Shown: in pieces, positions 1 to 64,000 of the stretch
Layout: every line of letters begins with the position of its first letter
Position numbering within the stretch: position 1 is the stretch's first letter
From: Anaspis maculata
Lineage: Eukaryota; Arthropoda; Insecta; Coleoptera; Scraptiidae
Assembly: GCA_949128115.1 (NCBI GenBank)
Contig: OX421963.1
Span: forward strand, 2,604,001-2,668,000
Length of the DNA stretch: 64,000 bases
Direction: 5' to 3'
Program-made: the position numbers and the translations under genes
The notes under the pieces: generated by a model
What the model saw: only the letters and a program-made list of their open reading frames with translations
The model's database searches: none
Told to the model about the DNA's origin: nothing

Positions 1-232
1 GCCGCCATATTGAACTTTTGCATTTTTCAACCGATACGATTGAGATTTTGAACATATACTTAGTCAAGATGGACAATTAAAGTGCATTTTCGAACTCGAC
101 ATTCTGGCAGTTCAAAGCGCCGTATTCAATTCTTGCTTTTTTCAACCGATTACATCGGGTTTTCCAACCTATACTTGGTTCAGATGAACAACTGGAACGT
201 AACTGTCAAATTTTGAATTTTGCACATTCTTT
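1..232. repeat. Diverged tandem duplication, about 116-bp unit
   Basis: Two successive diverged copies of a unit of about 116 bp. Each has the order GCCGCCATATTGAA-like start, CATTTTTCAACCGAT, then a block resembling AACATATACTTAGTCAAGATGGACAA. The second copy starts near position 117. The left copy may continue outside the window. No coding signal is seen. Confidence 0.55.
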
Positions 233-881
233 CATATTATCTCAATTTTTCCTATAGATACATATTTAAAAAGACCCCTGAATAATACAAATACACGGTT
301 CTTTTTTGCTTTCCACTACACAGTGTCCTTCACGGCATAACCTTTTCCACGGTTCAGGTTTTCATAACACACATCGTTGCTTTCATTCTCAAAATTGTGT
401 ACTCCATCATATGTTCCCAGTATATTTGGTAGTTAGTTACCTTCAACAAAAGTAGATATACATATTAATAAACATAATAATGATGTATCGATTTTTCCCG
501 ACAGCTCTTCACTGACCAGACACCACCCACTGACATGCGTTCCGTTCACAATAGAACCCTACAAGTCGAAGCAGAAATTTCAAAGCACGCGAAAAACAAA
601 CATCTTTTCGATTTCATGTTACTAATACACAGTCAGTTGCTTACGCCTTTTGGAAAACTTCATCTGACCAAAACACTATCGACGGACATGCAAAAAATTA
701 CTAAACTTGTTAAGGGAACACCTGACATCTGCCTAAAACAACCGAAAATCAACATCATGTATACAATCCCCTTTCCACTTGTCCGGTGTCAGTGGAACAA
801 ATTCCCTGGCTACTTTTCAACCATAGCTGTCACCCAGGCGACGGCTTGCCGGCGCCGGTGACAGCTAGTCAATCGTTACTA
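233..881. other. Intergenic DNA, no supported gene
   Basis: AT-rich DNA between the terminal repeat and the upstream block of gene A. A frame of about 108 codons is open at 535-861 (+), but it shows no recognisable domain, no paralogue in the window and no clear splice or start context, so it is not called as a gene. Confidence 0.5.
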
Positions 882-1012
882 ATGCATGCCGCTTCTAACG
901 GCCATCTTGTGGCGGGAAGAAATAGTTTGATCGCGAATACCGGTTCCGATCCCACTTCCCAGGAAAAAGTACTGATCGGCGTATTTTCATTTGACACTGA
1001 TTCATTTTTCAG
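882..1012 (+). promoter_or_regulatory. Conserved upstream block and 3' splice site of gene A
   Basis: The stretch at about 883-945 (core CATGCCGCTT...CGGCCATCTTGTGGCGG...GCGAATA) closely matches 15,793-15,850 upstream of paralogue B. A second block at 979-1,012, ending in the pyrimidine-rich acceptor TTCATTTTTCAG, matches 19,112-19,149 next to gene B. The two blocks are adjacent here but 3.3 kb apart at B. The likeliest reading is a shared promoter or 5' untranslated exon followed by a short intron ending at 1,012. The block contains a GGCCATCTTG word, the reverse complement of a YY1/Pho-like core. No TATA box was identified. Confidence 0.5.
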
Positions 1013-1023
1013 CCGCATCTGCG

Positions 1024-2067
1024 ATGGTTCAAAGCCTGACGAATTCTGCACACACCTGTTGTGCCAGAGCATTATGGAACAAATTCGTGAATGAAATGGA
1101 TGGAAGGACCTTACAGGACTGGATCTGGAGGCCATGTGGCGCAGCCGACACTCCGGTAGTCAAAAGGCTTTTTCGACGAGTCGAAGCTTTGGATCTGCCT
1201 GAAAGTTTGAAATCGAAACTGAGATGGTTCGTTTTGGAAATCGGAAAAAGAAAAAAGGAAACGCTTCGCAGGAGACGAAGGATGATGGAGAGCGGAACTG
1301 CATCGGTTACAACTCCGCAAGAATTTCGATCGTTCATCATCGATCCCGCAGCTCCGGCAGCGAAGCTACGGACACTGCCGCTGGAAAAACATATTCCAGA
1401 ATGGAGCGAACGGGTTCTCGTGATGAAATTCTTCTATGTTTTGATTGTGGCGAATACGTATGACGATGCGGCAGCCGATTTGAAACGTCTTTGGACAAAC
1501 GAGTTGCTGCCCCTCCAATCGACTTTCCTGGATCATTTCGCAGACATTTGGACGTGCTTGGTAGAAGGCAGAGGGATGGATTTAACCAGAGCGTGTACCG
1601 GAGAGGAACGTGATCTGATCTTTTCAGCTAGAAATTACATGAATACATATGGCGAACACGGCAACTGTATGGTACCATGGTTCTTGTTTGAAGTGTTGAA
1701 CGACGAGCAGAGGAGCAAGATCCTCAAACTTGGACGGACGGATCTCATGGATTCTTGGGCCTTCAGGCGATTCTTCCGGAACATTTTCTGTCACTGGCCT
1801 TGGCAAGACAAAGCGTTCGAGTATTTCCGCAAACAAGAAACGTTAAGTAACGGACTTAGGCGTGTTTTAATCTGGCTTCTGGACCACGAATATCAAAAAC
1901 ATAAGGAAGAGGCGGTGCTGATGAAGACAGGAATAATACCGCCAAATGGTTCATTCTATGCAAAAGTGAAACTATTTGATGAGCGTCTTCGTTCGCGGTG
2001 CAAGAGAAGGAAATTGGATTTATTGTTGAGTAGAAAAGAGGAAATACATTATATGTTGAATAAATAG
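1024..2067 (+). CDS. Gene A: lineage-specific protein, paralogue of gene B
   Basis: The frame encodes 347 residues from the ATG at 1,024. I prefer this start to the upstream in-frame ATG at 991 because a 3' splice site ends at 1,012 and gene B has the same acceptor, 5' leader (CCGCAT..GC) and start (MV.QSL). I do not recognise the family. The protein is charged and helical in look, with many Trp residues and no signal peptide or membrane segment. Blocks shared with gene B are EALDLPE.LKS.L.W at about residues 55-70, LPLQSTFLD.FA.IW at about 158-173, PWFLFEVLND.QRSKIL near 212-228 and HWPWQD.AFEYF near 258-270. Overall identity to B is roughly 55-60% by eye. The C-terminus is basic (CKRRKLDLLLSRKE). 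AATAAA overlaps the stop codon. Function is unknown; the intact frame and protein-level conservation argue for a real gene. Confidence 0.72.
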   Translation: MVQSLTNSAHTCCARALWNKFVNEMDGRTLQDWIWRPCGAADTPVVKRLFRRVEALDLPESLKSKLRWFVLEIGKRKKETLRRRRRMMESGTASVTTPQEFRSFIIDPAAPAAKLRTLPLEKHIPEWSERVLVMKFFYVLIVANTYDDAAADLKRLWTNELLPLQSTFLDHFADIWTCLVEGRGMDLTRACTGEERDLIFSARNYMNTYGEHGNCMVPWFLFEVLNDEQRSKILKLGRTDLMDSWAFRRFFRNIFCHWPWQDKAFEYFRKQETLSNGLRRVLIWLLDHEYQKHKEEAVLMKTGIIPPNGSFYAKVKLFDERLRSRCKRRKLDLLLSRKEEIHYMLNK

Positions 2068-2084
2068 ATGTAGCAGTTCAAGCA

Positions 2085-2560
2085 ATAGGTAGGTTCTACC
2101 TTACAAAAGGTCGCGTAGAGTCAAAAATTTGCAATCTGGTACAGTTTTGCGTCCTAATTAACATACTGAGTTTTCAGATTCAGCAAGCCGCCGCTCGGTC
2201 CTCCACATCGGAAAGTTGGTGCCGAAGGACCCAAAATAACCACTTTTTACCAATTCACTGTTCACTGCCGGCCCACGTACCACAGTGAAACCATAATTAT
2301 GACTCCAGTGAAACCCTTGATAGCATTTACTGCCACGCCAGTGCCATTCTACGAGGTTGAAAACAAATAATTTCTTCAGCAAGCGTCTGGTTTTTCTTGA
2401 TTTTGAAAATATTTCTTTCTCATGCGGAAATATGACAAACTGAATTAACTCAAGTTGATTTCGGTCAGCTTCTCCCTTCTTGAGCTCGTTTTGGTCTCGC
2501 ATGGTGCGATTCTCTAAAAAATTACATTCCATAAACGCTCGCTGTTACGTTGTTATTATT
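2085..2560 (-). repeat. Inverted repeat with conserved peptide, copy 1
   Basis: Read on the minus strand, this stretch matches 5,446-5,770 read on the plus strand. Both encode NELK..EADRNQLE, in the present copy as NELKKGEADRNQLE, so the repeat was probably once coding. After that word the copy at 5,4xx has GTAGGT, a possible splice donor. Downstream parts also match (GAGCGGCGGCTTG...TATGTTAAT.AGGAC). It is probably a dispersed transposon or duplicated gene fragment; the family is not recognised. Confidence 0.5.
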
Positions 2561-2590
2561 ACCTAGACAACAGCCAATGGCAGGCCGGAT

Positions 2591-2622
2591 TTTTTACACA
2601 ACAGAGCGTCTATAGAATGTTA
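2591..2622 (+). repeat. Left flank of the fold-back insertion
   Basis: TTTTTACACAACAGAGCGTC...GAATGTTA matches 8,393-8,432, which continues directly into TTTTTTACAGAATAGCACT. In the present copy the continuation is found only after the 2.2-kb fold-back, at 4,869-4,891. The same word also occurs reversed at about 2,500-2,545, so it is part of a dispersed repeat. Confidence 0.6.
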
Positions 2623-4868
2623 TAGTCAGGTACCATAGGTTCAAAAAACTGATCTCGTGGGCTCCTTCGTGAAAGGGACAAGAGACCTTTTATTTCTTAT
2701 AGTCCTATATGTGGAGATACCAAAATGTTTTGGTGCCACTTTCAAAATGGCGGCATTTCAAAATTTCGGCCATTTGTTTCCGGTGACATTTATCCGGACC
2801 TAACTTGCTTCATTCTCACCCTATTTGAATTTTTTTTTCCGGAAATACGTGAATTCATATTTTCTATCCGCTGCTGTCATCGGTTGTCATTTATATCAAT
2901 TTGTTTGACCGAAATTAGGAAAAAACTGAAAATTATGATGACTTTAGGTCCTATAGGTTTCTTGACTGCTTCTCAACCTAATTCAAGTTGTATTGACCCT
3001 AACAGCATCTGCAATAAATGGGGTTCACTAAAAACTCAGCTGGCTGGAAAAATAATGGCCATAAGTGATACAGTAGGGAAAAAAAAACGATATTCACGAA
3101 AAATTGTAAAATTAAGAAGGAAAGTGCCGTGTGTTTTTTTTAGGGAGTAGGTATACGTGTGATTCTTTAGCTACTACTTCTATGGCCTCTGTAGACACCG
3201 AAATGCTCTGGTACCAATTTCAAAATTGCGTCGTTCCAAAATGGCGACCATTTGATTTTGGCAACACGGATTCACACTCAACTTACGCCCATTTTCGCTC
3301 GACTCAAACCGATTTCCATGATTTTTCTTTTGATCAGGTATGGATTGATGTTCTCTATTTGCTATTGTCCAAAATTTGCATGTGTGCCAAATAGTTTTTC
3401 CAGAAAGTGAAAAAAACTAGAAAATCTCAACGATCCCTACTGCCTCAGGTGCTGTGTGCTTCCCCGTGAGAGGCATGCCTGGCAAATATTTTTTTATTAT
3501 TTTCATAATGTATGAAGTTACCGAAATGTTTAAGTGCCACTTTCAAAATGGCAGCGTACCGATTTGGCGGCCACCTGGATTTTAATAATGCAAAAATTCC
3601 AACTCGGTAATCAAAAGAGTTATAGTGTTAAAAGTCACAAAGTAGATTAACAATTCAATGCTTGTCAAAATTAAACGAACCGCATCTCCATTTCTTGTGT
3701 CGTTCCTGAATAATCCACTGATTTATTGAAAAATGTCAATTTTTATGCTACTGACCACTAATATCAGAATTTTTCAGGAACGGCTCAAGATATGGAGATG
3801 CGATTTGTTTGATCTTAACAAGCATTTATTGTGAATCTACCTTGTGACTTTCATCACTATAACTCTTTTGGTTACCGAGTTGGAAGTTTTGCATTATTGA
3901 ACACTTTACCAAAATCCAGGTGGCCGCCAAATCGGTACGCTGGCATTTTGAAAGTGGCACCAAAGCATTTCGGTAACTTCATACATATGAGAATAATACA
4001 AAAATATTTGCCAGGCATGCCTCTCACGGGGAAGCACACAGCACCTGAGGCAATAGGAATCGTAAAAATCACTGATTTTCTAGTTTTTTTTCTTTTTTTG
4101 GAAAAACTATTTGGCACAAATGCAAATTTCGGACAAAAGCATATAGAGAACATCCATCTCTACCTGACCAAAAGAAAAAATCAATGAAATCGGTTTGAGT
4201 CGAGCGAAAATAGGCGTAAGTTGAGTGTGAATCCATGTTACCAAAATCAAATGGTCGCCATTTTGGAACGACGCCATTTTGAAATAGTTACCAGAGCATT
4301 TCGGTGTCTTCAGAGGCCAGAGAAGTAGTAACTGAAAAATAACACGTATACCTGCTTCCTGAAAAAACACACGGCACTTTCCTTCTTAATTTCACCATTT
4401 TTCGTGAATATCGCTCTTTTTTTACCTACTGTATCACTTGTGGCCAATATTGTTCCACCAAGCTGCGTTTTCAGTTAACTTCATTCATTGTAGATGCTGT
4501 TAGGATCAATACAACTTGAATTAGGTTGAGAAACAGTCGAGAAACCTATAGGACTAAAAGTCATCATAATTTTCAGTTTTTTTCTAATTGCGGTCAAACA
4601 GATTGATATAAATGATAACCAATGATAGCAGCGGATAGAGAATATGGATTCACGTATTTCTAAAAAGAAAATTCAAATCGGGTGAGGATGAAGCAAGTTA
4701 GGTTCGAATAAATGTCACCGGAAACAAACGGCCGCCATTTTGAAATGACGCCATTTTGAAAGTGGCACCAAAACATTTCGGTATCTCCACATATAGGACT
4801 ATAAGAAATTTAAGGTCTTTTGCCCCCTTCACGAAGGAGCCCACGGAATACCGGATGACCCCTGACTA
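2623..4868. mobile_element. 2.2-kb fold-back element with TTA duplication
   Basis: Two inverted arms of about 1.08 kb (2,623 to about 3,714 and about 3,772 to 4,868) surround a spacer of about 60 bp. The ends are TAGTCAGG and CCTGACTA, flanked by TTA at 2,620-2,622 and 4,869-4,871. A paralogous uninterrupted site at 8,425-8,440 has a single TTA, so the 2,246-bp unit is an insertion. A 3-bp TTA duplication is typical of PIF/Harbinger; a TA duplication (mariner type) cannot be excluded. The arms are diverged by substitutions and small indels, which argues against an assembly artefact. No transposase is present. Short open frames in the arms are mirror images of each other. The arms repeat AAAATGGCGGC words. 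Confidence 0.8.
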
Positions 4869-4891
4869 TTATTTTTTTACAGAATCGCACT

Positions 4892-5445
4892 TATAATTTT
4901 CTCAACAGCATTTGTTGACAAGGTGCATTGCAAGAAGTGTAATATTGTCAACACCAAATTCATCGGGTTATTATTAATTGTCGCCATCATCCAGGAATTT
5001 CAATTTCAACAAAAACAGATGGCTTGTACTGTTCTCTGCTTATACAGTATGGATCGAATCTCCAAGTGCCTGAACACCCAAACACCTTAAAATAGCCGTA
5101 ACCAACACTAAGAAAACGAAAACAATGAGTGACAGACAAACCAGTTCAGGTTAGGTACTTATTGCTCTAATTTTTGTAGTGTTGGTTACGACTATTTTCA
5201 GGTGTTTAGATTCGGTTTTGCCGATTTTCGCGCGCTCTGCAAAAAAATATTTTGGTACCTTACGTGCCTTTCGAGATTCCGATAGCATACTGTATAAACA
5301 GAAAACAGTCCACGCTATCAATTTCCGTTGAAATTTAAGTTCCTGATCGATGGCAATAATGAAAACACGGCTGTTGAATTTGGTGTTGGCAATTAAACAT
5401 TTCTTGTAGTGCACCTAGTCAACAAATGCTGTTAGAAAATTTCGA
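4892..5445. mobile_element. 550-bp fold-back element
   Basis: Arms of about 225-290 bp are inverted around 5,130. The outer ends read AATTTTCTCAACAGCATTTG on the left and, reverse-complemented, AATTTTCTAACAGCATTTG on the right. Inner landmarks are CAACACCAAATTCA, TATACAGTATG and GTAACCAACACTA in both arms. It lies between two parts of the repeat that flanks the larger fold-back, so it is probably a second insertion into the same host repeat. No gene is present. Confidence 0.65.
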
Positions 5446-5770
5446 GGCCAGAATGAGCTCAAGAACGAAGAAGCTGATCGAAATCAACTTGAGGTAGGTC
5501 ATTTTGCCATATTTCCGCATGAGAAAAAAAATCTTCTTGAAATCAAGAAAAACTAGACTTTGCCAAGGGAATTATTTGTTTTTAATCGCAAAGATTGGTG
5601 AAAAATGTATCTTTTCGGGTCTTCCGCCACCACCTTTCCAAGGTGGAAGAGCGAGCGGCGGCTTGTCGAATTCGGAAACTTGGTATGTTAATCAGGACAC
5701 AAAATTGAACCAGACTGTAAATTTTCGACTCTCCGCGACCTTCTGCAAAGTTAACCCTATTTTAATGTAT
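5446..5770 (+). repeat. Inverted repeat with conserved peptide, copy 2
   Basis: This is the partner of 2,085-2,560. The frame NELKNEEADRNQLE at about 5,452-5,493 is followed directly by GTAGGT, then by non-coding-looking DNA and the conserved block AGCGGCGGCTTG...GGTATGTTAATCAGGAC. A long frame over 5,504-5,809 is out of register with the conserved peptide and is not called. Confidence 0.5.
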
Positions 5771-5810
5771 CGGTGGACTGTACTAGACCAAATAGTGAGA
5801 AACAAATAAA

Positions 5811-7429
5811 TTAAGAAGAAAATCAATTTAACAAGTCTTTAGTTGGAATCCAGGTTGAACTTATGATGATACTGTCCTATGGAAACCGCAGGTTTAATCA
5901 CACTGTAGCAGGTTTAGATGATTAGTTACAGGACCTCCTGCATAGTCCATACTATGTCTTTCCACTTCGGAAAAAATAGTAGGTAGAGGGTTGAAATTTT
6001 GTACACACGTTTCACTGATGGTCATAATTGACCTATAAAAAGTCCCCTGGAATCCGAGCTTAGGAACCCAATGTCCATCAAGTCTTGAAAACTTGTTTTT
6101 TCAGCGAAGAAGTCCTTGTCTTGACTCAAGATTATTCTTTTTGCAATGTAATGACGATTTCATATGACCATTTCAACAATAGCCATATACGATTTCATTA
6201 TTTGCATAGGATGCGAATTCAAGATGGCGGCCAAAAAGAAAAAACAGTTGACTATCTTTTGTCATTAAGTCAATTGACAATTATTGTCATTTTGTCTTTC
6301 GTCATCTTTAGACATTAAATATGATGATCACATTTCATTTCTCACACGATTCTCAATTGAAAACTAAAATTACACTTCAGTATCGTTCAGTATCTCAAAA
6401 AATCATTGATGTATTAACAAAACAAGGATTTGGTGAATTTCCCACTTTTTTCAGGGAATTTCAAAAAACGTTGAAAATATTTCAGGATTGTTTGCAGCAC
6501 CTTCAACAGCATAAAATTTGGATTTATATTCGGAGATTTTTATAGCTTCAGCTCTTATGGTTCCTGAGATAGGAGTACCTATTTATTTATTTATTTTCTT
6601 TACCTGCAGGTTATGAATTCGACTGTTTTACTCCCTTGAAACATAATAAAAGCAACATTTTTTTTTCCATCTCAGAGGTCAAAAGAGCTGGATATATGAA
6701 AATTACCATATATATTCGCAATTTCATGCTTCTGATGGTGCTTTAAGGCTAAAGGGGACTGAAATTGAGTACCAAGTGTGCGACAGAGAGAAAATACATG
6801 AAAAGTAATAAAATGTTTTTGGGAAAACCATTAGTCCAATTTTAGATCTGAAAGAAGGGTTATACTGAGATTTCAATTCTATTTGATGCACTAGTCAAAA
6901 AAAAAATCCAAAAATTTTTTTTAATTTTTTTTTTCAATTTCACACATTAATTCTAATTTTTTCAAAAATCGCAGGTAGTCATTTTGAAGTACTGAGAATA
7001 TCAAACATGACTCCGTTTTTAGAATTTTTGTAGAATAAATAGTGCCCTCCGAAACACATTTTGAAAATCTCTCTTTGATATTTGCCGCCCGCTGCAGCTG
7101 TTCTCCGCGATGAGTCATTCACGATAAAGGTAGTGATCACTTTCTGCACACATGGTGTTATGATGTTTTCTGAGAAATAGGCGATGTAAATAGAGCAGTA
7201 GTAAAGATTTGTGACATCGTGGTATTACGCCGATATATTTCGTTGCTACGATTTCTGAAATTGTAATATTTTTTTCAAGTTGATCATTTATCTCACGAGA
7301 TCACACTATCTAGATCTAGAATCTACTGATACTCCAAGATACCTATATCCAATTATAAAGGGACAAACATTGTAAAATCATATTGCAATTGCAAAACAAT
7401 AGACTGCAAGTGCACAAATGTATTTAAAA
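5811..7429. other. AT-rich intergenic DNA, no gene seen
   Basis: Homopolymer-rich DNA. Short frames at 6,085-6,545 lack any recognisable motif. One CAAGATGGCGGCC word lies at 6,221. Nothing else is supportable. Confidence 0.5.
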
Positions 7430-7735
7430 CTATACAGGGTGGTGAAAATTTTGATGCTCACCATTGGTATTTTGGAAACGGTGAGAGATACGATGTCGGT
7501 TGAATTAGAAAAAAGTTGCATTTTTGTGGCGATTGAGAATCTGAAAAGAAACTTTGAATATTTTGATTGGTTCACGATTTATCACGAAAAAACTGAAAAT
7601 TTTGATTCCAGAAATTATTTTTCATCTTTCCAACAATTCAAGCTATTTCAATCAAACTTGGTAGTTTTATGTTTTTGATCACTTCGAGTCGATCAACGTT
7701 GACAGAAATTTTCCAGGCCGTCTAGATGTCTAGAT
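7430..7735 (+). repeat. Dispersed repeat, copy 1 (CAGGGTGGTGAAAATTTT)
   Basis: This segment is the inverted counterpart of about 12,690-12,985. Shared landmarks are CAGGGTGGTGAAAATTTTGA, CACCATTGGTAT, TGTGGCGATTGA, TTTATCACGAAAAAACT and a terminal CTAGA-rich end. Identity is roughly 85% by eye. It is non-autonomous transposon debris and no protein function is assigned. Confidence 0.6.
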
Positions 7736-8392
7736 GAGAGCAAAAGAAGATTTCTCTTGGTTTATCTGCAAAAACCGTGAAACAAATTGTATAATAGAAG
7801 ATCCGTCATTGCTATGTTTGGTATTCTTTGGTAGTGCAGAAGGCGGAATGATAATCACACAAGCAAGATAAGAAAAATGGTCGTAAGACAAAATGGAAGT
7901 TCAACATTCATTTGATACATAATTTATTTATTTGATTGTTTCGTTAATGGACAATTTGTTATAATTTAATGAGGTACTGTGGTAATAAAAATATAGAATG
8001 AAAATGCAATGATTTTGAATTTTTCGGGACTGATTTGGGTTAATAGCAAGTTAATAGCTTAAATAGTCTCCTTGGGTAAAATAATGACGATTTGAAATTT
8101 CGCGGGGTTTCAGGGCGCAGGGCTGCAACCTCGAAAAGAAAAAAAACTTGCAAACAAAAAATAGAACTCTCGGGATGACGTCATTGTGAGCATTCAAGGT
8201 CATTGTAGAAGCGACCGCGTTTTTGGCGCGAAAAAAAAAATTCAAACTTTAATCTTCATTTAAAGAATGGGGAAATTTTTAAAAATTTTTTTTTTTGGGC
8301 GGAAATTATTGTGGATGACGTTTTTAATGATTTTATGAGGTAATCGTCTCAAAATAAAATTCATGCAAGGACCCTATTGCCGACACGGACTT
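7736..8392. other. Intergenic DNA, no gene seen
   Basis: AT-rich sequence with poly-A and poly-T runs and no coding or repeat structure that I can support. Confidence 0.4.
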
Positions 8393-8480
8393 TTACATAA
8401 CAAAGCGTTTATGGAATGTTATTTTTTACAGAATAGCACTATTCTTTTCTTCTATCTTGAACGGTAAGGCCGCTATGGGA
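8393..8480 (+). repeat. Paralogous empty site of the 2.2-kb fold-back
   Basis: TTTTACATAACAAAGCGTTT...GAATGTTATTTTTTACAGAA joins, without interruption, the two flanks of the fold-back at 2,623-4,868. The single TTA at 8,430-8,432 corresponds to the two TTA copies there. Confidence 0.7.
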
Positions 8481-8488
8481 TATTTACG

Positions 8489-8842
8489 CTAGGATCGACC
8501 ACTCTTTATCTTCCCATAGCTTCCAGTTACTGGGTTCAATGCCTGTTCTAAATTTTCATTGAAATCAAAGATTGAAATTGGCTGCTCCCAATGGGCGACA
8601 GACTGCTGAGATAAGGTTGTTGTACTTGCACCAGGGTGTACCGTTGGTGTATGGGTGAACTTTTTTTGAATTTTCGAATGTTTCAAGAATTTGATTTCAA
8701 CAAAAATCGACAGGGGTCTTATTTCTTGCGGACTATGAATAATGTATGATGATACCGGACGGGAACCGCTCACGCTTGCAGGTGGGCGGCACGCGGTGAA
8801 CTTCAAAGGGAAATATTCAAAATTGATTTCGGTCGATACTAT
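8489..8842 (-). other. Open frame, possible exon of unknown gene
   Basis: A minus-strand frame of about 105 codons (8,806 down to 8,489) has a less biased composition than its AT-rich surroundings and includes a His/Pro/Thr-rich part (THTPTVHPGASTT). A possible acceptor, TTTCCCTTTGAAG, lies just upstream on the minus strand. There is no recognised domain and no paralogue in the window, so this may be chance. Confidence 0.2.
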
Positions 8843-10161
8843 TGATGATATTTGAATTTTGAAAAAAGGTTATTATACAATATTTACCACAGAATAAAAT
8901 GACTACCTGGGATTTTCAAAAAAAAATTGAAAAATTTGAGAAAATCAAAAAAAATTTCCCAAAAAATACAAAAATCAAAATTTTTGGCTACAGCATCAAA
9001 TAATTATATATTCTAAAAATAATAACGTTTGAATTTTTGAAATCGGTCTATTGAGTGAATTTTGAGAATGTTAATAGTTTCCGCGCCATCTCGCGTCTCA
9101 GAAACACATTATTTTATCGTCCCCTTTAGCCTTAAGCACTGAGCAACGGTACACACAGATTCCAAATTGTCCTAGACAATCAGAAGTTATCCCAATTTGA
9201 AACAGGAGAAAATTTTCGGTGTGTCGTATTCAATGTTGCGTAGTTTATTTGTAAAAAAAAATCGGTTGTGTCACCCCAAAACTTCCCCGACGAGTAGCAA
9301 GGAACGGATGGAAATTTTATTATGAAATGAGATCCCTTCGGAAGGGAAATTAGAGAAAAAGATTGAGGAATTGAGATATTTTTTCCAATAAGGGATTCAA
9401 TTAGAGCTCCGCTCCATCATTTTTGAGTCTGTGTCTCGATATGCTAAGCCGGTGGATTTGAAAGCGGGAAACTCTCGGAAAACTTGAATTTCAAGAGAAA
9501 TTGCATGAAAATGTTCAAGAACCCATCACTCTCTATTACCAATTAACCAAACTGTTCACAATCACAAGCTAGAAAGTTAGAAATTTGCAGTTTTTCATTA
9601 AAAACGAAATTATGTAGAGAAAAAAAAAGCGAGTGAGGCCGTCAGACTCACTAGTAAGTGACTAAGTGAAGGGTGATTCATTTGAAGATACTTTTTCTAG
9701 TAGGCTTTTCATCACTGATCAAACTGTCGAACTGGCTATTCTTTGGCCCCCAGAAAAGGCGCAAAATCGACAGAGACCTCTAAACAACAGGTTAATTAGT
9801 GCACGCCATATAATTATACGCTATAGGTGTATGCTTGAGTGAGTTATGCGTTACGAAAACAAAGAAATTGAACTCGGAAGTAAGGCCGTGCGAAGGGTGA
9901 AGATATTTGCTCTGGCCGGTGGAGTACCACCTGAAATTAATTATTGAGTATTATGAGTTAGGTACCTACTTATTATCCATTGAATGGTGTGATGTACGTC
10001 ACTACTTCTTTCAAGTCGATTCGACGATTGAAAGGGGTTATTGAAGAGATGGCCGACTCATTCATCCCGACTCAGACAACGCCTGGAACTCCGCAGTGCA
10101 GCTGACCACAAGACTGGTATTGACCTGATTGACGTGACGCGAATGGACCAAACCGAAATGC
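8843..10161. other. AT-rich intergenic DNA, no gene seen
   Basis: Long A and T runs up to about 9,000, then mixed-composition DNA. No frame with recognisable protein signal and no terminal repeats were found. Confidence 0.45.
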
Positions 10162-10169
10162 CGCGAGAT

Positions 10170-10956
10170 TAAGGTGACCAACCGTCCTGATTTGGTAAGG
10201 AGTAAGGACAGGTTTAGATTTTTACATCTTCGTCCTGTTTTACGTTCATGTACTGATTTGTCCTGATTTTAAGCAAAAATACTGGTTAGTCCTGATTTCA
10301 AGCAAAATCCTAGTTTTTCTGATTTTAAATTTGCCGCGAAAATATCAAGCACTTAACCACCTCACTTTTTTCCACATCATCACCCTACCACTTTTTTTCC
10401 ACATACTTCCGTTCCTGTCCCTATTACACTTGACATTATAGGTCTGTTTCTTTGTCCTGCTCTAACTTACCTACCCCGGAGCAGACGTTGCCTAGCAACA
10501 ACCAATCGGACAACTCTATTTCCGGCTCTAAGCGCTCCAGAGTAAGTTAGAGCAGAGCAGTACAAAGGAGCAGACCTTATATTCGCAGATGGGTTCTACA
10601 ACCTACCAAAGAAATAGAAGGTTTAATTTTGTGTTCTTTCCATTAGGTATGGAATTTTATTTCTAATGATCACGCTTGAATTTCTTGTGTTATTAATAAA
10701 ATTGCCAGAAGGTCTATTTTAAAGAGAACATTTTTGTTCTCTTTTTAGACGGCGATTTTTTTCACTCCTTTTTCTCCCAGACACAGCCCAGGGTTTTTTC
10801 TTATTTCTCAGCAATAGTTGTATTTTTCATATTGGTAAAGTTTTTGGAAAATGGGGAATTTTGCTCCGCCCCCTAGATCCCCCTTTCCCTTTCGCGTGTT
10901 TTCTTTTTTTTTTTTTTAGTGTCCTGATTTTCATTTATTTGAAGTTGGTCACCTTA
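10170..10956. mobile_element. Non-autonomous hAT element, 8-bp TSD
   Basis: The 787-bp unit has perfect 13-bp TIRs, TAAGGTGACCAAC at 10,170-10,182 and GTTGGTCACCTTA at 10,944-10,956. It is flanked by the 8-bp duplication CGCGAGAT at 10,162-10,169 and 10,957-10,964. An 8-bp duplication is diagnostic for the hAT class in this size range. The interior carries several GTCCTGATTT words near both ends, which resemble subterminal transposase-binding repeats. No transposase frame remains. A nested palindrome sits at 10,437-10,581. Confidence 0.88.
10437..10581. mobile_element. Fold-back MITE nested in hAT element
   Basis: The outer ends TATAGGTCTG...CTGCTCTAACTTAC and GTAAGTTAGAGCAG...CAGACCTTATA are inverted around a GC-richer centre containing GTTGCCTAGCAAC. 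The unit is about 145 bp and lies inside the hAT-type element, so it inserted later or was carried along. Confidence 0.65.
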
Positions 10957-11474
10957 CGCGAGATCCCACTTGAATTGCCCCTTTGTTTCTATGCTATCAA
11001 GATGGAACCCCCGGAAATCTAGGAAGCTACAAATGAAGGATTTTATGTAGTGTCGAAGTCAAGCATTCAACAGGAATTGTGTCCTCCGACCATCTAAACT
11101 GCGCAACAGTGAATGTGTCCACCTCGAAAATTTTCCAGGCCCTCTAGATTTCAAATTATGATGAGTCAACTTTTTTTTCTTATGGCCGCCACATTGGATT
11201 TTTGCACTAATAGATAGAGAAAAAAATTAGCTTTTCGAATTAGTAACCAACACGTTCTTTTTATTATGACATTTGTTGCGTCAAATTTCGAAATTTTCGT
11301 AGATCATTGACAAAATCGGGAATGCTTTGAGAAACAATTGAAATATTATCAACAGCAACAACAAAAAAAGTGACGGATGGTGTGCAATTGACGTATCTAA
11401 CTTCTTAATCGTGTTTTGTGCTTGTTTGTACCGAGAATTCATAAATTAAATGGGTCAAGGGTGTCCGTGAGTTC

Positions 11475-11585
11475 AAAAACGTCTGTCGGTACTAACATCG
11501 TTCTTGTTAAAGTTTGACAAATTTATTACAAAAGGAGTAAAGATTACCCTAGTTTCGACAGACGTTTTTGAATTCACAGCACGAA
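11475..11585. mobile_element. 110-bp MITE in fold-back arm
   Basis: Ends GTTCAAAAACGTCTGTCG and CGACAGACGTTTTTGAATTC are inverted. The opposite arm of the host fold-back (near 12,366-12,376) passes straight from the left flank into CACGAACCTG, so this unit is an insertion into one arm only. Confidence 0.6.
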
Positions 11586-11730
11586 CCTGTAATATAGCTG
11601 GACTGATGATAACAGAGGGGGAAATGACGCCAGGCGGGCGCTGCCATGAGATTATGTGGACGTTGGGTTTTTGTTTTCAAGGGTTGGCATCACCTGCCAC
11701 GGCAACGGTCTGACTCTACGAGTTTACCTA

Positions 11731-11947
11731 GGTATATCCTGTTCACTTTTTATTTTCAGTAGAATGACATTTTGGAGCAAAAATAAAGTGACAAGCTGGA
11801 GCGCTGGGAGGATACGGCTGACGGCCGCTGATAGTTTCGATCCAAAACTTTGCAGGTGCCATCAGCCGTAGCCGAGCCCCCCATCTTGTCACTTTATTTT
11901 TGATACAAAAAGTCATTCTACTGAAAATAAAAAGTGAACGGGATATA
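11731..11947. mobile_element. 217-bp palindromic MITE, TA-flanked
   Basis: TATATCCTGTTCACTTTTTA...AGTAGAATGAC is mirrored by GTCATTCTACTGAAAATAAA...GGATATA. The arms of about 100 bp surround a GC-rich centre. The ends are consistent with a TA target duplication, as in mariner-type MITEs. Confidence 0.65.
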
Positions 11948-12689
11948 GGTACAAGTCGCAGAAATCAAAACCAGAAATCAAGATATTATCCCAGATCAAG
12001 ATAGCGCGGCACTGACAGCCAAGCACCGACTGTCACCGAGCGAAAATTATTCCAGTGAACCTCAAACGTTCTATGTAATAACGGTAAACTCTTGCAAATC
12101 TCCATAGATCGGTAACAAATTAAGCTGAAAATTATATTAATATACACTAAAATCATATATCTATAAAAAAGAGTATATAGTCATAGTCATCAATACATAA
12201 AACGGCTCCGTTGAATATTGAAAGCCACTCTCGAGGCCGCTACCAAACGTTTTGAGTACCGGTCATGTACCGGTGCATAATAAGATGGCGACTTCCAGAG
12301 GAGGGGTCATAATTTGTTGGGGGAATCTGGGGAATTAGAAGTCCAGCTATACTACAGGTTCGTGATTCACAGGCATCCTTGACTCGTTTAATTTATGAAC
12401 TCTCGGTATAAACAAGCACAAAACACGATTAAGAAGTTAGATACGTCAATTGCATATAAAATCTGTCACTTTTTGTTGTTGCTATTGATAATATTTCAAT
12501 TGTTTCTCAAAGCATTCCCGAATTTGTCAATAATTTACGAAAATTTCGAAACTTGACGCTGAAAATGTCATTAAAAGACGAACATGTTGGTTACTAATTC
12601 GGAAAGCCAATTTTTTTCTCTATCTATTTGTGCAAAAATCCAATATGGCGGCCCTAAGAGAAAAAAAGTTGACTATCATATTTTAAATC

Positions 12690-12985
12690 TAGAAGGCCTT
12701 AAAAATTTCTGTCGACGTTATTCGACTCGGAGTGATCAAAAACATAAAACTACCAAGTTTGATCGAAATAGCTTGAATGGTTGGAAAGATTAATAATAAT
12801 TTCTGGAATCAGAATTTTTAGTTTTTTCGTGATAAATCGGGGGCCAATAAGAATATTCAAAGTTTCTTTTCAGATTGTCAATCGCCACAAAAATGCGCAA
12901 CTTTTTTCTACTTCAACCGACCTCGTATCTCTTACCGTTTCCAAGATACCAATGGTGAGCATCAAAATTTTCACCACCCTGTATA
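12690..12985 (-). repeat. Dispersed repeat, copy 2
   Basis: Inverted counterpart of 7,430-7,735. It directly abuts or overlaps the right arm of the composite fold-back, suggesting that both belong to a larger family whose full-length form is not in this window. Confidence 0.6.
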
Positions 12986-13118
12986 GCTCTTTCGAAATTT
13001 CCCAGGGAATAGGGCCATTGCATGGAATTTGGTTCACCTTTTGACTGTCAGGAACGTGACCGTCGCTGGGGGATTATGCTTTGGTTTGGTTGGTATGGTG
13101 ACAACTGACACTTGTGTC

Positions 13119-13324
13119 TGACAGATCCAAAGGTTGTCTTTCCAGTGATAACCGGACAACGTGGCGATGGATTATGGATGAATAATGAAATTATTGTTAG
13201 CGACGTTAGCGTAGATAATGTTGGGTTACCAAAATACCAGATGTTTCCTGTCAAAAGTGGCGTGATTGACAGCCGATTTGACGTTTTCCATTACCAATAC
13301 AGACAAACTGAAAGTCCCTAGGTC
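13119..13324 (+). other. Open frame after a splice-like acceptor
   Basis: A frame runs from just after GTGTCTGACAG (AG at about 13,121-13,122) to the stop near 13,321. It encodes about 66 residues, including VVFPVITGQRGDG and IIVSDVSVDNVGLP. Composition and periodicity look coding, but I recognise no family and find no partner exon. It could be a single exon of an unknown gene, a transposon remnant, or chance. Confidence 0.25.
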
Positions 13325-13544
13325 AAAACGCCCTCTACACGCAATCACCCTATCAAAAGGAAGATCAATATTCAGATCCGTGGCGCCATAAATAACATTA
13401 CCCTAAATATCTTGTGAAAATGCGCTAATTTGTGTGCATCTACTTTCAATGACCAAATTCAAAAGAAATTCTTGAATTTGTAGAAATTTGGTGGCACACC
13501 CTGCTGCAGTTGTCAGTGGCCATCATACAGCACAACGCGATACT

Positions 13545-14490
13545 AGTTCCTTTTACCTGCAACCTGCAACAAGTGCATGGGCGCCCGCAGGATTTTTGTC
13601 AGGGGGGGGCAAATAGCTTTAGTTAGAGAACGTCACATACCTACCTGGCCTAATTTGCGAAGTTCTTTAGATTAGCGCCGCAGGCGAAATTTTTTTCGAA
13701 TAATAATAATAATAATGGTGATAATGATTATTGTGCGAAAAATAAGGAAATATATTTGAAAATTAAACTTAACTTTAGAGAAATTTATTAAAATTTGTAA
13801 TTTTGTACAAAATGTATAAAAATTTACTTATTAAGGCCAGGACCAATTTAAGGCGGTTAGCTTCGATTACTTTGTTTCGATTTTGGTCAATTTGAAGCAA
13901 TACATTTGTCATCTTACCTTCATAGACATCAAGGAAATTTTTTTTCGTAAGGAAGAATTTATTCAGCTGCTCCGGAGCCAGGGGGGGGCAAGTGCCCCCC
14001 CTTGCCCCCCCCTCCGGGCGCCCATGAACAAGTGCACCTGAATCTTTATCTAGTCTCTTCTTCCATATTCTTTTCCATTTCTCCAACATTGTAAGTATAC
14101 TTATTTAGTTTTACTCGTATTTCCTTGGTAACAAAAAATCACCGGGCGCTGTTCGTTTCTTTCTCGTAGCAGTTTTCGTACCTAGCTTTGTTGATAGATT
14201 TTGTGTTGTCTCAATAATTTTCAAATTAGCGCTAGAAGCTAAGACGGACGGACGGACAAGGTGAGGATAAGCGCCAACCCGTCTGGGAAGTGCGCTAAAA
14301 ATATCAATTTCACAATTTGCAAGCATGATGGTTTAAATTTTAAATCGTATATAGTGTGCCACGTGGGAAACGCAGGTGTTTAATAGCTGCCATTTTGACC
14401 GATAAGACCACGTGCCTGCCGCTTTCATGAAGTGGGCGTGGCGAGACTTGACGATTTGACGCCATTTTGCCAGATTTCATGGTTTTTCGA
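13545..14490 (+). repeat. Dispersed repeat D, copy 1 (interrupted)
   Basis: Matches 59,090-59,575 in the same orientation. Shared landmarks are ACCTGCAACCTGCAACAAGT, CAACATTGTAAGTATACTT, CACCGGGCGCTGTT, GACGGACGGACGGACAA, GGGAAACGCAG and GACGCCATTTTGCC. The copy is split by the 449-bp element at 13,578-14,026. No frame is shared at protein level; it is probably a non-autonomous transposon or a duplicated intergenic segment. Confidence 0.7.
13578..14026. mobile_element. DNA transposon with TGGGCGCCCG ends and 10-bp TSD
   Basis: TIRs TGGGCGCCCG (13,578) and CGGGCGCCCA (ends at 14,024) are followed inward by a poly-G tract on the left and a poly-C/poly-G tract on the right. Flanks AACAAGTGCA at 13,568-13,577 and 14,027-14,036 are duplicated. 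The homologous locus near 59,109-59,118 has a single AACAAGTGCA, giving an independent empty site. A duplication of 9-10 bp does not fit hAT exactly; superfamily is unassigned. A minus-strand frame through the right end (HGRPEGGARGG) is a translation artefact of the terminus. Confidence 0.82.
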
Positions 14491-14499
14491 TTATATTTG

Positions 14500-15060
14500 A
14501 CAGTGGTTCAGGAATTGTGGGAAAAATAGACCAGCCGGATTTTTGTATACAGGTGTTTCAATATTTTTGCCTGGTGAAATTTAGAAAAATTCCCGAGACC
14601 CGTCGATTTTTGTTTCGAGGGGGGCATCTGAAGCATACATTGGCAAATTTCTATCTTCAACCCCCTCACCTCAACCCACCCCAACTTCGCAATTCCCAAT
14701 GACACTACCTAGTACCTACCTTGCGATACATCAAATTCAAGAGATAAATTAAAGAATTAAATTATCTTTCTGGAATTTTTTTATTTTAATTTTCAACCCC
14801 ACCCCTCTTTCTCCTAAAATTCACTTGGGAGTTTAATTTAATATCATCGACCCCTGAATTCTCTCTAATTTAGTCAGTTTCATCCTAAATAGCATCGAAG
14901 AAAAGAATTTTTGGTGGAAAAAGTGCTACCCAAATTCACCCCTTTGCTCTCTCACACCCCAATTTCGAAATTTACCAAGACACCACCTACCTACCCTGAG
15001 ATACATCGATAGAAGGGAATTTGATTCTTCCCCTGGGAACATTTTTTTAAAATTTTACCC
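14500..15060. repeat. Degenerate copy of the repeat at 61,900-62,600
   Basis: Blocks such as CATCGAAGAAAAGAATTTT, GGAAAAAGTGCTACCCAAATT and TGAGATACATC parallel those around 61,950-62,070 and 62,230-62,350. It is a diverged dispersed repeat without coding potential. Confidence 0.45.
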
Positions 15061-15792
15061 TGTCCTCCATCAAATTGGACATTCACCGTCAGTTCCACAA
15101 GAAATATGATCAGCGATCAAGCCTGATTGCAGATTAACTGAACTTTTTTCTGCTAAATGCTAAGCGATTAACCACAAAAAATGCCTGAACTCTTCATTTT
15201 TTCATTATTGATAGATAAACCAGCATTTTCATTGATCAGTAAGCTACAAATTGAGTAACAAAAATCGTAAATCAACTGGTCTCGGATTATCTTTTTTGTG
15301 GAACCCAGGGTCAGAGTATTTCAGGAGAGATACAGGGTTTTTGAAAATTTTCCCTTTGAGAATGAGACCATAAATGAGACTCGATTCAAAATTTCGTGTT
15401 CCGTAAACGATTTGGGACTTTCAATGATTGTGGAAGGTGTTATTTACGATTGAATGTATGCAGAATAACGTACGGCCGTACGCATAAGGAAACGTACGTG
15501 TCAGTAGATAAATATTGTGGTGGAAAAGCTGGAAAATGTGAATTTCGCAAGTAATAAGATGCATAGACTTCTGGATGATAAAGCAGCGTGCGATTTTTAG
15601 AAATATCACACTTGTGTGATATTATGTACTTTCGAAGAGTCAAGAACACGTAAAAAACGGCACTTTCATAGTGGTCGTAGGAAAAATATTTATCAAGTCG
15701 TATTTCAATAAAGCATTCGATAACAATGAACGAGTCTATGTATCCCATAATAAATCTTTGGGATCTTTTCTCTCAGTGCAATCACTGTCACT
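15061..15792. other. Intergenic DNA, no gene seen
   Basis: AT-rich DNA with a short palindromic word CGTACGGCCGTACG near 15,470. Minus-strand frames at 15,421-15,748 overlap one another and lack any recognisable motif. Confidence 0.4.
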
Positions 15793-15850
15793 GCATGCCG
15801 CTTTTGGCGGCCATCTTGTGGCGGAAAAAAATAATTTAAGTCGCGAATAG
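15793..15850 (+). promoter_or_regulatory. Displaced upstream block of gene B
   Basis: GCATGCCGCTT..GGCGGCCATCTTGTGGCGG..AAAAAATA..GTCGCGAATA matches the block 80-140 bp upstream of gene A's start. At gene B it lies 3.3 kb upstream, separated by LINE and other sequence. If it is a promoter or first exon, gene B would have a long 5' intron; if not, B has lost its promoter. Conservation of a non-coding block in both paralogues supports function or simply the extent of the duplication. Confidence 0.5.
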
Positions 15851-16787
15851 GCGAAATTCAGTGCCATTTCTGCGCTGGCGCAACCATGCTAGGGGATTTG
15901 AGAATCCACGTTTCCCGAAAGGCTTCTGCGCATACCTGTGAAAGTAGGATGTTGCCAAATCTCATATCACGACAACAAGTTGACAACACTGTAATACGGT
16001 GTGCGTGTGTAATGTCACGCAAATGGCAGCTGACAGCCGGTGATCGCCTTGCAGCTCGTTGTGTTTCGTATCACCTGAATCTTTTCTGCGTCTTTTTGCC
16101 ATACGGCACGTAACATTTCATTCTGAACCAGATTAAAAGTTGAATGGTTAGGACTTAGGAGGTGATGTTTGTTTACATTTCGATTATTGATCGACAGTTG
16201 CCATTGACAGTGACACTCCATGCGTCAAAATTGAAATTACCGCGCTCTGCAGGTATGCGTTCTCATGTATGCGCTGAAGTGATGTACGTGATGGTAAACG
16301 TGGATAGTGCCGTATGCTAACACATGTAAAAAGCGTAATTTCAACATTGTCTATTATTGAAACGACTGGAAATGAAACTTTAAAATAAGCTATGGAAAAA
16401 AGAGTGTTTCTTGATCTCTCATTGTGTTCAAGACCAGCAATGATGGATCAGTTCTAGATACACAATGAGCGAAAATATGGTAACGTGTTTATCAGTTGGT
16501 GTGTTTTTGAAAATACCGCCCTACTTCTGGTATTCTTCTCTGCCTTACGGTTGCCGTCCTGTCTGTCAGTGGCATGAAACTGCATGTAAACAAATGGTAA
16601 CTAAAATTTTATCGGGTTATATGTATAATATATCAGAGGTTTTGTGTTTTCTGTTGTTTTTTTTTTCAAAAATGACGGGCAGTTTGTTGAGTGCCTGGCT
16701 GCAAAAACCGTACGAAAAGAACATTACAGTTCCATTTCATGTGTGTTTCATCATACTACTACATCATAACTTCCAACAGAGACATAG

Positions 16788-17330
16788 TAGTCGAGACTGA
16801 AGTGAAGGACGCATCTCTGATAAGTGATCACTGTCTTGTCTGTTGTGAGTTGGCGCTGACTAGTGGCTCACACGTGCTCAGGAAGAATCCCGCAAAAAAG
16901 ATCAGAGACTTCAGCGGTTTCGATTATCAGCAATTTGATTCTGACCTGCGGTCACTACCCTGGAAAAACATATTTGATATTAACGATGCTGATCAAAAAG
17001 TGACCTTCCTGACGGATAACATAACAGCCCTCCTGGACTTACATGCCCCCATCAAGACGATCCGAGTGACAAAACAATATACGCCCTGGTTAACGGATGG
17101 ACTCAGAGACTTGATCAAACTTAGAGACAATGCTCATTCTCGCTATAAAAAGAACAAACAAATTAAGGACTTGGAGTTGTATAAAAATCTAAGAAATTAT
17201 GTCACTTCGAGCTGCAGAAGAGAGAAAAGGGCGTACCTGAACACCAAATCTGACAAATCCTCCCCTGACTGGCAACATCTCAGAAAAATGAATCTCATAG
17301 GTAAAAAAAGTACACCTTTTCACAAGTTTT
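16788..17330 (+). pseudogene. LINE endonuclease C-terminus and linker, truncated
   Basis: A frame that opens at 16,691 enters LINE-like sequence at about 16,788 and encodes the end of an apurinic-type endonuclease (SDHCLV, the SDHxxV catalytic His/Asp motif), then a linker with PWLTDGLRDLIKLRD and a run of basic helices. The 5' part of the endonuclease is absent, as expected of 5'-truncated LINE insertions, or is replaced by unrelated DNA. After about 17,318 the frame leaves the LINE for a repeat shared with 20,930-21,052. The normal start of the reverse transcriptase is missing, so this is a dead copy. Confidence 0.7.
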
Positions 17331-17455
17331 CAAGTGAGTTATGTCAATTTTTGACAAATTCACGTTTTATGATGCCGGTTCTCTCCAAGGTCATGTTCTT
17401 GGCTCAAATGTGGTAGTGAAGTGCATAACTTCGCTCTACAAAGTAGCCCAATTAG
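17330..17455 (+). repeat. Foreign segment replacing the LINE RT start
   Basis: TCAATTTTTGAC.AATTCACGTTTTATGATGCCGGTTCTC...GTGCATAACT.TGCTCTACAAAGTA is nearly the same as the reverse complement of 20,930-21,052. It stands where LINE proteins normally carry the first RT motifs, so the copy suffered a replacement (insertion plus deletion) rather than simple decay. Confidence 0.6.
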
Positions 17456-18764
17456 TATTCTTCCGACACTCTCGACGATCCTGGAAAAAGTGATGGAGGG
17501 ACAGTTGACGCAGTTTTTGGAGAGAAAGAGACTGATACCACCACTTCAGTCTGGCTTTAGGAAGGGTCACGGCTGCAACACTGCTCTAGTTAACATCACC
17601 GATGATATACTGATAGCAACTGATGGAGGCCTTTGCACGCTACTTGTCCTCCTCGATTACACAAAGGCCTTTGATACACTAAACCACGCTATCTTGAAGG
17701 CTAAACTTCGCCACATGGGTCTCTCGCTCAGCGCTGTCGAGCTCCTTGCTTCCTTCCTGGACAACAGAACTCAGTCGGTGATATACAATAACAACAAGTC
17801 GAACTCTCTACCCACCAGGAGTGGAGTCCCTCAAGGTGCAAGACTTTCACCGTTGCTGTTTAAGATCTACATCTCGGGATTCTCCAAAACCATTCTGTCC
17901 GGCACACCTCATTTCTACGCTGATGATACTCAGATATACTTGTCTTTCCACCCTAGTGAAGCGAAGCAGGCCTACGCTGCGATGAGTTACGACCTCGACA
18001 ACCTGGCGAACGAGTCCGAAAAACACTGCCTTCAGCTTAGCCCCAACAAATCGTCTGCTATACTGTTCGGCAGAAGAAAGAGTAGACTCCAGTGTGGCGA
18101 CATCATCGGACTGAGACTTGGACCGGACGAGATCAGTGGAGTGAAGGTTGTCCGCAACCTTGGCCTGTACATGGACAGTGATTTGCGGTTCACTGAGCAT
18201 GTTTCCAGATGCCTACAGAGAGCTCACATGAGTCTCAGAAGAGTCTACCAAATACGCCACCTTTTGAATAGCAAGACCAAGACGGCGCTCTGCGACACCC
18301 TAATCTTGTCCCACTTCAACTTCTGTGACACTGTCTACGGAACGCATCTGTTGGAGAGCGACGCTCGAAGAATCCAGAAAATGCAGAACTCTTGCATCCG
18401 TCTTGTCTGCGGCATAAAAAGAAACGAGCCCGTGTCATATAAGCTACAAGAACTCAACTGGCTGAACATGAACAAGAGAAGACAACTGCATACCTTGACT
18501 TTCTACCATGACATCATAAGAAACAAGTGTCCCGCTTACCTGTACAACCGAATTTCCTTTCGTACTGATGTCCATACCATGAATGTCCGATTCAAGGGCA
18601 GATTGACCCCTCCTCTACACAACTCTCAGATGTTCAAGAGATCCTTCAGCTACAACATCGCGAAGTACTACAATACGGTGGCGGAAGACATAAAAAATAC
18701 GAGCCGTCAGACCTTTAAACGCCACATACGAGAACTTCTGCGAGAAAATCTGCTGACGTTGTGA
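17421..18764 (+). CDS. Non-LTR retrotransposon reverse transcriptase (partial)
   Basis: The uninterrupted frame has 447 codons; the ATG at 17,421 lies in the foreign segment, and LINE homology begins at about 17,456 (PTLSTILEKVMEGQL). Visible RT motifs are SGFRKGHGCNTALVNITDD, the motif-A block LLDYTKAFDTLNH with its catalytic Asp, SGVPQGARLSPLLF, the catalytic YADD, and SPNKSSAI. The tail has LILSHFNFCDTVYG and CIRLVCGIKRNEPVS, typical of the C-terminal region of jockey/CR1-type LINE proteins. The catalytic residues are intact and codons are GC-richer than the surroundings, so insertion was fairly recent. Without its N-terminal half it cannot be autonomous. It lies between the displaced upstream block and gene B, probably in a 5' intron. 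Confidence 0.88.
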   Translation: MHNFALQSSPISILPTLSTILEKVMEGQLTQFLERKRLIPPLQSGFRKGHGCNTALVNITDDILIATDGGLCTLLVLLDYTKAFDTLNHAILKAKLRHMGLSLSAVELLASFLDNRTQSVIYNNNKSNSLPTRSGVPQGARLSPLLFKIYISGFSKTILSGTPHFYADDTQIYLSFHPSEAKQAYAAMSYDLDNLANESEKHCLQLSPNKSSAILFGRRKSRLQCGDIIGLRLGPDEISGVKVVRNLGLYMDSDLRFTEHVSRCLQRAHMSLRRVYQIRHLLNSKTKTALCDTLILSHFNFCDTVYGTHLLESDARRIQKMQNSCIRLVCGIKRNEPVSYKLQELNWLNMNKRRQLHTLTFYHDIIRNKCPAYLYNRISFRTDVHTMNVRFKGRLTPPLHNSQMFKRSFSYNIAKYYNTVAEDIKNTSRQTFKRHIRELLRENLLTL

Positions 18765-19069
18765 GTCGGGGCGGGAGTCGTGCTTTTCATGATGATGGAT
18801 GATCCTGTGATCCTGGTCGCTGCCTCGCGGTTGTTGCTTTGTCTTGTTTTTTTTTTAATTCGCTCTGTATCTTATGTATATATGTAGTATCTTTATATTT
18901 CTTATGTTTCATGTGTATATTTTACATTTTATTCTATATTTGTATTCATGTATATTTTATATTCTGATTGGATATTGCGGATGGTTGTGTGTAAGAACAG
19001 CTGGAGCTCAGGCTCCAAGCTGAACTCCGCCACAAATAAAAGCCTATATTATTATTATTATTATTATTA
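18765..19069 (+). repeat. LINE 3' UTR with (ATT)n tail
   Basis: Non-coding sequence after the RT stop ends in AATAAAAGCC followed by seven or eight ATT units at 19,045-19,069. A simple-repeat tail of this kind marks the 3' end of jockey/CR1/L2-like LINEs. Gene B's conserved block resumes at about 19,112. Confidence 0.65.
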
Positions 19070-19160
19070 ATATCGGTTTTAATCCAACTTTCCTGATAAA
19101 AGTAGGTAATCATGGGCGTATTTTAATTTGTCATTGATTTATTTTCCAGCCGCATACGCA

Positions 19161-20303
19161 ATGGTGGTTCAAAGCCTGCAGAATTTGGCCTACATCGCTT
19201 GTGCCGAAACATTCTGGAAGAAATGCTATTCGGATGGAAGAACTGACCTCGCTGAATATTGCTGGAATCCCCCGGGCGCAGCTCCCAATCCAGCAGCCAA
19301 GGAACTTTGTCGACAAGTCGAAGCTTTGGATCTGCCCGAACGTTTGAAATCGGAACTGAAGTGGGTCGTTCTGGAAATCGGAAAAAGAAAACCGGAAATG
19401 ATTCGACGGTGGGTGGGGGTCATTCGTAGGGTGACTGCGCCCCCACAAAAATTGAAACCGCTCATCACTGATCCGGCAGCGAAGCTGCAGGCACCGCCAC
19501 TGCAAGAATTATTTCCAGAATGGAACGACAGAAATCTCGTAATGGAATTCTTTTATTCTTTGATTGCGATGATAGATCCGCGTGACGATCCGACCGCTGC
19601 CATACGACGTTCTTGGACAACCGAGTTTCTGCCTCTCCAATCGACTTTCCTGGATAATTTCGCATACATCTGGATTCCATTGGTTGAAGGCGAGGAGATG
19701 ATTTTCACTAGAGCGTGTGCTCCACGAGATCGTAGCTATCTCTCTTCACTTAGAGGATTGATGAATCCGGATTACGGATATCGCAACCATTTGATACCAT
19801 GGTTCTTGTTCGAAGTGTTGAACGATGACCAGAGAAGCAAGATTCTCAGACTTGGGCAGACGGTTCTCATGGATTCTAACGCCTTCCGGCACTTCTTTCT
19901 GGAAATCTTCCGTCATTGGCCTTGGCAAGACGTAGCCTTTGAGTATTTCCGCAACGAAGAAACGTTGAGGAACACAGATATGCGTTTTTTGACGGAGCTT
20001 GTGGACTATTACAAGAATGATGAAATAAGACTAAATAAGACCATGGTGGAGACAGGAATAATACCGCTGAATACGTCATTCTACGCGAACGTGAAATTAT
20101 TTCTTGAGCGCCTCCAATCAAGTGTAGGGTTGCCAACCGCCCTACTTCCGGTAGGACATTCCAACTTCGTCAACAAATGCCTTCCGTCCTACAAAGTTGA
20201 CTACACCACTACCACTTCGTTATACTATTTCCAGCGTGCACAGGAATTAAGCCCCAGTGTCTCGTTACTAGTCTTGTACTATTTTTATACTAGAAATCTA
20301 TGA
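19161..20303 (+). CDS. Gene B: lineage-specific protein, paralogue of gene A
   Basis: The frame encodes 380 residues from the ATG at 19,161, 11 bases after the conserved acceptor TTTATTTTCCAG (AG at 19,148-19,149). It aligns with gene A over almost its whole length, with blocks EALDLPERLKSELKW, LPLQSTFLDNFAYIW, IPWFLFEVLNDDQRSKIL and FRHWPWQDVAFEYF. Homology stops after LFLERLQSS at about 20,123. The last 60 or so residues come from an unrelated segment starting with TAGGGTTGCCAACCGCCCTA, which resembles the end of a hAT-type element, and from an 80-bp tandem duplication. The final protein is therefore chimeric or C-terminally altered. No signal peptide, membrane segment or known domain is visible. 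Function is unknown. Confidence 0.65.
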   Translation: MVVQSLQNLAYIACAETFWKKCYSDGRTDLAEYCWNPPGAAPNPAAKELCRQVEALDLPERLKSELKWVVLEIGKRKPEMIRRWVGVIRRVTAPPQKLKPLITDPAAKLQAPPLQELFPEWNDRNLVMEFFYSLIAMIDPRDDPTAAIRRSWTTEFLPLQSTFLDNFAYIWIPLVEGEEMIFTRACAPRDRSYLSSLRGLMNPDYGYRNHLIPWFLFEVLNDDQRSKILRLGQTVLMDSNAFRHFFLEIFRHWPWQDVAFEYFRNEETLRNTDMRFLTELVDYYKNDEIRLNKTMVETGIIPLNTSFYANVKLFLERLQSSVGLPTALLPVGHSNFVNKCLPSYKVDYTTTTSLYYFQRAQELSPSVSLLVLYYFYTRNL

Positions 20304-20403
20304 ATAGAAAAATATGAGGAAATATACAATTAAAGCCCCGTGTCACGATACTATTTTGGTACTATTTTGATGATAGAAATCTATGACTAGAAAAATATGA
20401 GGG
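20124..20403 (+). repeat. Insert-derived tail of gene B and 80-bp tandem duplication
   Basis: From 20,124 the sequence leaves gene A homology. GGGTTGCCAACCGCCCTAC resembles the GGTTGCCAACCGTCC ends of hAT-like elements (family knowledge). At 20,254-20,320 and 20,332-20,403 two diverged copies of a block share AAGCCCC...TACTATTTT...TAGAAATCTATGA.TAGAAAAATATGAGG. The first copy contains the end of gene B's frame. Confidence 0.5.
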
Positions 20404-20763
20404 ACGTAGTGCTGCTCGCTTGTTTGATTGTTATTGTTGATTGGCCAGATTGAAATCCATTCGATCTCGTATTAGCGTTAATTGCCTATTATTTTTTTTT
20501 GTGCAACCCAGGGTTCAGTTGTTAGGGGACGATTTTTGGAGAATCTCAAGGACAATTTTGGACACCTTGGGATGTTACGAGTGATGTTGAAAATATTGAA
20601 AAGACAATGCTCACATGTTCAAAATCTTGAAGTCACCCACAACCCACAACCCCTGTTATAGAGGGATCATTCCAAAACATTCTCGCAATGTTGAAATGTT
20701 CAAGATGGTATCGCAATGAAGATAAAAAAAAATTGTCTTCATGTTCCATCGTTCGGGATATAC
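20404..20763. other. Intergenic DNA, no gene seen
   Basis: Mixed AT-rich sequence. The word AACCCAGGGT.CAG near 20,507 also occurs near 15,304 with similar flanks. No coding signal. Confidence 0.4.
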
Positions 20764-21066
20764 CTACAGCCTTCGTACTTTGTGAGTATAACAACCCTTG
20801 ATAAAAATGAGAGAAACGGGGTTGTGATGATTTGAAGGGGACTGTCTGGAACAGACTGGACAGAAAGGGGGTTGCAGACGTTTACAGGGGCTAGCGTTTC
20901 TGATGGTCAGTGGGATCAAATTCGATTGAGGGTTACTTTGTAGAGCAAAGTTATGCACTTCTATCACTTGAGTCAAGAACATGAACATGCCCTTGGAGAG
21001 AACCGGCATCATAAAACGTGAATTCGTCAAAAATTGACATGACTCCCTTGGAAACTGAGATGAAGG
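20764..21066 (-). repeat. Dispersed repeat shared with LINE at 17,330
   Basis: On the minus strand the segment carries the block also found inside the LINE at 17,330-17,455, and extends it with sequence rich in CAACCCC words. It is the longer of the two copies, so it probably shows more of the original repeat. The frame through it has no recognisable domain. Confidence 0.5.
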
Positions 21067-21645
21067 GATGAATCAAAAATATTTCCGAGATTTTGTTATG
21101 AGATTTTCAAAAATTAATCAATTAAAAATTTACGTTTTTTTTTTGAAAAGTTGTGCACTGGTGAAAATTGGCCATTTTGACACTGGATTTGCTGTCACCC
21201 TGTACATGGTAAATAATGTCAACGTCCACGTGACTCAGCAGACCAGTAGCCAGGAGCATGACCTATCCGGCATGACCACGTTCTTTGAAATCGGTTGGTT
21301 TTTCTACGAGATGTTCGAACTTGAAGTAGCGTGAAAATTTTGGGTGGACCAGTTCAATTGATCACCTATTTAGTTGAAATTTCACCATTTTCATTAAATA
21401 TTAGGTAGGTAATTGATTCTTGGGAATTTCCCAACTTTTTCTTTGTTTTCCGAGAGTTTTCCAGTGATAAATGCAAAACCGACATGACATATTGAGAGAC
21501 CGGACTCAAATGATGGAGCTTGACATGAAGCTTGAAGCTAAAGTCTGACGATTTTTACAATATGAGATGATTAAGAAAAACCCGAGGAAACAGCTCCGAG
21601 TCTTTCAGGCAAATTCAACTTTTCCCGAAATTTTAATTACCTGTA

Positions 21646-22618
21646 TATAATCAATTTCACGGCTTTCTGCATTAGAGCAAGCTATGAAAAAACTATTTTG
21701 TGTTGGTAGGAATGAGTAGGAATCCATAACCGTCGTCGCAGATAGTTTGTGTAAATGTGGTATGTGAAAAGGTTAGGTTTTGTGGCAGATGTCACCTGTC
21801 GCGCGGTGTGATGCACGTCAAGTCAAAATGTTTAGTTTATTTGGGGAAAACAGATGAACGCGTGTTCCTCGGAGTGTAAATTTGCTGGACACCGTCTTCA
21901 CGGGTTGGTGGCTCTTTGCTTGTGCTCTGGTAGTGGCGGCCAGTGAGCCAGTGTATAAAATGACGCCAAAGGAAGTCAGCGGCAGCACTAAAGAGAAGAA
22001 AATTTGATGAAAATGCCTGCCCAGTGGCCCCAGTGAGGTTGAGAAAATTCGCTTCCATGGTCAATGATTTATGGAGTTGCACTGTACAAGACAAGGCAGT
22101 CGAGACACGACGCGTGAGTGCACTCTGTGTTAGAAGATCTTCTCAACATGAAATTATGGATCATTTCATGTATGTATTCCCTTCTTCATCTTCTTTTGGC
22201 TTGTATGCTGTTTTAGTGTTGTAGAGCACGTAGTACTTCCTACTCTATCAGTCCTACTTCCCTTTAGTGCTGCCGCTGACTTCCTTCGGCGTCATTTTAT
22301 ACACTGGCTCACTGGCCGTCACTACCAAAGCACAAGCAAAGAGCCACCAACCCGTGAAGACGGTGTCCAGCAAATTTACACTCCGAGGAACACGCGTTTA
22401 TTTGTTTTTCCCAAATAAACTAAACATTTTGACTTGACGTGCATCACACCGCGCGACGGGTTACATCTGCCACAAATGCCACAATACCTAACCTTTTCAC
22501 ATACCACATTTACACAAACCTTCTGCGACGACGGTTATGGATTCCTACTCATTCCTACCAACAAAAAATATTTTTTCCATAGCTTGCTCTAATGCAGATA
22601 GCCGTGAAATTCATTATA
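21646..22618. mobile_element. 970-bp fold-back element
   Basis: Arms of about 345 bp (21,646-21,992 and 22,262-22,618) are inverted around a 270-bp centre. The outer ends TATAATCAATTTCACGGC and, reverse-complemented, TATAATGAATTTCACGGC are followed by CTGCATTAGAGCAAGCTATG, GGTTAGG, GCGCGG.GTGATGCACGTCAA and GGTTGGTGGCTCTTTGC in both arms. The ends suggest a TA duplication. No transposase is present; frames in the arms mirror each other. Confidence 0.75.
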
Positions 22619-22885
22619 GTAATGCTAATAAAATCATTTGAAATAAAAATAACAAAAAATTAAATTACAACTTCCCACCCAAAGGGACGCCTAGAATAAA
22701 AATTCTATAGGTTCATGAGCACTAATTGGGAAAGTATTGTGGTGCCATAACAGATTTGTTTTGTGTTTAGAAGCAAATCCAGGTGTGAATCTAGAAAAAT
22801 CCCTCTTCCCCGGAGGCCTCCGCTTATTTGCGTTGTAGTTCAACGATCCGTTAGCTCCTTCGTTAGCCAACTAAACCGCTGAGTT

Positions 22886-22932
22886 GACTCAGATTTACAT
22901 GGTACGACTTGAGTACCATGTAAATCTGAGTC
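22886..22932. other. Perfect 20-bp stem hairpin
   Basis: GACTCAGATTTACATGGTAC at 22,886-22,905, a 7-base loop GACTTGA, then the exact reverse complement at 22,913-22,932. The perfect stem stands in otherwise unstructured DNA between 22,619 and 23,410. It could be a recent templated inversion or a small fold-back. A microRNA is unlikely, since the stem is short and fully paired. Confidence 0.6.
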
Positions 22933-23410
22933 TGAGTAGGTATAAGTCGTGAAAGAATTTGCAGCCGCTTGAGTAGCCCAATCAATAGCGTTGTATTGGG
23001 ACACCTTGTGCCTGATTCCATACGATTTTCAACGCAAGAAATTTGAATTTGCCGCGCATTTTTGACGATGCCATTGAGTTCAGGCGTATTTAGGATTAGG
23101 ATGTATGTATAGGCTTCAGTGACATACCTGAAGCTGGTTGCTAGTATTTTACCAAGTGGATTCTGCTCTGCTTACCTGGAACAAAAACAAAAAATCAGCA
23201 TCTTAATCGACATCAGCACCTAATAAGTATTATTATTATTATCAAAAGCACAAATCATAACATTGGGTATCATTGAAGGTATCCGGAAATAACATGGACA
23301 GAAAAACGTACTCGCAATGAACAAAGTCGGACCAAAACATTAAAAACATACTCGAAAAAACCATCTTTGGGAATACCATATCTACCCCGAATCTACCTTA
23401 CTAAACGTGC

Positions 23411-23690
23411 ATGATGAGAGTGGATCTGTTGGTAGGTCAGAATTTCACAGAATCATCGAATTCTCCCTATGCCAGTAATGTCCTCCTCGTGACCAAGAAG
23501 AACGGTGGAAAACGCTTGTGTGTAGATCACAAACCGATCAATAAAATTAACATTTCCGATAAATATCCCCTGCCTATGACTGAGTACCACCTTCATCGAC
23601 TAGCCGAGTTTAAATACTATATTAGCCTAGACATGTTTTCAGGTTATCACCAAATTCCCTTGGCTCCTGGATCAGCACCAATAACTAGAG
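23411..23690 (+). pseudogene. Ty3/gypsy reverse transcriptase fragment
   Basis: The frame shows the N-terminal third of a gypsy-type RT: SSNSPYASNVLLVTKKNG, RLCVDHKPINKI, DKYPLP and the motif-A stretch YYISLDMFSGYHQIPL with catalytic Asp. The sequence breaks off at about 23,690, where a GGTATCGAA-rich simple repeat begins. No YxDD, RNase H or integrase follows, and no LTR was seen. It is a short relic; only the fragment is present. Confidence 0.8.
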
Positions 23691-23850
23691 CTGGGCGGTA
23701 CCAGAATTCCGGTATCAATACTCGATACCTGACCTGGGATCGAAAGTATCGAAGGTATCGAGGGTATCGCTGGTACCGAATTATCGCAGGTATCGGAGTA
23801 TCGCGGGTATCAAAGTATCGCAGGTATCGAGGTATCACAGGTGAAAAAAT
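23691..23850. repeat. GGTATCG(A/C)A minisatellite-like tract, copy 1
   Basis: After AGAGCTGGGCGGTACC, a run of imperfect 8-10-bp units of the form GGTATCGAA, AGTATCG or GGTACCGAA follows. The same unit makes another tract at 28,600-28,765. The frame through the tract reads repeated RYRRYRG peptides, which are a product of the repeat and not a gene. Confidence 0.7.
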
Positions 23851-24136
23851 ATTGAAGGTTTTTTATTTTCACCCGGCATACTTTGTATTTAGTACGCGTC
23901 ACAGGGATGCATGCTTTCGACATGTTAAACAGGTGTAACAATACTAGCATTGTATAACTACTACTAGTAGGTCAGCCTCGGGTTTAGGATGTTATTACGA
24001 GAGGTCGCACAAATCGGGAAAGAGCACCCGTCCTGGAAGAAATTATTCGCCATCTAGCAGCAAATTCAGCAAACTGATAAAATGGAATAAGGTGCGCTGC
24101 CCGGCTTTCACAAGCGATAAGGCTTGGTGCATAACT

Positions 24137-24595
24137 CATTGGGGAACTATAGGCAAAACGAATTGTAGAGGGCGACGTGTTCCATGCACCCATATTGACA
24201 CTCTTGACAGTTATCGTACATAACCTCCCTCAAAGAAATGTACGGAAAGGGGAAAAGTGCTAATGCTCAAAGAAGAGTCTAGGCGGAGAGGTGCCCCACT
24301 GAGAGGAAAAAAAGAGCTGGTGCAAAGGTGCAGCCTGGTACATATAACACGGAACTACCTTTTCTTTCACCGCTATTTTTCGCTTGTCGAGTTTTCCACT
24401 TTTCTCTGCTTTTTAACTCACGAAGTGACGCAAACCGCTGGTTTTGCTGGTTATATGCTGAGTGCTGACAAATGAAAATGAAATTACACATCCAAAGTTG
24501 AGGTTATGTACGCCTAAAACGACAGTTATGATAGCTAGGGTGCATGGAACACGAGCGCCATCACTTCGGGCGTTTGCCACTATAGTTCCCCATTG
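24137..24595. mobile_element. 460-bp fold-back element
   Basis: CATTGGGGAACTATAG..GCAAA..CG at the left is mirrored by CGTTTGCCACTATAGTTCCCCATTGG at the right. Arms of about 100 bp also share GTGTTCCATGCACC and GTACATAACCTC. The centre holds an AGAGGTGCCCCACTGAGAGG-type region without a gene. Confidence 0.6.
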
Positions 24596-24886
24596 GCTCC
24601 GCCCACGGTCTATTGTTAATAATCGAGTGTACAGTTAGTACTTATGCCCAATGCACTTTACTACCTGAAAATGTGTTTCTTTGCGCCTCGCCACTGCAAC
24701 CACAGTACAGTGTGCGTAGTTTGTGTGGATTTTTGGCGTATAGTGCGAGTGCCTGTATCTCCTATTTCCAAAATAGTGCCTTGTTGGGTCCACTTCTTTG
24801 AAATTTTGGCGCTGCGCTCTCGCTAAAATTGACTATTGCTATGATCAGCTATTATGATTATGAATGATCTATGCAAATGCAGCTGA

Positions 24887-25157
24887 AAATGATCTATTAT
24901 GGCCTCAAATTTCAGCCGTTTCATCAAAAACAAAATTTGCTCTCGTTTTCTTAGTATGTAGTAACGAAAAGTTGTAGCAACATATTTTTTTTTGTAACGT
25001 CCCTTAACTTAAGCTCAATATGGGATGGAAGAGAAGTTGAGGGACGTAACAAAAAATGTTTAAGAATTCTGCTGAAACTTATCGTTACTACTAAGAAAAC
25101 GAGGAAACATTTTTTTTCCGATGAAACGGCTGGAATTTAAGGCCATAATAGATCATT
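24887..25157. mobile_element. 270-bp palindromic MITE
   Basis: AAATGATCTATTATGGCC at the left and GGCCATAATAGATCATTT at the right bound arms sharing CGTTTCATC, CTCGTTTTCTTAGTA, GTAACGA and GTAACGTCCCT.AACTT. Arms reach almost to the centre near 25,020. Confidence 0.7.
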
Positions 25158-25374
25158 TGCAAAAAATATTTGAATATATAAATTTACAAAAAATCCTAAC
25201 ATCAAAAATCTTCAGGATTTACAAAATTTTCTTGTTAGCTCAATGGTGCCAAGCAATTTTTTTGCAATATGAATAATATGTTTCATGTTAGTTTCTAAAT
25301 AGAAGGATGAGTTTTGAAAAATGTGTATACAAAATGACTTTGTTTTAAAAAATGCTTTGAAGTTTTTTTAAGAA

Positions 25375-27150
25375 TCGCCCTGGAAAAGACCCCGCACGAT
25401 TCCTATGGAAAATGGGTCTCGGTCAAATTCCCTAATTTTCCAATATTTTGTAGCCCAATTTGACACGAGCCAAAATCCATCGTCTGTTACCCAAAAAAAT
25501 GGACAGTTTTTTTTTCTATAAGGGGTTGAAGATGGGTTATTTCAAGGTAAAGAAATATATTCCCACGTAAGTTAGAACATTTCAACGTCCTTTATAACAT
25601 ATATGGCTCATGACAATTCCCTGTTTCTTATGTGAAAAAATCAACCCCCTTCCTCACCCCCAACCCCTACTTGTGAGTATCAAATTCGAAATTACGTTTG
25701 AAAGTCATGCAGATGGTTCTATTTTGTCGAATTATGAATTTTGGCACAAATTGTTTTTCCAACCCCTAAATAGGTCAATTCGGCTGAATTTCTGATATTG
25801 TGCTTCATCAGTTACGCTAACCAAGATGACCAAAGGAAAACTCATTCGTGTGACCAGTTTCCACCCCATAGAGGGTTGAAGTTGACTATAATGAAGCATA
25901 AAACATTCTTCCATGTCATAAACCAAATGAATGAAAATAGTGAACTCTCATATCGTCTTGTTTTGTAAAAATGTCCATTCTTCAAAAATAATTTCAACCC
26001 CGTCTCTCATCCCCTATCCTTGTTTCTGAACATCATACTCGAAATAAATCTTGAAAATGTAGGAGAAGGTGGAGGAGGTAGGATGGTCGAATTCTCTGCA
26101 TCTGATTGTGAATCCCCTCTCAAAATTCACTTTCACTATGCTTACGTTAGAGTGCTAACATAAGCAGGGTGGGATATATATATATTTTTTTATGATTTTT
26201 GACTGGATTATTATTCAAAATATTGGTGTTCCTATCAAGTTTCAGCTTCACAGCAGGTTAATTATGTTCACCTGTACATAATTCCCAACTTTTTTCTTTT
26301 GTACGGATACACCTTTATTTATAGTTCAGATTGAAGAATTGAATGTCATTTAAAGCGAAAGCTGCTCAATCAAGGCAAAATATTATGTCACACTGTTATT
26401 CCAGCTACTGCGACCATGTGAAGGATGAAATAAAAATTATTATAATTTTTGAGATTTATTTAGAATATGATGTTCAGAAACAGGAATAGGGGATGAAGGA
26501 CGAGGTGAGAGTATTTTTGAAGAATATACATTTTTACGAAACAAGATAATATGAAAGTCCACAATTTCCATTCATTTGGTTCATGACACGGAAGAATATC
26601 TTATGCTTCATTGTAGTCAACTTCAACCCTCTGTGGGGTGGAAACTGGTCATACGAATAAGTTTTCCCTTGGTAATCTTGTTTAGCGTAACTGGTAAAGC
26701 ACAATATCAGAAATTCAGCCGAATTGACCGATGGTTTTTTTTTTCAACTCCACCCCCTATTTGGGGGTTGGAACAATAATTTGTGCCAAAATTCATAATT
26801 CGATAAAATAGAACCATCTGCATGACTCCCAAACGTATTTTCGAATTTGATACTCACAAGTAGGGGTTGGGGGTGAGGGATGGGGTTGCTTTTTTCACAA
26901 AAGAAAAAGGGAATTGTCATGAGCCATATGTGTTAGAAAGGACGTTGAAATGTTCTCACTCACGTTGGAACATATTTTTTTACCTTGAAATAACCCATCT
27001 TCATCCCCTTATACACAAACAACTGTCCATTTTTTTGGGTAACGGACGATGGTTTTTGGCTCGTGTCGAATTGGGCTACAACATATAAAAAAATTAGAGA
27101 ATTTGACCGAGACCCATTTTCCATAAGAATCGTGCGGGGTCCTTTCAAAC
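25375..27150. mobile_element. 1.8-kb fold-back element
   Basis: Arms at about 25,375-26,065 and 26,440-27,150 are inverted around a centre of about 370 bp. Landmarks in both arms are GACCCCGCACGATTC, TTTGACACGAGCCAAAA, TTGTGAGTATCAAATTCGAAA, GAAACTGGTCA/TGACCAGTTTC and CTGAACATCATA. The centre carries a TATATATATA run. Boundaries are set by loss of homology, and no target duplication could be fixed. No transposase. Confidence 0.75.
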
Positions 27151-27990
27151 TTATTGATAAACCTACAAAATTTCAATCAAATCCATGCGGCCATTCTAAA
27201 AATATGGCTCATCAAAAAATTCGACAAAATAATGGAATCGCACCGTGTCGTAACTTCGAAACGAATGAACAGCGTTAGAGAAATTTCAAAGCCAGATCCT
27301 GGTTCGCCTGAAAAAACTGGACCTATCCTTGAGCTATGTCCATTTGGTGATTTCTCGCTTTTCCTTTCTCAAACTCAGATCAGAGCATTGAGTTTTGTGG
27401 TAAAAGGAAAGCACCTAATTTCACCCTAAAATGCACGATGTAGCCATACTTCCGGAAAACAGAAATTTTGTCAGAAACACGTGACTCCTGTCAAGTTGGT
27501 TTCAAAAAATTCGGCTCCATATCCGTAAAGAAGACACGTACAGCTCTTAGAACTTTGATTTTTTGCTGGCATTTCATCGATAATTTTCGAAAACCGGTTG
27601 AGGAAACTTGAATTTCACTAAAATCCAAACAGTGGCATCAAAGTTACAAAATAGTCCCACAAAAAATTTCCCAAGAATTGATTTTTGAAAATTCTGTCCA
27701 TCACTTTCTCTTTACTTCGATTGCAAAGTTCTTGTACCTACAGAGATGAGATATTGCTAGTTTGTTCATCAAAATAGGTGTTTTTCGAAATAACAGAGTG
27801 CATTCGCCAAATTTTAGGCGGGCTTTTTGAAACAACCGGACAAAAACATTTGAATCCTACTCAAAAATTTTGTTTATGACAAATCTGCGTAAATGAATTG
27901 GTTTATCCGGTTGTTTTCAATATCCCGCCATTACTTGCTCTTGCACGTGTGCAATATGGCCAGATACGCGGTAGAAATCTTTGAAATGTG
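27151..27990. other. Degenerate repeat-rich DNA, no gene seen
   Basis: About 27,275-27,365 (CCAGATCCTGGTTCGCCTG...GAGCTATGTCCATTTGGTGA) is the inverted counterpart of 60,735-60,800, marking a dispersed repeat. The rest has no recognised structure. Confidence 0.5.
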
Positions 27991-27994
27991 TACA

Positions 27995-28190
27995 ATGCGT
28001 GCTTTCCACCTAGCCTCAAGTTCGGTACACCTGCCATTTACGCATGTGCGGGTTCCAAACGGTGCTTTCCATCTACGTGTTTCTACTCGGTTCTGCGCCG
28101 TTCATTGGATCACCTAAAATTTTGTGCCACACCATGGAACATGTGCCGTCTGGTGGTATTTGTACCGTCTAGGTGGAAAGCACCCAATGT
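27995..28190. mobile_element. MITE with GTGCTTTCCACCTAG ends
   Basis: GCGTGCTTTCCACCTAG near 28,000 is mirrored by CTAGGTGGAAAGCACC near 28,170-28,186. A third related word, GTGCTTTCCATCTACGTG, lies inside at about 28,060. The unit of about 190 bp has no gene. Confidence 0.55.
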
Positions 28191-28599
28191 CCCAGTATTC
28201 AGGAAACTAACAATCGGAGGGAGCTTCCCGCTGTGCAGGAGGGCGGAGCCAATTTCACGGTAAATGATGAAGCCGAGCGCTGAACCCAGCTTTCGCGCTC
28301 TTTGCTGAGTTTCGAAAAGCGACAGATCCTGAACACGCCATCTGTCCGTGCTTTACACAACCTTCACAATTTGAACGGAGGCTGGCCTACTAGGAGTAGT
28401 TATACAATGATACTAGTTTCAAAAGAATTTCGATATCGACCACTCCTTCGGGCCGCAGTACCTAATCAAACAAATCACAAGAGCACATGGTTGGTCATAA
28501 ACAAACCTCGAAACAAAGTACAAGCTTCAAACTTCGAGTCTTCGAATACCTACACTCACCATACTAATCGTACTACCTATGTGACTTATATCAGCATTT

Positions 28600-28765
28600 T
28601 GCGTATCATCGGAGGTATGAATGAATCAAAGTATTCGATGTATCGTAGATCATTCGTCATCAAGGGTATCATAAATATCCAAGTATCGAAGGTATGGAAA
28701 TATCGAAGGTATCAAAGTATCGGAGGTTCGAAGGTATCGAAGGTATCGAAAGTGTTAAAGTAACG
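28600..28765. repeat. GGTATCGAA minisatellite-like tract, copy 2
   Basis: Imperfect units GGTATCGAA, AGTATCG and GGTATGGAAATATCGAA repeat over about 165 bp, the same motif as at 23,691-23,850, 5 kb away. The frame 28,302-28,763 that runs through it is not considered a gene. Confidence 0.65.
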
Positions 28766-28978
28766 TAGTCTTGTATTTTTGTGTAGTTAAGTGGGATATG
28801 AACTAAACTCAATGTATTTCAGTTGAAAGGTACATGTTCCATTTTGTTCTTTTGTCTGATCCCATATTTCTCATGTGCCGATTTACCCCTGCATGTGTGC
28901 CAACCTGCCCCTGACTCGGGGTCAGTTAGCACGCTTACATGGGTTAGAAAAAACAATCATAAAACCAAAACGCAAAAA

Positions 28979-29584
28979 CAGTGCCGTCTTTTGTAAAAAT
29001 GGGGCCCCGGGCACAAGGTAATGGGAGCCATTTCATAGAGGTTTGTGAAAAAAATGGACTGGTCAGGATCGTTGGACCGCAATTCTACTAAGCCTTTTGG
29101 CCAAAAGGAGCCCCAAAACTCGGTCTATGAGGGGCCCCGCATCCCCACATACAGAAGTCGGAAGAGAAATAGGTAGATTCAATTTTGTTCTTGCTTTGAA
29201 CAAAGCATCAGCATCATGATCACGAAAACCAAATATTTATGGTGATGAGGCTCCTTCCTGTTTATTTTTCAGATTTCTGAAGAATCCACTAGAATAGCGG
29301 ATAGCGGTTATTTATCAGATTGAATTTCCAATTGCCTCTGGCTGCGGTGAGTTCCTAGGAGTTTTTGATTCCTTTTATCACACGTCAAAAAACCACAATG
29401 GGGGAAGGCGCACGTTCAGCTCAAAAAGTGACATAACTGTATAAATGAAAGGGATATAAGAACAATAATTATATGTCTCAAAAATCGTCATTAGTTTTGT
29501 AAATTTATGAAGATTTGGGGGGCCTTCAAAAAATCCGGGGCCCTGGGCATAGGCCCCTCGGGCCCATACCTAAAGACGGCACTG
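28979..29584. mobile_element. Non-autonomous hAT element, 8-bp TSD
   Basis: The 606-bp unit starts CAGTGCCGTCTTT and ends AAAGACGGCACTG, a perfect inverted pair of at least 12 bp. It is flanked by the 8-bp duplication CGCAAAAA at 28,971-28,978 and 29,585-29,592. Subterminal GGGGCCC(C/T)GGGCA words occur at both ends. CAGTG starts with 8-bp duplications are a hAT signature. There is no transposase frame. Confidence 0.88.
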
Positions 29585-29592
29585 CGCAAAAA

Positions 29593-30449
29593 AATATGTT
29601 AAATTTGACTTTAATAAAGGGTTAAAAACCTAGCGTTATCAAGGTACCTATACCGTCCTCCGTTCATTTTGTTTTCATGAATGGGTACCTAGGTACTCTG
29701 TGAATTTGATAATTCACTGAAATAAATTAGAAGGTGATTATATTATTCGCTTGTAGCTAATTTGGTACGAAGGCACGAAGCCTGCTCTGAAGGTAAGCAA
29801 TAAGAACTCACCCCCACGTACCCTGTAACCTGGGCGGTGGCAAAATATATAATTATTATTAGGGGAAAGTCATCTTTTGAGGACCACTTTAAGAAACTTG
29901 GCTATCCTATATCCTAGTCACCAGCGTTGAGATAGGGTCAGGTATAGGAACTCGCCTTTATTTTAACACTTTGACATGTATACAGGCTGTCCTATAATTA
30001 GACGTCAATACTTTGCCAGCCGATTCTAGGACCAAAAATATGAAAGAAAGTTCCCATGAACATGGACCGAAAAGTGCTTTATATGGGGGGGGGGGCTACA
30101 GCCCTCTAAATGTGTGCCCCTGAAGATGGTTTTTATTTATTACCTTCGAAACTAGTTAAAACTGAATGACGAAATTCAGCACGTAGACTGAATTTTGTAT
30201 TCACAATGATATGAAGCAAAAATCAATCAAATAAATTACCCGGGGATGGGGTAACTTGGGAAGAAGCGGGGTAAAAATTGCCCCAACTTTTTTGTGTGTA
30301 CTTTTTTTCGGGATTTCGTGCGAAATTATATAATTTCAGTGTGTTTTACAAAAAAAAAAGGCGCTCTTGTTGAACTTCGATAACCTGCCCCGTTTTCAAG
30401 TAAAATAGTTTGAAATTTTTCTGCAAGCTGAACAATCGAAATTGTGGAC
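29593..30449. other. Intergenic DNA, no gene seen
   Basis: Contains a poly-G run at 30,087-30,096 and AT-rich DNA up to the target site of the Polinton-like element. Nothing supportable. Confidence 0.4.
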
Positions 30450-30455
30450 GATTGA

Positions 30456-30516
30456 AGTAGATAGAAATAGTTCCTTCAAGCACATTAAGAGGAGGATCTC
30501 AACTACGCATATGTGG
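30456..30516 (+). repeat. Left terminal inverted repeat
   Basis: Starts AGTAGATAG and continues through TTCCTTCAAGCACATTAAG to ACGCATATGTGG. It differs from the right repeat at about five of 60 positions, which indicates an old insertion. Preceded by GATTGA. Confidence 0.88.
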
Positions 30517-30919
30517 AAAAAAAAATGGAACAGAAAAATTTAAAAAAAAAAAAATTTTTCAATTTTTTTCAATTTCATTTTTTTTTTCATTAATTGATTC
30601 ATTCTACGAGAGAATTATCTGATATGATAATTGAATCTTACTTCTGATTGATATCTGAGTAAAAAAAATTGATATCAATTATTTTTCAAAGAATACCCAT
30701 GTTCAGTGACTATTTTGATTGACTTGCGTATTTGAAATGTATACTTTTTTCAGAGTATTATTGATATTGATAAGTGATAAGAAGTATGGAAAAAAAAGAG
30801 GAAAAACACATTTGTAAACGTCAATTTATTGCATAATTCATGAAAAAAAAATACAATAATTCATCAATTATATAATTAGATGTGAAATAAGGACGATTTG
30901 TATATCCTAATATATAATA

Positions 30920-31585
30920 ATGATAATAATAATAATGATACAAGTACAAATAATAACTAATAATAATGATGATAATGACATTAGTGAAATTGGTGCAACA
31001 GCTCTGCCCACCGATCGTGACATTTCTTTCACAGATGATACACCTCTGATTGATCAGCTAAAAAATTTGTTCAAATCTGGAAGCGATGAGCTAGATACAA
31101 CATATGGACCACATGTTGAAGGAAAGAATTTGATGATGGGGTTGACACCCGTGAACATAAGTGGAAGTACATCAAATATTTCTATTAGGGGTCAGTTGTT
31201 TACTGCCACTCCGGGTTTATACGAGTTGATATTCTTGAAGCACCCCAAGAATTATACAAATCTCGATTCAAGAGCATATAAAAAAATACTGAATCTAACG
31301 AACATTGCCAGACTTGACTTTTCTCCAAGGAAGCGAATAGTTGGAAATAGAGGTTATAAATATACAAACATAATCAAATCTCTGCTGGACTATAAAGGTG
31401 GTTCTGGGATGGAATATCTCCAGTAAAATGAAAAACCTATCGAATATAAATATTATGACAACTTAGATGAGCTCGTAGATAGACTAGTTTTGTTACATGG
31501 TTCTATGAAATCTGGCAATCGATCATGCATGAACGAAATCATTTCTCTGGAGGAGGAGTTACGTGAATCTGGTATAATATGTTAA
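30920..31585 (+). pseudogene. DUF8207-like frame broken by one in-phase stop
   Basis: The frame opens with an Ile/Asn/Asp-rich low-complexity start that may not be the true N-terminus. The recognisable core has YGPHVEGKNLMMGLTPVNI, then FTATPGLYELIFLKHP and NRGYKYTNIIKSLL, in the order seen in DUF8207 proteins of hemipteran genomes and adintovirus-like elements (family knowledge; role not established). A TAA at 31,424-31,426 interrupts the frame, but the same phase stays open to the TAA at 31,583-31,585 and still shows the typical C-terminal block (NLDELVDRLVLLHGS, NEIISLEEELRESGI). One nonsense change and no frameshift therefore separates it from the family's usual length. It is the first frame of the element, 32 bp upstream of the next. 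Confidence 0.75.
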
Positions 31586-31617
31586 CATAGAAAGTAACTT
31601 TCTCCAGTAGTTTTACA

Positions 31618-31926
31618 ATGTCTATCGATAAGTTTGGACGTTCATCCACGACAGCTACATCATCATCATTATCACACACTAAATCTCGACAATATTTCAA
31701 ACTAACAGAAGATAATAATATTGATTGGGAGAATCGACGCTTGACCAATGTGAAATACCCTAAAGATGAGAATGATTGTGATTGTATATGTTGGATGATC
31801 TTAAAGGTGATCCAATCAAAGGATGTTTCTAAGAATCGGAATTGCAACGAACAAAGCAGCCTGATATTTATTTGGTGGAGAAAATACTACGAAGATCTGG
31901 ATCTAAATTGTACGTTAAATGGTTAG
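31618..31926 (+). pseudogene. Short KFGR-type frame, probably truncated
   Basis: The first part reads MSIDKFGR, a Ser/Thr-rich stretch, FKLTEDNNIDWENRRLTNV and YPKDENDCD. A KFGR start followed by an RLxNVxxPxDxxD motif recalls a short protein I associate with DUF8207 neighbours in hemipteran elements, and the latter motif is also common in fibre-like proteins. After about residue 58 the frame loses similarity and ends at 31,926, while chromodomain coding starts in another frame at 31,833. The likely history is an internal deletion joining this gene to the 3' end of the integrase gene. Role unknown; a virion part is only a guess. Confidence 0.5.
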
Positions 31927-31976
31927 GAATGTCTGGAGCGAACGATAGTTGGATTAGATCGGATAATATTGTTTGA
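31833..31976 (+). pseudogene. Chromodomain tail of a Polinton integrase
   Basis: A short frame (shifted by +2 against the KFGR frame) reads PDIYLVEKILRR, KLYVKWLG and NDSWIRSDNIV before TGA at 31,974-31,976. The pattern Y-VEKIL..YVKW-G..-WI is a chromodomain. Polinton/Maverick integrases carry such a domain at the very C-terminus, and the stop right after SDNIV fits that end. The catalytic rve core (DDE) is absent. It may have been left when an internal deletion removed the rest of the integrase. It is too short for a usual gene screen. Confidence 0.65.
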
Positions 31977-31988
31977 GCTCTCTAGTCG

Positions 31989-32801
31989 TTGATGAACCAT
32001 CATTTAATCAACATCGAGTATCGTGTGTGTATGCGTGAAGTATCAAAAATGGAAAATTTGATGCAAGCGGATGATGTTATAGAAAGAGATCCTTGGACAT
32101 TTGTCGATAATTTGATGGCTAAATATGACGCTGACATTCAGTTGGAGAGTGATTTACTCTATCACACGGTTTTAAATGGTAACTTTCTGAGAGTATCCAT
32201 AGGGCTCAGTCCTGCTAGAGATTTCGCCCCTACTATCCATATGACAACACCATCTGATTCAAGTTATATATCATTTATAAGAGAAGAGTGGTGTGACTCC
32301 ATAAAAAGTGTCGGAATAGAATTATCTGAGGTTTCATCATCACCACCATCATCATCGCCGCCATCATCGTCATCATCATCATCATCATCATCATCATCGG
32401 CTTCACCGTTGTATTAAAGACCATCAACATCATCGGGGGATGTGCTGATTTTCGAAAAATTCTCCATCAAATTTGATGCTGATGGTAGAGCAAGATATAT
32501 ACATGGCAGAGGACAGACACTAGATTTGAATGATGACATCGTTATTGAAATTCATCGTATCAAAGATCTAGTTAAATATAGGATGGAAATGTTGGAAGTG
32601 ATTGACTTTCCAAATTTCTATAAAAATGTATTGTCAACTGTTCATTTAATGTTAAAAGAATATCCCCTTAATACATCACCATATGGGATGATTAAACATA
32701 TTCTGTGTAATATTAAACATTTAGCACATATTTCCTGTATGTTAGAGTGTACTGAGCTTCATTATAATAAAATTTTAGATGATCTTAATAGATATAAGTG
32801 A
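31989..32801 (+). pseudogene. Unknown frame with Ser tract, one in-phase stop
   Basis: One phase is open from 31,989 to the stop at 32,799-32,801 except for a single TAA at 32,415-32,417. The first half (about 142 codons) has charged segments (WTFVDNLMAKYDADIQLESD) and ends in a Ser/Pro then poly-Ser run encoded by (TCA)n/(TCN)n. The second half (about 128 codons) continues without frameshift: FSIKFDADGRARYIHG, then helices with many His/Ile/Leu. I recognise no family; it may be an adintovirus-lineage protein or cargo. AATAAA at 32,826-32,831 could serve as a poly(A) signal. That a second gene of the element also holds exactly one in-phase TAA is notable. Confidence 0.45.
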
Positions 32802-33080
32802 GCTTTATTATATGTATGATTATGCAATAAATAGGTATTAACAAAATACGTTTTTTTTTTCTTTTACAACACCCCATTAGTTATGATCACAACCACTTCA
32901 AAAAATTATACAGTTCAATCACATTGCTCAATTAAAATAATTATTGATTATAACCAATCATTATAGAATTTTTCGATATTTCACATCAGTAGGTCATTAG
33001 ATTTATATATATTATCAATCAGTAATAAGATTCAATTATCATAATATGAAATATTGCCATATCTTCCCCTCCCCTTTATT

Positions 33081-33141
33081 CCGCACATGCGCAGTTGAGA
33101 CCCTCCTCTTAATGTGCTTGAAGGAACCATCTCTATCTACT
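33081..33141 (-). repeat. Right terminal inverted repeat
   Basis: Ends ...CTCTATCTACT at 33,141, directly followed by GATTGA at 33,142-33,147. Its reverse complement shares TTCCTTCAAGCACATTAAGA and CTCAACT.CGCAT.TG with the left end. Confidence 0.88.
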
Positions 33142-33147
33142 GATTGA

Positions 33148-33377
33148 TTTTTTTCTGGTTCCAGAATCAGTCCTGGGTAACTATTTCTTGAGCGTATTCT
33201 ACGACCGACAATAAGAAAAAAAGTTACTAAGTTACAACTAATTTCTGTGTCTTCGGCGATCAAACTAGAGGTTGAATCGATCTCAACACGCCCAGGAGCT
33301 TTGTCCTCGAACCACAACAAGGAAGCACGACGGGAGGGTGTCCTGTATGGGGCGCCGTTCTGGACAATATTAAACAT
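33148..33377 (-). other. Coding-like minus-strand frame beside the Polinton target
   Basis: Read from 33,377 downward, the frame shows GAPYRTPSRRASLLWFEDK and APGRVEIDSTSSLIAED, with GC content and codon use unlike the AT-rich surroundings. It runs into the Polinton-like terminus at 33,141, so the element may have inserted into an older gene or repeat. I cannot name the family; a retro-element or host exon are both possible. The other side of the insertion (before 30,450) shows no obvious continuation. Confidence 0.35.
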
Positions 33378-33814
33378 TTCATAAACATACAGCTTTTATG
33401 GGACAACGTAAATTTCTATCGAACGAACACAAAACTTTTTAAAAAAATAAGAACTAATATCTCTCTCTACATGAAACTTCTGAACCGCAACACTTTACCT
33501 CTCTCAATGCAACAATTTTTCTGAGCTAAACACAAAAGTTTTCCTGTGCAAAACACACAAAACTTTTTAAAAGTACAAAACTTTCTGAGCGTGAAACTTT
33601 GCTTCTATTTCTATACACAAAACTTCTCAATCGCACTCTCTCAACACGAAACTTTCAAGGGTCAAAATTGATTGCAATGAAATCTCGGTCGCCCCGCCTT
33701 TCTTCTCCCACTCGCTAGAGAGCCCGTTAAGATCGCGTCCTGCAAGTAGGGCTCTACTTGCTGTGCTTGAAGACAGGAATATTTCAAATTTAACATCAGT
33801 ACACAGTTTTATAA
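33378..33814. other. Intergenic DNA with repeated ACACAAAACTTTT words
   Basis: Several imperfect repeats of ACACAAAACTTTTTAAAA or CACGAAACTTTC occur at 33,425-33,660. No gene is seen. Confidence 0.4.
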
Positions 33815-33965
33815 TAGGCTACTTCGTTTGGGCAGGTGCGCATGCTTGAAGGCTCCAAATTTTGAAAACTTTCGTACACCTGTCAGTTGAATGGCAACGC
33901 TGCATGCTCTGTCGAGCCGCCTGACCAACAACTGGTTCCTGGCTGTCACTTTTATACATACCGTT
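33815..33965 (-). repeat. Dispersed repeat E, copy 1
   Basis: TATAATAGGCTA.TTCGTTTGGGCAGGTGCGCATGC...GTACACCTGTCAG.TGAATGGCAACGCTGCATG...AGCCA matches the reverse complement of 60,220-60,365. No protein-level conservation was seen. Confidence 0.65.
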
Positions 33966-34339
33966 AATGCATCTCCTCGTATCTTCTTTGAACTTCCTTC
34001 TCGGTACAGCCATTTTCAACAGGTTCTGTTCTCTCGTCAAAACATAAGCAAATGAAATGTAGGTCAGGTAGAAACGAGAAGTGTGATCATAATTGTCACA
34101 AGTGACAGTTGGCGCCAATGTCTTGTTGTTTTGAGCGCTGTTGCCATTTTCGTTGTTCCTGAACTCTCACAAATGATCATTGAATTTAATTTCAATGAAA
34201 CATTTCCTTTGAATATAAAAAATGGTATCTAACATTCAACCAAATTATTTGTGAAATTTTAGGTGCACTACAATATTTTTTTGTGTTGATTTTCAATATT
34301 GGTGTACGAAACTATGAAATTCGCGCCAGACATGCGCAC

Positions 34340-34450
34340 TCAAAAAAACCGAAACGAAGGGACCGATTGAATCGATATGCATCCGTTGAAATCGACTTTT
34401 TGACATTTTTTGAGGTTAGATACGATAACTTTGCCATTTTTTGACCAATG
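34340..34450 (-). repeat. Solo unit of the AGTCGATTTCAAC repeat
   Basis: Contains ATCGATATGCATCCGTTGAAATCGACTTTTTGACATTTTTTGAGGTTAGATA, the reverse complement of the unit that is tandem at 41,124-41,470. Another solo unit lies at about 36,255-36,330, with its copy at 37,795-37,870. Confidence 0.6.
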
Positions 34451-34479
34451 AGGCTGTATAGCGGCAAAAGCCTGAAATA

Positions 34480-35885
34480 ATGGCGCATTGTACTATGCAC
34501 CGCTGTCACCATGATGACATTGGGCGCGTTCAGCAGGTCCTATGTTGGGTGCCATCGGTGGATGCCGCATGCACCTCTCGAACGGTCACAGCCACCAATC
34601 TCCATTTTTCCTACCACAGTTTGTTTTTGATAGTGGTGGATCAGATATTGGATCGACCAAGCGGTCCAGCAGCTTATATTTGGTAACTGGATCTACGGAT
34701 TCCACCGTGGGGCTTGCTGAACTCGCCCATTGCTGTCAATGACCACAGTCTCTGATGACCACCGTCAACATCTCATCCATCGAAAAGTCAAAATGGTTGT
34801 CAGATACTCTCCGATACAGCTAGACGATTCATTCGCCTGGCCTCCGATTCGGGCTGAACGTGAGGTGCCAAGCCTTCTCACAGGCGAACCCCATACGCGG
34901 TCCAAACTACTGACTATCCCTTACCAGCTTCCTGCAGCCTAAACGTGCCGGTAACGTAGCCTACCTACCTCCAAGTGCCCCAGACTTGGCATAACGTGCT
35001 GATGCTAAGCCCCCACAGGCTGCCCATTACGTTCCGGTCCAAAGAGTATGCTGATGCTAAACCTCATACAAATGTCTCAATGTCTCATACCGACTATCTA
35101 CGCCTTCTCCAACAACTATTGAGCGAACACCGAAATTTGTGGTTGTATAGAAGTACTCTGGAATATCTACTAACTATAGAACGTATTACACTATCGTATT
35201 CTACCTGCCTCATCATCGTTTCATTTTCTCTACTCTGCTACTCTCTGCTAGAAAATATAGGGCCCCAGATCACTAGGTATCTACCTACCCCCGACGAAGT
35301 CAGGGAGAGAATTCGCTCACCCCCCAAGCAGTAGCGTCACAATAGGATATTTGTTTCTTTAGGTACCTATCTGTCTCTACTTTGGCACTAATTTTTTTCT
35401 CTCCTTTGAAGCGGGGCCTTTTTCACCTCAGCTACTCTTTCAAATCGAACCGTCCACTTCAAATGTGACATAATGTGACATTGCAATCATCTTATAGAAT
35501 GTCAAATATTAATTGTTATGGTTGCAAAAGTGAAGGGGGAGGGGCGCCGAAATGGATCAGCCTAGGGCGCCACCGCTCACTTATCCGGCACTGCTCCGAT
35601 CCCAAAAGCCTGTTCTCGATAAATGTGGGTGAGCGAAAATAGCAGATGAGTTTTCTTCCTCAAGTCTGTTAAAAACGTCTTTCTAGCAGCCACCCTGCAG
35701 CACAGTTCAGACTCTTGAACTTGGCGGTTCGCAGTCATCGAGCAGCCTGGAAAGGCAGTTTTGTTTGTCGCTTCTCGTGCCGTCCTGAAGGAATCATGTC
35801 GACATGTCGTAGTTGATCGAGCAGTGCTTGGTCTTGGTCCACAGTGGAAATTCTTGGCCTTCCGACACCACACTACTTCTTCTAG
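34480..35885. other. GC-richer DNA, no recognised gene
   Basis: Several overlapping frames are open on both strands (for example 34,975-35,334 + and 35,577-35,888 -), but none shows a domain or paralogue. The higher GC content suggests an old retro-element or gene remnant; I could not identify it. Confidence 0.35.
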
Positions 35886-36635
35886 CAAAGTTCCCGTGTT
35901 CCGCCCATTACTTCTTCACAGACAGTGCAGTCATTTTGTCGATGCCAAACATCAAAGTAACCTGTCTAGAACGACCTTCCAGCTGTATAACAATTCTGTT
36001 TTCTCGTTCATGCTAAATCGAGGCATGATTGACGGAAACCAGCTTGATTGAGCTTTGCCACCTTGGCACTGACAGAAATATTCAATTCACGCATCCAAAA
36101 TATAGCTGTATGAGTTAATTTTGTTATCAATAGTAACGTAACTTTTAACGTGAAAATTGGCGAGTTTGTTATCTGCAATTCCTTAGTTACAGGGGAGTTT
36201 TCACGTTCTACGTTGCGTTACGTCGTACGTTCAATGAAATCGCAAACTTCCTTTTAGACTGATATAAATCGGTTGGAATCGACTTTTTGACATCTTTTGA
36301 GGTTAAATATGCCGACCTTGTCATTTTTTGACCGGTTGATTTCAAATTTTTTATCAATACACAGTTTTCCCATTGAATCGACCCAATTAGACATTTATTT
36401 TCTGATCGATCAAAAACTACTCGGACAAAATGTAAAATCATTGATACCACTGGAAAGCATTTTCTAAGGTATTTCCAACAATATATTTAAAGAGGGACTG
36501 GGGCTCAGAGTGTGCTGCTCAACACTTGAAACGAGCTCAACAGCGCCGATGTAGTCATTATGGTTGTAGACCTTGGATAAATTTGTTACAGGATGAATTT
36601 TTGGTTAGGTACTGGTGCTATGTATCATGTGAAAA
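35886..36635 (+). repeat. 750-bp direct repeat, copy 1
   Basis: Identical to 37,425-38,174 apart from about three substitutions (about 36,057, 36,497 and 36,590) and no indels. The ends are CAAAGTTCCC and ATGTGAAAA, not TG...CA, so it is not a typical LTR. It contains a solo unit of the AGTCGATTTCAAC repeat. Confidence 0.85.
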
Positions 36636-37082
36636 TATCATCAATTATTTATCAAGGCTAATTTAGTTCTTCAATATACTTAATCTTAAGGTTAGTGGGA
36701 ATAAATTGAACATCTCACAAAAAGTAACACGCAGTGTCGCTCCAGGAAATCCAAAGAAAACGATCCTATTCTCGCTGCAAGCGTGGTCTGGATTCCGCGT
36801 GAGCGTCGAGGTCCTATCGAGGATTGTGGATGGAACCAGAGAACTTCAGCTTGAATAGGACGTATCCAGGTAATGCGTGGAAACGTCGACAACCTTCAAC
36901 TTGTGGTGAAGAAATGGCGGAGGCGCCGGATGACTTCGTGGGCTCGTGTGTGGTATAATGGCCTGCTACTGATTACGATGATGATAACTGTGTTACGGTA
37001 ATGATCGAGGTACTGATGAATATTTCAGTTGCTGTGGTACTGTTTCAATAGGTACATTTGTATTATGTGTATTGCATGTTTC

Positions 37083-37416
37083 AGAAGATATACGTTCACG
37101 TGGACAGGAGACCTCAGCTTCAACGTTCAGAGGGGAATATATGGATAAAATGGCACGGATGGCTCCCATAAACCCTGGATTGATCCTGATCAAGTTGGCT
37201 GAGGATTTACCGTCAACGATTCGAGAACGTTTCTTTCTCTTATCAGAAATTAAAAACCTACTAGAAGAAAACTCTACTTCTGCCGCTGCGCTCGAGGCTT
37301 CTGAGCACCCTTATGTTTTTGTATCAGCACACAGTTTATCACGCGATTATTTGAAATGTATTATACCTATACTTGATATTGTAAAAAGAATTATTAAAGT
37401 TTACCTTGGAATTTAA
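37083..37416 (+). CDS. Possible terminal exon, unknown protein
   Basis: A frame follows a good acceptor, GTATTGCATGTTTCAG (AG at 37,081-37,082), and runs about 110 codons to the stop at 37,414-37,416. It includes FRGEYMDKMARMAPINPG, LAEDLPSTIRERFFLLSEI and a hydrophobic C-terminus (CIIPILDIVKRIIKVYLGI). Codon use looks coding. It lies entirely inside the unit between the two 750-bp repeats. I recognise no family. A short frame at 36,706-36,858 (AWSGFRVSVEVLSRIVDGT) followed by a donor-like CAGGTAATG could be an upstream exon, but this is a guess. Confidence 0.35.
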
Positions 37417-37424
37417 AATCGTTA

Positions 37425-38174
37425 CAAAGTTCCCGTGTTCCGCCCATTACTTCTTCACAGACAGTGCAGTCATTTTGTCGATGCCAAACATCAAAGTAAC
37501 CTGTCTAGAACGACCTTCCAGCTGTATAACAATTCTGTTTTCTCGTTCATGCTAAATCGAGGCATGATTGACGGAAACCAGCTTGATTGAGCTTTGTCAC
37601 CTTGGCACTGACAGAAATATTCAATTCACGCATCCAAAATATAGCTGTATGAGTTAATTTTGTTATCAATAGTAACGTAACTTTTAACGTGAAAATTGGC
37701 GAGTTTGTTATCTGCAATTCCTTAGTTACAGGGGAGTTTTCACGTTCTACGTTGCGTTACGTCGTACGTTCAATGAAATCGCAAACTTCCTTTTAGACTG
37801 ATATAAATCGGTTGGAATCGACTTTTTGACATCTTTTGAGGTTAAATATGCCGACCTTGTCATTTTTTGACCGGTTGATTTCAAATTTTTTATCAATACA
37901 CAGTTTTCCCATTGAATCGACCCAATTAGACATTTATTTTCTGATCGATCAAAAACTACTCGGACAAAATGTAAAATCATTGATACCACTGGAAAGCATT
38001 TTCTAAGGTATTTCCAACAATATATTTAAAGAGGGGCTGGGGCTCAGAGTGTGCTGCTCAACACTTGAAACGAGCTCAACAGCGCCGATGTAGTCATTAT
38101 GGTTGTAGACCTTGGATAAATTTGTCACAGGATGAATTTTTGGTTAGGTACTGGTGCTATGTATCATGTGAAAA
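37425..38174 (+). repeat. 750-bp direct repeat, copy 2
   Basis: Second copy, offset by 1,539 bp from the first with constant spacing over its whole length. The arrangement fits a recent tandem duplication of a unit of about 1.54 kb whose second copy is cut off after 750 bp, or a duplicated segment around 789 bp of unique DNA. Confidence 0.85.
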
Positions 38175-38913
38175 CAACATATCCAAATTCTTGGAGATTC
38201 TTGGTCCAGGAAAAAGTTTTATGGGGCCCGTAGAGACCTGAATCGTGGAAATCGGCCGTTTTTCTTGTATAGCTCTTCAACAGTGATTCAACGCCTAAAT
38301 TTCTTGCAGTCAAATTAAACAGCGTTAAATTGTGAACAAAATGGTGCTAAATTACCCTCCAGATCGTTCGAATTTGTCAGCAGAATTCTGGCTGTCAAAC
38401 TAGAGATTCTCACTCAGGAGGCTATGTACTACGTGCATGACATGACAGCGCCGCGGCGTAGTGTGAGGCTCTTGTTGGACCCGATTTAGTAAGCGAACAT
38501 CTTACTAGGTGGCGCTTGTGTCGACAAAAAACTGTCACTTTTCGCTACCGTCATTGTGTCAACCAGCAACCAAACTGTCGTACTGTCGACCATTTTGCAG
38601 TTTCCCATCACAACAAACAAATTATTGCACGAGAAATAAATGCCAAAACAAGTAAAACCATGTAACCACGTCAAAGCTGACTGCTGTCAATGAAGTCCAA
38701 CAAGAATTTCTCATTTTCTCCACCATGGGCTCTATATGTCAATATGCCCTACGCGTTGACCGCTCAAGGTCATGCACATTGCTCATACCTACCGTCATTG
38801 TCCGGGGACGGATATGGCAGCAGTCACACTGAGCCACCCACCATCACCCACTACCATCAACCAAAAATCAAACGCACGCAATGTAATGATGCTGGTCACA
38901 CTGCAGCCACCTC

Positions 38914-39333
38914 TCACCACCGCCCAGTGACCACCGGTGGCCATGTGTTTGAAATTTCCAAAGTGGTGGTCAGTGGTCGGTGGTTAACAATACGCATCTT
39001 GATGCGCATGCAGAACAAACATTTTGTGCATACATATAACATACAATGTGTATGTCCCGAAGAGAACAAAGGTTTCACTTTTGTCACTAACAAGTTGTAA
39101 CATTTCTTGTTCATACGGTAATAACTGTAAAATTGTTCTTCATCATCAACCAGCTGCGGCACTAATTGATGAAATTCTTTTAGTTGTTCTCTGTCGAGAG
39201 ACATTTGACGCACCCATATGTTCCGGCGTTTTTTACGGATTTTTTTCGAAATGTAGTATAAAGCTACAACTTCGTCGATATCTGAGTCATCAGACGAAAT
39301 CATTGCAATCACAGAACTTGTCAATCTTGTCAT
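38914..39333 (-). pseudogene. Harbinger (HARBI1/DDE_4) transposase N-terminus
   Basis: The minus-strand frame has 139 codons. Residues from about 28 show KKIRKKRRNIWVRQMSLDRE, then EFHQLVPQLVDDEEQFYSYY and RMNKKCYNLLVTKVKPLF. The R-R-x-W-V-x(n)-R...F-L...D-x-x-F...Y-R-M pattern is the helical N-terminal region of HARBI1/ALP1-type nucleases. After about residue 90 the similarity ends and the sequence becomes TIR-like, so the DDE catalytic domain is missing. It cannot transpose by itself. Confidence 0.7.
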
Positions 39334-39338
39334 GAGCT

Positions 39339-39470
39339 GGGCCGCTATTCTTGAATCGTGTGAGAAAAGTCCCTGGGAATAAAATACATTACGCAGTACA
39401 CTGATGTAGCGAATGTTGCCTAAAATCGTGGTTTTTAGGCAACTTTCACTACAGAATTGTAGTACGGATT
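39339..39470 (+). repeat. Fragment of the GGGCCGCTATTCTTGAA MITE
   Basis: GGGCCGCTATTCTTGAATCG...GTGTGAGAAAAGTCCC.GGGA matches the terminus of the fold-back at 58,063-58,652. Only one end is recognisable before the match fades near GTTGCCTAAAATCGTGG. It sits inside the Harbinger derivative just upstream of its frame. Confidence 0.6.
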
Positions 39471-39667
39471 ATATAAAACAGGATTATGTCAAATTCAGGA
39501 GGGGGACACGGTGGTTACGGTGGACGATGGACGGTGGCTCAGTGAGACCAATGACCATGGCCGATTATTTTGCTTGGTGGTAGTGGGTGGTGGTGGGTGG
39601 TAGTGGGTGGTGATGGCTCCCGTGTGACTGCTGCCTATGGTTGCCCCAAACATTAATTGAAAGACAA

Positions 39668-39806
39668 TCCACCTTTCCGATGACCAGCTTCACGCAAATT
39701 TTTCAACGTAGAACTAGCGGTATGTGGGTAGCTGTTTTGTATAAGCGGTAATCTGCGCTCACGGGTATGCGCGTGAGTGATTTCTCTTATGGAAAGGTGG
39801 ATTGAA
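39668..39806. mobile_element. MITE with CAATCCACCTTTCC ends
   Basis: CAATCCACCTTTCC near 39,668 and GGAAAGGTGGATTG near 39,790-39,803 are a perfect inverted pair. The unit is about 138 bp and includes a GCGCTCACGGGTATGCGCGTGAG palindrome-like centre. Confidence 0.65.
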
Positions 39807-40029
39807 TTGGCTTCATGCCTTCATGCTTTGACTGCAATGTCATCACAGTGTGCGTCTTGAATGTTATCAGCGGTCAAAGTCGGTACTGGATCAACGGCTC
39901 AACCTTTTGAACCGCGCATTTTCCCCTTCCTGTCATCATTAACCGTTCCACAACAAGTGAATATCCCCTCACGTGCGTGAGTTGCAACGCAATAGCGCAT
40001 TTTCTTGGTGCAGATCTGTCATTGATAGG

Positions 40030-40640
40030 AATGAAGTCCAGCTTGAAAATTAGGATGTTCATACGAGACAAAAGTAAGTTTCACGTTTCATGAAGAATCG
40101 TTCCAATAATAGGAGATTTCAATATGACGGCCAAGATGGCGGCGGAATCATGAAATTTAGCTTTGAAAATAAAATTATCATACTCACGTGACAAGGGTAC
40201 CTAAGTTTCAAGTTGCATGAAAATCATTTCACTAATAAGAAATGTCAAAATGGCGGCCAAAATGGTGGCGAAATCATGAAACTCAGCTTGACAGCTTGAA
40301 AATAAGAATGATTATACCGAGGATTATACAAGACAAGGATAACTTCCAAGTTTCATGAAAATCGTTCCACTAATAAGAAATTTTAATATGACGGCCAAGA
40401 TGACGACGGAATCATGAAATTTAGCTTGAAAATAAGAATTATCATACTTGTTGAGGGTAAGTTTCAAGTTCCATGAAAATCCTTCGACTAATAACAAATT
40501 TCAATATGGCGGCCAAGATGACGGCAAAATCGTGAAATTTAGCTTGAAAATAAGAACGATCATACAAGACAAGGATAAGTTCCAAGTTTCATAAAAATCC
40601 ATGCATTAATAAGAAATTCCAATATGGCGCCGTAACCATG
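40030..40640. repeat. Tandem array 1, unit about 115-130 bp
   Basis: About five imperfect units. Each has the order AGCTTGAAAATAAGAAT, CATAC..ACAAGG, AAGTT..AAGTTTCATGAAAAT, CACTAATAAGAAATTTCAAT, ATGGCGGCCAAGATGGCGGC and GAATCATGAAATTTAG. Every unit carries one or two YY1/Pho-like ATGGCGGC words. Confidence 0.8.
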
Positions 40641-40676
40641 AAATCCAATCTGCCCACTGACCAGGCTATCTATCAA

Positions 40677-41045
40677 AAAAAGTTTAAGGGCACTAGCTTC
40701 ATTCCCCAAGGAGGAGTTCAACTTCTTAGAAGTGCAGGGGAAGTCTTTGATTTTTGATAATGATAGTGATAACTATGTATGTATGAAAAAAATGCCCATT
40801 GGCCACTCTTGGGGACATCAGCTATCCATCGGAAAAAGTTCCAAGGCTCTAGCTTTATTCCCTGAGGAGGAGTTCAACTTCCTAGAAGTGCACAGTAAAT
40901 CTTTGTTTTTTGATAATAATAATGATGATAACTATGTATGGATAAAAAAAATGCCCATTGGCCACCCTTGGGAACATTAGCTCTCCATCAGAAAAGGTAC
41001 CAGGACTCCAGCTTAATTCCCTGAGGAGGAGTTCAACTTCTTAAT
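40677..41045. repeat. Tandem array 2, unit about 157 bp
   Basis: Two full and one partial unit with GAGGAGTTCAACTTC.TAGAAGTGCA, a GATAATGATGATAACTATGTATG block, AAAATGCCCATTGGCCAC and CATCAG/CATCGGAAAA. The frame 40,732-40,980 reads through two units (FLEVHSK, KKMPIGHPW) and is a repeat product. Confidence 0.8.
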
Positions 41046-41048
41046 TTC

Positions 41049-41088
41049 TACACGGACAGACAGACGGACAGACAGACAGACAAACCGC
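41049..41088. repeat. (GACA)n microsatellite
   Basis: CACGGACAGACAGACGGACA and following GACA units form a tract of about 35 bp between arrays 2 and 3. Confidence 0.8.
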
Positions 41089-41119
41089 CCATATAAGCGT
41101 CATTTTCTCACGAAAATGC

Positions 41120-41470
41120 GCTTGAAAGTCGATTTCAACTGATGCATATCGATTCAAGGGTAAAAGTGTGTACTAATGTCAAATTTGAAATGAATCGGTC
41201 AAGAAATGACATGATTGGCATATCTAACCTCAAAAAATGTCAAAAAGTCGATTTCAACCGATTCATATCAGTTCAATAGAGGTAATGTTTGTTGGTTTCA
41301 AATTTGAAGTGAATTGGTCGAAAAATGATGAAGTTATCGATTCTAACCTCAAAAAGTCGATTTCAACGGATGCATATCGATTAAATTGTAAAAGGGTGTA
41401 CTGCGATGTTAAATTTGAAATATTTCGGTCAGAAAATCACAAGGTCGGCATATCTAACCTCAAAAATCGA
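41120..41470. repeat. Tandem array 3, unit about 109-119 bp
   Basis: Three units start at about 41,126, 41,244 and 41,353 with AAAGTCGATTTCAAC.GATGCATATCGATT, followed by TCAAATTTGAA.TGAATCGGTC, AAATGA and ATCTAACCTCAAAAA. Solo units of the same repeat lie at 34,340-34,450, 36,255-36,330 and 37,795-37,870. Confidence 0.8.
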
Positions 41471-41769
41471 AGTTACCTAAACGTCAGTTCAATGCAGACG
41501 TAATGCAGATGCTGTGTCTGCATCGCGCTATGCGACATGGACCATACCTGAACATTCCATGGTTGTACAGGGTGTTCACGCGAGACGGATACCCCCTCAT
41601 TAAAAATTTTCCTCTCGTGATAGGGTGTTGCAATTTTTTAGCATTTTTTCGAAACACTCTGTATTTCGTCATCAGCATCACAATCGATTCACATTCTTGA
41701 ACTAATTACAGAAATACATGACACTTCTAAATTTTTTCAAAAAAACATTGAAAAATTCACAATGTCACA

Positions 41770-43231
41770 CAGTGGTCCATTTCACGAATCTAGCTGGACA
41801 AAAATCGAAAAATACACCTATTCAAAATTGTTCGCGACCAATGTTTTTCAATGAGCAATAAACCAAAGCAACTAAATCGATTGGAGAGTTTCCTGAATAC
41901 TTCGCCACTTACTTTTTGCGCGGGTTCGAAGTTAAGACAAAACAAGGTAAATGAAAAAGTCTTATCAGTTGACTTCAATTCACTACCAACCTACGGCAGT
42001 GTTTGAGTATTGTCAAAATTTCTGATCTCAAGAATATCCAGACACAGGTAAGTACTTTCAAATAGTATACTTTTTTCCATCCTAACCTACTTTACCCTAT
42101 ACTGACAGCGATTTCTGTTTTACCCTGCAAGTTTTCGAGCAGCTACATTTTTGCGTGGACGTACACTTCGATTCCTGTGGATTCCTGTGATAAGTTTGTA
42201 TTCTTTTGAAAGCTTGTTCCTTGCTCTGTCAAACTGCATGAAGTTTGGGTGCGTCGAGCTGCGTCCGAGTTTCGTAATTCAATTTTCAGACATGCATGTA
42301 ATTTCTCGGCGTGACTTTTTCGAAGTGTGAGTGAACGAAAAGTACAAAGGGGCAAAGTATTTGCGGGTGTATTTACATGTACCTACTTCAGTTTTCTCAA
42401 CAAGATGGTGTCGGAGTGGCTATTGAAGTAGCTGGTATAAAACGGATTGAAGATTTTGCATGCAAATCTTCAGAAATGAAAAATGGAACAAATTAATGTT
42501 CCAGAGACAAAATAAGATTTTTGAAAAGTCTTATCTTGAATCAAAATCTTCAATTCTTTTTATGACAGCCACTTCAATAGCCTCTTCCACATCATCTTGT
42601 ACGAAAAACTGAAGCTTGTGTAGATGCACTTACAAATATTTCGCTTCTTTATTTTTTTCGTTCACCACACTGCGAAAAGGTAACGCCGATAAAGTACATG
42701 CATGTCTGAAAATTGAGATACAAAACTCAGACGCAGCTCGACGCACCCAAACTTTGTGCAGTTTGACAGAGCAAGAAACAAGCTTTAAAATAAATAAAAA
42801 CTCATCACAGAAATCCACAGCAATCGAAGTGTACGTCCACGCAAAAATGTAGCCATGCGAAAACTTGCAGGGTAAAACAGAAATCGTTGCCAATATAGGG
42901 TAAAGTGGGTTGGGATGGAAAACAAGTATATTATTTGAAAGTACTTACCTGTGTTTGGATATTCTTGAAAACAGAAATTTTGCCTGTACTCAAACACTAC
43001 CGTAGTTTGGTAGTGGAAAGAACGCAACAGATAGGACTTTTTCACTTAAGGTACCTTGTTTTATCTTGTTTTAGAACCCGCGCAAAAAGTAGGTGGCGAA
43101 GTATTTAGGGAGCTTTTCAATCAATTAAGTTATTTTGGTTCATTGGTTATCAAAAAACATTGGTCGTGATCAATTTGAAAAAAAAGTTTTTTTCTATTTT
43201 TGTCCAGCTAGATTCGTGAAATGGACCACTG
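41770..43231. mobile_element. 1.46-kb fold-back element with CAGTGGTCC ends
   Basis: CAGTGGTCCATTTCACGAAT at the left and ATTCGTGAAATGGACCACTG at the right bound arms of about 700 bp that meet near 42,510. Both share TCTAGCTGGACAAAAAT, TTTTTGCGCGGGTTC, TTTTGCGTGGACGTACACTT and CAATAGCCACTTC-type words. The CAGTGG start is hAT-like, but the flanks (TGTCACAC and TGTGTCAT) are not an exact 8-bp duplication. No transposase. Confidence 0.75.
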
Positions 43232-44665
43232 TGTGTCATCTCAAAAATATTTCTTCTTTAGAATGATGGATTCATTCTAGAAATCAGATAAGTCCCGGAT
43301 ATTTTATTGGTTATTCAATGTCATTCCATGTCTGCTGAAGCTATTTTTTCATCGAATAAATAAATAATCGTGTTTGATTTGGTTATTATCACAAATTGTA
43401 ACTTGTGTCCATTGGACTGATGCATTTAACAGTTTTTGGCTATGAAAATTTATAAATCAATGAACTTTCAAATTGTATTGAAGCGAATGCATCAATTAAA
43501 CTTCATTATCAATTATCATCAAGTGTTCTATAAGGCTAAGATATTTTCATGAAATTTTTAACTTACGTGATACTTCTGGTCAAAACTTCACATTCTCTGA
43601 ATGACCTTGTCACCTTAGGTTATTCAGAAATGCGCAATTTTGACCGGAGAGTACTGTGTGCTCCAAACCATTCCGAATTGGAGTAGGCTGTGACAGACAT
43701 GGTCAAATTCTGGGGTGTGAAGCTGCTTTTCGCCAGGCCACAGCCTAGTTAGTCTGGGGGCATAGGATCAAAAAAGGCTTGGCCGTGTGCAACTTTGTGA
43801 AGATATACAGAGATATGTCATAATCGATTCCTGGGCGATCAAGGACCATGAAAAATTATGGTGGAATATTGATATCCGCTGCAGGCAAATATGGTGGAGG
43901 CGCCAAAATGGGCTTCATCTGGTAATAAGAAACTGGCTGTAGCTCGTTTGTTTTTCAACGGATTTCAACATCTGGAACGTCATTTTGTAGACAAGAAAAT
44001 TCTCTTCTTATTTCATACCTAAATTTACAAACGTCATTTCGTGAAACTGTCAAAATTGTCTTTATAAAATATGCTAAATTCCGCCGTTTTTTTAAGGTTA
44101 TCAGATTTTTTTAAACCTGGCCGTATCATAGATTTTGAGGTGCCCTTACCGAATTTCTACTTTTCCACTTCGTATCTTTGCAGTTTTGGCCGCCATATTG
44201 AAAAGATGGCGGCCAAAAAAACAGTTTTTTGTCAATATCTTGAATTCAACTGACTTAAGATTGAAACGAGTAGATGCGGAGGAAAGCCCATTAAAATTTC
44301 AACATTTTGACATATCAGTCATTTATGTGCGATTTACGGTTCTTGAGTTAGAGCTTTCAGAACTTCCGGAAGCATCAACTTTCGGCATTCAATCAGCATG
44401 TTAAATTGATACCACCGTCATGTAGTGGGCAATTTAACCATAAATAGTTCTTGGCCATCAACCATAGATAATAAAAAAATCTGTTGTGGGGCGACACAAA
44501 ACTTTCCCGGCGGTATCCAGGGACGTCAGTGATGATTTTGATTCAGGCGTCCCTTCGGGACAGTGGGATTTAATTGAGAAGTTGATTGAAAAAGTTCTAG
44601 TGAGTTGAGCATTCAGCGAGCATCCTGCATCCATTGTCGGGCCGACAAAACAAATGACAGGTTCT
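43232..44665. other. AT-rich intergenic DNA, no gene seen
   Basis: Contains the palindrome TTGGCCGCCATATTGAAAAGATGGCGGCCAA at about 44,187-44,217, two YY1/Pho-like cores facing each other. Frames at 44,071-44,404 overlap this word and are not called. Confidence 0.45.
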
Positions 44666-44679
44666 TAGGTTTTCACGGT

Positions 44680-45140
44680 GATGAAATATTTCGAAAGGTA
44701 GAACTAGGAAGCTAACTGTTGTGATATCTCAAGAATGCAATGCTAGTTCCTTACTAAAATTTTTGTTCCTACTTTAGACATGATGATGAAATTACACAAA
44801 CTTGACTGAGAAATTTCTGCATCTGTGTGTCAAATTTCAACTCTATATCTTCAATTTAGAGCTTGGGCAGACAGGCCCACACCCAATGTGCCATCTGAGG
44901 GTTTCCAAACTAAATCATCTACCCAAAGTCTAATCAGGTCATTCCAGGCTGAACTTATGCTTTCGTACCTGATTTCGATTTGATCGGATCAACAATTCGG
45001 TAGTTATCATGGCCGAACCGTTTAATTTGCGCGATCGCATTATGAGGTAGGTACAAGGTGATGATATAATTCAAAAGGTAGAACTAGAGGTAGTTAACTG
45101 TTGTGATATCTCAAGAATGCAATGCTAATTCCACACAAGG
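44680..45140 (+). repeat. Direct repeat pair GGTAGAACTAG...CAATGCTA
   Basis: About 44,682-44,760 and 45,055-45,135 share GGTGATGA.ATA.TTC.AAAGGTAGAACTAG, then TAACTGTTGTGATATCTCAA and GAATGCAATGCTA.TTCC. Between them, 44,933-45,010 resembles 52,893-52,975 (GGTCATTCCAGG..GAA..., TTCGGTAGTTATC). Confidence 0.6.
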
Positions 45141-45220
45141 GGGTTTACGCAGCCCCAAACAACACTTGAAGACACAATTAATTGGGGCGCACTGTTGCCT
45201 TTAATGATGCAACCTAAATT
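45137..45220 (+). repeat. Dispersed repeat F, copy 1
   Basis: AAGGGGGTTTACGCAGCCCC, AAACAACAC and CGCACTGTTGCCT..AATGATGCAA match 52,314-52,382 in the same orientation. Confidence 0.6.
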
Positions 45221-45557
45221 ATTGTTTGAAAAATAACTAGTGCGGAAATCAGTCGCGGATTGAAAACCTAGGGCAGAGTTCTAATTAATTGCAATTCAGG
45301 GCCCCCAAGTGAAGGCACGATAGTTCCGAAAACTAAAAAAAGGGGGGCTCAGTGGGGCTTCAAGAGACACCCGTAGACACCAGGAACCTAAAGAGCTTCA
45401 ACGAACCCAAGAAGACACAAGGCCGCAGTTTTGGCCTGAAACGGTAAAATCTGATAGACACAGATGGGGGCCCCATCAGGGCCTTGAACGGCAGACACCA
45501 TGGGGATGGGGCCCTGGTACCGAATCAAATAAGGGAACTGCACACATTACAGTTTGT

Positions 45558-45727
45558 ATAGACAATACAAATAGAGAATACCATTATGTTATCACCACCG
45601 TCGTCACGGATATTGAGGCATCAAGAATCAGCCAACCTTTTTTTGAATGATGGACTCGCCTGGTTCCTACGCAACCGTAAAAATCCGTGACAACATGTGG
45701 TCTGTTCTATTTGTATTGTCTATCAGG
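45558..45727. mobile_element. 170-bp MITE, TATAGACAATACAAATAGA ends
   Basis: TATAGACAATACAAATAGA at the left and TCTATTTGTATTGTCTATC at the right are inverted. The unit is consistent with a TA-type MITE and holds no gene. Confidence 0.6.
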
Positions 45728-46640
45728 GATCACGCGAGATATGCAACTGGATTGTTTATTGGATTCCGACTGGCCACGCCCACCCACCTGTTAAAGTAGT
45801 GTTTGCGATCGTTTATAGATGGCGCCAATGGCGCTACAACCGCGAAATTTGAAAAATTAGGTGGATAAATTTAGCCGAATATTGTGGGAAATTCAGCCCG
45901 ATTCAGTTCGTGAAATGTTGGCTAGCAATCATGTTCATAAGCAAGCTCCTATAATGCAGAGTCCTTTGTTTTAGACGGCTGCAATTATATTTTGCTCATC
46001 AACAAATTGGTATAGCCAACATTTTACAAACATAATAGGGCTGAATATTCTACGTTCGTATTTTTCTACATTTTTGAAAAATATAATATTGCAATACTTG
46101 TCCAAAACATTGAAAAAGACAAGAGGTAAAATACACGTAGAATGTAAAATGACTTGGTAATAAATACAATATTTCAAACTTGAGATTGTAGTACTTTTGT
46201 ATTTTTTAAGAAAACTGAAATAATTACGTTACAGTGCATTAACAATAGAAACGCCATGTCATACAAGTACTTCAATAAGTAGTATTGATTGTACATGACA
46301 ATACAATACAATAAAATACATAGGAAGATATGGTGAATTCTGCAAAAATGTTTGGCTCTTTGGCCATTAGGCCTCTTCCAAATTACAAACAGAACAGTAA
46401 CAAAATTCTCGATTCTATTTCTAACGGACGTGGAGACGGTAAGAGGAGAAATTTCTATGGCAGTAACTCTCTGGTGAGGATCAGGATGACGAATAGCTCC
46501 CACGTAACAGCCATTACTTGATTTTTGGCTGGTTAGGACAGGGACGCCAAAAAGGAGTTCCGCTGAAGTGAGCCAGGGTGTTTCAGAGGGAGGAAAACCA
46601 TGCAGTAGGAGTTGCTGTTATGTCAATCAGCCCAGGAAGG
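45728..46640. other. Intergenic DNA, no gene seen
   Basis: A possible 3' untranslated region for the minus-strand exon candidate at 46,652-46,732 falls here, but no poly(A) signal in a convincing position was identified. A plus-strand frame at 46,330-46,521 has no recognised motif. Confidence 0.35.
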
Positions 46641-46651
46641 TTTGGAGCTGG

Positions 46652-46732
46652 TCAAGAGAAGTGGTGGAAATCCTCGTGGGAATCAACAATATCAAACCAG
46701 TGCTCTTCTAGCTGCTCTGTCAGGTTAACTGC
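46652..46732 (-). other. Possible terminal exon, minus strand
   Basis: On the minus strand, TTTTTTTCTCCTTTCAG at 46,733-46,749 is a strong acceptor. It is followed by 26 codons (AVNLTEQLEEHWFDIVDSHE, then DFHHFS) and TGA at 46,652-46,654. The acidic, Glu/Asp/His-rich peptide looks coding. The only nearby donor candidate (47,352) has an incompatible phase, so any upstream exon is not identified. Confidence 0.3.
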
Positions 46733-47352
46733 CTGAAAGGAGAAAAAAACTGATTTAGCTCGGTTTTTTGTGTCTGGATTAGTATTTTCAAGCATTTTCG
46801 AAAGTCTTCAACATGCTGTATCATTTGACAATACAGAAAATATAAATCATGGTTCAAGTGCGGAAGACTTATTGGACCCCTTTCTGCAGTAGGTATAACA
46901 ACCTAATTAAGAGGGTGTTTTGGTCCATATTGCGCATCATGATTGTCAAAGCTGGTTTCAAAATGCACAGTCGACGAAATGGGACCTGAGTTCTCGCGAT
47001 ATGGACGCGAATTACCCTCAGCCAAATTTCGGTTGGTTAAACCCCTTATTGAGAAGAGGGTCCAATTTACTATTCGTATACCTCTCGGTATACCTATTAA
47101 TCCCATTCACGATCACGATGTGAATTCAGTACCTAATGCTACTTTTTGAGCTGATCGTGAGCTCTTGCGTGGAGGGATGCGATAGCCGCAACCTATTTTT
47201 CTGGAAGTCCAGTAAAAGATGTGTTAGAGGAAACCTGATACAATAAAATACCTTATCTCTCAAGATCGCACAATCATTTCAAAAAATGAGGTACTGAATT
47301 CACATGTGAATGGGATATAATGAGCTTTTTATGTAGGACCAAAGTACTTACT

Positions 47353-47568
47353 AAATTCTTCGTCATCTTCATGCCTGAACTATATGGTAGGCATTGAGTC
47401 CCTTTTGAAGTCGGCTTTCCAATGGAGTGGCAAGATGTTGGCTCCCCACAAAATATATAGGGCACAGTGTTGAGCATCCACGGGCAAAAGGAAGGCCATT
47501 CTCTCATCGCGCTCGTCTAAAATTAGGTTTTTCATGAACTGTCCAAACCCACATAATGTGAACTGCAA
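47353..47568 (-). other. Possible exon with one in-phase stop, minus strand
   Basis: The minus-strand phase encodes ILDERDERMAFLLPVDAQHC and LYILWGANILPLHWKADFKR, then one TAG near 47,396, then FRHEDDEEF before a GTAAGT donor at 47,346-47,351. Conservation-like composition suggests a decayed exon. I could not assign a family. It may be a pseudogene because of the stop. Confidence 0.28.
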
Positions 47569-48190
47569 CTCACCTCAGGATATATAAGGACCAATCCGAA
47601 CAGTTTGGAGACAGCTTGTCTGATGCAAACATTGAGGCTCATCTTTTATCGATGGCGTTATTATTGCAGTTTTTGACACTTCATTCAAATGTGTGCTACT
47701 TTTATGTCGTGAAAATTCCGGGAGCCGTCCATAGGGTTGCTAGATTATCGACAGCTTTGGCTGTACAAGGGCACAGAATATCAAACCAGAAGCGACACTC
47801 TATTGTTGTAGCATTGTTGTTGCTATGACCAGATTCTATGACCTTGAAACTGCCAGGTGTTTTGGGGACTAGTATTCTTGTCAAGAGATTTGAAATGTTC
47901 CAGAAAAAAATACACCAACTACCTACTTGATATTTGGTGAGAAAGTCTTCTGTCAGTGAAATCTATAGTCAGATGGCAGATTTACCATCCTTTCCTTTGG
48001 AATCCTGGTAATTCCTTTTTGGCGCATGCGGGAATATTGTAGGGACATAATTGGAACAAAGCCTGTTCGTTTAATCATTTGAAAACAGTAAGTACAAATC
48101 ACAAAATTGAGCCGCACGTATTTTGATTTTCCCGAAGAGACGCTCCAATTTTATTCGTCAATAGTGCAAGCGGTACACACCTAAAAACAC
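47569..48190. other. Intergenic DNA, no gene seen
   Basis: A plus-strand frame at 47,616-47,828 is open but has no recognised motif. No repeats with a visible partner were found. Confidence 0.35.
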
Positions 48191-48197
48191 ATCGATA

Positions 48198-49605
48198 CTG
48201 CATTTTGGAGTGCAGTAACAAGATTTGGTATGAGCATACTTTATACCAAGACAAGCGATTTGACCCGCAGCACTCGATATTTTGTCCCTTAGGGAGCCAA
48301 TGGGGGCCCTCCAAATTTTCAAGATGCAAGAACTTTCACATGACGATCATTGAGTATCGTCATATATGTCATAAATGGAGCTCACGGGTCTATTGAAAAT
48401 ATTTTCATCAATTGTCGTTGTGTCCGATTCATTCTTCACACTTGAAAAAAAAATTCTTTGGCAGAGGTCAAAAAAACTGTTTTTATTTTTTCTTCTATGC
48501 AAGGAGACGATAAATTCATATGTTCTGTTGCGTTCCCAACTAAATCGCATTCCCTAAACCTAATTATAAAGAAATTTTTCTTGTAATGGTATTTTTCAAA
48601 GAAGTGGTGACCTCTTCAGTACTTCTTTTCCAAGAGCATTTCTTTCTATGTCCCCACTGGATATCACTCGTAATTTTTGCAGGAATGGAGACCCCGAACT
48701 CTTTTCCTGGTGGTTGCGAAGCAACATGACTCTGAAACGCCCAAGGGAGCCCAAAAAAATTTTTTTCTGCTGGGCCGTCCAACTTACGATATTTTGATTT
48801 TATAGTAGGAGAGACGCGGACCAGTATTCAATCCAGGCTGCAGACACAGGCGATTTGGTTTCAACAGAAAATATTCTTCCATGCCGTGTTTTATTGCAGT
48901 ACAACAAAACGCAGAGTCGTTAGGTGTAAGTAGGTATATTTTCCGGTAGAACTTATTCGCCTAGACTAGATCTTATTTATTTGCGCGTCTCCCCTACTAC
49001 AAAATCAACATGCCAAAAATTTGACGGCCCAGCAGAAAAAAAAAGTTTTAGGGCTCTCTTGTATGTTTTGAAGCCATGTTGCATGGAAATTACCAAGAAA
49101 AGAGTTCAAGCTTCTCATATCAGCGAAAATTGACAGTCTTATCCACTAGGAACATTGAAAAAAATGCTGTTGAAAAAAGTGTACTGAAGAGGTCACCACT
49201 TCTTGGGAAAATGATATTGCGAAAAAATTGTCTTCATATTTGGGCTTACGGAACGCGATTTAGTTGGGAACGCAACAAAACATATAAATTTATCGTTTCC
49301 TTGCACAGCAGAAAAAATAAAAACAGTTTTTTTGACCTCTGCGAAAGAATTTTTTTTTCAAATGTGAAGAATGAATCGGACACGACGACATTTGATGAAA
49401 ACATTTTCAATAGACCCGTAAGCTTCACCTATGACATACATGACGATACTCAATGATCATTTTGTGAAAGTTCTTGCATCTTGAAAATTTGGAGGGCCCC
49501 CATTGGCCCCCTAAGGGACGAAATATCGAGTGCTGCGGGTCAAATCGCTTGTCTTGGTATGAAGTACGCCCATGCAAAATCTCGTTACTGCACTCCAAAA
49601 TGCGG
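48198..49605. mobile_element. 1.4-kb fold-back element, TA-flanked
   Basis: ACTGCATTTTGGAGTGCAGT at the left is mirrored by ACTGCACTCCAAAATGCGGT at the right. TA dinucleotides flank both ends (48,196-48,197 and 49,606-49,607). Arms of about 620 bp share GCGATTTGACCCGCAGCACT, CCAATGGGGGCCCTCCAAAT, TAGTTGGGAACGCAAC and TGCTGGGCCGTC, with a centre of about 155 bp near 48,900. The short frames in each arm are mirror images. No transposase. Confidence 0.78.
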
Positions 49606-50279
49606 TATGCTTTTGCGTACCGCTCCCACTACAAGTTTTCGCGGCTGCAAGCTTCTAGCCGAGCTTCTAGCCATATTGTCGCTCTGAAGAATAAGATATA
49701 TTATGTAGAAGTGGGTAGATAAGACAATTTTGCTGAACAAAACAGCTACCTTTATTCACTTTCTTCCTTCACTTTCTTGTGAATTATATAAATCACACCT
49801 TTCCGCTTCCTTTGGGCACTTGAAAAAGGTGTCTTTTTGAGGGACGAATTATCCACACATCCACGTACCGCACAAAAAAAGTCCCGTACCACACTCATTT
49901 TTTGTTGTTCAAAACCTAGTCGAATTTGGCACTGACAGAAAACGTCAAGATTACCTATTATTTTGAAGTTGATGGAAATACTAAATTCGGTGGAGGCAAC
50001 TAGATGAAACCAATTTTTGTGGTCAGTGTCGCTTCTGTGTTATTATTCTGTGACAAGGGTTACGCAATCATCCGTTACTAGGGACCGATGGGAGGGGATA
50101 AAATTCAGCTATTTGTCAAAGTTGACCATGAGCGGAGCAAGCAGGAAATTTGTGGGGTCCAGATCCTTGGGTCCAGTGCTGTTGCTGTCATTCTGTCTCA
50201 CATTACCTAGCTCAGTCAATCTATGTAGACTTTATACCATAAATACCGGGAACAAATTCGGCTAAAGCTGATTTTTGGT

Positions 50280-50757
50280 TCAGTGAGTTCAGCATGTGCT
50301 AACAATAATACAGCGTCTTCCATAACAGCAATCTGCGCTGTATCTTACTGGTGTCAGGTTGCAGCATGAGGACACGGTCACCGAGATGGGCGAGGGTAAT
50401 GAGCATTACGTGGAGGCGGTGTTATCGACGATGATGGCGGTGCTTCCTGATGATGCCACTTCTAGGGCTGTATTGACGATTACGAAGTCGGCAACGTTAG
50501 GTGCCTGCCTAACTCCTACTCCTTTCTGCTCGAAGCGCGTCCCCAGCAATCTCAGCATGTCTATAAACCCAAATTTGTTTAGATCGTTGCTTCAAAACTC
50601 CTCTGAGGCGGTTGCTGTTGTCTGCTCGCCGAAAATCATACTTGGACAAGACTTTCTAGCAGCACGTCGTCTCTGTTCTTCTCCTTTGGTGCTGCGGGTT
50701 GGTCGCTGTACCCATCAAACACAACAGCAGGTGATGGATTTATGCTCTGCACATTTA
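50280..50757 (-). pseudogene. Decayed PIN/FEN1-like hypothetical gene
   Basis: Minus-strand reading, from 50,757 down, gives PSPAVVFDGYSDQPAAPKEK followed by RDDVLLESLV, then after a stop and phase change NKFGFIDMLRLLGTRFEQKG, VRQAPNVADFVIVNTALEVA and GSTAIIVDNTAS, then after another stop and shift LAHLGDRVLMLQPDTSK. The order VVFDGY, N-K-x-x-F-I-x-M-L, A/D-A-D-x-x-I-V-x-T-A-L and I-V-x-D-(D)T matches a family of insect and cnidarian hypothetical proteins that I recall; the spaced acidic motifs resemble PIN/FEN1-like nucleases. Some acidic positions are lost here (VADF, DNTA). At least two stops and two frameshifts mark it as dead. The plus-strand frame at 50,359-50,901 is an antisense shadow. 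Confidence 0.55.
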
Positions 50758-51042
50758 CTACATACAAATGGCTCTGGACAGGCTCTGGGTACCAAAATGA
50801 ACACATCTGACGTTCGTGACAGCTACAGCCCGTTGGGACGGACGCCTATGGCCTTCCGCGATGCCGACAGCTGTCAGTCCTTGACTCCGCGAGGCCTGTG
50901 AGTAAACAAACGGTTCGCGAGAATGCGGCCGGCCGGTCACGTGATAATCAGGTTCCCTAGCCGTCCACTGTTGCTTGCGCTCGTGTGGCAAATTTTGGAA
51001 TTAGTAATTATTTGTCAAAGTGACTGATTCAATTTGCTTGTG

Positions 51043-51482
51043 ATGACAGTAACAAAACTAGGAATAGGTAAATTCCTTATTTATTCCTTCACCGTGTCTT
51101 GCTGTGCGCCAGGGTGCACAAGCTCCAATGGAAATGAGAAGGCCCGGTTGAGGAAAAGTGGCCAAAAATGCCGGAGCATGTTCCGACCTCACGCAGTAAG
51201 TTCAACTGTATAAACTTTGTACCTACTATACGTGGGGTTCCGATCCGACTCTCTTGATTCCTCTATGATATATTTATTCTTATTATAATAGTATCTGTTT
51301 AACGTTTTGCCTTGTTGAAGGACGAAATGGCTTGTGAATGGAGGAATGCCATCAGGAGGCAAGGTAGACCCCTGGCATCGAGAGAAAAGGTTTACAAAGG
51401 TGATCCCTGTTGCGAACTACATTTGAACGGTATCTGTTTCACAACAGAGCTTTCGGATCGAACAGTCTTCCAGGTGATTTAA
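51043..51482 (+). CDS. THAP zinc-finger domain in two exons (partial gene)
   Basis: Exon 1 runs from ATG 51,043 to 51,195, ending at GTAAG (51,196). Exon 2 runs from 51,321, after the acceptor CTTGTTGAAG, to TAA 51,480-51,482 or to a donor-like CAGGTGATT at 51,473. Both junctions are phase 0. Exon 1 encodes VSCCAPGCTSS and MFRPHA; exon 2 encodes EMACEWRNAIRRQ and DPCCELHLNGICF. Together they give the C2CH pattern of a THAP domain (C-x3-C, then C-x2-H) with the conserved Trp and AIRR. THAP domains bind DNA in P-element transposases and host regulators. The usual closing AVPTxF motif is not seen, and the start is unusual with about 16 extra residues. It could be a host gene exon pair or a P-like transposon relic. 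Confidence 0.55.
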
Positions 51483-51810
51483 GAGGAGCATTCCAAAATG
51501 GAAGGAGAATGTAGTTCTCACCACTTTTTCAAAACAGCATGAATCGTTTGACCAAAGGGAGGTGGAGGTTCCATCAAAGATGAGGAAAACGAATGAGACT
51601 GGAGCTGAGAAGATCGTGCTCAGACAGCCTGCAGACAAGCGCTTGTCATATTGATAGTAGATATTTTTAAATGGTTCCCCCATTACCTTTTCCTTTTGAT
51701 ATAATTATGTATCGATGTTTCTTAGAAAAAATACAAATATATGATCGTTTCCGTTACACCTCGTTCACATAAAAGTCCAAGCAGAAAGCATGGCATAAAA
51801 GCATCATCAG

Positions 51811-51963
51811 GGGCCCGTTTCATAAAAGTTCAAACGACAATTTACAAGTAGTGTGTAGTCTTGGTAACCCATTGTTGCAACAATTTGTCGTCAGGGTTAT
51901 ACATTTGTAATTTGTCATTTGTATGTAATGTGTCATGCCGTTTGTAGTTTTATGAGACGGGCC
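51811..51963. mobile_element. 153-bp MITE with TCAG duplication
   Basis: GGGCCCGTTTCATAAAA at the left and TTTTATGAGACGGGCC at the right are inverted. TCAG flanks both sides (51,807-51,810 and 51,964-51,967). Subterminal AAACGACAA..TTACAAGTAG and CATGCCGTTTGTAG are also inverted. A 4-bp duplication fits Sola-like elements among others. Confidence 0.65.
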
Positions 51964-52313
51964 TCAGATCTAAACCATGAATAATTACAGAGTTCTATCC
52001 TTCGAGCAAAATTACAGTTTCCTGTGAGCCGTCCCCAGATTCCAGCGACACAGTGTATAATTTTTGAACTGCATTTTTGCGACATAAAATGGTGCCATTT
52101 TTTATGACAGAAACCAATGTCGTTCAGTCTCCTTCTCTCTAACCTCCATGGAAGATTCCTAGTAAAAAAAGCAACAGCTCCATCTATAAACGATCGCAAG
52201 CAGCTTCCTGGCACCGGACAAAATTTCCCGGCCAGTTGCATGGGCCTGTTGTCTATACATAATATACGTCAATGGAATAGGCATACTGAAGTTGCTAAAG
52301 CTGCAGAAAACAC

Positions 52314-52385
52314 AAGGGGGTTTACGGAGCCCCAAACAACACAAAGGATCGGTTCGCACTGTTGCCTCAAATGATGCAAGAAGTA
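52314..52385 (+). repeat. Dispersed repeat F, copy 2
   Basis: CAAGGGGGTTTACGGAGCCC, CAAACAACAC and CGCACTGTTGCCTC.AATGATGCAA match 45,137-45,210 in the same orientation. Confidence 0.6.
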
Positions 52386-52880
52386 CAAAAGAAAAACACA
52401 AGTAAAAAAACACCGAGAACCTGCCGAGAACAGCGTTCATGTTGTCACTTTGACATTGATACAATTCGTAATAAAAACGTAGTTACCTACCGGTTTGGTT
52501 GCTATGCTGCTAAAAAAATTGAATAGGCCAAAAATCGAGGAACAGGCAAGCGAGGCTGGAATCGGCTAGGAAAATTTTTGAAAATCCATAGCACTTGTCC
52601 GGAAAACTGTGGGAAACTCCAACTTTAGCATTAGTTTGATTCTTTGGTAATGTTGCTTCCTGCCGGGTTTGGTTCACATCTGTCCTATAGATTTTGAATA
52701 ATTAAATGGCAAAGTTCCAGACTTTGATATTTTTTATAATTTGACAGATAACAGGTAGGAAAATACTTTTAACTGTTCTGAATACAGTTCTTCAAGGGCT
52801 TTCAAATGACATATCGCAAGTCAAGTTCCGTGAGATGTAGCTTCTGTCATTTGCTGATAGTGACACTTCTGTTTGACAGA
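52386..52880. other. Intergenic DNA, no gene seen
   Basis: AT-rich DNA with TTTGACAGAT words. The copy resembling 44,933-45,010 begins just after it. Confidence 0.4.
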
Positions 52881-52980
52881 TGACAGCCAAAAACTAATCC
52901 GGTCATTCCAGGGCGAAACCATGTCTGCATATCAAATTTTAAATCGATCGGATAAACGATTCGGCAGTTATCGTGGAAGA

Positions 52981-53006
52981 TCACACACATACACACACAC
53001 ACACAC
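52981..53006. repeat. (CA)n microsatellite
   Basis: A CACACA run with one TA interruption, about 26 bp, at the end of a repeat (GTCATTCCAGGGCGAAAC...CGGCAGTTATCGTGG) that resembles 44,933-45,010. Confidence 0.75.
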
Positions 53007-53147
53007 CCACAGACAGACATCTTCTGGAAATGGTCTTAATCGACTTGGGGGACCTCAAAATGGATATATCCGGTGAAATCTCAAAACTTTTTTTCTGCAC
53101 GATTACAATACTTTCCCTCCATGTTGGTGGGGCAAATAACATATTTT

Positions 53148-54434
53148 TCAGTTTGGTTTTGAAAAGGTTTTTTGACTATCTGTGTGAAGACCAAACGGGA
53201 TAGAATTATATTGAACAACCGAACTGTAACTGAAAGACCGCCTGTATAACGTCGTTCGGTGCTTAGGAATTGTCAGCCTTTGAGAATTCCGAATGTTAAC
53301 ATCATGAATCGCGGTCCTGGGTATCAACTTGTTTTTCAAATAAGCATTGCAGGAGTTTGCTGTTGTGAGAATTCCGTGAACAAAAGTGGCCAAATGAAGA
53401 TTTCTACGATTACTCATTTTGAGCCAGAATAGTTCATTTATTTTATGTGACACATGATCATAACGTCTGAGACCGAAAACGTACCTACAGCAGGAATTTT
53501 GAACTCTCTGGACTCTGTTCTGGGCGCTGACATCCAAACAGGGCCCGTAAAGAAAGTCACAGTAATTAAAATGCGACAGTACCAATGAATCGCAAAGTAA
53601 CTTTCTCAGGGGCAATGTCAGAAAATGCCTACCTGAGTATATCAGCCTTAGCGCCGAGTAAGCTCTTTGCACCAGCTGCTTAACATGCTCCTTGAACCTA
53701 AATTCAATGTCAAGAGTAATTCCGAGACTTTTCACTGCATCCACAAAAGGCACGACCGTGTCATGTACGGAAATCAAAAACTCTTCCTGGTTTAAAAGAA
53801 AGTTTCTCTGTACTTTACTAGCAAACAACATGGCCTTAGTTTTCAAAGGATTCAATATAAGATTATGTTTCTTAGATAACAGTCGAATTGTTTCTAGGTC
53901 TTCGTTAATCACTTTAGCAGAAAGCAGACTGTCTGCGGGGTTGAAGCTGTAAAAAATTTGTATATCATCTGCATACGCTTGTAGTTTACAGTTTTTGATA
54001 GCTGTGAGTATAGTTGATGTGTAAATTAGAAACAAAAGAGGTCCTAGTATAGAGCCTTGAGGAACTCCTGACCAAACTCGAGCTTGCGAGGAAGTTAGAT
54101 TATTGAATGAAATTTGCTGGTACCGGTCATTCAAATACGAGACAATGAGAGAAACAGAATTTTTATCGAATCCATAATACTTCAATTTAGCACACAAAAG
54201 TCTGTGATCAACTGTATCGAACGCCTTGGAAAACTCTAACAAAATCAAAGCGCTGCACATCTTTTTGTCAGAGGCTGAGATTATGTCATCCGTGATTTTA
54301 ACCAATGATGTCGCCGTTCCACATCCCGGTCTGAAACCAGACTGACAGTCAGGCAAAAGCTGATGTAATGTAAAATAGGTATCAATTTGACAATATAAGA
54401 CTTTTTCGAATATTTTAGAAAGAACGGGCATTAG
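53148..54434 (-). pseudogene. Non-LTR retrotransposon reverse transcriptase, 5'-truncated
   Basis: A 427-codon minus-strand frame starts at the first RT block (MPVLSKIFEKVLYCQI) and shows SGFRPGCGTATSLVKITDDI, SGVPQGSILGPLLF, catalytic YADD and LNPLKTKAM, with the usual C-terminal LVLSHFNYCDFLYGP and CRYVFGLRRYDHVS. In the motif-A block the expected Asp is Glu (ILLEFSKAFDTVDH), which should impair catalysis. No endonuclease is present: the copy begins abruptly at 54,434 against gypsy integrase sequence, as in a 5'-truncated LINE inserted into a gypsy copy. It resembles the LINE at 17,421-18,764 in domain plan but is a different, diverged family member. The frame is otherwise open. Confidence 0.85.
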
Positions 54435-54445
54435 AGTTATAACTC

Positions 54446-54652
54446 TTATATGTGTTGTCGCACGTACCGTCTCATGGCTCGAAACCAGTATCGCTTTTGT
54501 ATGGCAGCCACGGTTCGATCCACCGAAAAATGTCCCTGAAGATCATGGAAGCGCACGGCCATGGATTTTCGCATGCAATCCGGAATGGCGTATAACAGTT
54601 TTTCTTTTCCACGAATTTTCACTTTTCGGAGTAGTCGACCTTCTTGCCGCAC
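54446..54652 (-). pseudogene. Ty3/gypsy integrase zinc-binding region
   Basis: The minus-strand frame encodes GKEKLLYAIPDCMRKSMAVR, then FHDLQGHFSVDRTVAAIQKR and YWFRAMRRYVRQH, the H-x(n)-H part of the HHCC zinc-binding domain that opens gypsy integrases. The Cys pair and the catalytic rve core should follow but are cut off where the LINE begins near 54,440. It continues the element downstream of the RNase H frame. Confidence 0.75.
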
Positions 54653-54773
54653 GAAATGTTGTACCTACTTGGTCCCGCTCTTCTCTACTTCTTTCTTCTT
54701 CCACTCGTTGCAAAATACTAATGATTTCTCGGAATTTGGGGTCGCTTCTCTGGATCATCAAAAGTCGATCGGT

Positions 54774-55241
54774 TTAATCCACTGTGATAGACACCGAAAC
54801 GCGGTCACAAATTCGCAGAGACGTTTCGTTGGCCTCTTCGACTGGAGTTCGACCAAGGGCATCTACGTGCGCCATGCGTTTTCCAGGTCGATGCTTGATT
54901 TCGAACCCGTACTCACTCGGCAAATTCAGCCATCGGGCGATTTGTGGATTTACAGTTTTCTTGCCGTTGAGATAGATGAGAGCTTCACAGTCGGTAACAA
55001 TCTCGGTAACAATCATAAATTTGATTGGCAGCAGAAACGATCTGAGTCTCTTAAACACAGCTAAGAGTTCTAATCGGCTTGAGTGGTACTTGCTCTCGGC
55101 CCCTGACGTTTTCTTGGAAACACAGTACACCATCCGCATTTCGTCGTCGACCCTTTGTAGGGGAATTCCAGCTGGACCTTCACTAGACCCGTCCGTGTGC
55201 AGCTCAGTGTATGCTTCGGGATTGTACATTGTACAAGGCAA
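54774..55241 (-). pseudogene. Ty3/gypsy RNase H region
   Basis: The 155-codon minus-strand frame has ELHTDGSSEGPAGIPLQ (first catalytic Asp), YHSSRLELLAVFKRLRSFL (catalytic Glu), TDCEALIYLNGKK and RWLNLPSEYGFEIKHRPGKR followed by HVDALGRTP, the standard order of gypsy RNase H. A 12-bp tandem duplication (GGTAACAATC repeated at about 54,991-55,016) inserts four residues before TDCEAL. The piggyBac-type MITE lies just upstream on the minus strand and separates it from the RT. Confidence 0.85.
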
Positions 55242-55272
55242 GAACCAGCTTTCGAGTCAGGCCATCATTTAA

Positions 55273-55647
55273 CACGTTCACTGCCACCGAAATTTTGCGA
55301 TTTTTCTTACCAGGCCATTTATGTCATGTTATAGTGCATTGAAAACTAAGTCCTCTGGCATAGGTCAAAGTTCGAAATACACCTTGGTTTTTCGAAAAAT
55401 TACAAAAAATTGAGCCCAACATAATAATTTTTTGAGGGCCAAATTTTGCATATATCAAAAAATCAAAAAGATTACCATGCACTTGTAACCTCTTAGGCCG
55501 TGATGGACCGCTGCCATTGTCGATATATAGCGTACTTAAGCCAGGAACCTGAAAAAATTGAAATTTCCTGCTGGTCCCATGGGACCAGCGCGGCCTGGTG
55601 GAGCTTCACGCTACTGGTCCCATGGGACCAGCGTGGCAGTGAACGTG
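55273..55647. mobile_element. piggyBac-type MITE in gypsy pol
   Basis: The 375-bp unit has perfect 15-bp TIRs, CACGTTCACTGCCAC (55,273-55,287) and GTGGCAGTGAACGTG (55,633-55,647), flanked by TTAA at 55,269-55,272 and 55,648-55,651. TTAA targets are the signature of piggyBac. The interior near the right end has two palindromic CTGGTCCCATGGGACCAGCG words (about 55,571-55,590 and 55,613-55,632). It inserted into the gypsy pol between RT and RNase H, so it is younger than that copy. Confidence 0.88.
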
Positions 55648-55651
55648 TTAA

Positions 55652-56474
55652 TGCCTTCCGCTGTGCTTCTTCCCACTTGAATTTTTTTTCCTTCCGCGTC
55701 AGATGAGTAAGTGGCTCAGCAATCTGCGAATGATTCGGCAGAAACCTCCTGAAGAAACTCGTAAGACCCATGAATCGTCTAATCTTGTGTACTCCTTTCG
55801 GCTCCTCAAAATCAATGACAGCCTGTATCTTTCAACTTCCTGGTTTTTTTATTTCTTCCTTGCTAATTACGAATCCAAGAAAATTTACACTCTCCTGCCC
55901 AAACTTGCACCTCTCCAGCTTCAGTGTCAATTTCGCTCCTCGGAATGCTAGCAGAACCTTTCTAATCTCTCAAGCATGTCGTCCCAGTCCATAACTGGCA
56001 AAAGTACGTCGTCTAGGTACCATGTGGCAACTTTACCCTTGAGTTTTCCAAGCGTTACACTCATTAAGCGTGAGAATTCATGCGGCGCACCGGTGACACC
56101 AAAAACCATGCGTGTGAGTGTTCTCCAGTCTCATCAGGCGTAATGAAAGCGCATTTGCTTCTTGCTTGTGGAGTAAAAGGCACCTGGAGGTAGCCCTGTG
56201 CTAGGTCAAGAGTCGTAAACAAACTACAGCCACTGAGACACTCCAACTGCTCTTCGACTGTAGGTATCGAGAAATTCGTTTTGTGAGTCTGAGAATTCAG
56301 CTTTCCGAAGTCGACCACTAGTCGTGCTTCTCCTGATGCTTTCGGTACTAACAAAACTGGGGAGCTGTGTGCCGAAGTAGTTTCTGTCACAATACCCAAC
56401 TTTTTCCAATCTCCGACAATGTTCTTGATCTGCTCTCGTTCGCTTCTGGTGGCTTTGTACGGTCTACACCTCAT
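55652..56474 (-). pseudogene. Ty3/gypsy reverse transcriptase, frameshifted
   Basis: The minus-strand RT starts with ERE..IKNIVGDWKKLGIVT, then SSPVLLVPKASGEARLVVDF, catalytic motif A LFTTLDLAQGYLQVPF and FITPDETGE (56,474-56,130). A frameshift near 56,125 moves the continuation to another phase, where WYLDDVLL (YLDD, catalytic pair) lies at about 55,998-56,022. The frame from 55,771 resumes with the RT thumb/connection GLTSFFRRFLPNHSQIAEPL and is then cut by the MITE at 55,651. Upstream gag, protease and LTR are not seen. It is an inactive relic. Confidence 0.82.
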
Positions 56475-56841
56475 ACAACAAGTTGGATGATACGAACATT
56501 GCGAACTTGTAGCACAATATGTTTTGGCGGCACTTTATTTTCAGCAAAGTCGAATTTATTGAGGAGGAGATGGATTTTTCCGCAAGTATCCGTGAGATAG
56601 GTGGGTGCCTATAAAGTGTTCATTTCCATGAATATTTCATGAATAAACTGAGACTATGCTGATAGCTTTGCAACGTGGTACCTAGATTAGGTATATCGCA
56701 AAATGTTCATCGTGAAACATGCAAAATGGGATATTGATGTACGCTTTTCGACAATAAGACAAAAAATTCTGCGACTTGTTTTCTTGAAATGGCACCTTGC
56801 TAAAGTAAGGTAATGTTTGCACTCCTTCCATTGCCACCCTG

Positions 56842-57763
56842 TATACCGTCCGTTTTTTATTTTAGGCCCCAGCCCGTAGCATCTTTATTATGGATTTCAC
56901 ACCCGATATATTATATATTTTTGAAATCAGAAAAACAAGATCTTTCTAGTGAAGATATGTTAAATTATTTTTGACAGATGTCATTTTTTGACAAATGACA
57001 GAATAGTACTTGTGATACATCATTTTGAAGCCTATTAAATTTTGAGGAGAACTGTGTTTTTATTTTTGAAATAGGGTGTCTTTTACAGCTTCTAGGGGTC
57101 TTTCAATAGGAAAAAAATGTTGAAATTCAAAAATACATAATAAGTAAATAGGTAAAGCAAGTACCTGTTTTTAGTGTAAGCTAATGATAATAATGATAAA
57201 TTAATCACAATGAAACAAAAAATGTCCTAAAGAAGTTGCTCGAATGACCGCCTCCTTGTTCCTTGAATGAAAGATTCGACGATCAGTGAATTGCAACTAC
57301 CACCGGCCCAACGCGATGACACCCGAGCTTGCCAGAAATGATCCCCCTCGAGTTTTTATGAGCCTACCCGAAAGATAAGGTGTTTATAAAGTTTCCCAAT
57401 AATTTGGACAATTTAAAAATCAGATCATCGCCATTAGTTAATTTAAAAATACTCATCACTTATTGAGTGGCTATTTCTGAAATTGACATTTTTTCCTATT
57501 GAAAGACCCCTAGAAGCTGTAAAAGACACCCTATTTTAAAAATAAAAACACAGTTCTCCTCAAAATTCAATAGGCTTCAAAATGATGTATCACAAGTACT
57601 ATTCTGTCATTTGTCAAAAAATGACATCTGTCAAAAATAATTTGACATATCTTCACTAGAAAGATCTTGTTTTTCTGATTTCAAAAATATATAATACATC
57701 GGGTGTGAAATCCATAATAAAGATGCTACGGGCTGGGGCCTAAAATAAAAAACGGACGGTATA
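56842..57763. mobile_element. 920-bp fold-back element, TA-type ends
   Basis: TATACCGTCCGTTTTTTATT at the left is the exact inverse of the right end AATAAAAAACGGACGGTATA. Arms of about 280 bp are nearly identical over CCCCAGCCCGTAGCATCTTT, ATGACAGAATAGTACTTGTG and TTACAGCTTCTAGGGGTCTT, far less diverged than other fold-backs here. The centre of about 365 bp holds no gene. The ends fit a TA duplication. High arm identity suggests recent activity or arm conversion. Confidence 0.82.
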
Positions 57764-58062
57764 AGGTCGACAATCAAGCAATCTGGGAGTATTGTAGTTA
57801 AAAAACTACTTTGTCGAGCATCATAAAAATTTCCATAATCGGGCAGTTTTCTCTCCAGATATTCTCATTTTAACCGAGGCAAAATGTTGGAGTGGTCCAC
57901 TTCAATTGTTGCTCAGTTTAATTAAAAAACGCTCTGTATTGAATTTTTTTAATTCAACTCAGCAGACCGTATAAAAAAGTGAGTTTTTATCTTTAGCTTC
58001 ATTTTTGAGGGAGAAATTCTCAAAATAATTTTGGCCTGCTAAGAATGCCTTAACGGTCTCCA
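57764..58062. other. Intergenic DNA, no gene seen
   Basis: Short AT-rich spacer between two fold-back elements. Confidence 0.4.
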
Positions 58063-58652
58063 GGGCCGTTATTCTTGAACTGTGTGAGAAAATTCCCCGG
58101 GAGTTTTTTGCAATCCGCGATACATCGATGTAGCGAGAGTTGCCTGAAACCATGCGAGAATGGTGCTCGCCTACCTTAGAGTAGACGAGAAAACTCACAT
58201 AGGTTGCACCATTATACGGCGTGAAGTGTCATGGCGGGCGACGGATTCGGGTGAGGGTTCAAAACACGTTACGGGAAACGGACAACTGCGAAAGAAACCG
58301 AATCAAGGGCCGCTATACTTGAATCGTGTGAGAAACTCACACGGGTGAGATGCAACGCACTCGTGTAACAAGATCACATGCCAGTCCGGAACGCGTATTC
58401 TTGGATTGAAGCCGATTCGGTTCCTTTCGCAGTTGTCCGTTTCCCGTTACGTGTCCCGAACCCTTACCCGAAGCCGCCACCCGCCACTTGCCATGCCGTA
58501 TAATGGCGCAACTTATGTGAGTTTTCTCGTCTACTCTGAAGTAGACGAGAACCAATCACACATGGTTTCAGGCAACTCTCGCTACATCGATGTATCGCGG
58601 ATTGCATAAAACTCCCAGGGACTTTTCTCACACGATTCAAGAATAGCGGCCC
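58063..58652. mobile_element. 590-bp fold-back element, GGGCCG ends
   Basis: GGGCCGTTATTCTTGAACTG at the left and ATTCAAGAATAGCGGCCC at the right bound arms of about 240 bp. Both share GCAATCCGCGATACATCGAT, GTAGACGAGAA and GGAAACGGACAACTGCGAAA. The centre near 58,310-58,370 holds a further GGGCCGCTATACTTGAATCG word, so one copy may be nested in another. A fragment of the same family lies at 39,339. Confidence 0.75.
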
Positions 58653-59089
58653 AGTACTGGAACTAGAGCGGCAACCAGTTATAGATAATATGTACACTGC
58701 GCACAAGAGCTCTCCCTACTCTGTTTCTCTCATGCAGTTCCATCATGCAACGGTGCAGATTGCTTCGCTTGAAAAGTAGTCCCGAGCATTACCCGCCAAA
58801 TATGAAATTCCAGTTAGGAAAAAACAACAATCTCAATCTACAAACGCTAATCTCAGTTGAGTGTTCACCCTCACAACAGCCGAATCGACTGAAAACAACA
58901 AACATCATAAAGAAATCGTAACTTGAATGTCAAACTGGCTAAATGGAATGCCATTGGCTTGGCGTAGGAATAATTTGTCCGGGTAACAGGTACTACCAAC
59001 TGAACAAAACTGACATTAGTCAAGTCCGTTCTATCGCTGAAAATACTACAGCTCATAGTCATACAGTAAGTGATTGGCATACAACGCTA
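58653..59089. other. Intergenic DNA, no gene seen
   Basis: Mixed-composition DNA. Frames at 58,871-59,239 on both strands lack recognisable motifs and run into repeat D. Confidence 0.4.
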
Positions 59090-59575
59090 TTTCACCTGCA
59101 ACCTGCAACAAGTGCAACTGAATATTCAACTAGACTGTTCCGCCATATTCTCTTCGATTTTTTCAACATTGTAAGTATACTTCACTCGTATTTCCTTGTA
59201 AACAAAAAACCACCGGGCGCTGTTTGTTTTTTCTCGTAGCAGTTTTCGACTTTCTACCTAGCTTTGTTCATAAATTCCGTGCCGCCACTTTTTTCTCAAT
59301 AATTTTTAAACCAGAGCTAGAAGCTACGACGGACGGACGGACAAAGTGAGAATAAGCGCCCGCCAGTTTGGGGAGTGCGCTGAAAATAGCAATTTCACAA
59401 TTTGCATTCATGATGGTTCAAGTCGTAGTGTGCCATGTGGGAAACGCAGTAACGCACGTGTTTAGTAGCTGTCATTTGGACGTATGAAACCACGTGCCAG
59501 CCGCTCTCATGAAGCGAGCTTGGCAAGACTTGACGACTAGACGCCATTTTGCCCGATTTTATGGTGGATTCATGC
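59090..59575 (+). repeat. Dispersed repeat D, copy 2 (uninterrupted)
   Basis: Same orientation as 13,545-14,490 but without the 449-bp insertion. The single AACAAGTGCA at about 59,105-59,118 marks the empty site. Shared blocks include CAACATTGTAAGTATACTTC, CCACCGGGCGCTGTT and GACGGACGGACGGACAAAGT. Confidence 0.7.
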
Positions 59576-59690
59576 ATAGAAATTAAGGATTTAAAATTTA
59601 ACATTTAATTTTATTTCCATAAGAAACCAATGGGTGAACACTTAAATGTTAAATCTAAAATGTTGAATTTCCATGCATGAATCCACCATT
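59562..59690. mobile_element. 130-bp palindromic MITE
   Basis: TGGTGGATTCATGCATAGAA at the left and TTCCATGCATGAATCCACCA at the right are inverted. ATTTAACATTTAA and TTAAATGTTAAAT mirror each other inside. Confidence 0.65.
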
Positions 59691-60219
59691 ATAGTTCTCA
59701 AATAGGTCGCGGGAACAAAAATGGCGCCTATAGATGGGTACATGGTATAGTGTTATCTTCACTAGTACTTGTTAATACAATTTTCTTTAGTTGTAATGAA
59801 TTATATCTCAATTTCTTCAATATATATCTTCAATTTATTAAACATTTGCCGCTTCATCAAAAAAAAAATTGTGCTAAACTCAAGATTTGTCTGAGTATTG
59901 TTAAAAACAAACGAATCTCTACAGCGGTATCTTGGCACCCTGTCTGCGCTGGCGCGAGCGTCTTGTGTCAATTCAACGTCGAAAAGAATGCGCAGTTGCC
60001 ACGTCAGGCATACTTGCAACGTTGCCATAGCGAGTACCAAGGTGACGTTATGTTCCTGACGTTATCGACCTATTCGCCCGATTTTATAGTTTTCAACAGG
60101 TCGTTTTGATTGGGTGCGCATATGTGGCGTGACTTTTCATAGTTCCGTACACCGAAATTGAAAATTAACACTAAAAAATCTTTAAAGCACCCTAAAATTC
60201 CACAAATAATTTGGGGTGT
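59691..60219. other. Intergenic DNA, no gene seen
   Basis: AT-rich with one GC-richer patch near 59,930-60,070 (open frame 59,750-60,109 without recognisable motif). Confidence 0.4.
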
Positions 60220-60365
60220 CTGTAAAAGTGAAAGCCAGAAACCAGTAGCTGGTCAGGGGAATAGACAAAGCATGCAGCGTTGCCATTCACCTGACAGGTG
60301 TACGAAACTTTTTGAAAGTTGCTCTTTTTACGCATGCGCACCTGCCCAAACGAAATAGCCTATTA
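60220..60365 (+). repeat. Dispersed repeat E, copy 2
   Basis: Inverted counterpart of 33,815-33,965, with AGCATGCAGCGTTGCCATTC, CTGACAGGTGTACGAAA and GCGCACCTGCCCAAACGAA. Directly followed by a MITE. Confidence 0.65.
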
Positions 60366-60503
60366 TACCGGGTGTTTATAAACGTCTGTGATCGCATCGC
60401 CTTTGGAATCCGCTCTCGATCACTACAATTGCGCCTGTTACTACGTTTTTCGGCCTGACCCAAGCCTGCCGCGATCACAGTCTCTTATAAACACCCCGTA
60501 TTT
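60366..60503. mobile_element. MITE with GGGTGTTTATAA ends
   Basis: ACCGGGTGTTTATAAACGTC...GTGATCGC at the left and GCGATCACAG..TTATAAACACCCCG at the right are inverted. The unit is about 138 bp. The minus-strand frame over it has no gene support. Confidence 0.65.
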
Positions 60504-60979
60504 GACTGATTTTGGCAGTTCGAAATGCTACTGTGTCGAATTCTGGGATTTTTTTCAACGTCATTTTTATAAATATCAAAGTAATTTCAAGCGTCATTTC
60601 GCTAAATGATTGAGAAGTTATACCAGTTCCCTAGTCATGAGCTTCTTTTTCGCTGTTGCTATCTAGGTAGTTCAGGAATTGTAAAAAAATAGCGACAAAA
60701 CCAGCCGAATTTTTGTATACAGGGTGATTCACCACCAAATGGACATAGCTCAAGGGAAGGTCCAGTTTTCCCAGGCGAACCAGGATCTGCTCTTGGAATT
60801 TTTCATGAATTCATTTCATTTCATTCAGGGGGGGCTGAGGGGGGGGGTTTTGGGACCCTCAGGGTGATTCACTTGTTTTTCATTGGAGAAGCCCAATTCA
60901 GTTTTTTTTTCAAATTCTGTTATGTATTCCGAGATTTTTGGGGGGGCCTTGTGGAGACCGATTAGGGTTGTTTTCACGA

Positions 60980-63080
60980 TTTTCATTTACTGTTAAATTG
61001 AGACGTATACTGACGTGCTTGATATCGTTTCCTACTAAATCCCGCCTTCTGAATACGAATCTGGCGTTGAAATTTCAACACGAGCAGGTTTGAACTGAAC
61101 TGCTCAACAATGAAAGTGTTACAAATCAAAAATTCACCTAATTTTGAACCGCTGTAACTTTTGAATGGCAACAACGATTCTGATTCTGTTTCAAATACTG
61201 AAGAGCCCAATCGTTTGGCCATCTTTCTTGTCAATGTGAAATCCATAGAGCCTCTCATAAAATTTCTACAGGGTGATGAACAGAGCAGTGCAAAATTGAT
61301 GAAAGTTCAACATACCCCCGTTTTCGTTGAAATTTTTTTTCGGAAGTATCAATACCAAATTTATGAAGAATGATGTGTTCCCTCGGAATGGTTTTTGAAT
61401 TTTCGGGATTCCAGTCGAAACAGCCAAAATGTGATTTTTTATTGTGAATACTGTATATCATTCCTGTAGCAACGCAAAAACATTAGAACTTTTCATATCA
61501 AGATGACGCCACTTGGTAGGCTTGTTCACTGAACAATTCTGAGCAATTTGGCTTGCAACACGTTCCTATTGTTTAGTGAAGGGGTGAAGAAAAGCCCAAT
61601 TGGCAGCGTACTTTTTGGTACTACTCCTAAAATTCGGTTTTTCAGCAATGAAAAAAGGTTAATTTTTACTCTCTTCAGTCAACATGGGACTACATCATTA
61701 GAATTCCATTAACCATGCACATTTCCGCCATTTCGAATTTTTTTTTCCTTCACGTTAAATTTCATAACATAGGCATGTTTGACATCATTTCTTGAAATGT
61801 TGGCATCTGTCTATATGTTTGTTTATCTGTCTCTCTCTTTCCGAACAAATATTTATAGAATTTTTAATCCCACCCCCCTTCTTCCTGAAACTCTCTGAGT
61901 GTCCAATTTACTATTCTTGACCTCTCAATTATTTTCAATGCAGTCAACGTCATCCTGCAAAACATCGGAAGAGATAATTTTCTGTGGAAAAAATGCCACC
62001 CAAATTTCACCCTTTTGCTCCCCCCACCTCATCTCAAAAATTTAAAATGGCAATATCTACTTTGTGATACATCAAATTGAAGAAAATAAAATTCTCTCCA
62101 TGAACAAAATTTTTTCAAATTTTTTAAAACCCCCCTTTTCCTTACAAAACACCCCAAATGTCTAATTTATTTGAAGAGGGGTTAAAAATTTCAAAAAAAT
62201 TGTTTTCGGAAAGAGAATTCAATTCCCTTCAATTTGATGTATCACAAAGTAGGTGGTGTTTCGTTAAATTTTGAAGCTGAGGTGGGGGAGAGCAAAAGGG
62301 TCAATTTGGGCAGCAGTTTTTCCACCGAAAATTCTTTTCTTCGATGTTTTTTCTGGTGACACTGACTGAATTAAAAACAATTGAGAGGTCCAGAATTAAA
62401 GAATTAAAAAATAAGACAGTCAGAGAATTTTTAGGGCGAAGGAAGGTGGGGTTAAAATTTTTGTTAATATTTTTTTCAGAAAGAGAATTTAATTTTCTTC
62501 AATTTGATGTACTGCAAGGTAGGTCATGTCATTTAAAATTCCAAAGTTGGGGTGAGTGGAGGCGAGGGGGCTTAAGATAGAAATTTGCCAATTTATGTTT
62601 TAGATGTCCACTTTGATATAAAAATCGACCTGTTTTTGCTCGAAGAAATATTCACTAGGAATCGGGAGTTATTGCAGGTGGATAGTTTCAAATGATCACC
62701 CGGTGCAGTATTCACAATAAAAAATCACATTTTGGCTGTTTCGACTGGAATCCGAAAAATTCAAAAACCGTTTCGGAGAAACGCATCATTCTTCATGAAT
62801 TTGGTGTAGATACTCCCAAAAAATTTTTTTTGCGAAAACGGGGGTATGTTGAACTTTCATCAATTTTGCACTGCTTTGTTCATCACCCTGTAGAAAATTT
62901 ATGAAAAGCTCTATGCATTTTACATTGACAAGGGAGATGGCCAAAAGATTGGGCTATTCAGTATTTGCAACAAAATCAGAATCATATGTGCCAATCAAAA
63001 GTTATAGCGGTTCAAAATTGGGTGAATTTTTGATTTGTAACACTTTCATTGTTGAGCAGTTTAGTTATTCAAGAAAATAT
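60980..63080. repeat. 2.1-kb nested inverted repeat
   Basis: Arms at about 60,985-61,470 and 62,690-63,075 are inverted and share TGTTACAAATCAAAAATTCA, AACTTTTGAATGG-type, ATTTCTACAGGGTGATGAAC and GTGATTTTTTATTGTGAATA. Between them a second inverted pair (about 61,900-62,140 and 62,170-62,400) is centred near 62,155, with TTTTGCTC..CCC.ACCTCA..TCAAA and GATACATCAAATTGAAG. Mirror-image frames in the outer arms (HNKKSHFGCFDWNP; KLGEFLICNTFIVEQFS) stay open in both, so a short coding past cannot be excluded, but no family is known. Confidence 0.65.
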
Positions 63081-63349
63081 AGGATTTTTGGGCCCACTTT
63101 TTTACCATACCTTAATTTGGGCCCAAGGCTTCAGCGATCAAAATTCTCATGAGGATCATTAGTTTGAAGTGAATATTTGGAACAGGGACCCTTGGAGTAA
63201 TTCACGTATTCTTCATTAGAGAAGCCAAATCCATCTTTTTTTAAAATTTGTGATTTGTTACAGATTTTTTGGATTGTTTACTTACCCCCCCATTTTCATC
63301 CAAAGGGCCCTGGGGGGACTTTTTTAAGTTGTTCCCCCGATTCCTATTT

Positions 63350-63665
63350 TTTGCTAAGTTAGGATCTATATTGACGTGCTTGGTATCGTTTCTTACTAAA
63401 TCCCACCTTCTAAATACAAATCAGATGTTGGAAATACGATACAAGCAGGTTTGAACTAGTTGTGCGAAAAAAAGCAGGTTTTTTGGATCCACTTTTTTGA
63501 CATCTCATCATCTTTTTCAAAAATTAACTCAAAAAACCTGTTTTTTTCTCGCCTAACTAGTTCAAACCTGCTCCTATCGTATTTCCACCACCAGGTTTGG
63601 ATTTGGAAAGTGAAATTTAGTAAGAAACGATACCAATCACGTCAATATAAATCCTAAATCAGCAA
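63350..63665. mobile_element. 315-bp palindrome
   Basis: TGACGTGCTTGGTATCGTTT...ACTAAAT is mirrored by ATTTAGTAAGAAACGATACC...CACGTCA around a centre near 63,505 with TTTTTTGGATCCACTTTTTT. Its left half is also similar to 61,005-61,110, so it belongs to the same repeat family as the nested inverted repeat. Confidence 0.6.
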
Positions 63666-64000
63666 AAAATAAAAATCGTGGAAAAAAAACTCCAAAAAGT
63701 CCACCCAGGGCCAGGTTCAAAAAGGCCCTGGCCATGGATAATGATAATAATCGTTCCAAAAATTCTGTAAAAAATTCCAAATTAAAAAAAATTATATATC
63801 TGGCCTCTCTCATGAAGGATAAATGAATTACTCCAAGGGTTCCAAAAAAAATCCCCCCTCAGCCCCCCCTGAGTGCAAAGCCAGAATGCCTCTCACCCTC
63901 ATTGATTTTCATTTTAATCGTAGAACACAAAAATTACTGGTGTCTGCCTTTTACACGAAACGCACAATTGCTTAAGCAAATTTATTATTTAAACAGCCCA
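63666..64000. other. Repeat-rich DNA at the window end, no gene seen
   Basis: CCCCCCCTCAGCCCCCCCTGAG near 63,850-63,875 is the inverse of GGGGGGGCTGAGGGGGGGGG near 60,829-60,848, probably the outermost trace of the inverted repeat before it. No gene is visible. Confidence 0.45.

What the first reader, a model, noticed from the sequence alone, without database searches (positions are those of the whole stretch)
30456..33141. A complete 2.7-kb miniature Maverick/Polinton element
AG...CT termini, inverted ends of about 60 bp and the exact 6-bp duplication GATTGA identify a Polinton-type transposition product, although the unit is about a sixth of normal size. It retains several coding remnants, so it is not an empty MITE. 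Deletion derivatives of this class that moved as complete units would imply that a small template can be mobilised by a helper integrase. Seen: ends, duplication, frames. Known: Polinton hallmarks. Inferred: helper-dependent mobilisation.
Basis: partly seen in the sequence, partly recalled or inferred. Interest (0 to 1): 0.88.

Follow-up and report, generated by a model that had tools for sequence, protein, structure and literature searches.

The report
Miniature Polintons resembling defective virus genomes
The window holds a shrunken copy of a large virus-like jumping element that also lives elsewhere in the same genome, and some sister copies carry one end twice, as if small defective replication products had been inserted into the chromosomes.

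Summary
Window 30456-33141 is 2,686 bp with 67-bp inverted ends (60/67 identical) and an exact GATTGA duplication. Its parent is present: four longer copies (three about 16.1 kb, one 29.8 kb) have exact 6-bp duplications; the one mapped gene by gene encodes PolB, double-jelly-roll capsid protein, ATPase and rve integrase. The window copy lacks two internal blocks, losing PolB and the integrase core.

Ten short copies (516-3,226 bp) with both ends were found; 8 of 10 have exact 6-bp duplications, all different. Six are left-right deletions, no two sharing junctions. Four carry the RIGHT end at both termini: beyond base 67 their ends are 84-97% alike, against 53-57% in the ten left-right copies compared (shuffle mean 54%). 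Simple deletion in place cannot make these. In one, a chimeric arm of over 0.8 kb is duplicated as a unit. I read them as snap-back defective genomes integrated as small molecules.

For the window copy, movement as a miniature is unproved: no other found copy shares its junctions. A census failed: genome searches after did not complete.

The parts
30450..30455 (.). target-site duplication GATTGA, left copy
30456..30522 (+). left terminal inverted repeat, 67 bp
30456..30974 (+). left arm, matches positions 1-522 of the 16,126-bp parent copy, 88.8% identical
30921..30974 (.). zone of deletion junction 1 (parent about 523-12901 missing): both parent sides align here over A+T-rich ATAATGATGATAATGA-like repeats
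30921..31780 (+). middle segment, matches parent 12902-13757, 96.4% identical
30920..31426 (+). 168-aa open frame, remnant of the parent's DUF8207 (PF26634)-type gene, cut by a new stop
31781..31784 (.). deletion junction 2: 4 bp not placed on either side; parent 13758-14785 missing, which includes the integrase rve core (about parent 14135-14410)
31785..33141 (+). right arm, matches parent 14786-16126, 96.5% identical
31989..32801 (+). remnant of the parent's last 266-aa frame (no Pfam match above its cutoff), broken by a stop at 32415-32417
33075..33141 (-). right terminal inverted repeat, 67 bp
33142..33147 (.). target-site duplication GATTGA, right copy

Best explanation
The element is a non-autonomous, twice internally deleted derivative of a resident, recently active 16.1-kb Polinton (Maverick). 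It belongs to a population of small derivatives that arise when the parent replicates: polymerase jumps at short repeats give left-right deletions, and fold-back (snap-back) copying from the right end gives right-right palindromes, as in defective genomes of viruses with linear DNA. These small linear molecules, having proper termini, are inserted by the parent's integrase supplied in trans, with a 6-bp duplication. Shown: parentage, deletions, loss of PolB and integrase core, intact termini and duplications, right-right palindromes at independent sites. Inferred: that the small forms existed outside the chromosome, that replication is protein-primed here, that integrase acted in trans, and that the window copy took this route.
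For: Full-length relatives with exact 6-bp duplications and a Polinton gene set. Two internal deletions in the window copy. Ten short copies, 8 of 10 with exact 6-bp duplications, no matches between flanks. Four of ten short copies are right-right: identity of the two ends beyond base 67 is 84-97% against 53-57% in ten left-right copies and 54% mean (59% maximum) in shuffles. In L013 the outer right-end arm (96.4%) and the inner chimeric arm (96.9%, gaps left out) are equally alike, so the whole chimeric arm was duplicated in one event before or at insertion. L014 is a 645-bp palindrome whose arms map to parent 16126-15827 and 15775-16126, leaving a loop of about 50 nt.
Against: No second copy with the window's two junctions was found, so in-place deletion is not excluded for it. 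No extrachromosomal molecule can be seen in an assembly. L013 lacks about 90 bp in one arm (later deletion assumed). Two of ten short copies lack an exact duplication (L014 5/6, L012 4/6). The margin by which the arms of one right-right copy are each other's closest relatives is wide only for L015 (96 against 87 or less) and thin for L013 (98 against 97), L014 (89 against 88) and L016 (91 against 90). L015-like right parts at two other sites could mark a mobile small family, but their left ends were not found. No left-left copy was found (0 of 14 two-ended loci).
Confidence: 0.6

Rival explanations
1. Deletion in place: a full-length Polinton inserted at GATTGA and later lost two internal blocks by slippage or end joining; nothing small ever moved.
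For: Each of the six left-right short copies has its own junctions, and the window junctions lie in short repeats or carry a few filler bases, as chromosomal repair would leave. The duplication is the same under both models.
Against: It cannot by itself produce the four right-right copies with duplications. Among the 14 two-ended loci found nothing lies between 3.2 and 16 kb, whereas gradual decay should give intermediates; this is a small and search-limited sample.
Confidence: 0.3
2. Right-right copies arise at the chromosome: after excision or breakage, gap repair copies the right end from both sides by switching template inside the shared 67-bp repeat, keeping the original duplication.
For: Left and right ends share 67 bp in inverted orientation; template switching of this kind is recalled from studies of fold-back transposons, not looked up here.
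Against: Both ends of L013 carry the right-type base at 3 of 3 positions (41, 56, 64) that separate left from right ends in the young subfamily, so a switch would have to fall within the first 40 bp; in the older copies these positions are mixed and not informative. The chimeric arm of L013 is duplicated as a unit, which asks for the arm to exist first.
Confidence: 0.25
3. A Polinton subfamily simply has long inverted repeats, so 'right-right' copies are ordinary left-right deletions of that subfamily.
For: L014-L016 belong to older, 81-91% diverged end types, for which no full-length copy was seen.
Against: All ten left-right copies compared, from end types 74-100% alike at the left end, have only the 67-bp repeat. 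L013 belongs with the young subfamily (94-97% to its right ends), whose left ends are known and different, and its arms reach into the last coding frame of the parent.
Confidence: 0.07
4. The unit is a MITE or other DNA transposon unrelated to Polintons.
For: Short length, 6-bp duplication.
Against: Nearly every base maps to a Polinton with PolB, capsid and integrase genes.
Confidence: 0.01

Closest known systems
Polinton/Maverick elements (Polintoviruses)
   Same: 6-bp duplication, AG...CT ends, inverted repeats, gene set of the resident 16.1-kb copies; vertebrate intact Mavericks average about 17 kb with 6-bp duplications (PMC8097293, passages seen)
   Different: The window copy has no PolB and no integrase core and is one sixth as long; the inverted repeats are 67 bp, shorter than the range I recall for Polintons; the end AGTAGATAGA is neither (AGT)2 nor (AG)3 of vertebrates
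Snap-back defective genomes of linear DNA viruses (adeno-associated virus)
   Same: One end duplicated in inverted orientation, as in the snapback particles described in PMC8235507 (start of abstract seen)
   Different: Here the forms are fixed in chromosomes with target-site duplications; AAV is self-primed, Polintons are thought to be protein-primed
Adenovirus symmetric recombinants (Ad12 SYREC) and other palindromic defective adenoviruses
   Same: Palindromic molecules with the same viral end at both termini and foreign sequence between, like L013 and L015
   Different: Recalled only, no call shows it; those are packaged, these are integrated
Ds elements, internal deletions of Ac in maize
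   Same: Deleted copies that move with enzymes of the full copy (PMC3260210, start of abstract seen)
   Different: Ac/Ds is cut-and-paste; helper-dependent movement is only inferred here

Membership tests
Polinton/Maverick (as a derivative) | 6-bp target-site duplication | tested here: met
   GATTGA on both sides; exact in 8 of 10 short copies and 4 of 4 long copies with both ends
Polinton/Maverick (as a derivative) | AG...CT termini in inverted repeats | tested here: met
Polinton/Maverick (as a derivative) | terminal repeats of 100 bp or more (range recalled, from no call) | tested here: not met
   67 bp in the window copy, and similarity also stops there in the four long copies; the subfamily has short repeats
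Polinton/Maverick (as a derivative) | sequence derived from an element with PolB, integrase, ATPase and capsid gene | tested here: met
   PF03175 6.6e-7, PF00665 2.6e-15, PF04665 3.5e-7 and 7.5e-8, PF21738 4.5e-75 in pieces of the reference copy; adenovirus-type protease only weak, 0.0056 and below the curated cutoff
Autonomous Polinton | own PolB and integrase | tested here: not met
   Parent 523-12901 and 13758-14785 are absent from the window copy
MITE-like mobile family | several copies with the same internal structure at different sites | tested here: not met
   0 of 9 other short copies share the window's junctions; search-limited, 40 of 145 candidates scored
Snap-back or end-duplicated defective genome | same end at both termini | tested here: not met
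   Not met by the window copy (55% beyond base 67); met by 4 of 10 short copies
Snap-back or end-duplicated defective genome | existence as a replicating linear molecule | not testable with these tools
   needs sequencing of extrachromosomal DNA

The most novel reading that the evidence does not exclude
The short copies are integrated defective genomes: a record, written into host chromosomes with target-site duplications, of Polinton replication outside the chromosome, including right-end snap-back palindromes and chimeras, that were then inserted by integrase supplied in trans. Polintons would then spawn and mobilise parasites of their own, as viruses do.
Probability: 0.45. Interest if true: 0.78.

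Novelty: new variant of a known kind. Interest (0 to 1): 0.58.

Why it matters
Whether Polintons replicate and package as viruses outside the chromosome is still debated; virus particles of Mavericks have not been observed (abstract of PMC8097293). Right-right miniature copies with target-site duplications are a kind of evidence that any assembled genome can supply: they are hard to make by deletion at the site and are what fold-back errors in copying a linear genome would leave. They also give a minimal set of end sequences that sufficed for insertion (down to 516 bp).

Tried and rejected
Rejected: MITE of another superfamily (maps to a Polinton); long-repeat subfamily as the source of right-right copies; L015-like right parts at C6 and C3 as proof of a mobile small family (left ends not found in the pieces fetched). 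L021-L024 at first looked like further short copies, but are a right end framed by about 150-bp inverted repeats, a different composite repeat, and were left out of the counts.

Led nowhere: Pfam on the four short window frames; phage records; host identification by protein search (no match; many reverse transcriptases, named ones mostly beetle and psyllid); paper searches for non-autonomous or miniature Polintons and for palindromic adenovirus forms gave no paper on the point in the listings seen.

Not done: genome-wide count of termini, polymerase family search over the genome, search with the L015 element, empty-site test. All genome searches after one search failed or did not complete.

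Full report
What is there. Window 30456-33141 (2,686 bp) starts AGTAGATAG and ends CTATCTACT; the first and last 67 bases are inverted copies, 60/67 identical; GATTGA stands exactly on both sides. The window lies at C3:2604001-2668000 of a 758-Mb genome of 50 contigs. The host was not identified. Named protein relatives of a Polinton gene are ant and weevil, and of a reverse transcriptase in the window mostly beetle, with one psyllid and one coral, so an insect is likely but untested.

Parent. A DNA search of the own genome listed 96 matches, scoring 40 of 145 candidates, so counts are lower bounds. Four long loci have both ends: C5:32161695-32177820 (16,126 bp, AATGAA on both sides), C3:38236926-38253121 (GTGGCG), C2:15885875-15901977 (CATAAA) and C2:120150211-120179981 (29.8 kb, TACAGG), all exact; of the last only the ends and the right 4 kb were read. 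The C5 copy served as map reference because it was the first complete one on the plus strand. Searched in separate pieces it shows, left to right, a zinc-finger frame, PolB (PF03175), a double-jelly-roll capsid protein on the minus strand (PF21738), a phospholipase-like capsid-type protein on the minus strand (PF08398), a weak adenovirus-type protease below its cutoff, an A32-type ATPase (PF04665), a DUF8207-type gene (PF26634, from the precomputed domains of its relatives), an rve integrase (PF00665) and a last 266-aa frame. The C3 and C2:15.9-Mb copies equal the C5 copy in all 350 and 266 codons compared in the last-but-two and last genes: the family was active recently.

Derivation of the window copy. 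It is parent 1-522 + 12902-13757 + 14786-16126. The first junction lies in A+T-rich short repeats, the second has four filler bases. Lost are PolB, capsid, ATPase and, in the second deletion, the rve core. Over 484 codons, differences from the parent fall 14, 10 and 15 on codon positions 1, 2 and 3, with two new stops and one frameshift: no sign of coding constraint. This fits both insertion as a miniature and decay after deletion in place.

Other short copies. Nine more short loci have both ends: L009 3,174 bp, L010 808, L011 728, L012 1,801, L013 2,152, L014 645, L015 3,226, L016 516, L017 1,047. With the window copy, 8 of 10 have an exact 6-bp duplication, L014 has 5/6 and L012 4/6; the chance value is 0.0003 each; no 300-base flank matches another. 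Left-right copies are the window copy, L009 (1-319 + 12986-14638 + 14912-16126), L010 (1-516 + 15802-16126), L011 (1-335 + 15756-16126), L012 (1-502 + 15694-16126, with an insert of about 0.9 kb) and L017 (1-199 + 13542-14274 + 15989-16126); no two share a junction.

Right-right copies. L013, L014, L015 and L016 have the right end at both termini. After base 67 the two ends of these copies are 97, 84, 91 and 88% alike; in the window copy, the four long copies, L009-L012 and L017 they are 53-57%, the same as shuffled sequence (mean 54, maximum 59). This is a sharp split into two classes, not a gradient of repeat length. In L013 the arm consists of right end (parent 16126-15526) joined to a piece resembling L015; outer part 96.4% and inner part 96.9% identical between arms, gaps left out, though one arm lacks about 90 bp. 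So the chimera was made first and then duplicated in inverted orientation as one arm. L014 is nearly a pure palindrome with a loop of about 50 nt. A left-right element cannot become right-right by deletion alone, and exact duplications in three of these four (5/6 in L014) say that they entered as units or were converted exactly up to the boundary.

Limits on that reading. Within one right-right copy the arms are each other's closest relatives in all four cases, but clearly only in L015 (96 against at most 87); the margins for L013, L014 and L016 are one point. Three bases that separate left from right ends in the young subfamily are right-type at both ends of L013; in L014-L016 they are mixed and not informative. 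L015-like right parts with other flanks (ATCACC at C6, CTTTAC at C3) were found, with 91-98% identity over long stretches, but both are interrupted and no left end was seen in the pieces fetched. Single ends L018-L025 had no partner in 15 further pieces. No left-left copy was seen.

Mechanism. Most likely the short forms are errors of Polinton replication: deletions by jumping at short repeats, palindromes by fold-back of a strand begun at the right end. Vertebrate Mavericks are said to need protein-primed replication with end-motif repeats (PMC8097293, passages). AAV defective particles of snapback form show that fold-back genomes arise in a linear DNA virus (PMC8235507, start of abstract). 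Insertion would be by parental integrase in trans. Rivals are deletion in place for left-right copies and gap repair with template switching for right-right copies.

Verdict. Observation confirmed; interpretation partly supported. The finding is more interesting as a population than as a single copy.

Noticed in passing
L024 426-770 (C3:2668625-2668969, 0.6 kb beyond the window's right edge); L021, L022, L023: A right Polinton end of about 330 bp sits between inverted repeats of about 150 bp in L021 and L024 (parts of the same in L022, L023), with GACATG next to the end in all four: a composite repeat that seems to have captured a Polinton end.
   Followed up: partly
C4:87533811-87537036 (L015), C6 (L058, L061), C3 (L057, L060): In these copies the parent's right end is split near parent 15887-15890 by about 1.3 kb that includes five copies of a roughly 118-bp tandem repeat.
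   Followed up: partly
window 991-2067 and 19128-20303: Two similar open frames (358 and 391 aa) of an unknown repeated protein; the first has no match in the protein database at E 0.001.
   Followed up: partly
window 53148-54431 and 17421-18764: Two reverse-transcriptase-like open frames; the first matches PF00078 proteins at up to 50% identity.
   Followed up: partly
C7:13706598 and C7:13719522 (L018, L019): Two left ends 13 kb apart share the flank GGAGTC and 95% similarity running past the end, so they look like a local duplication of one insertion.
   Followed up: no
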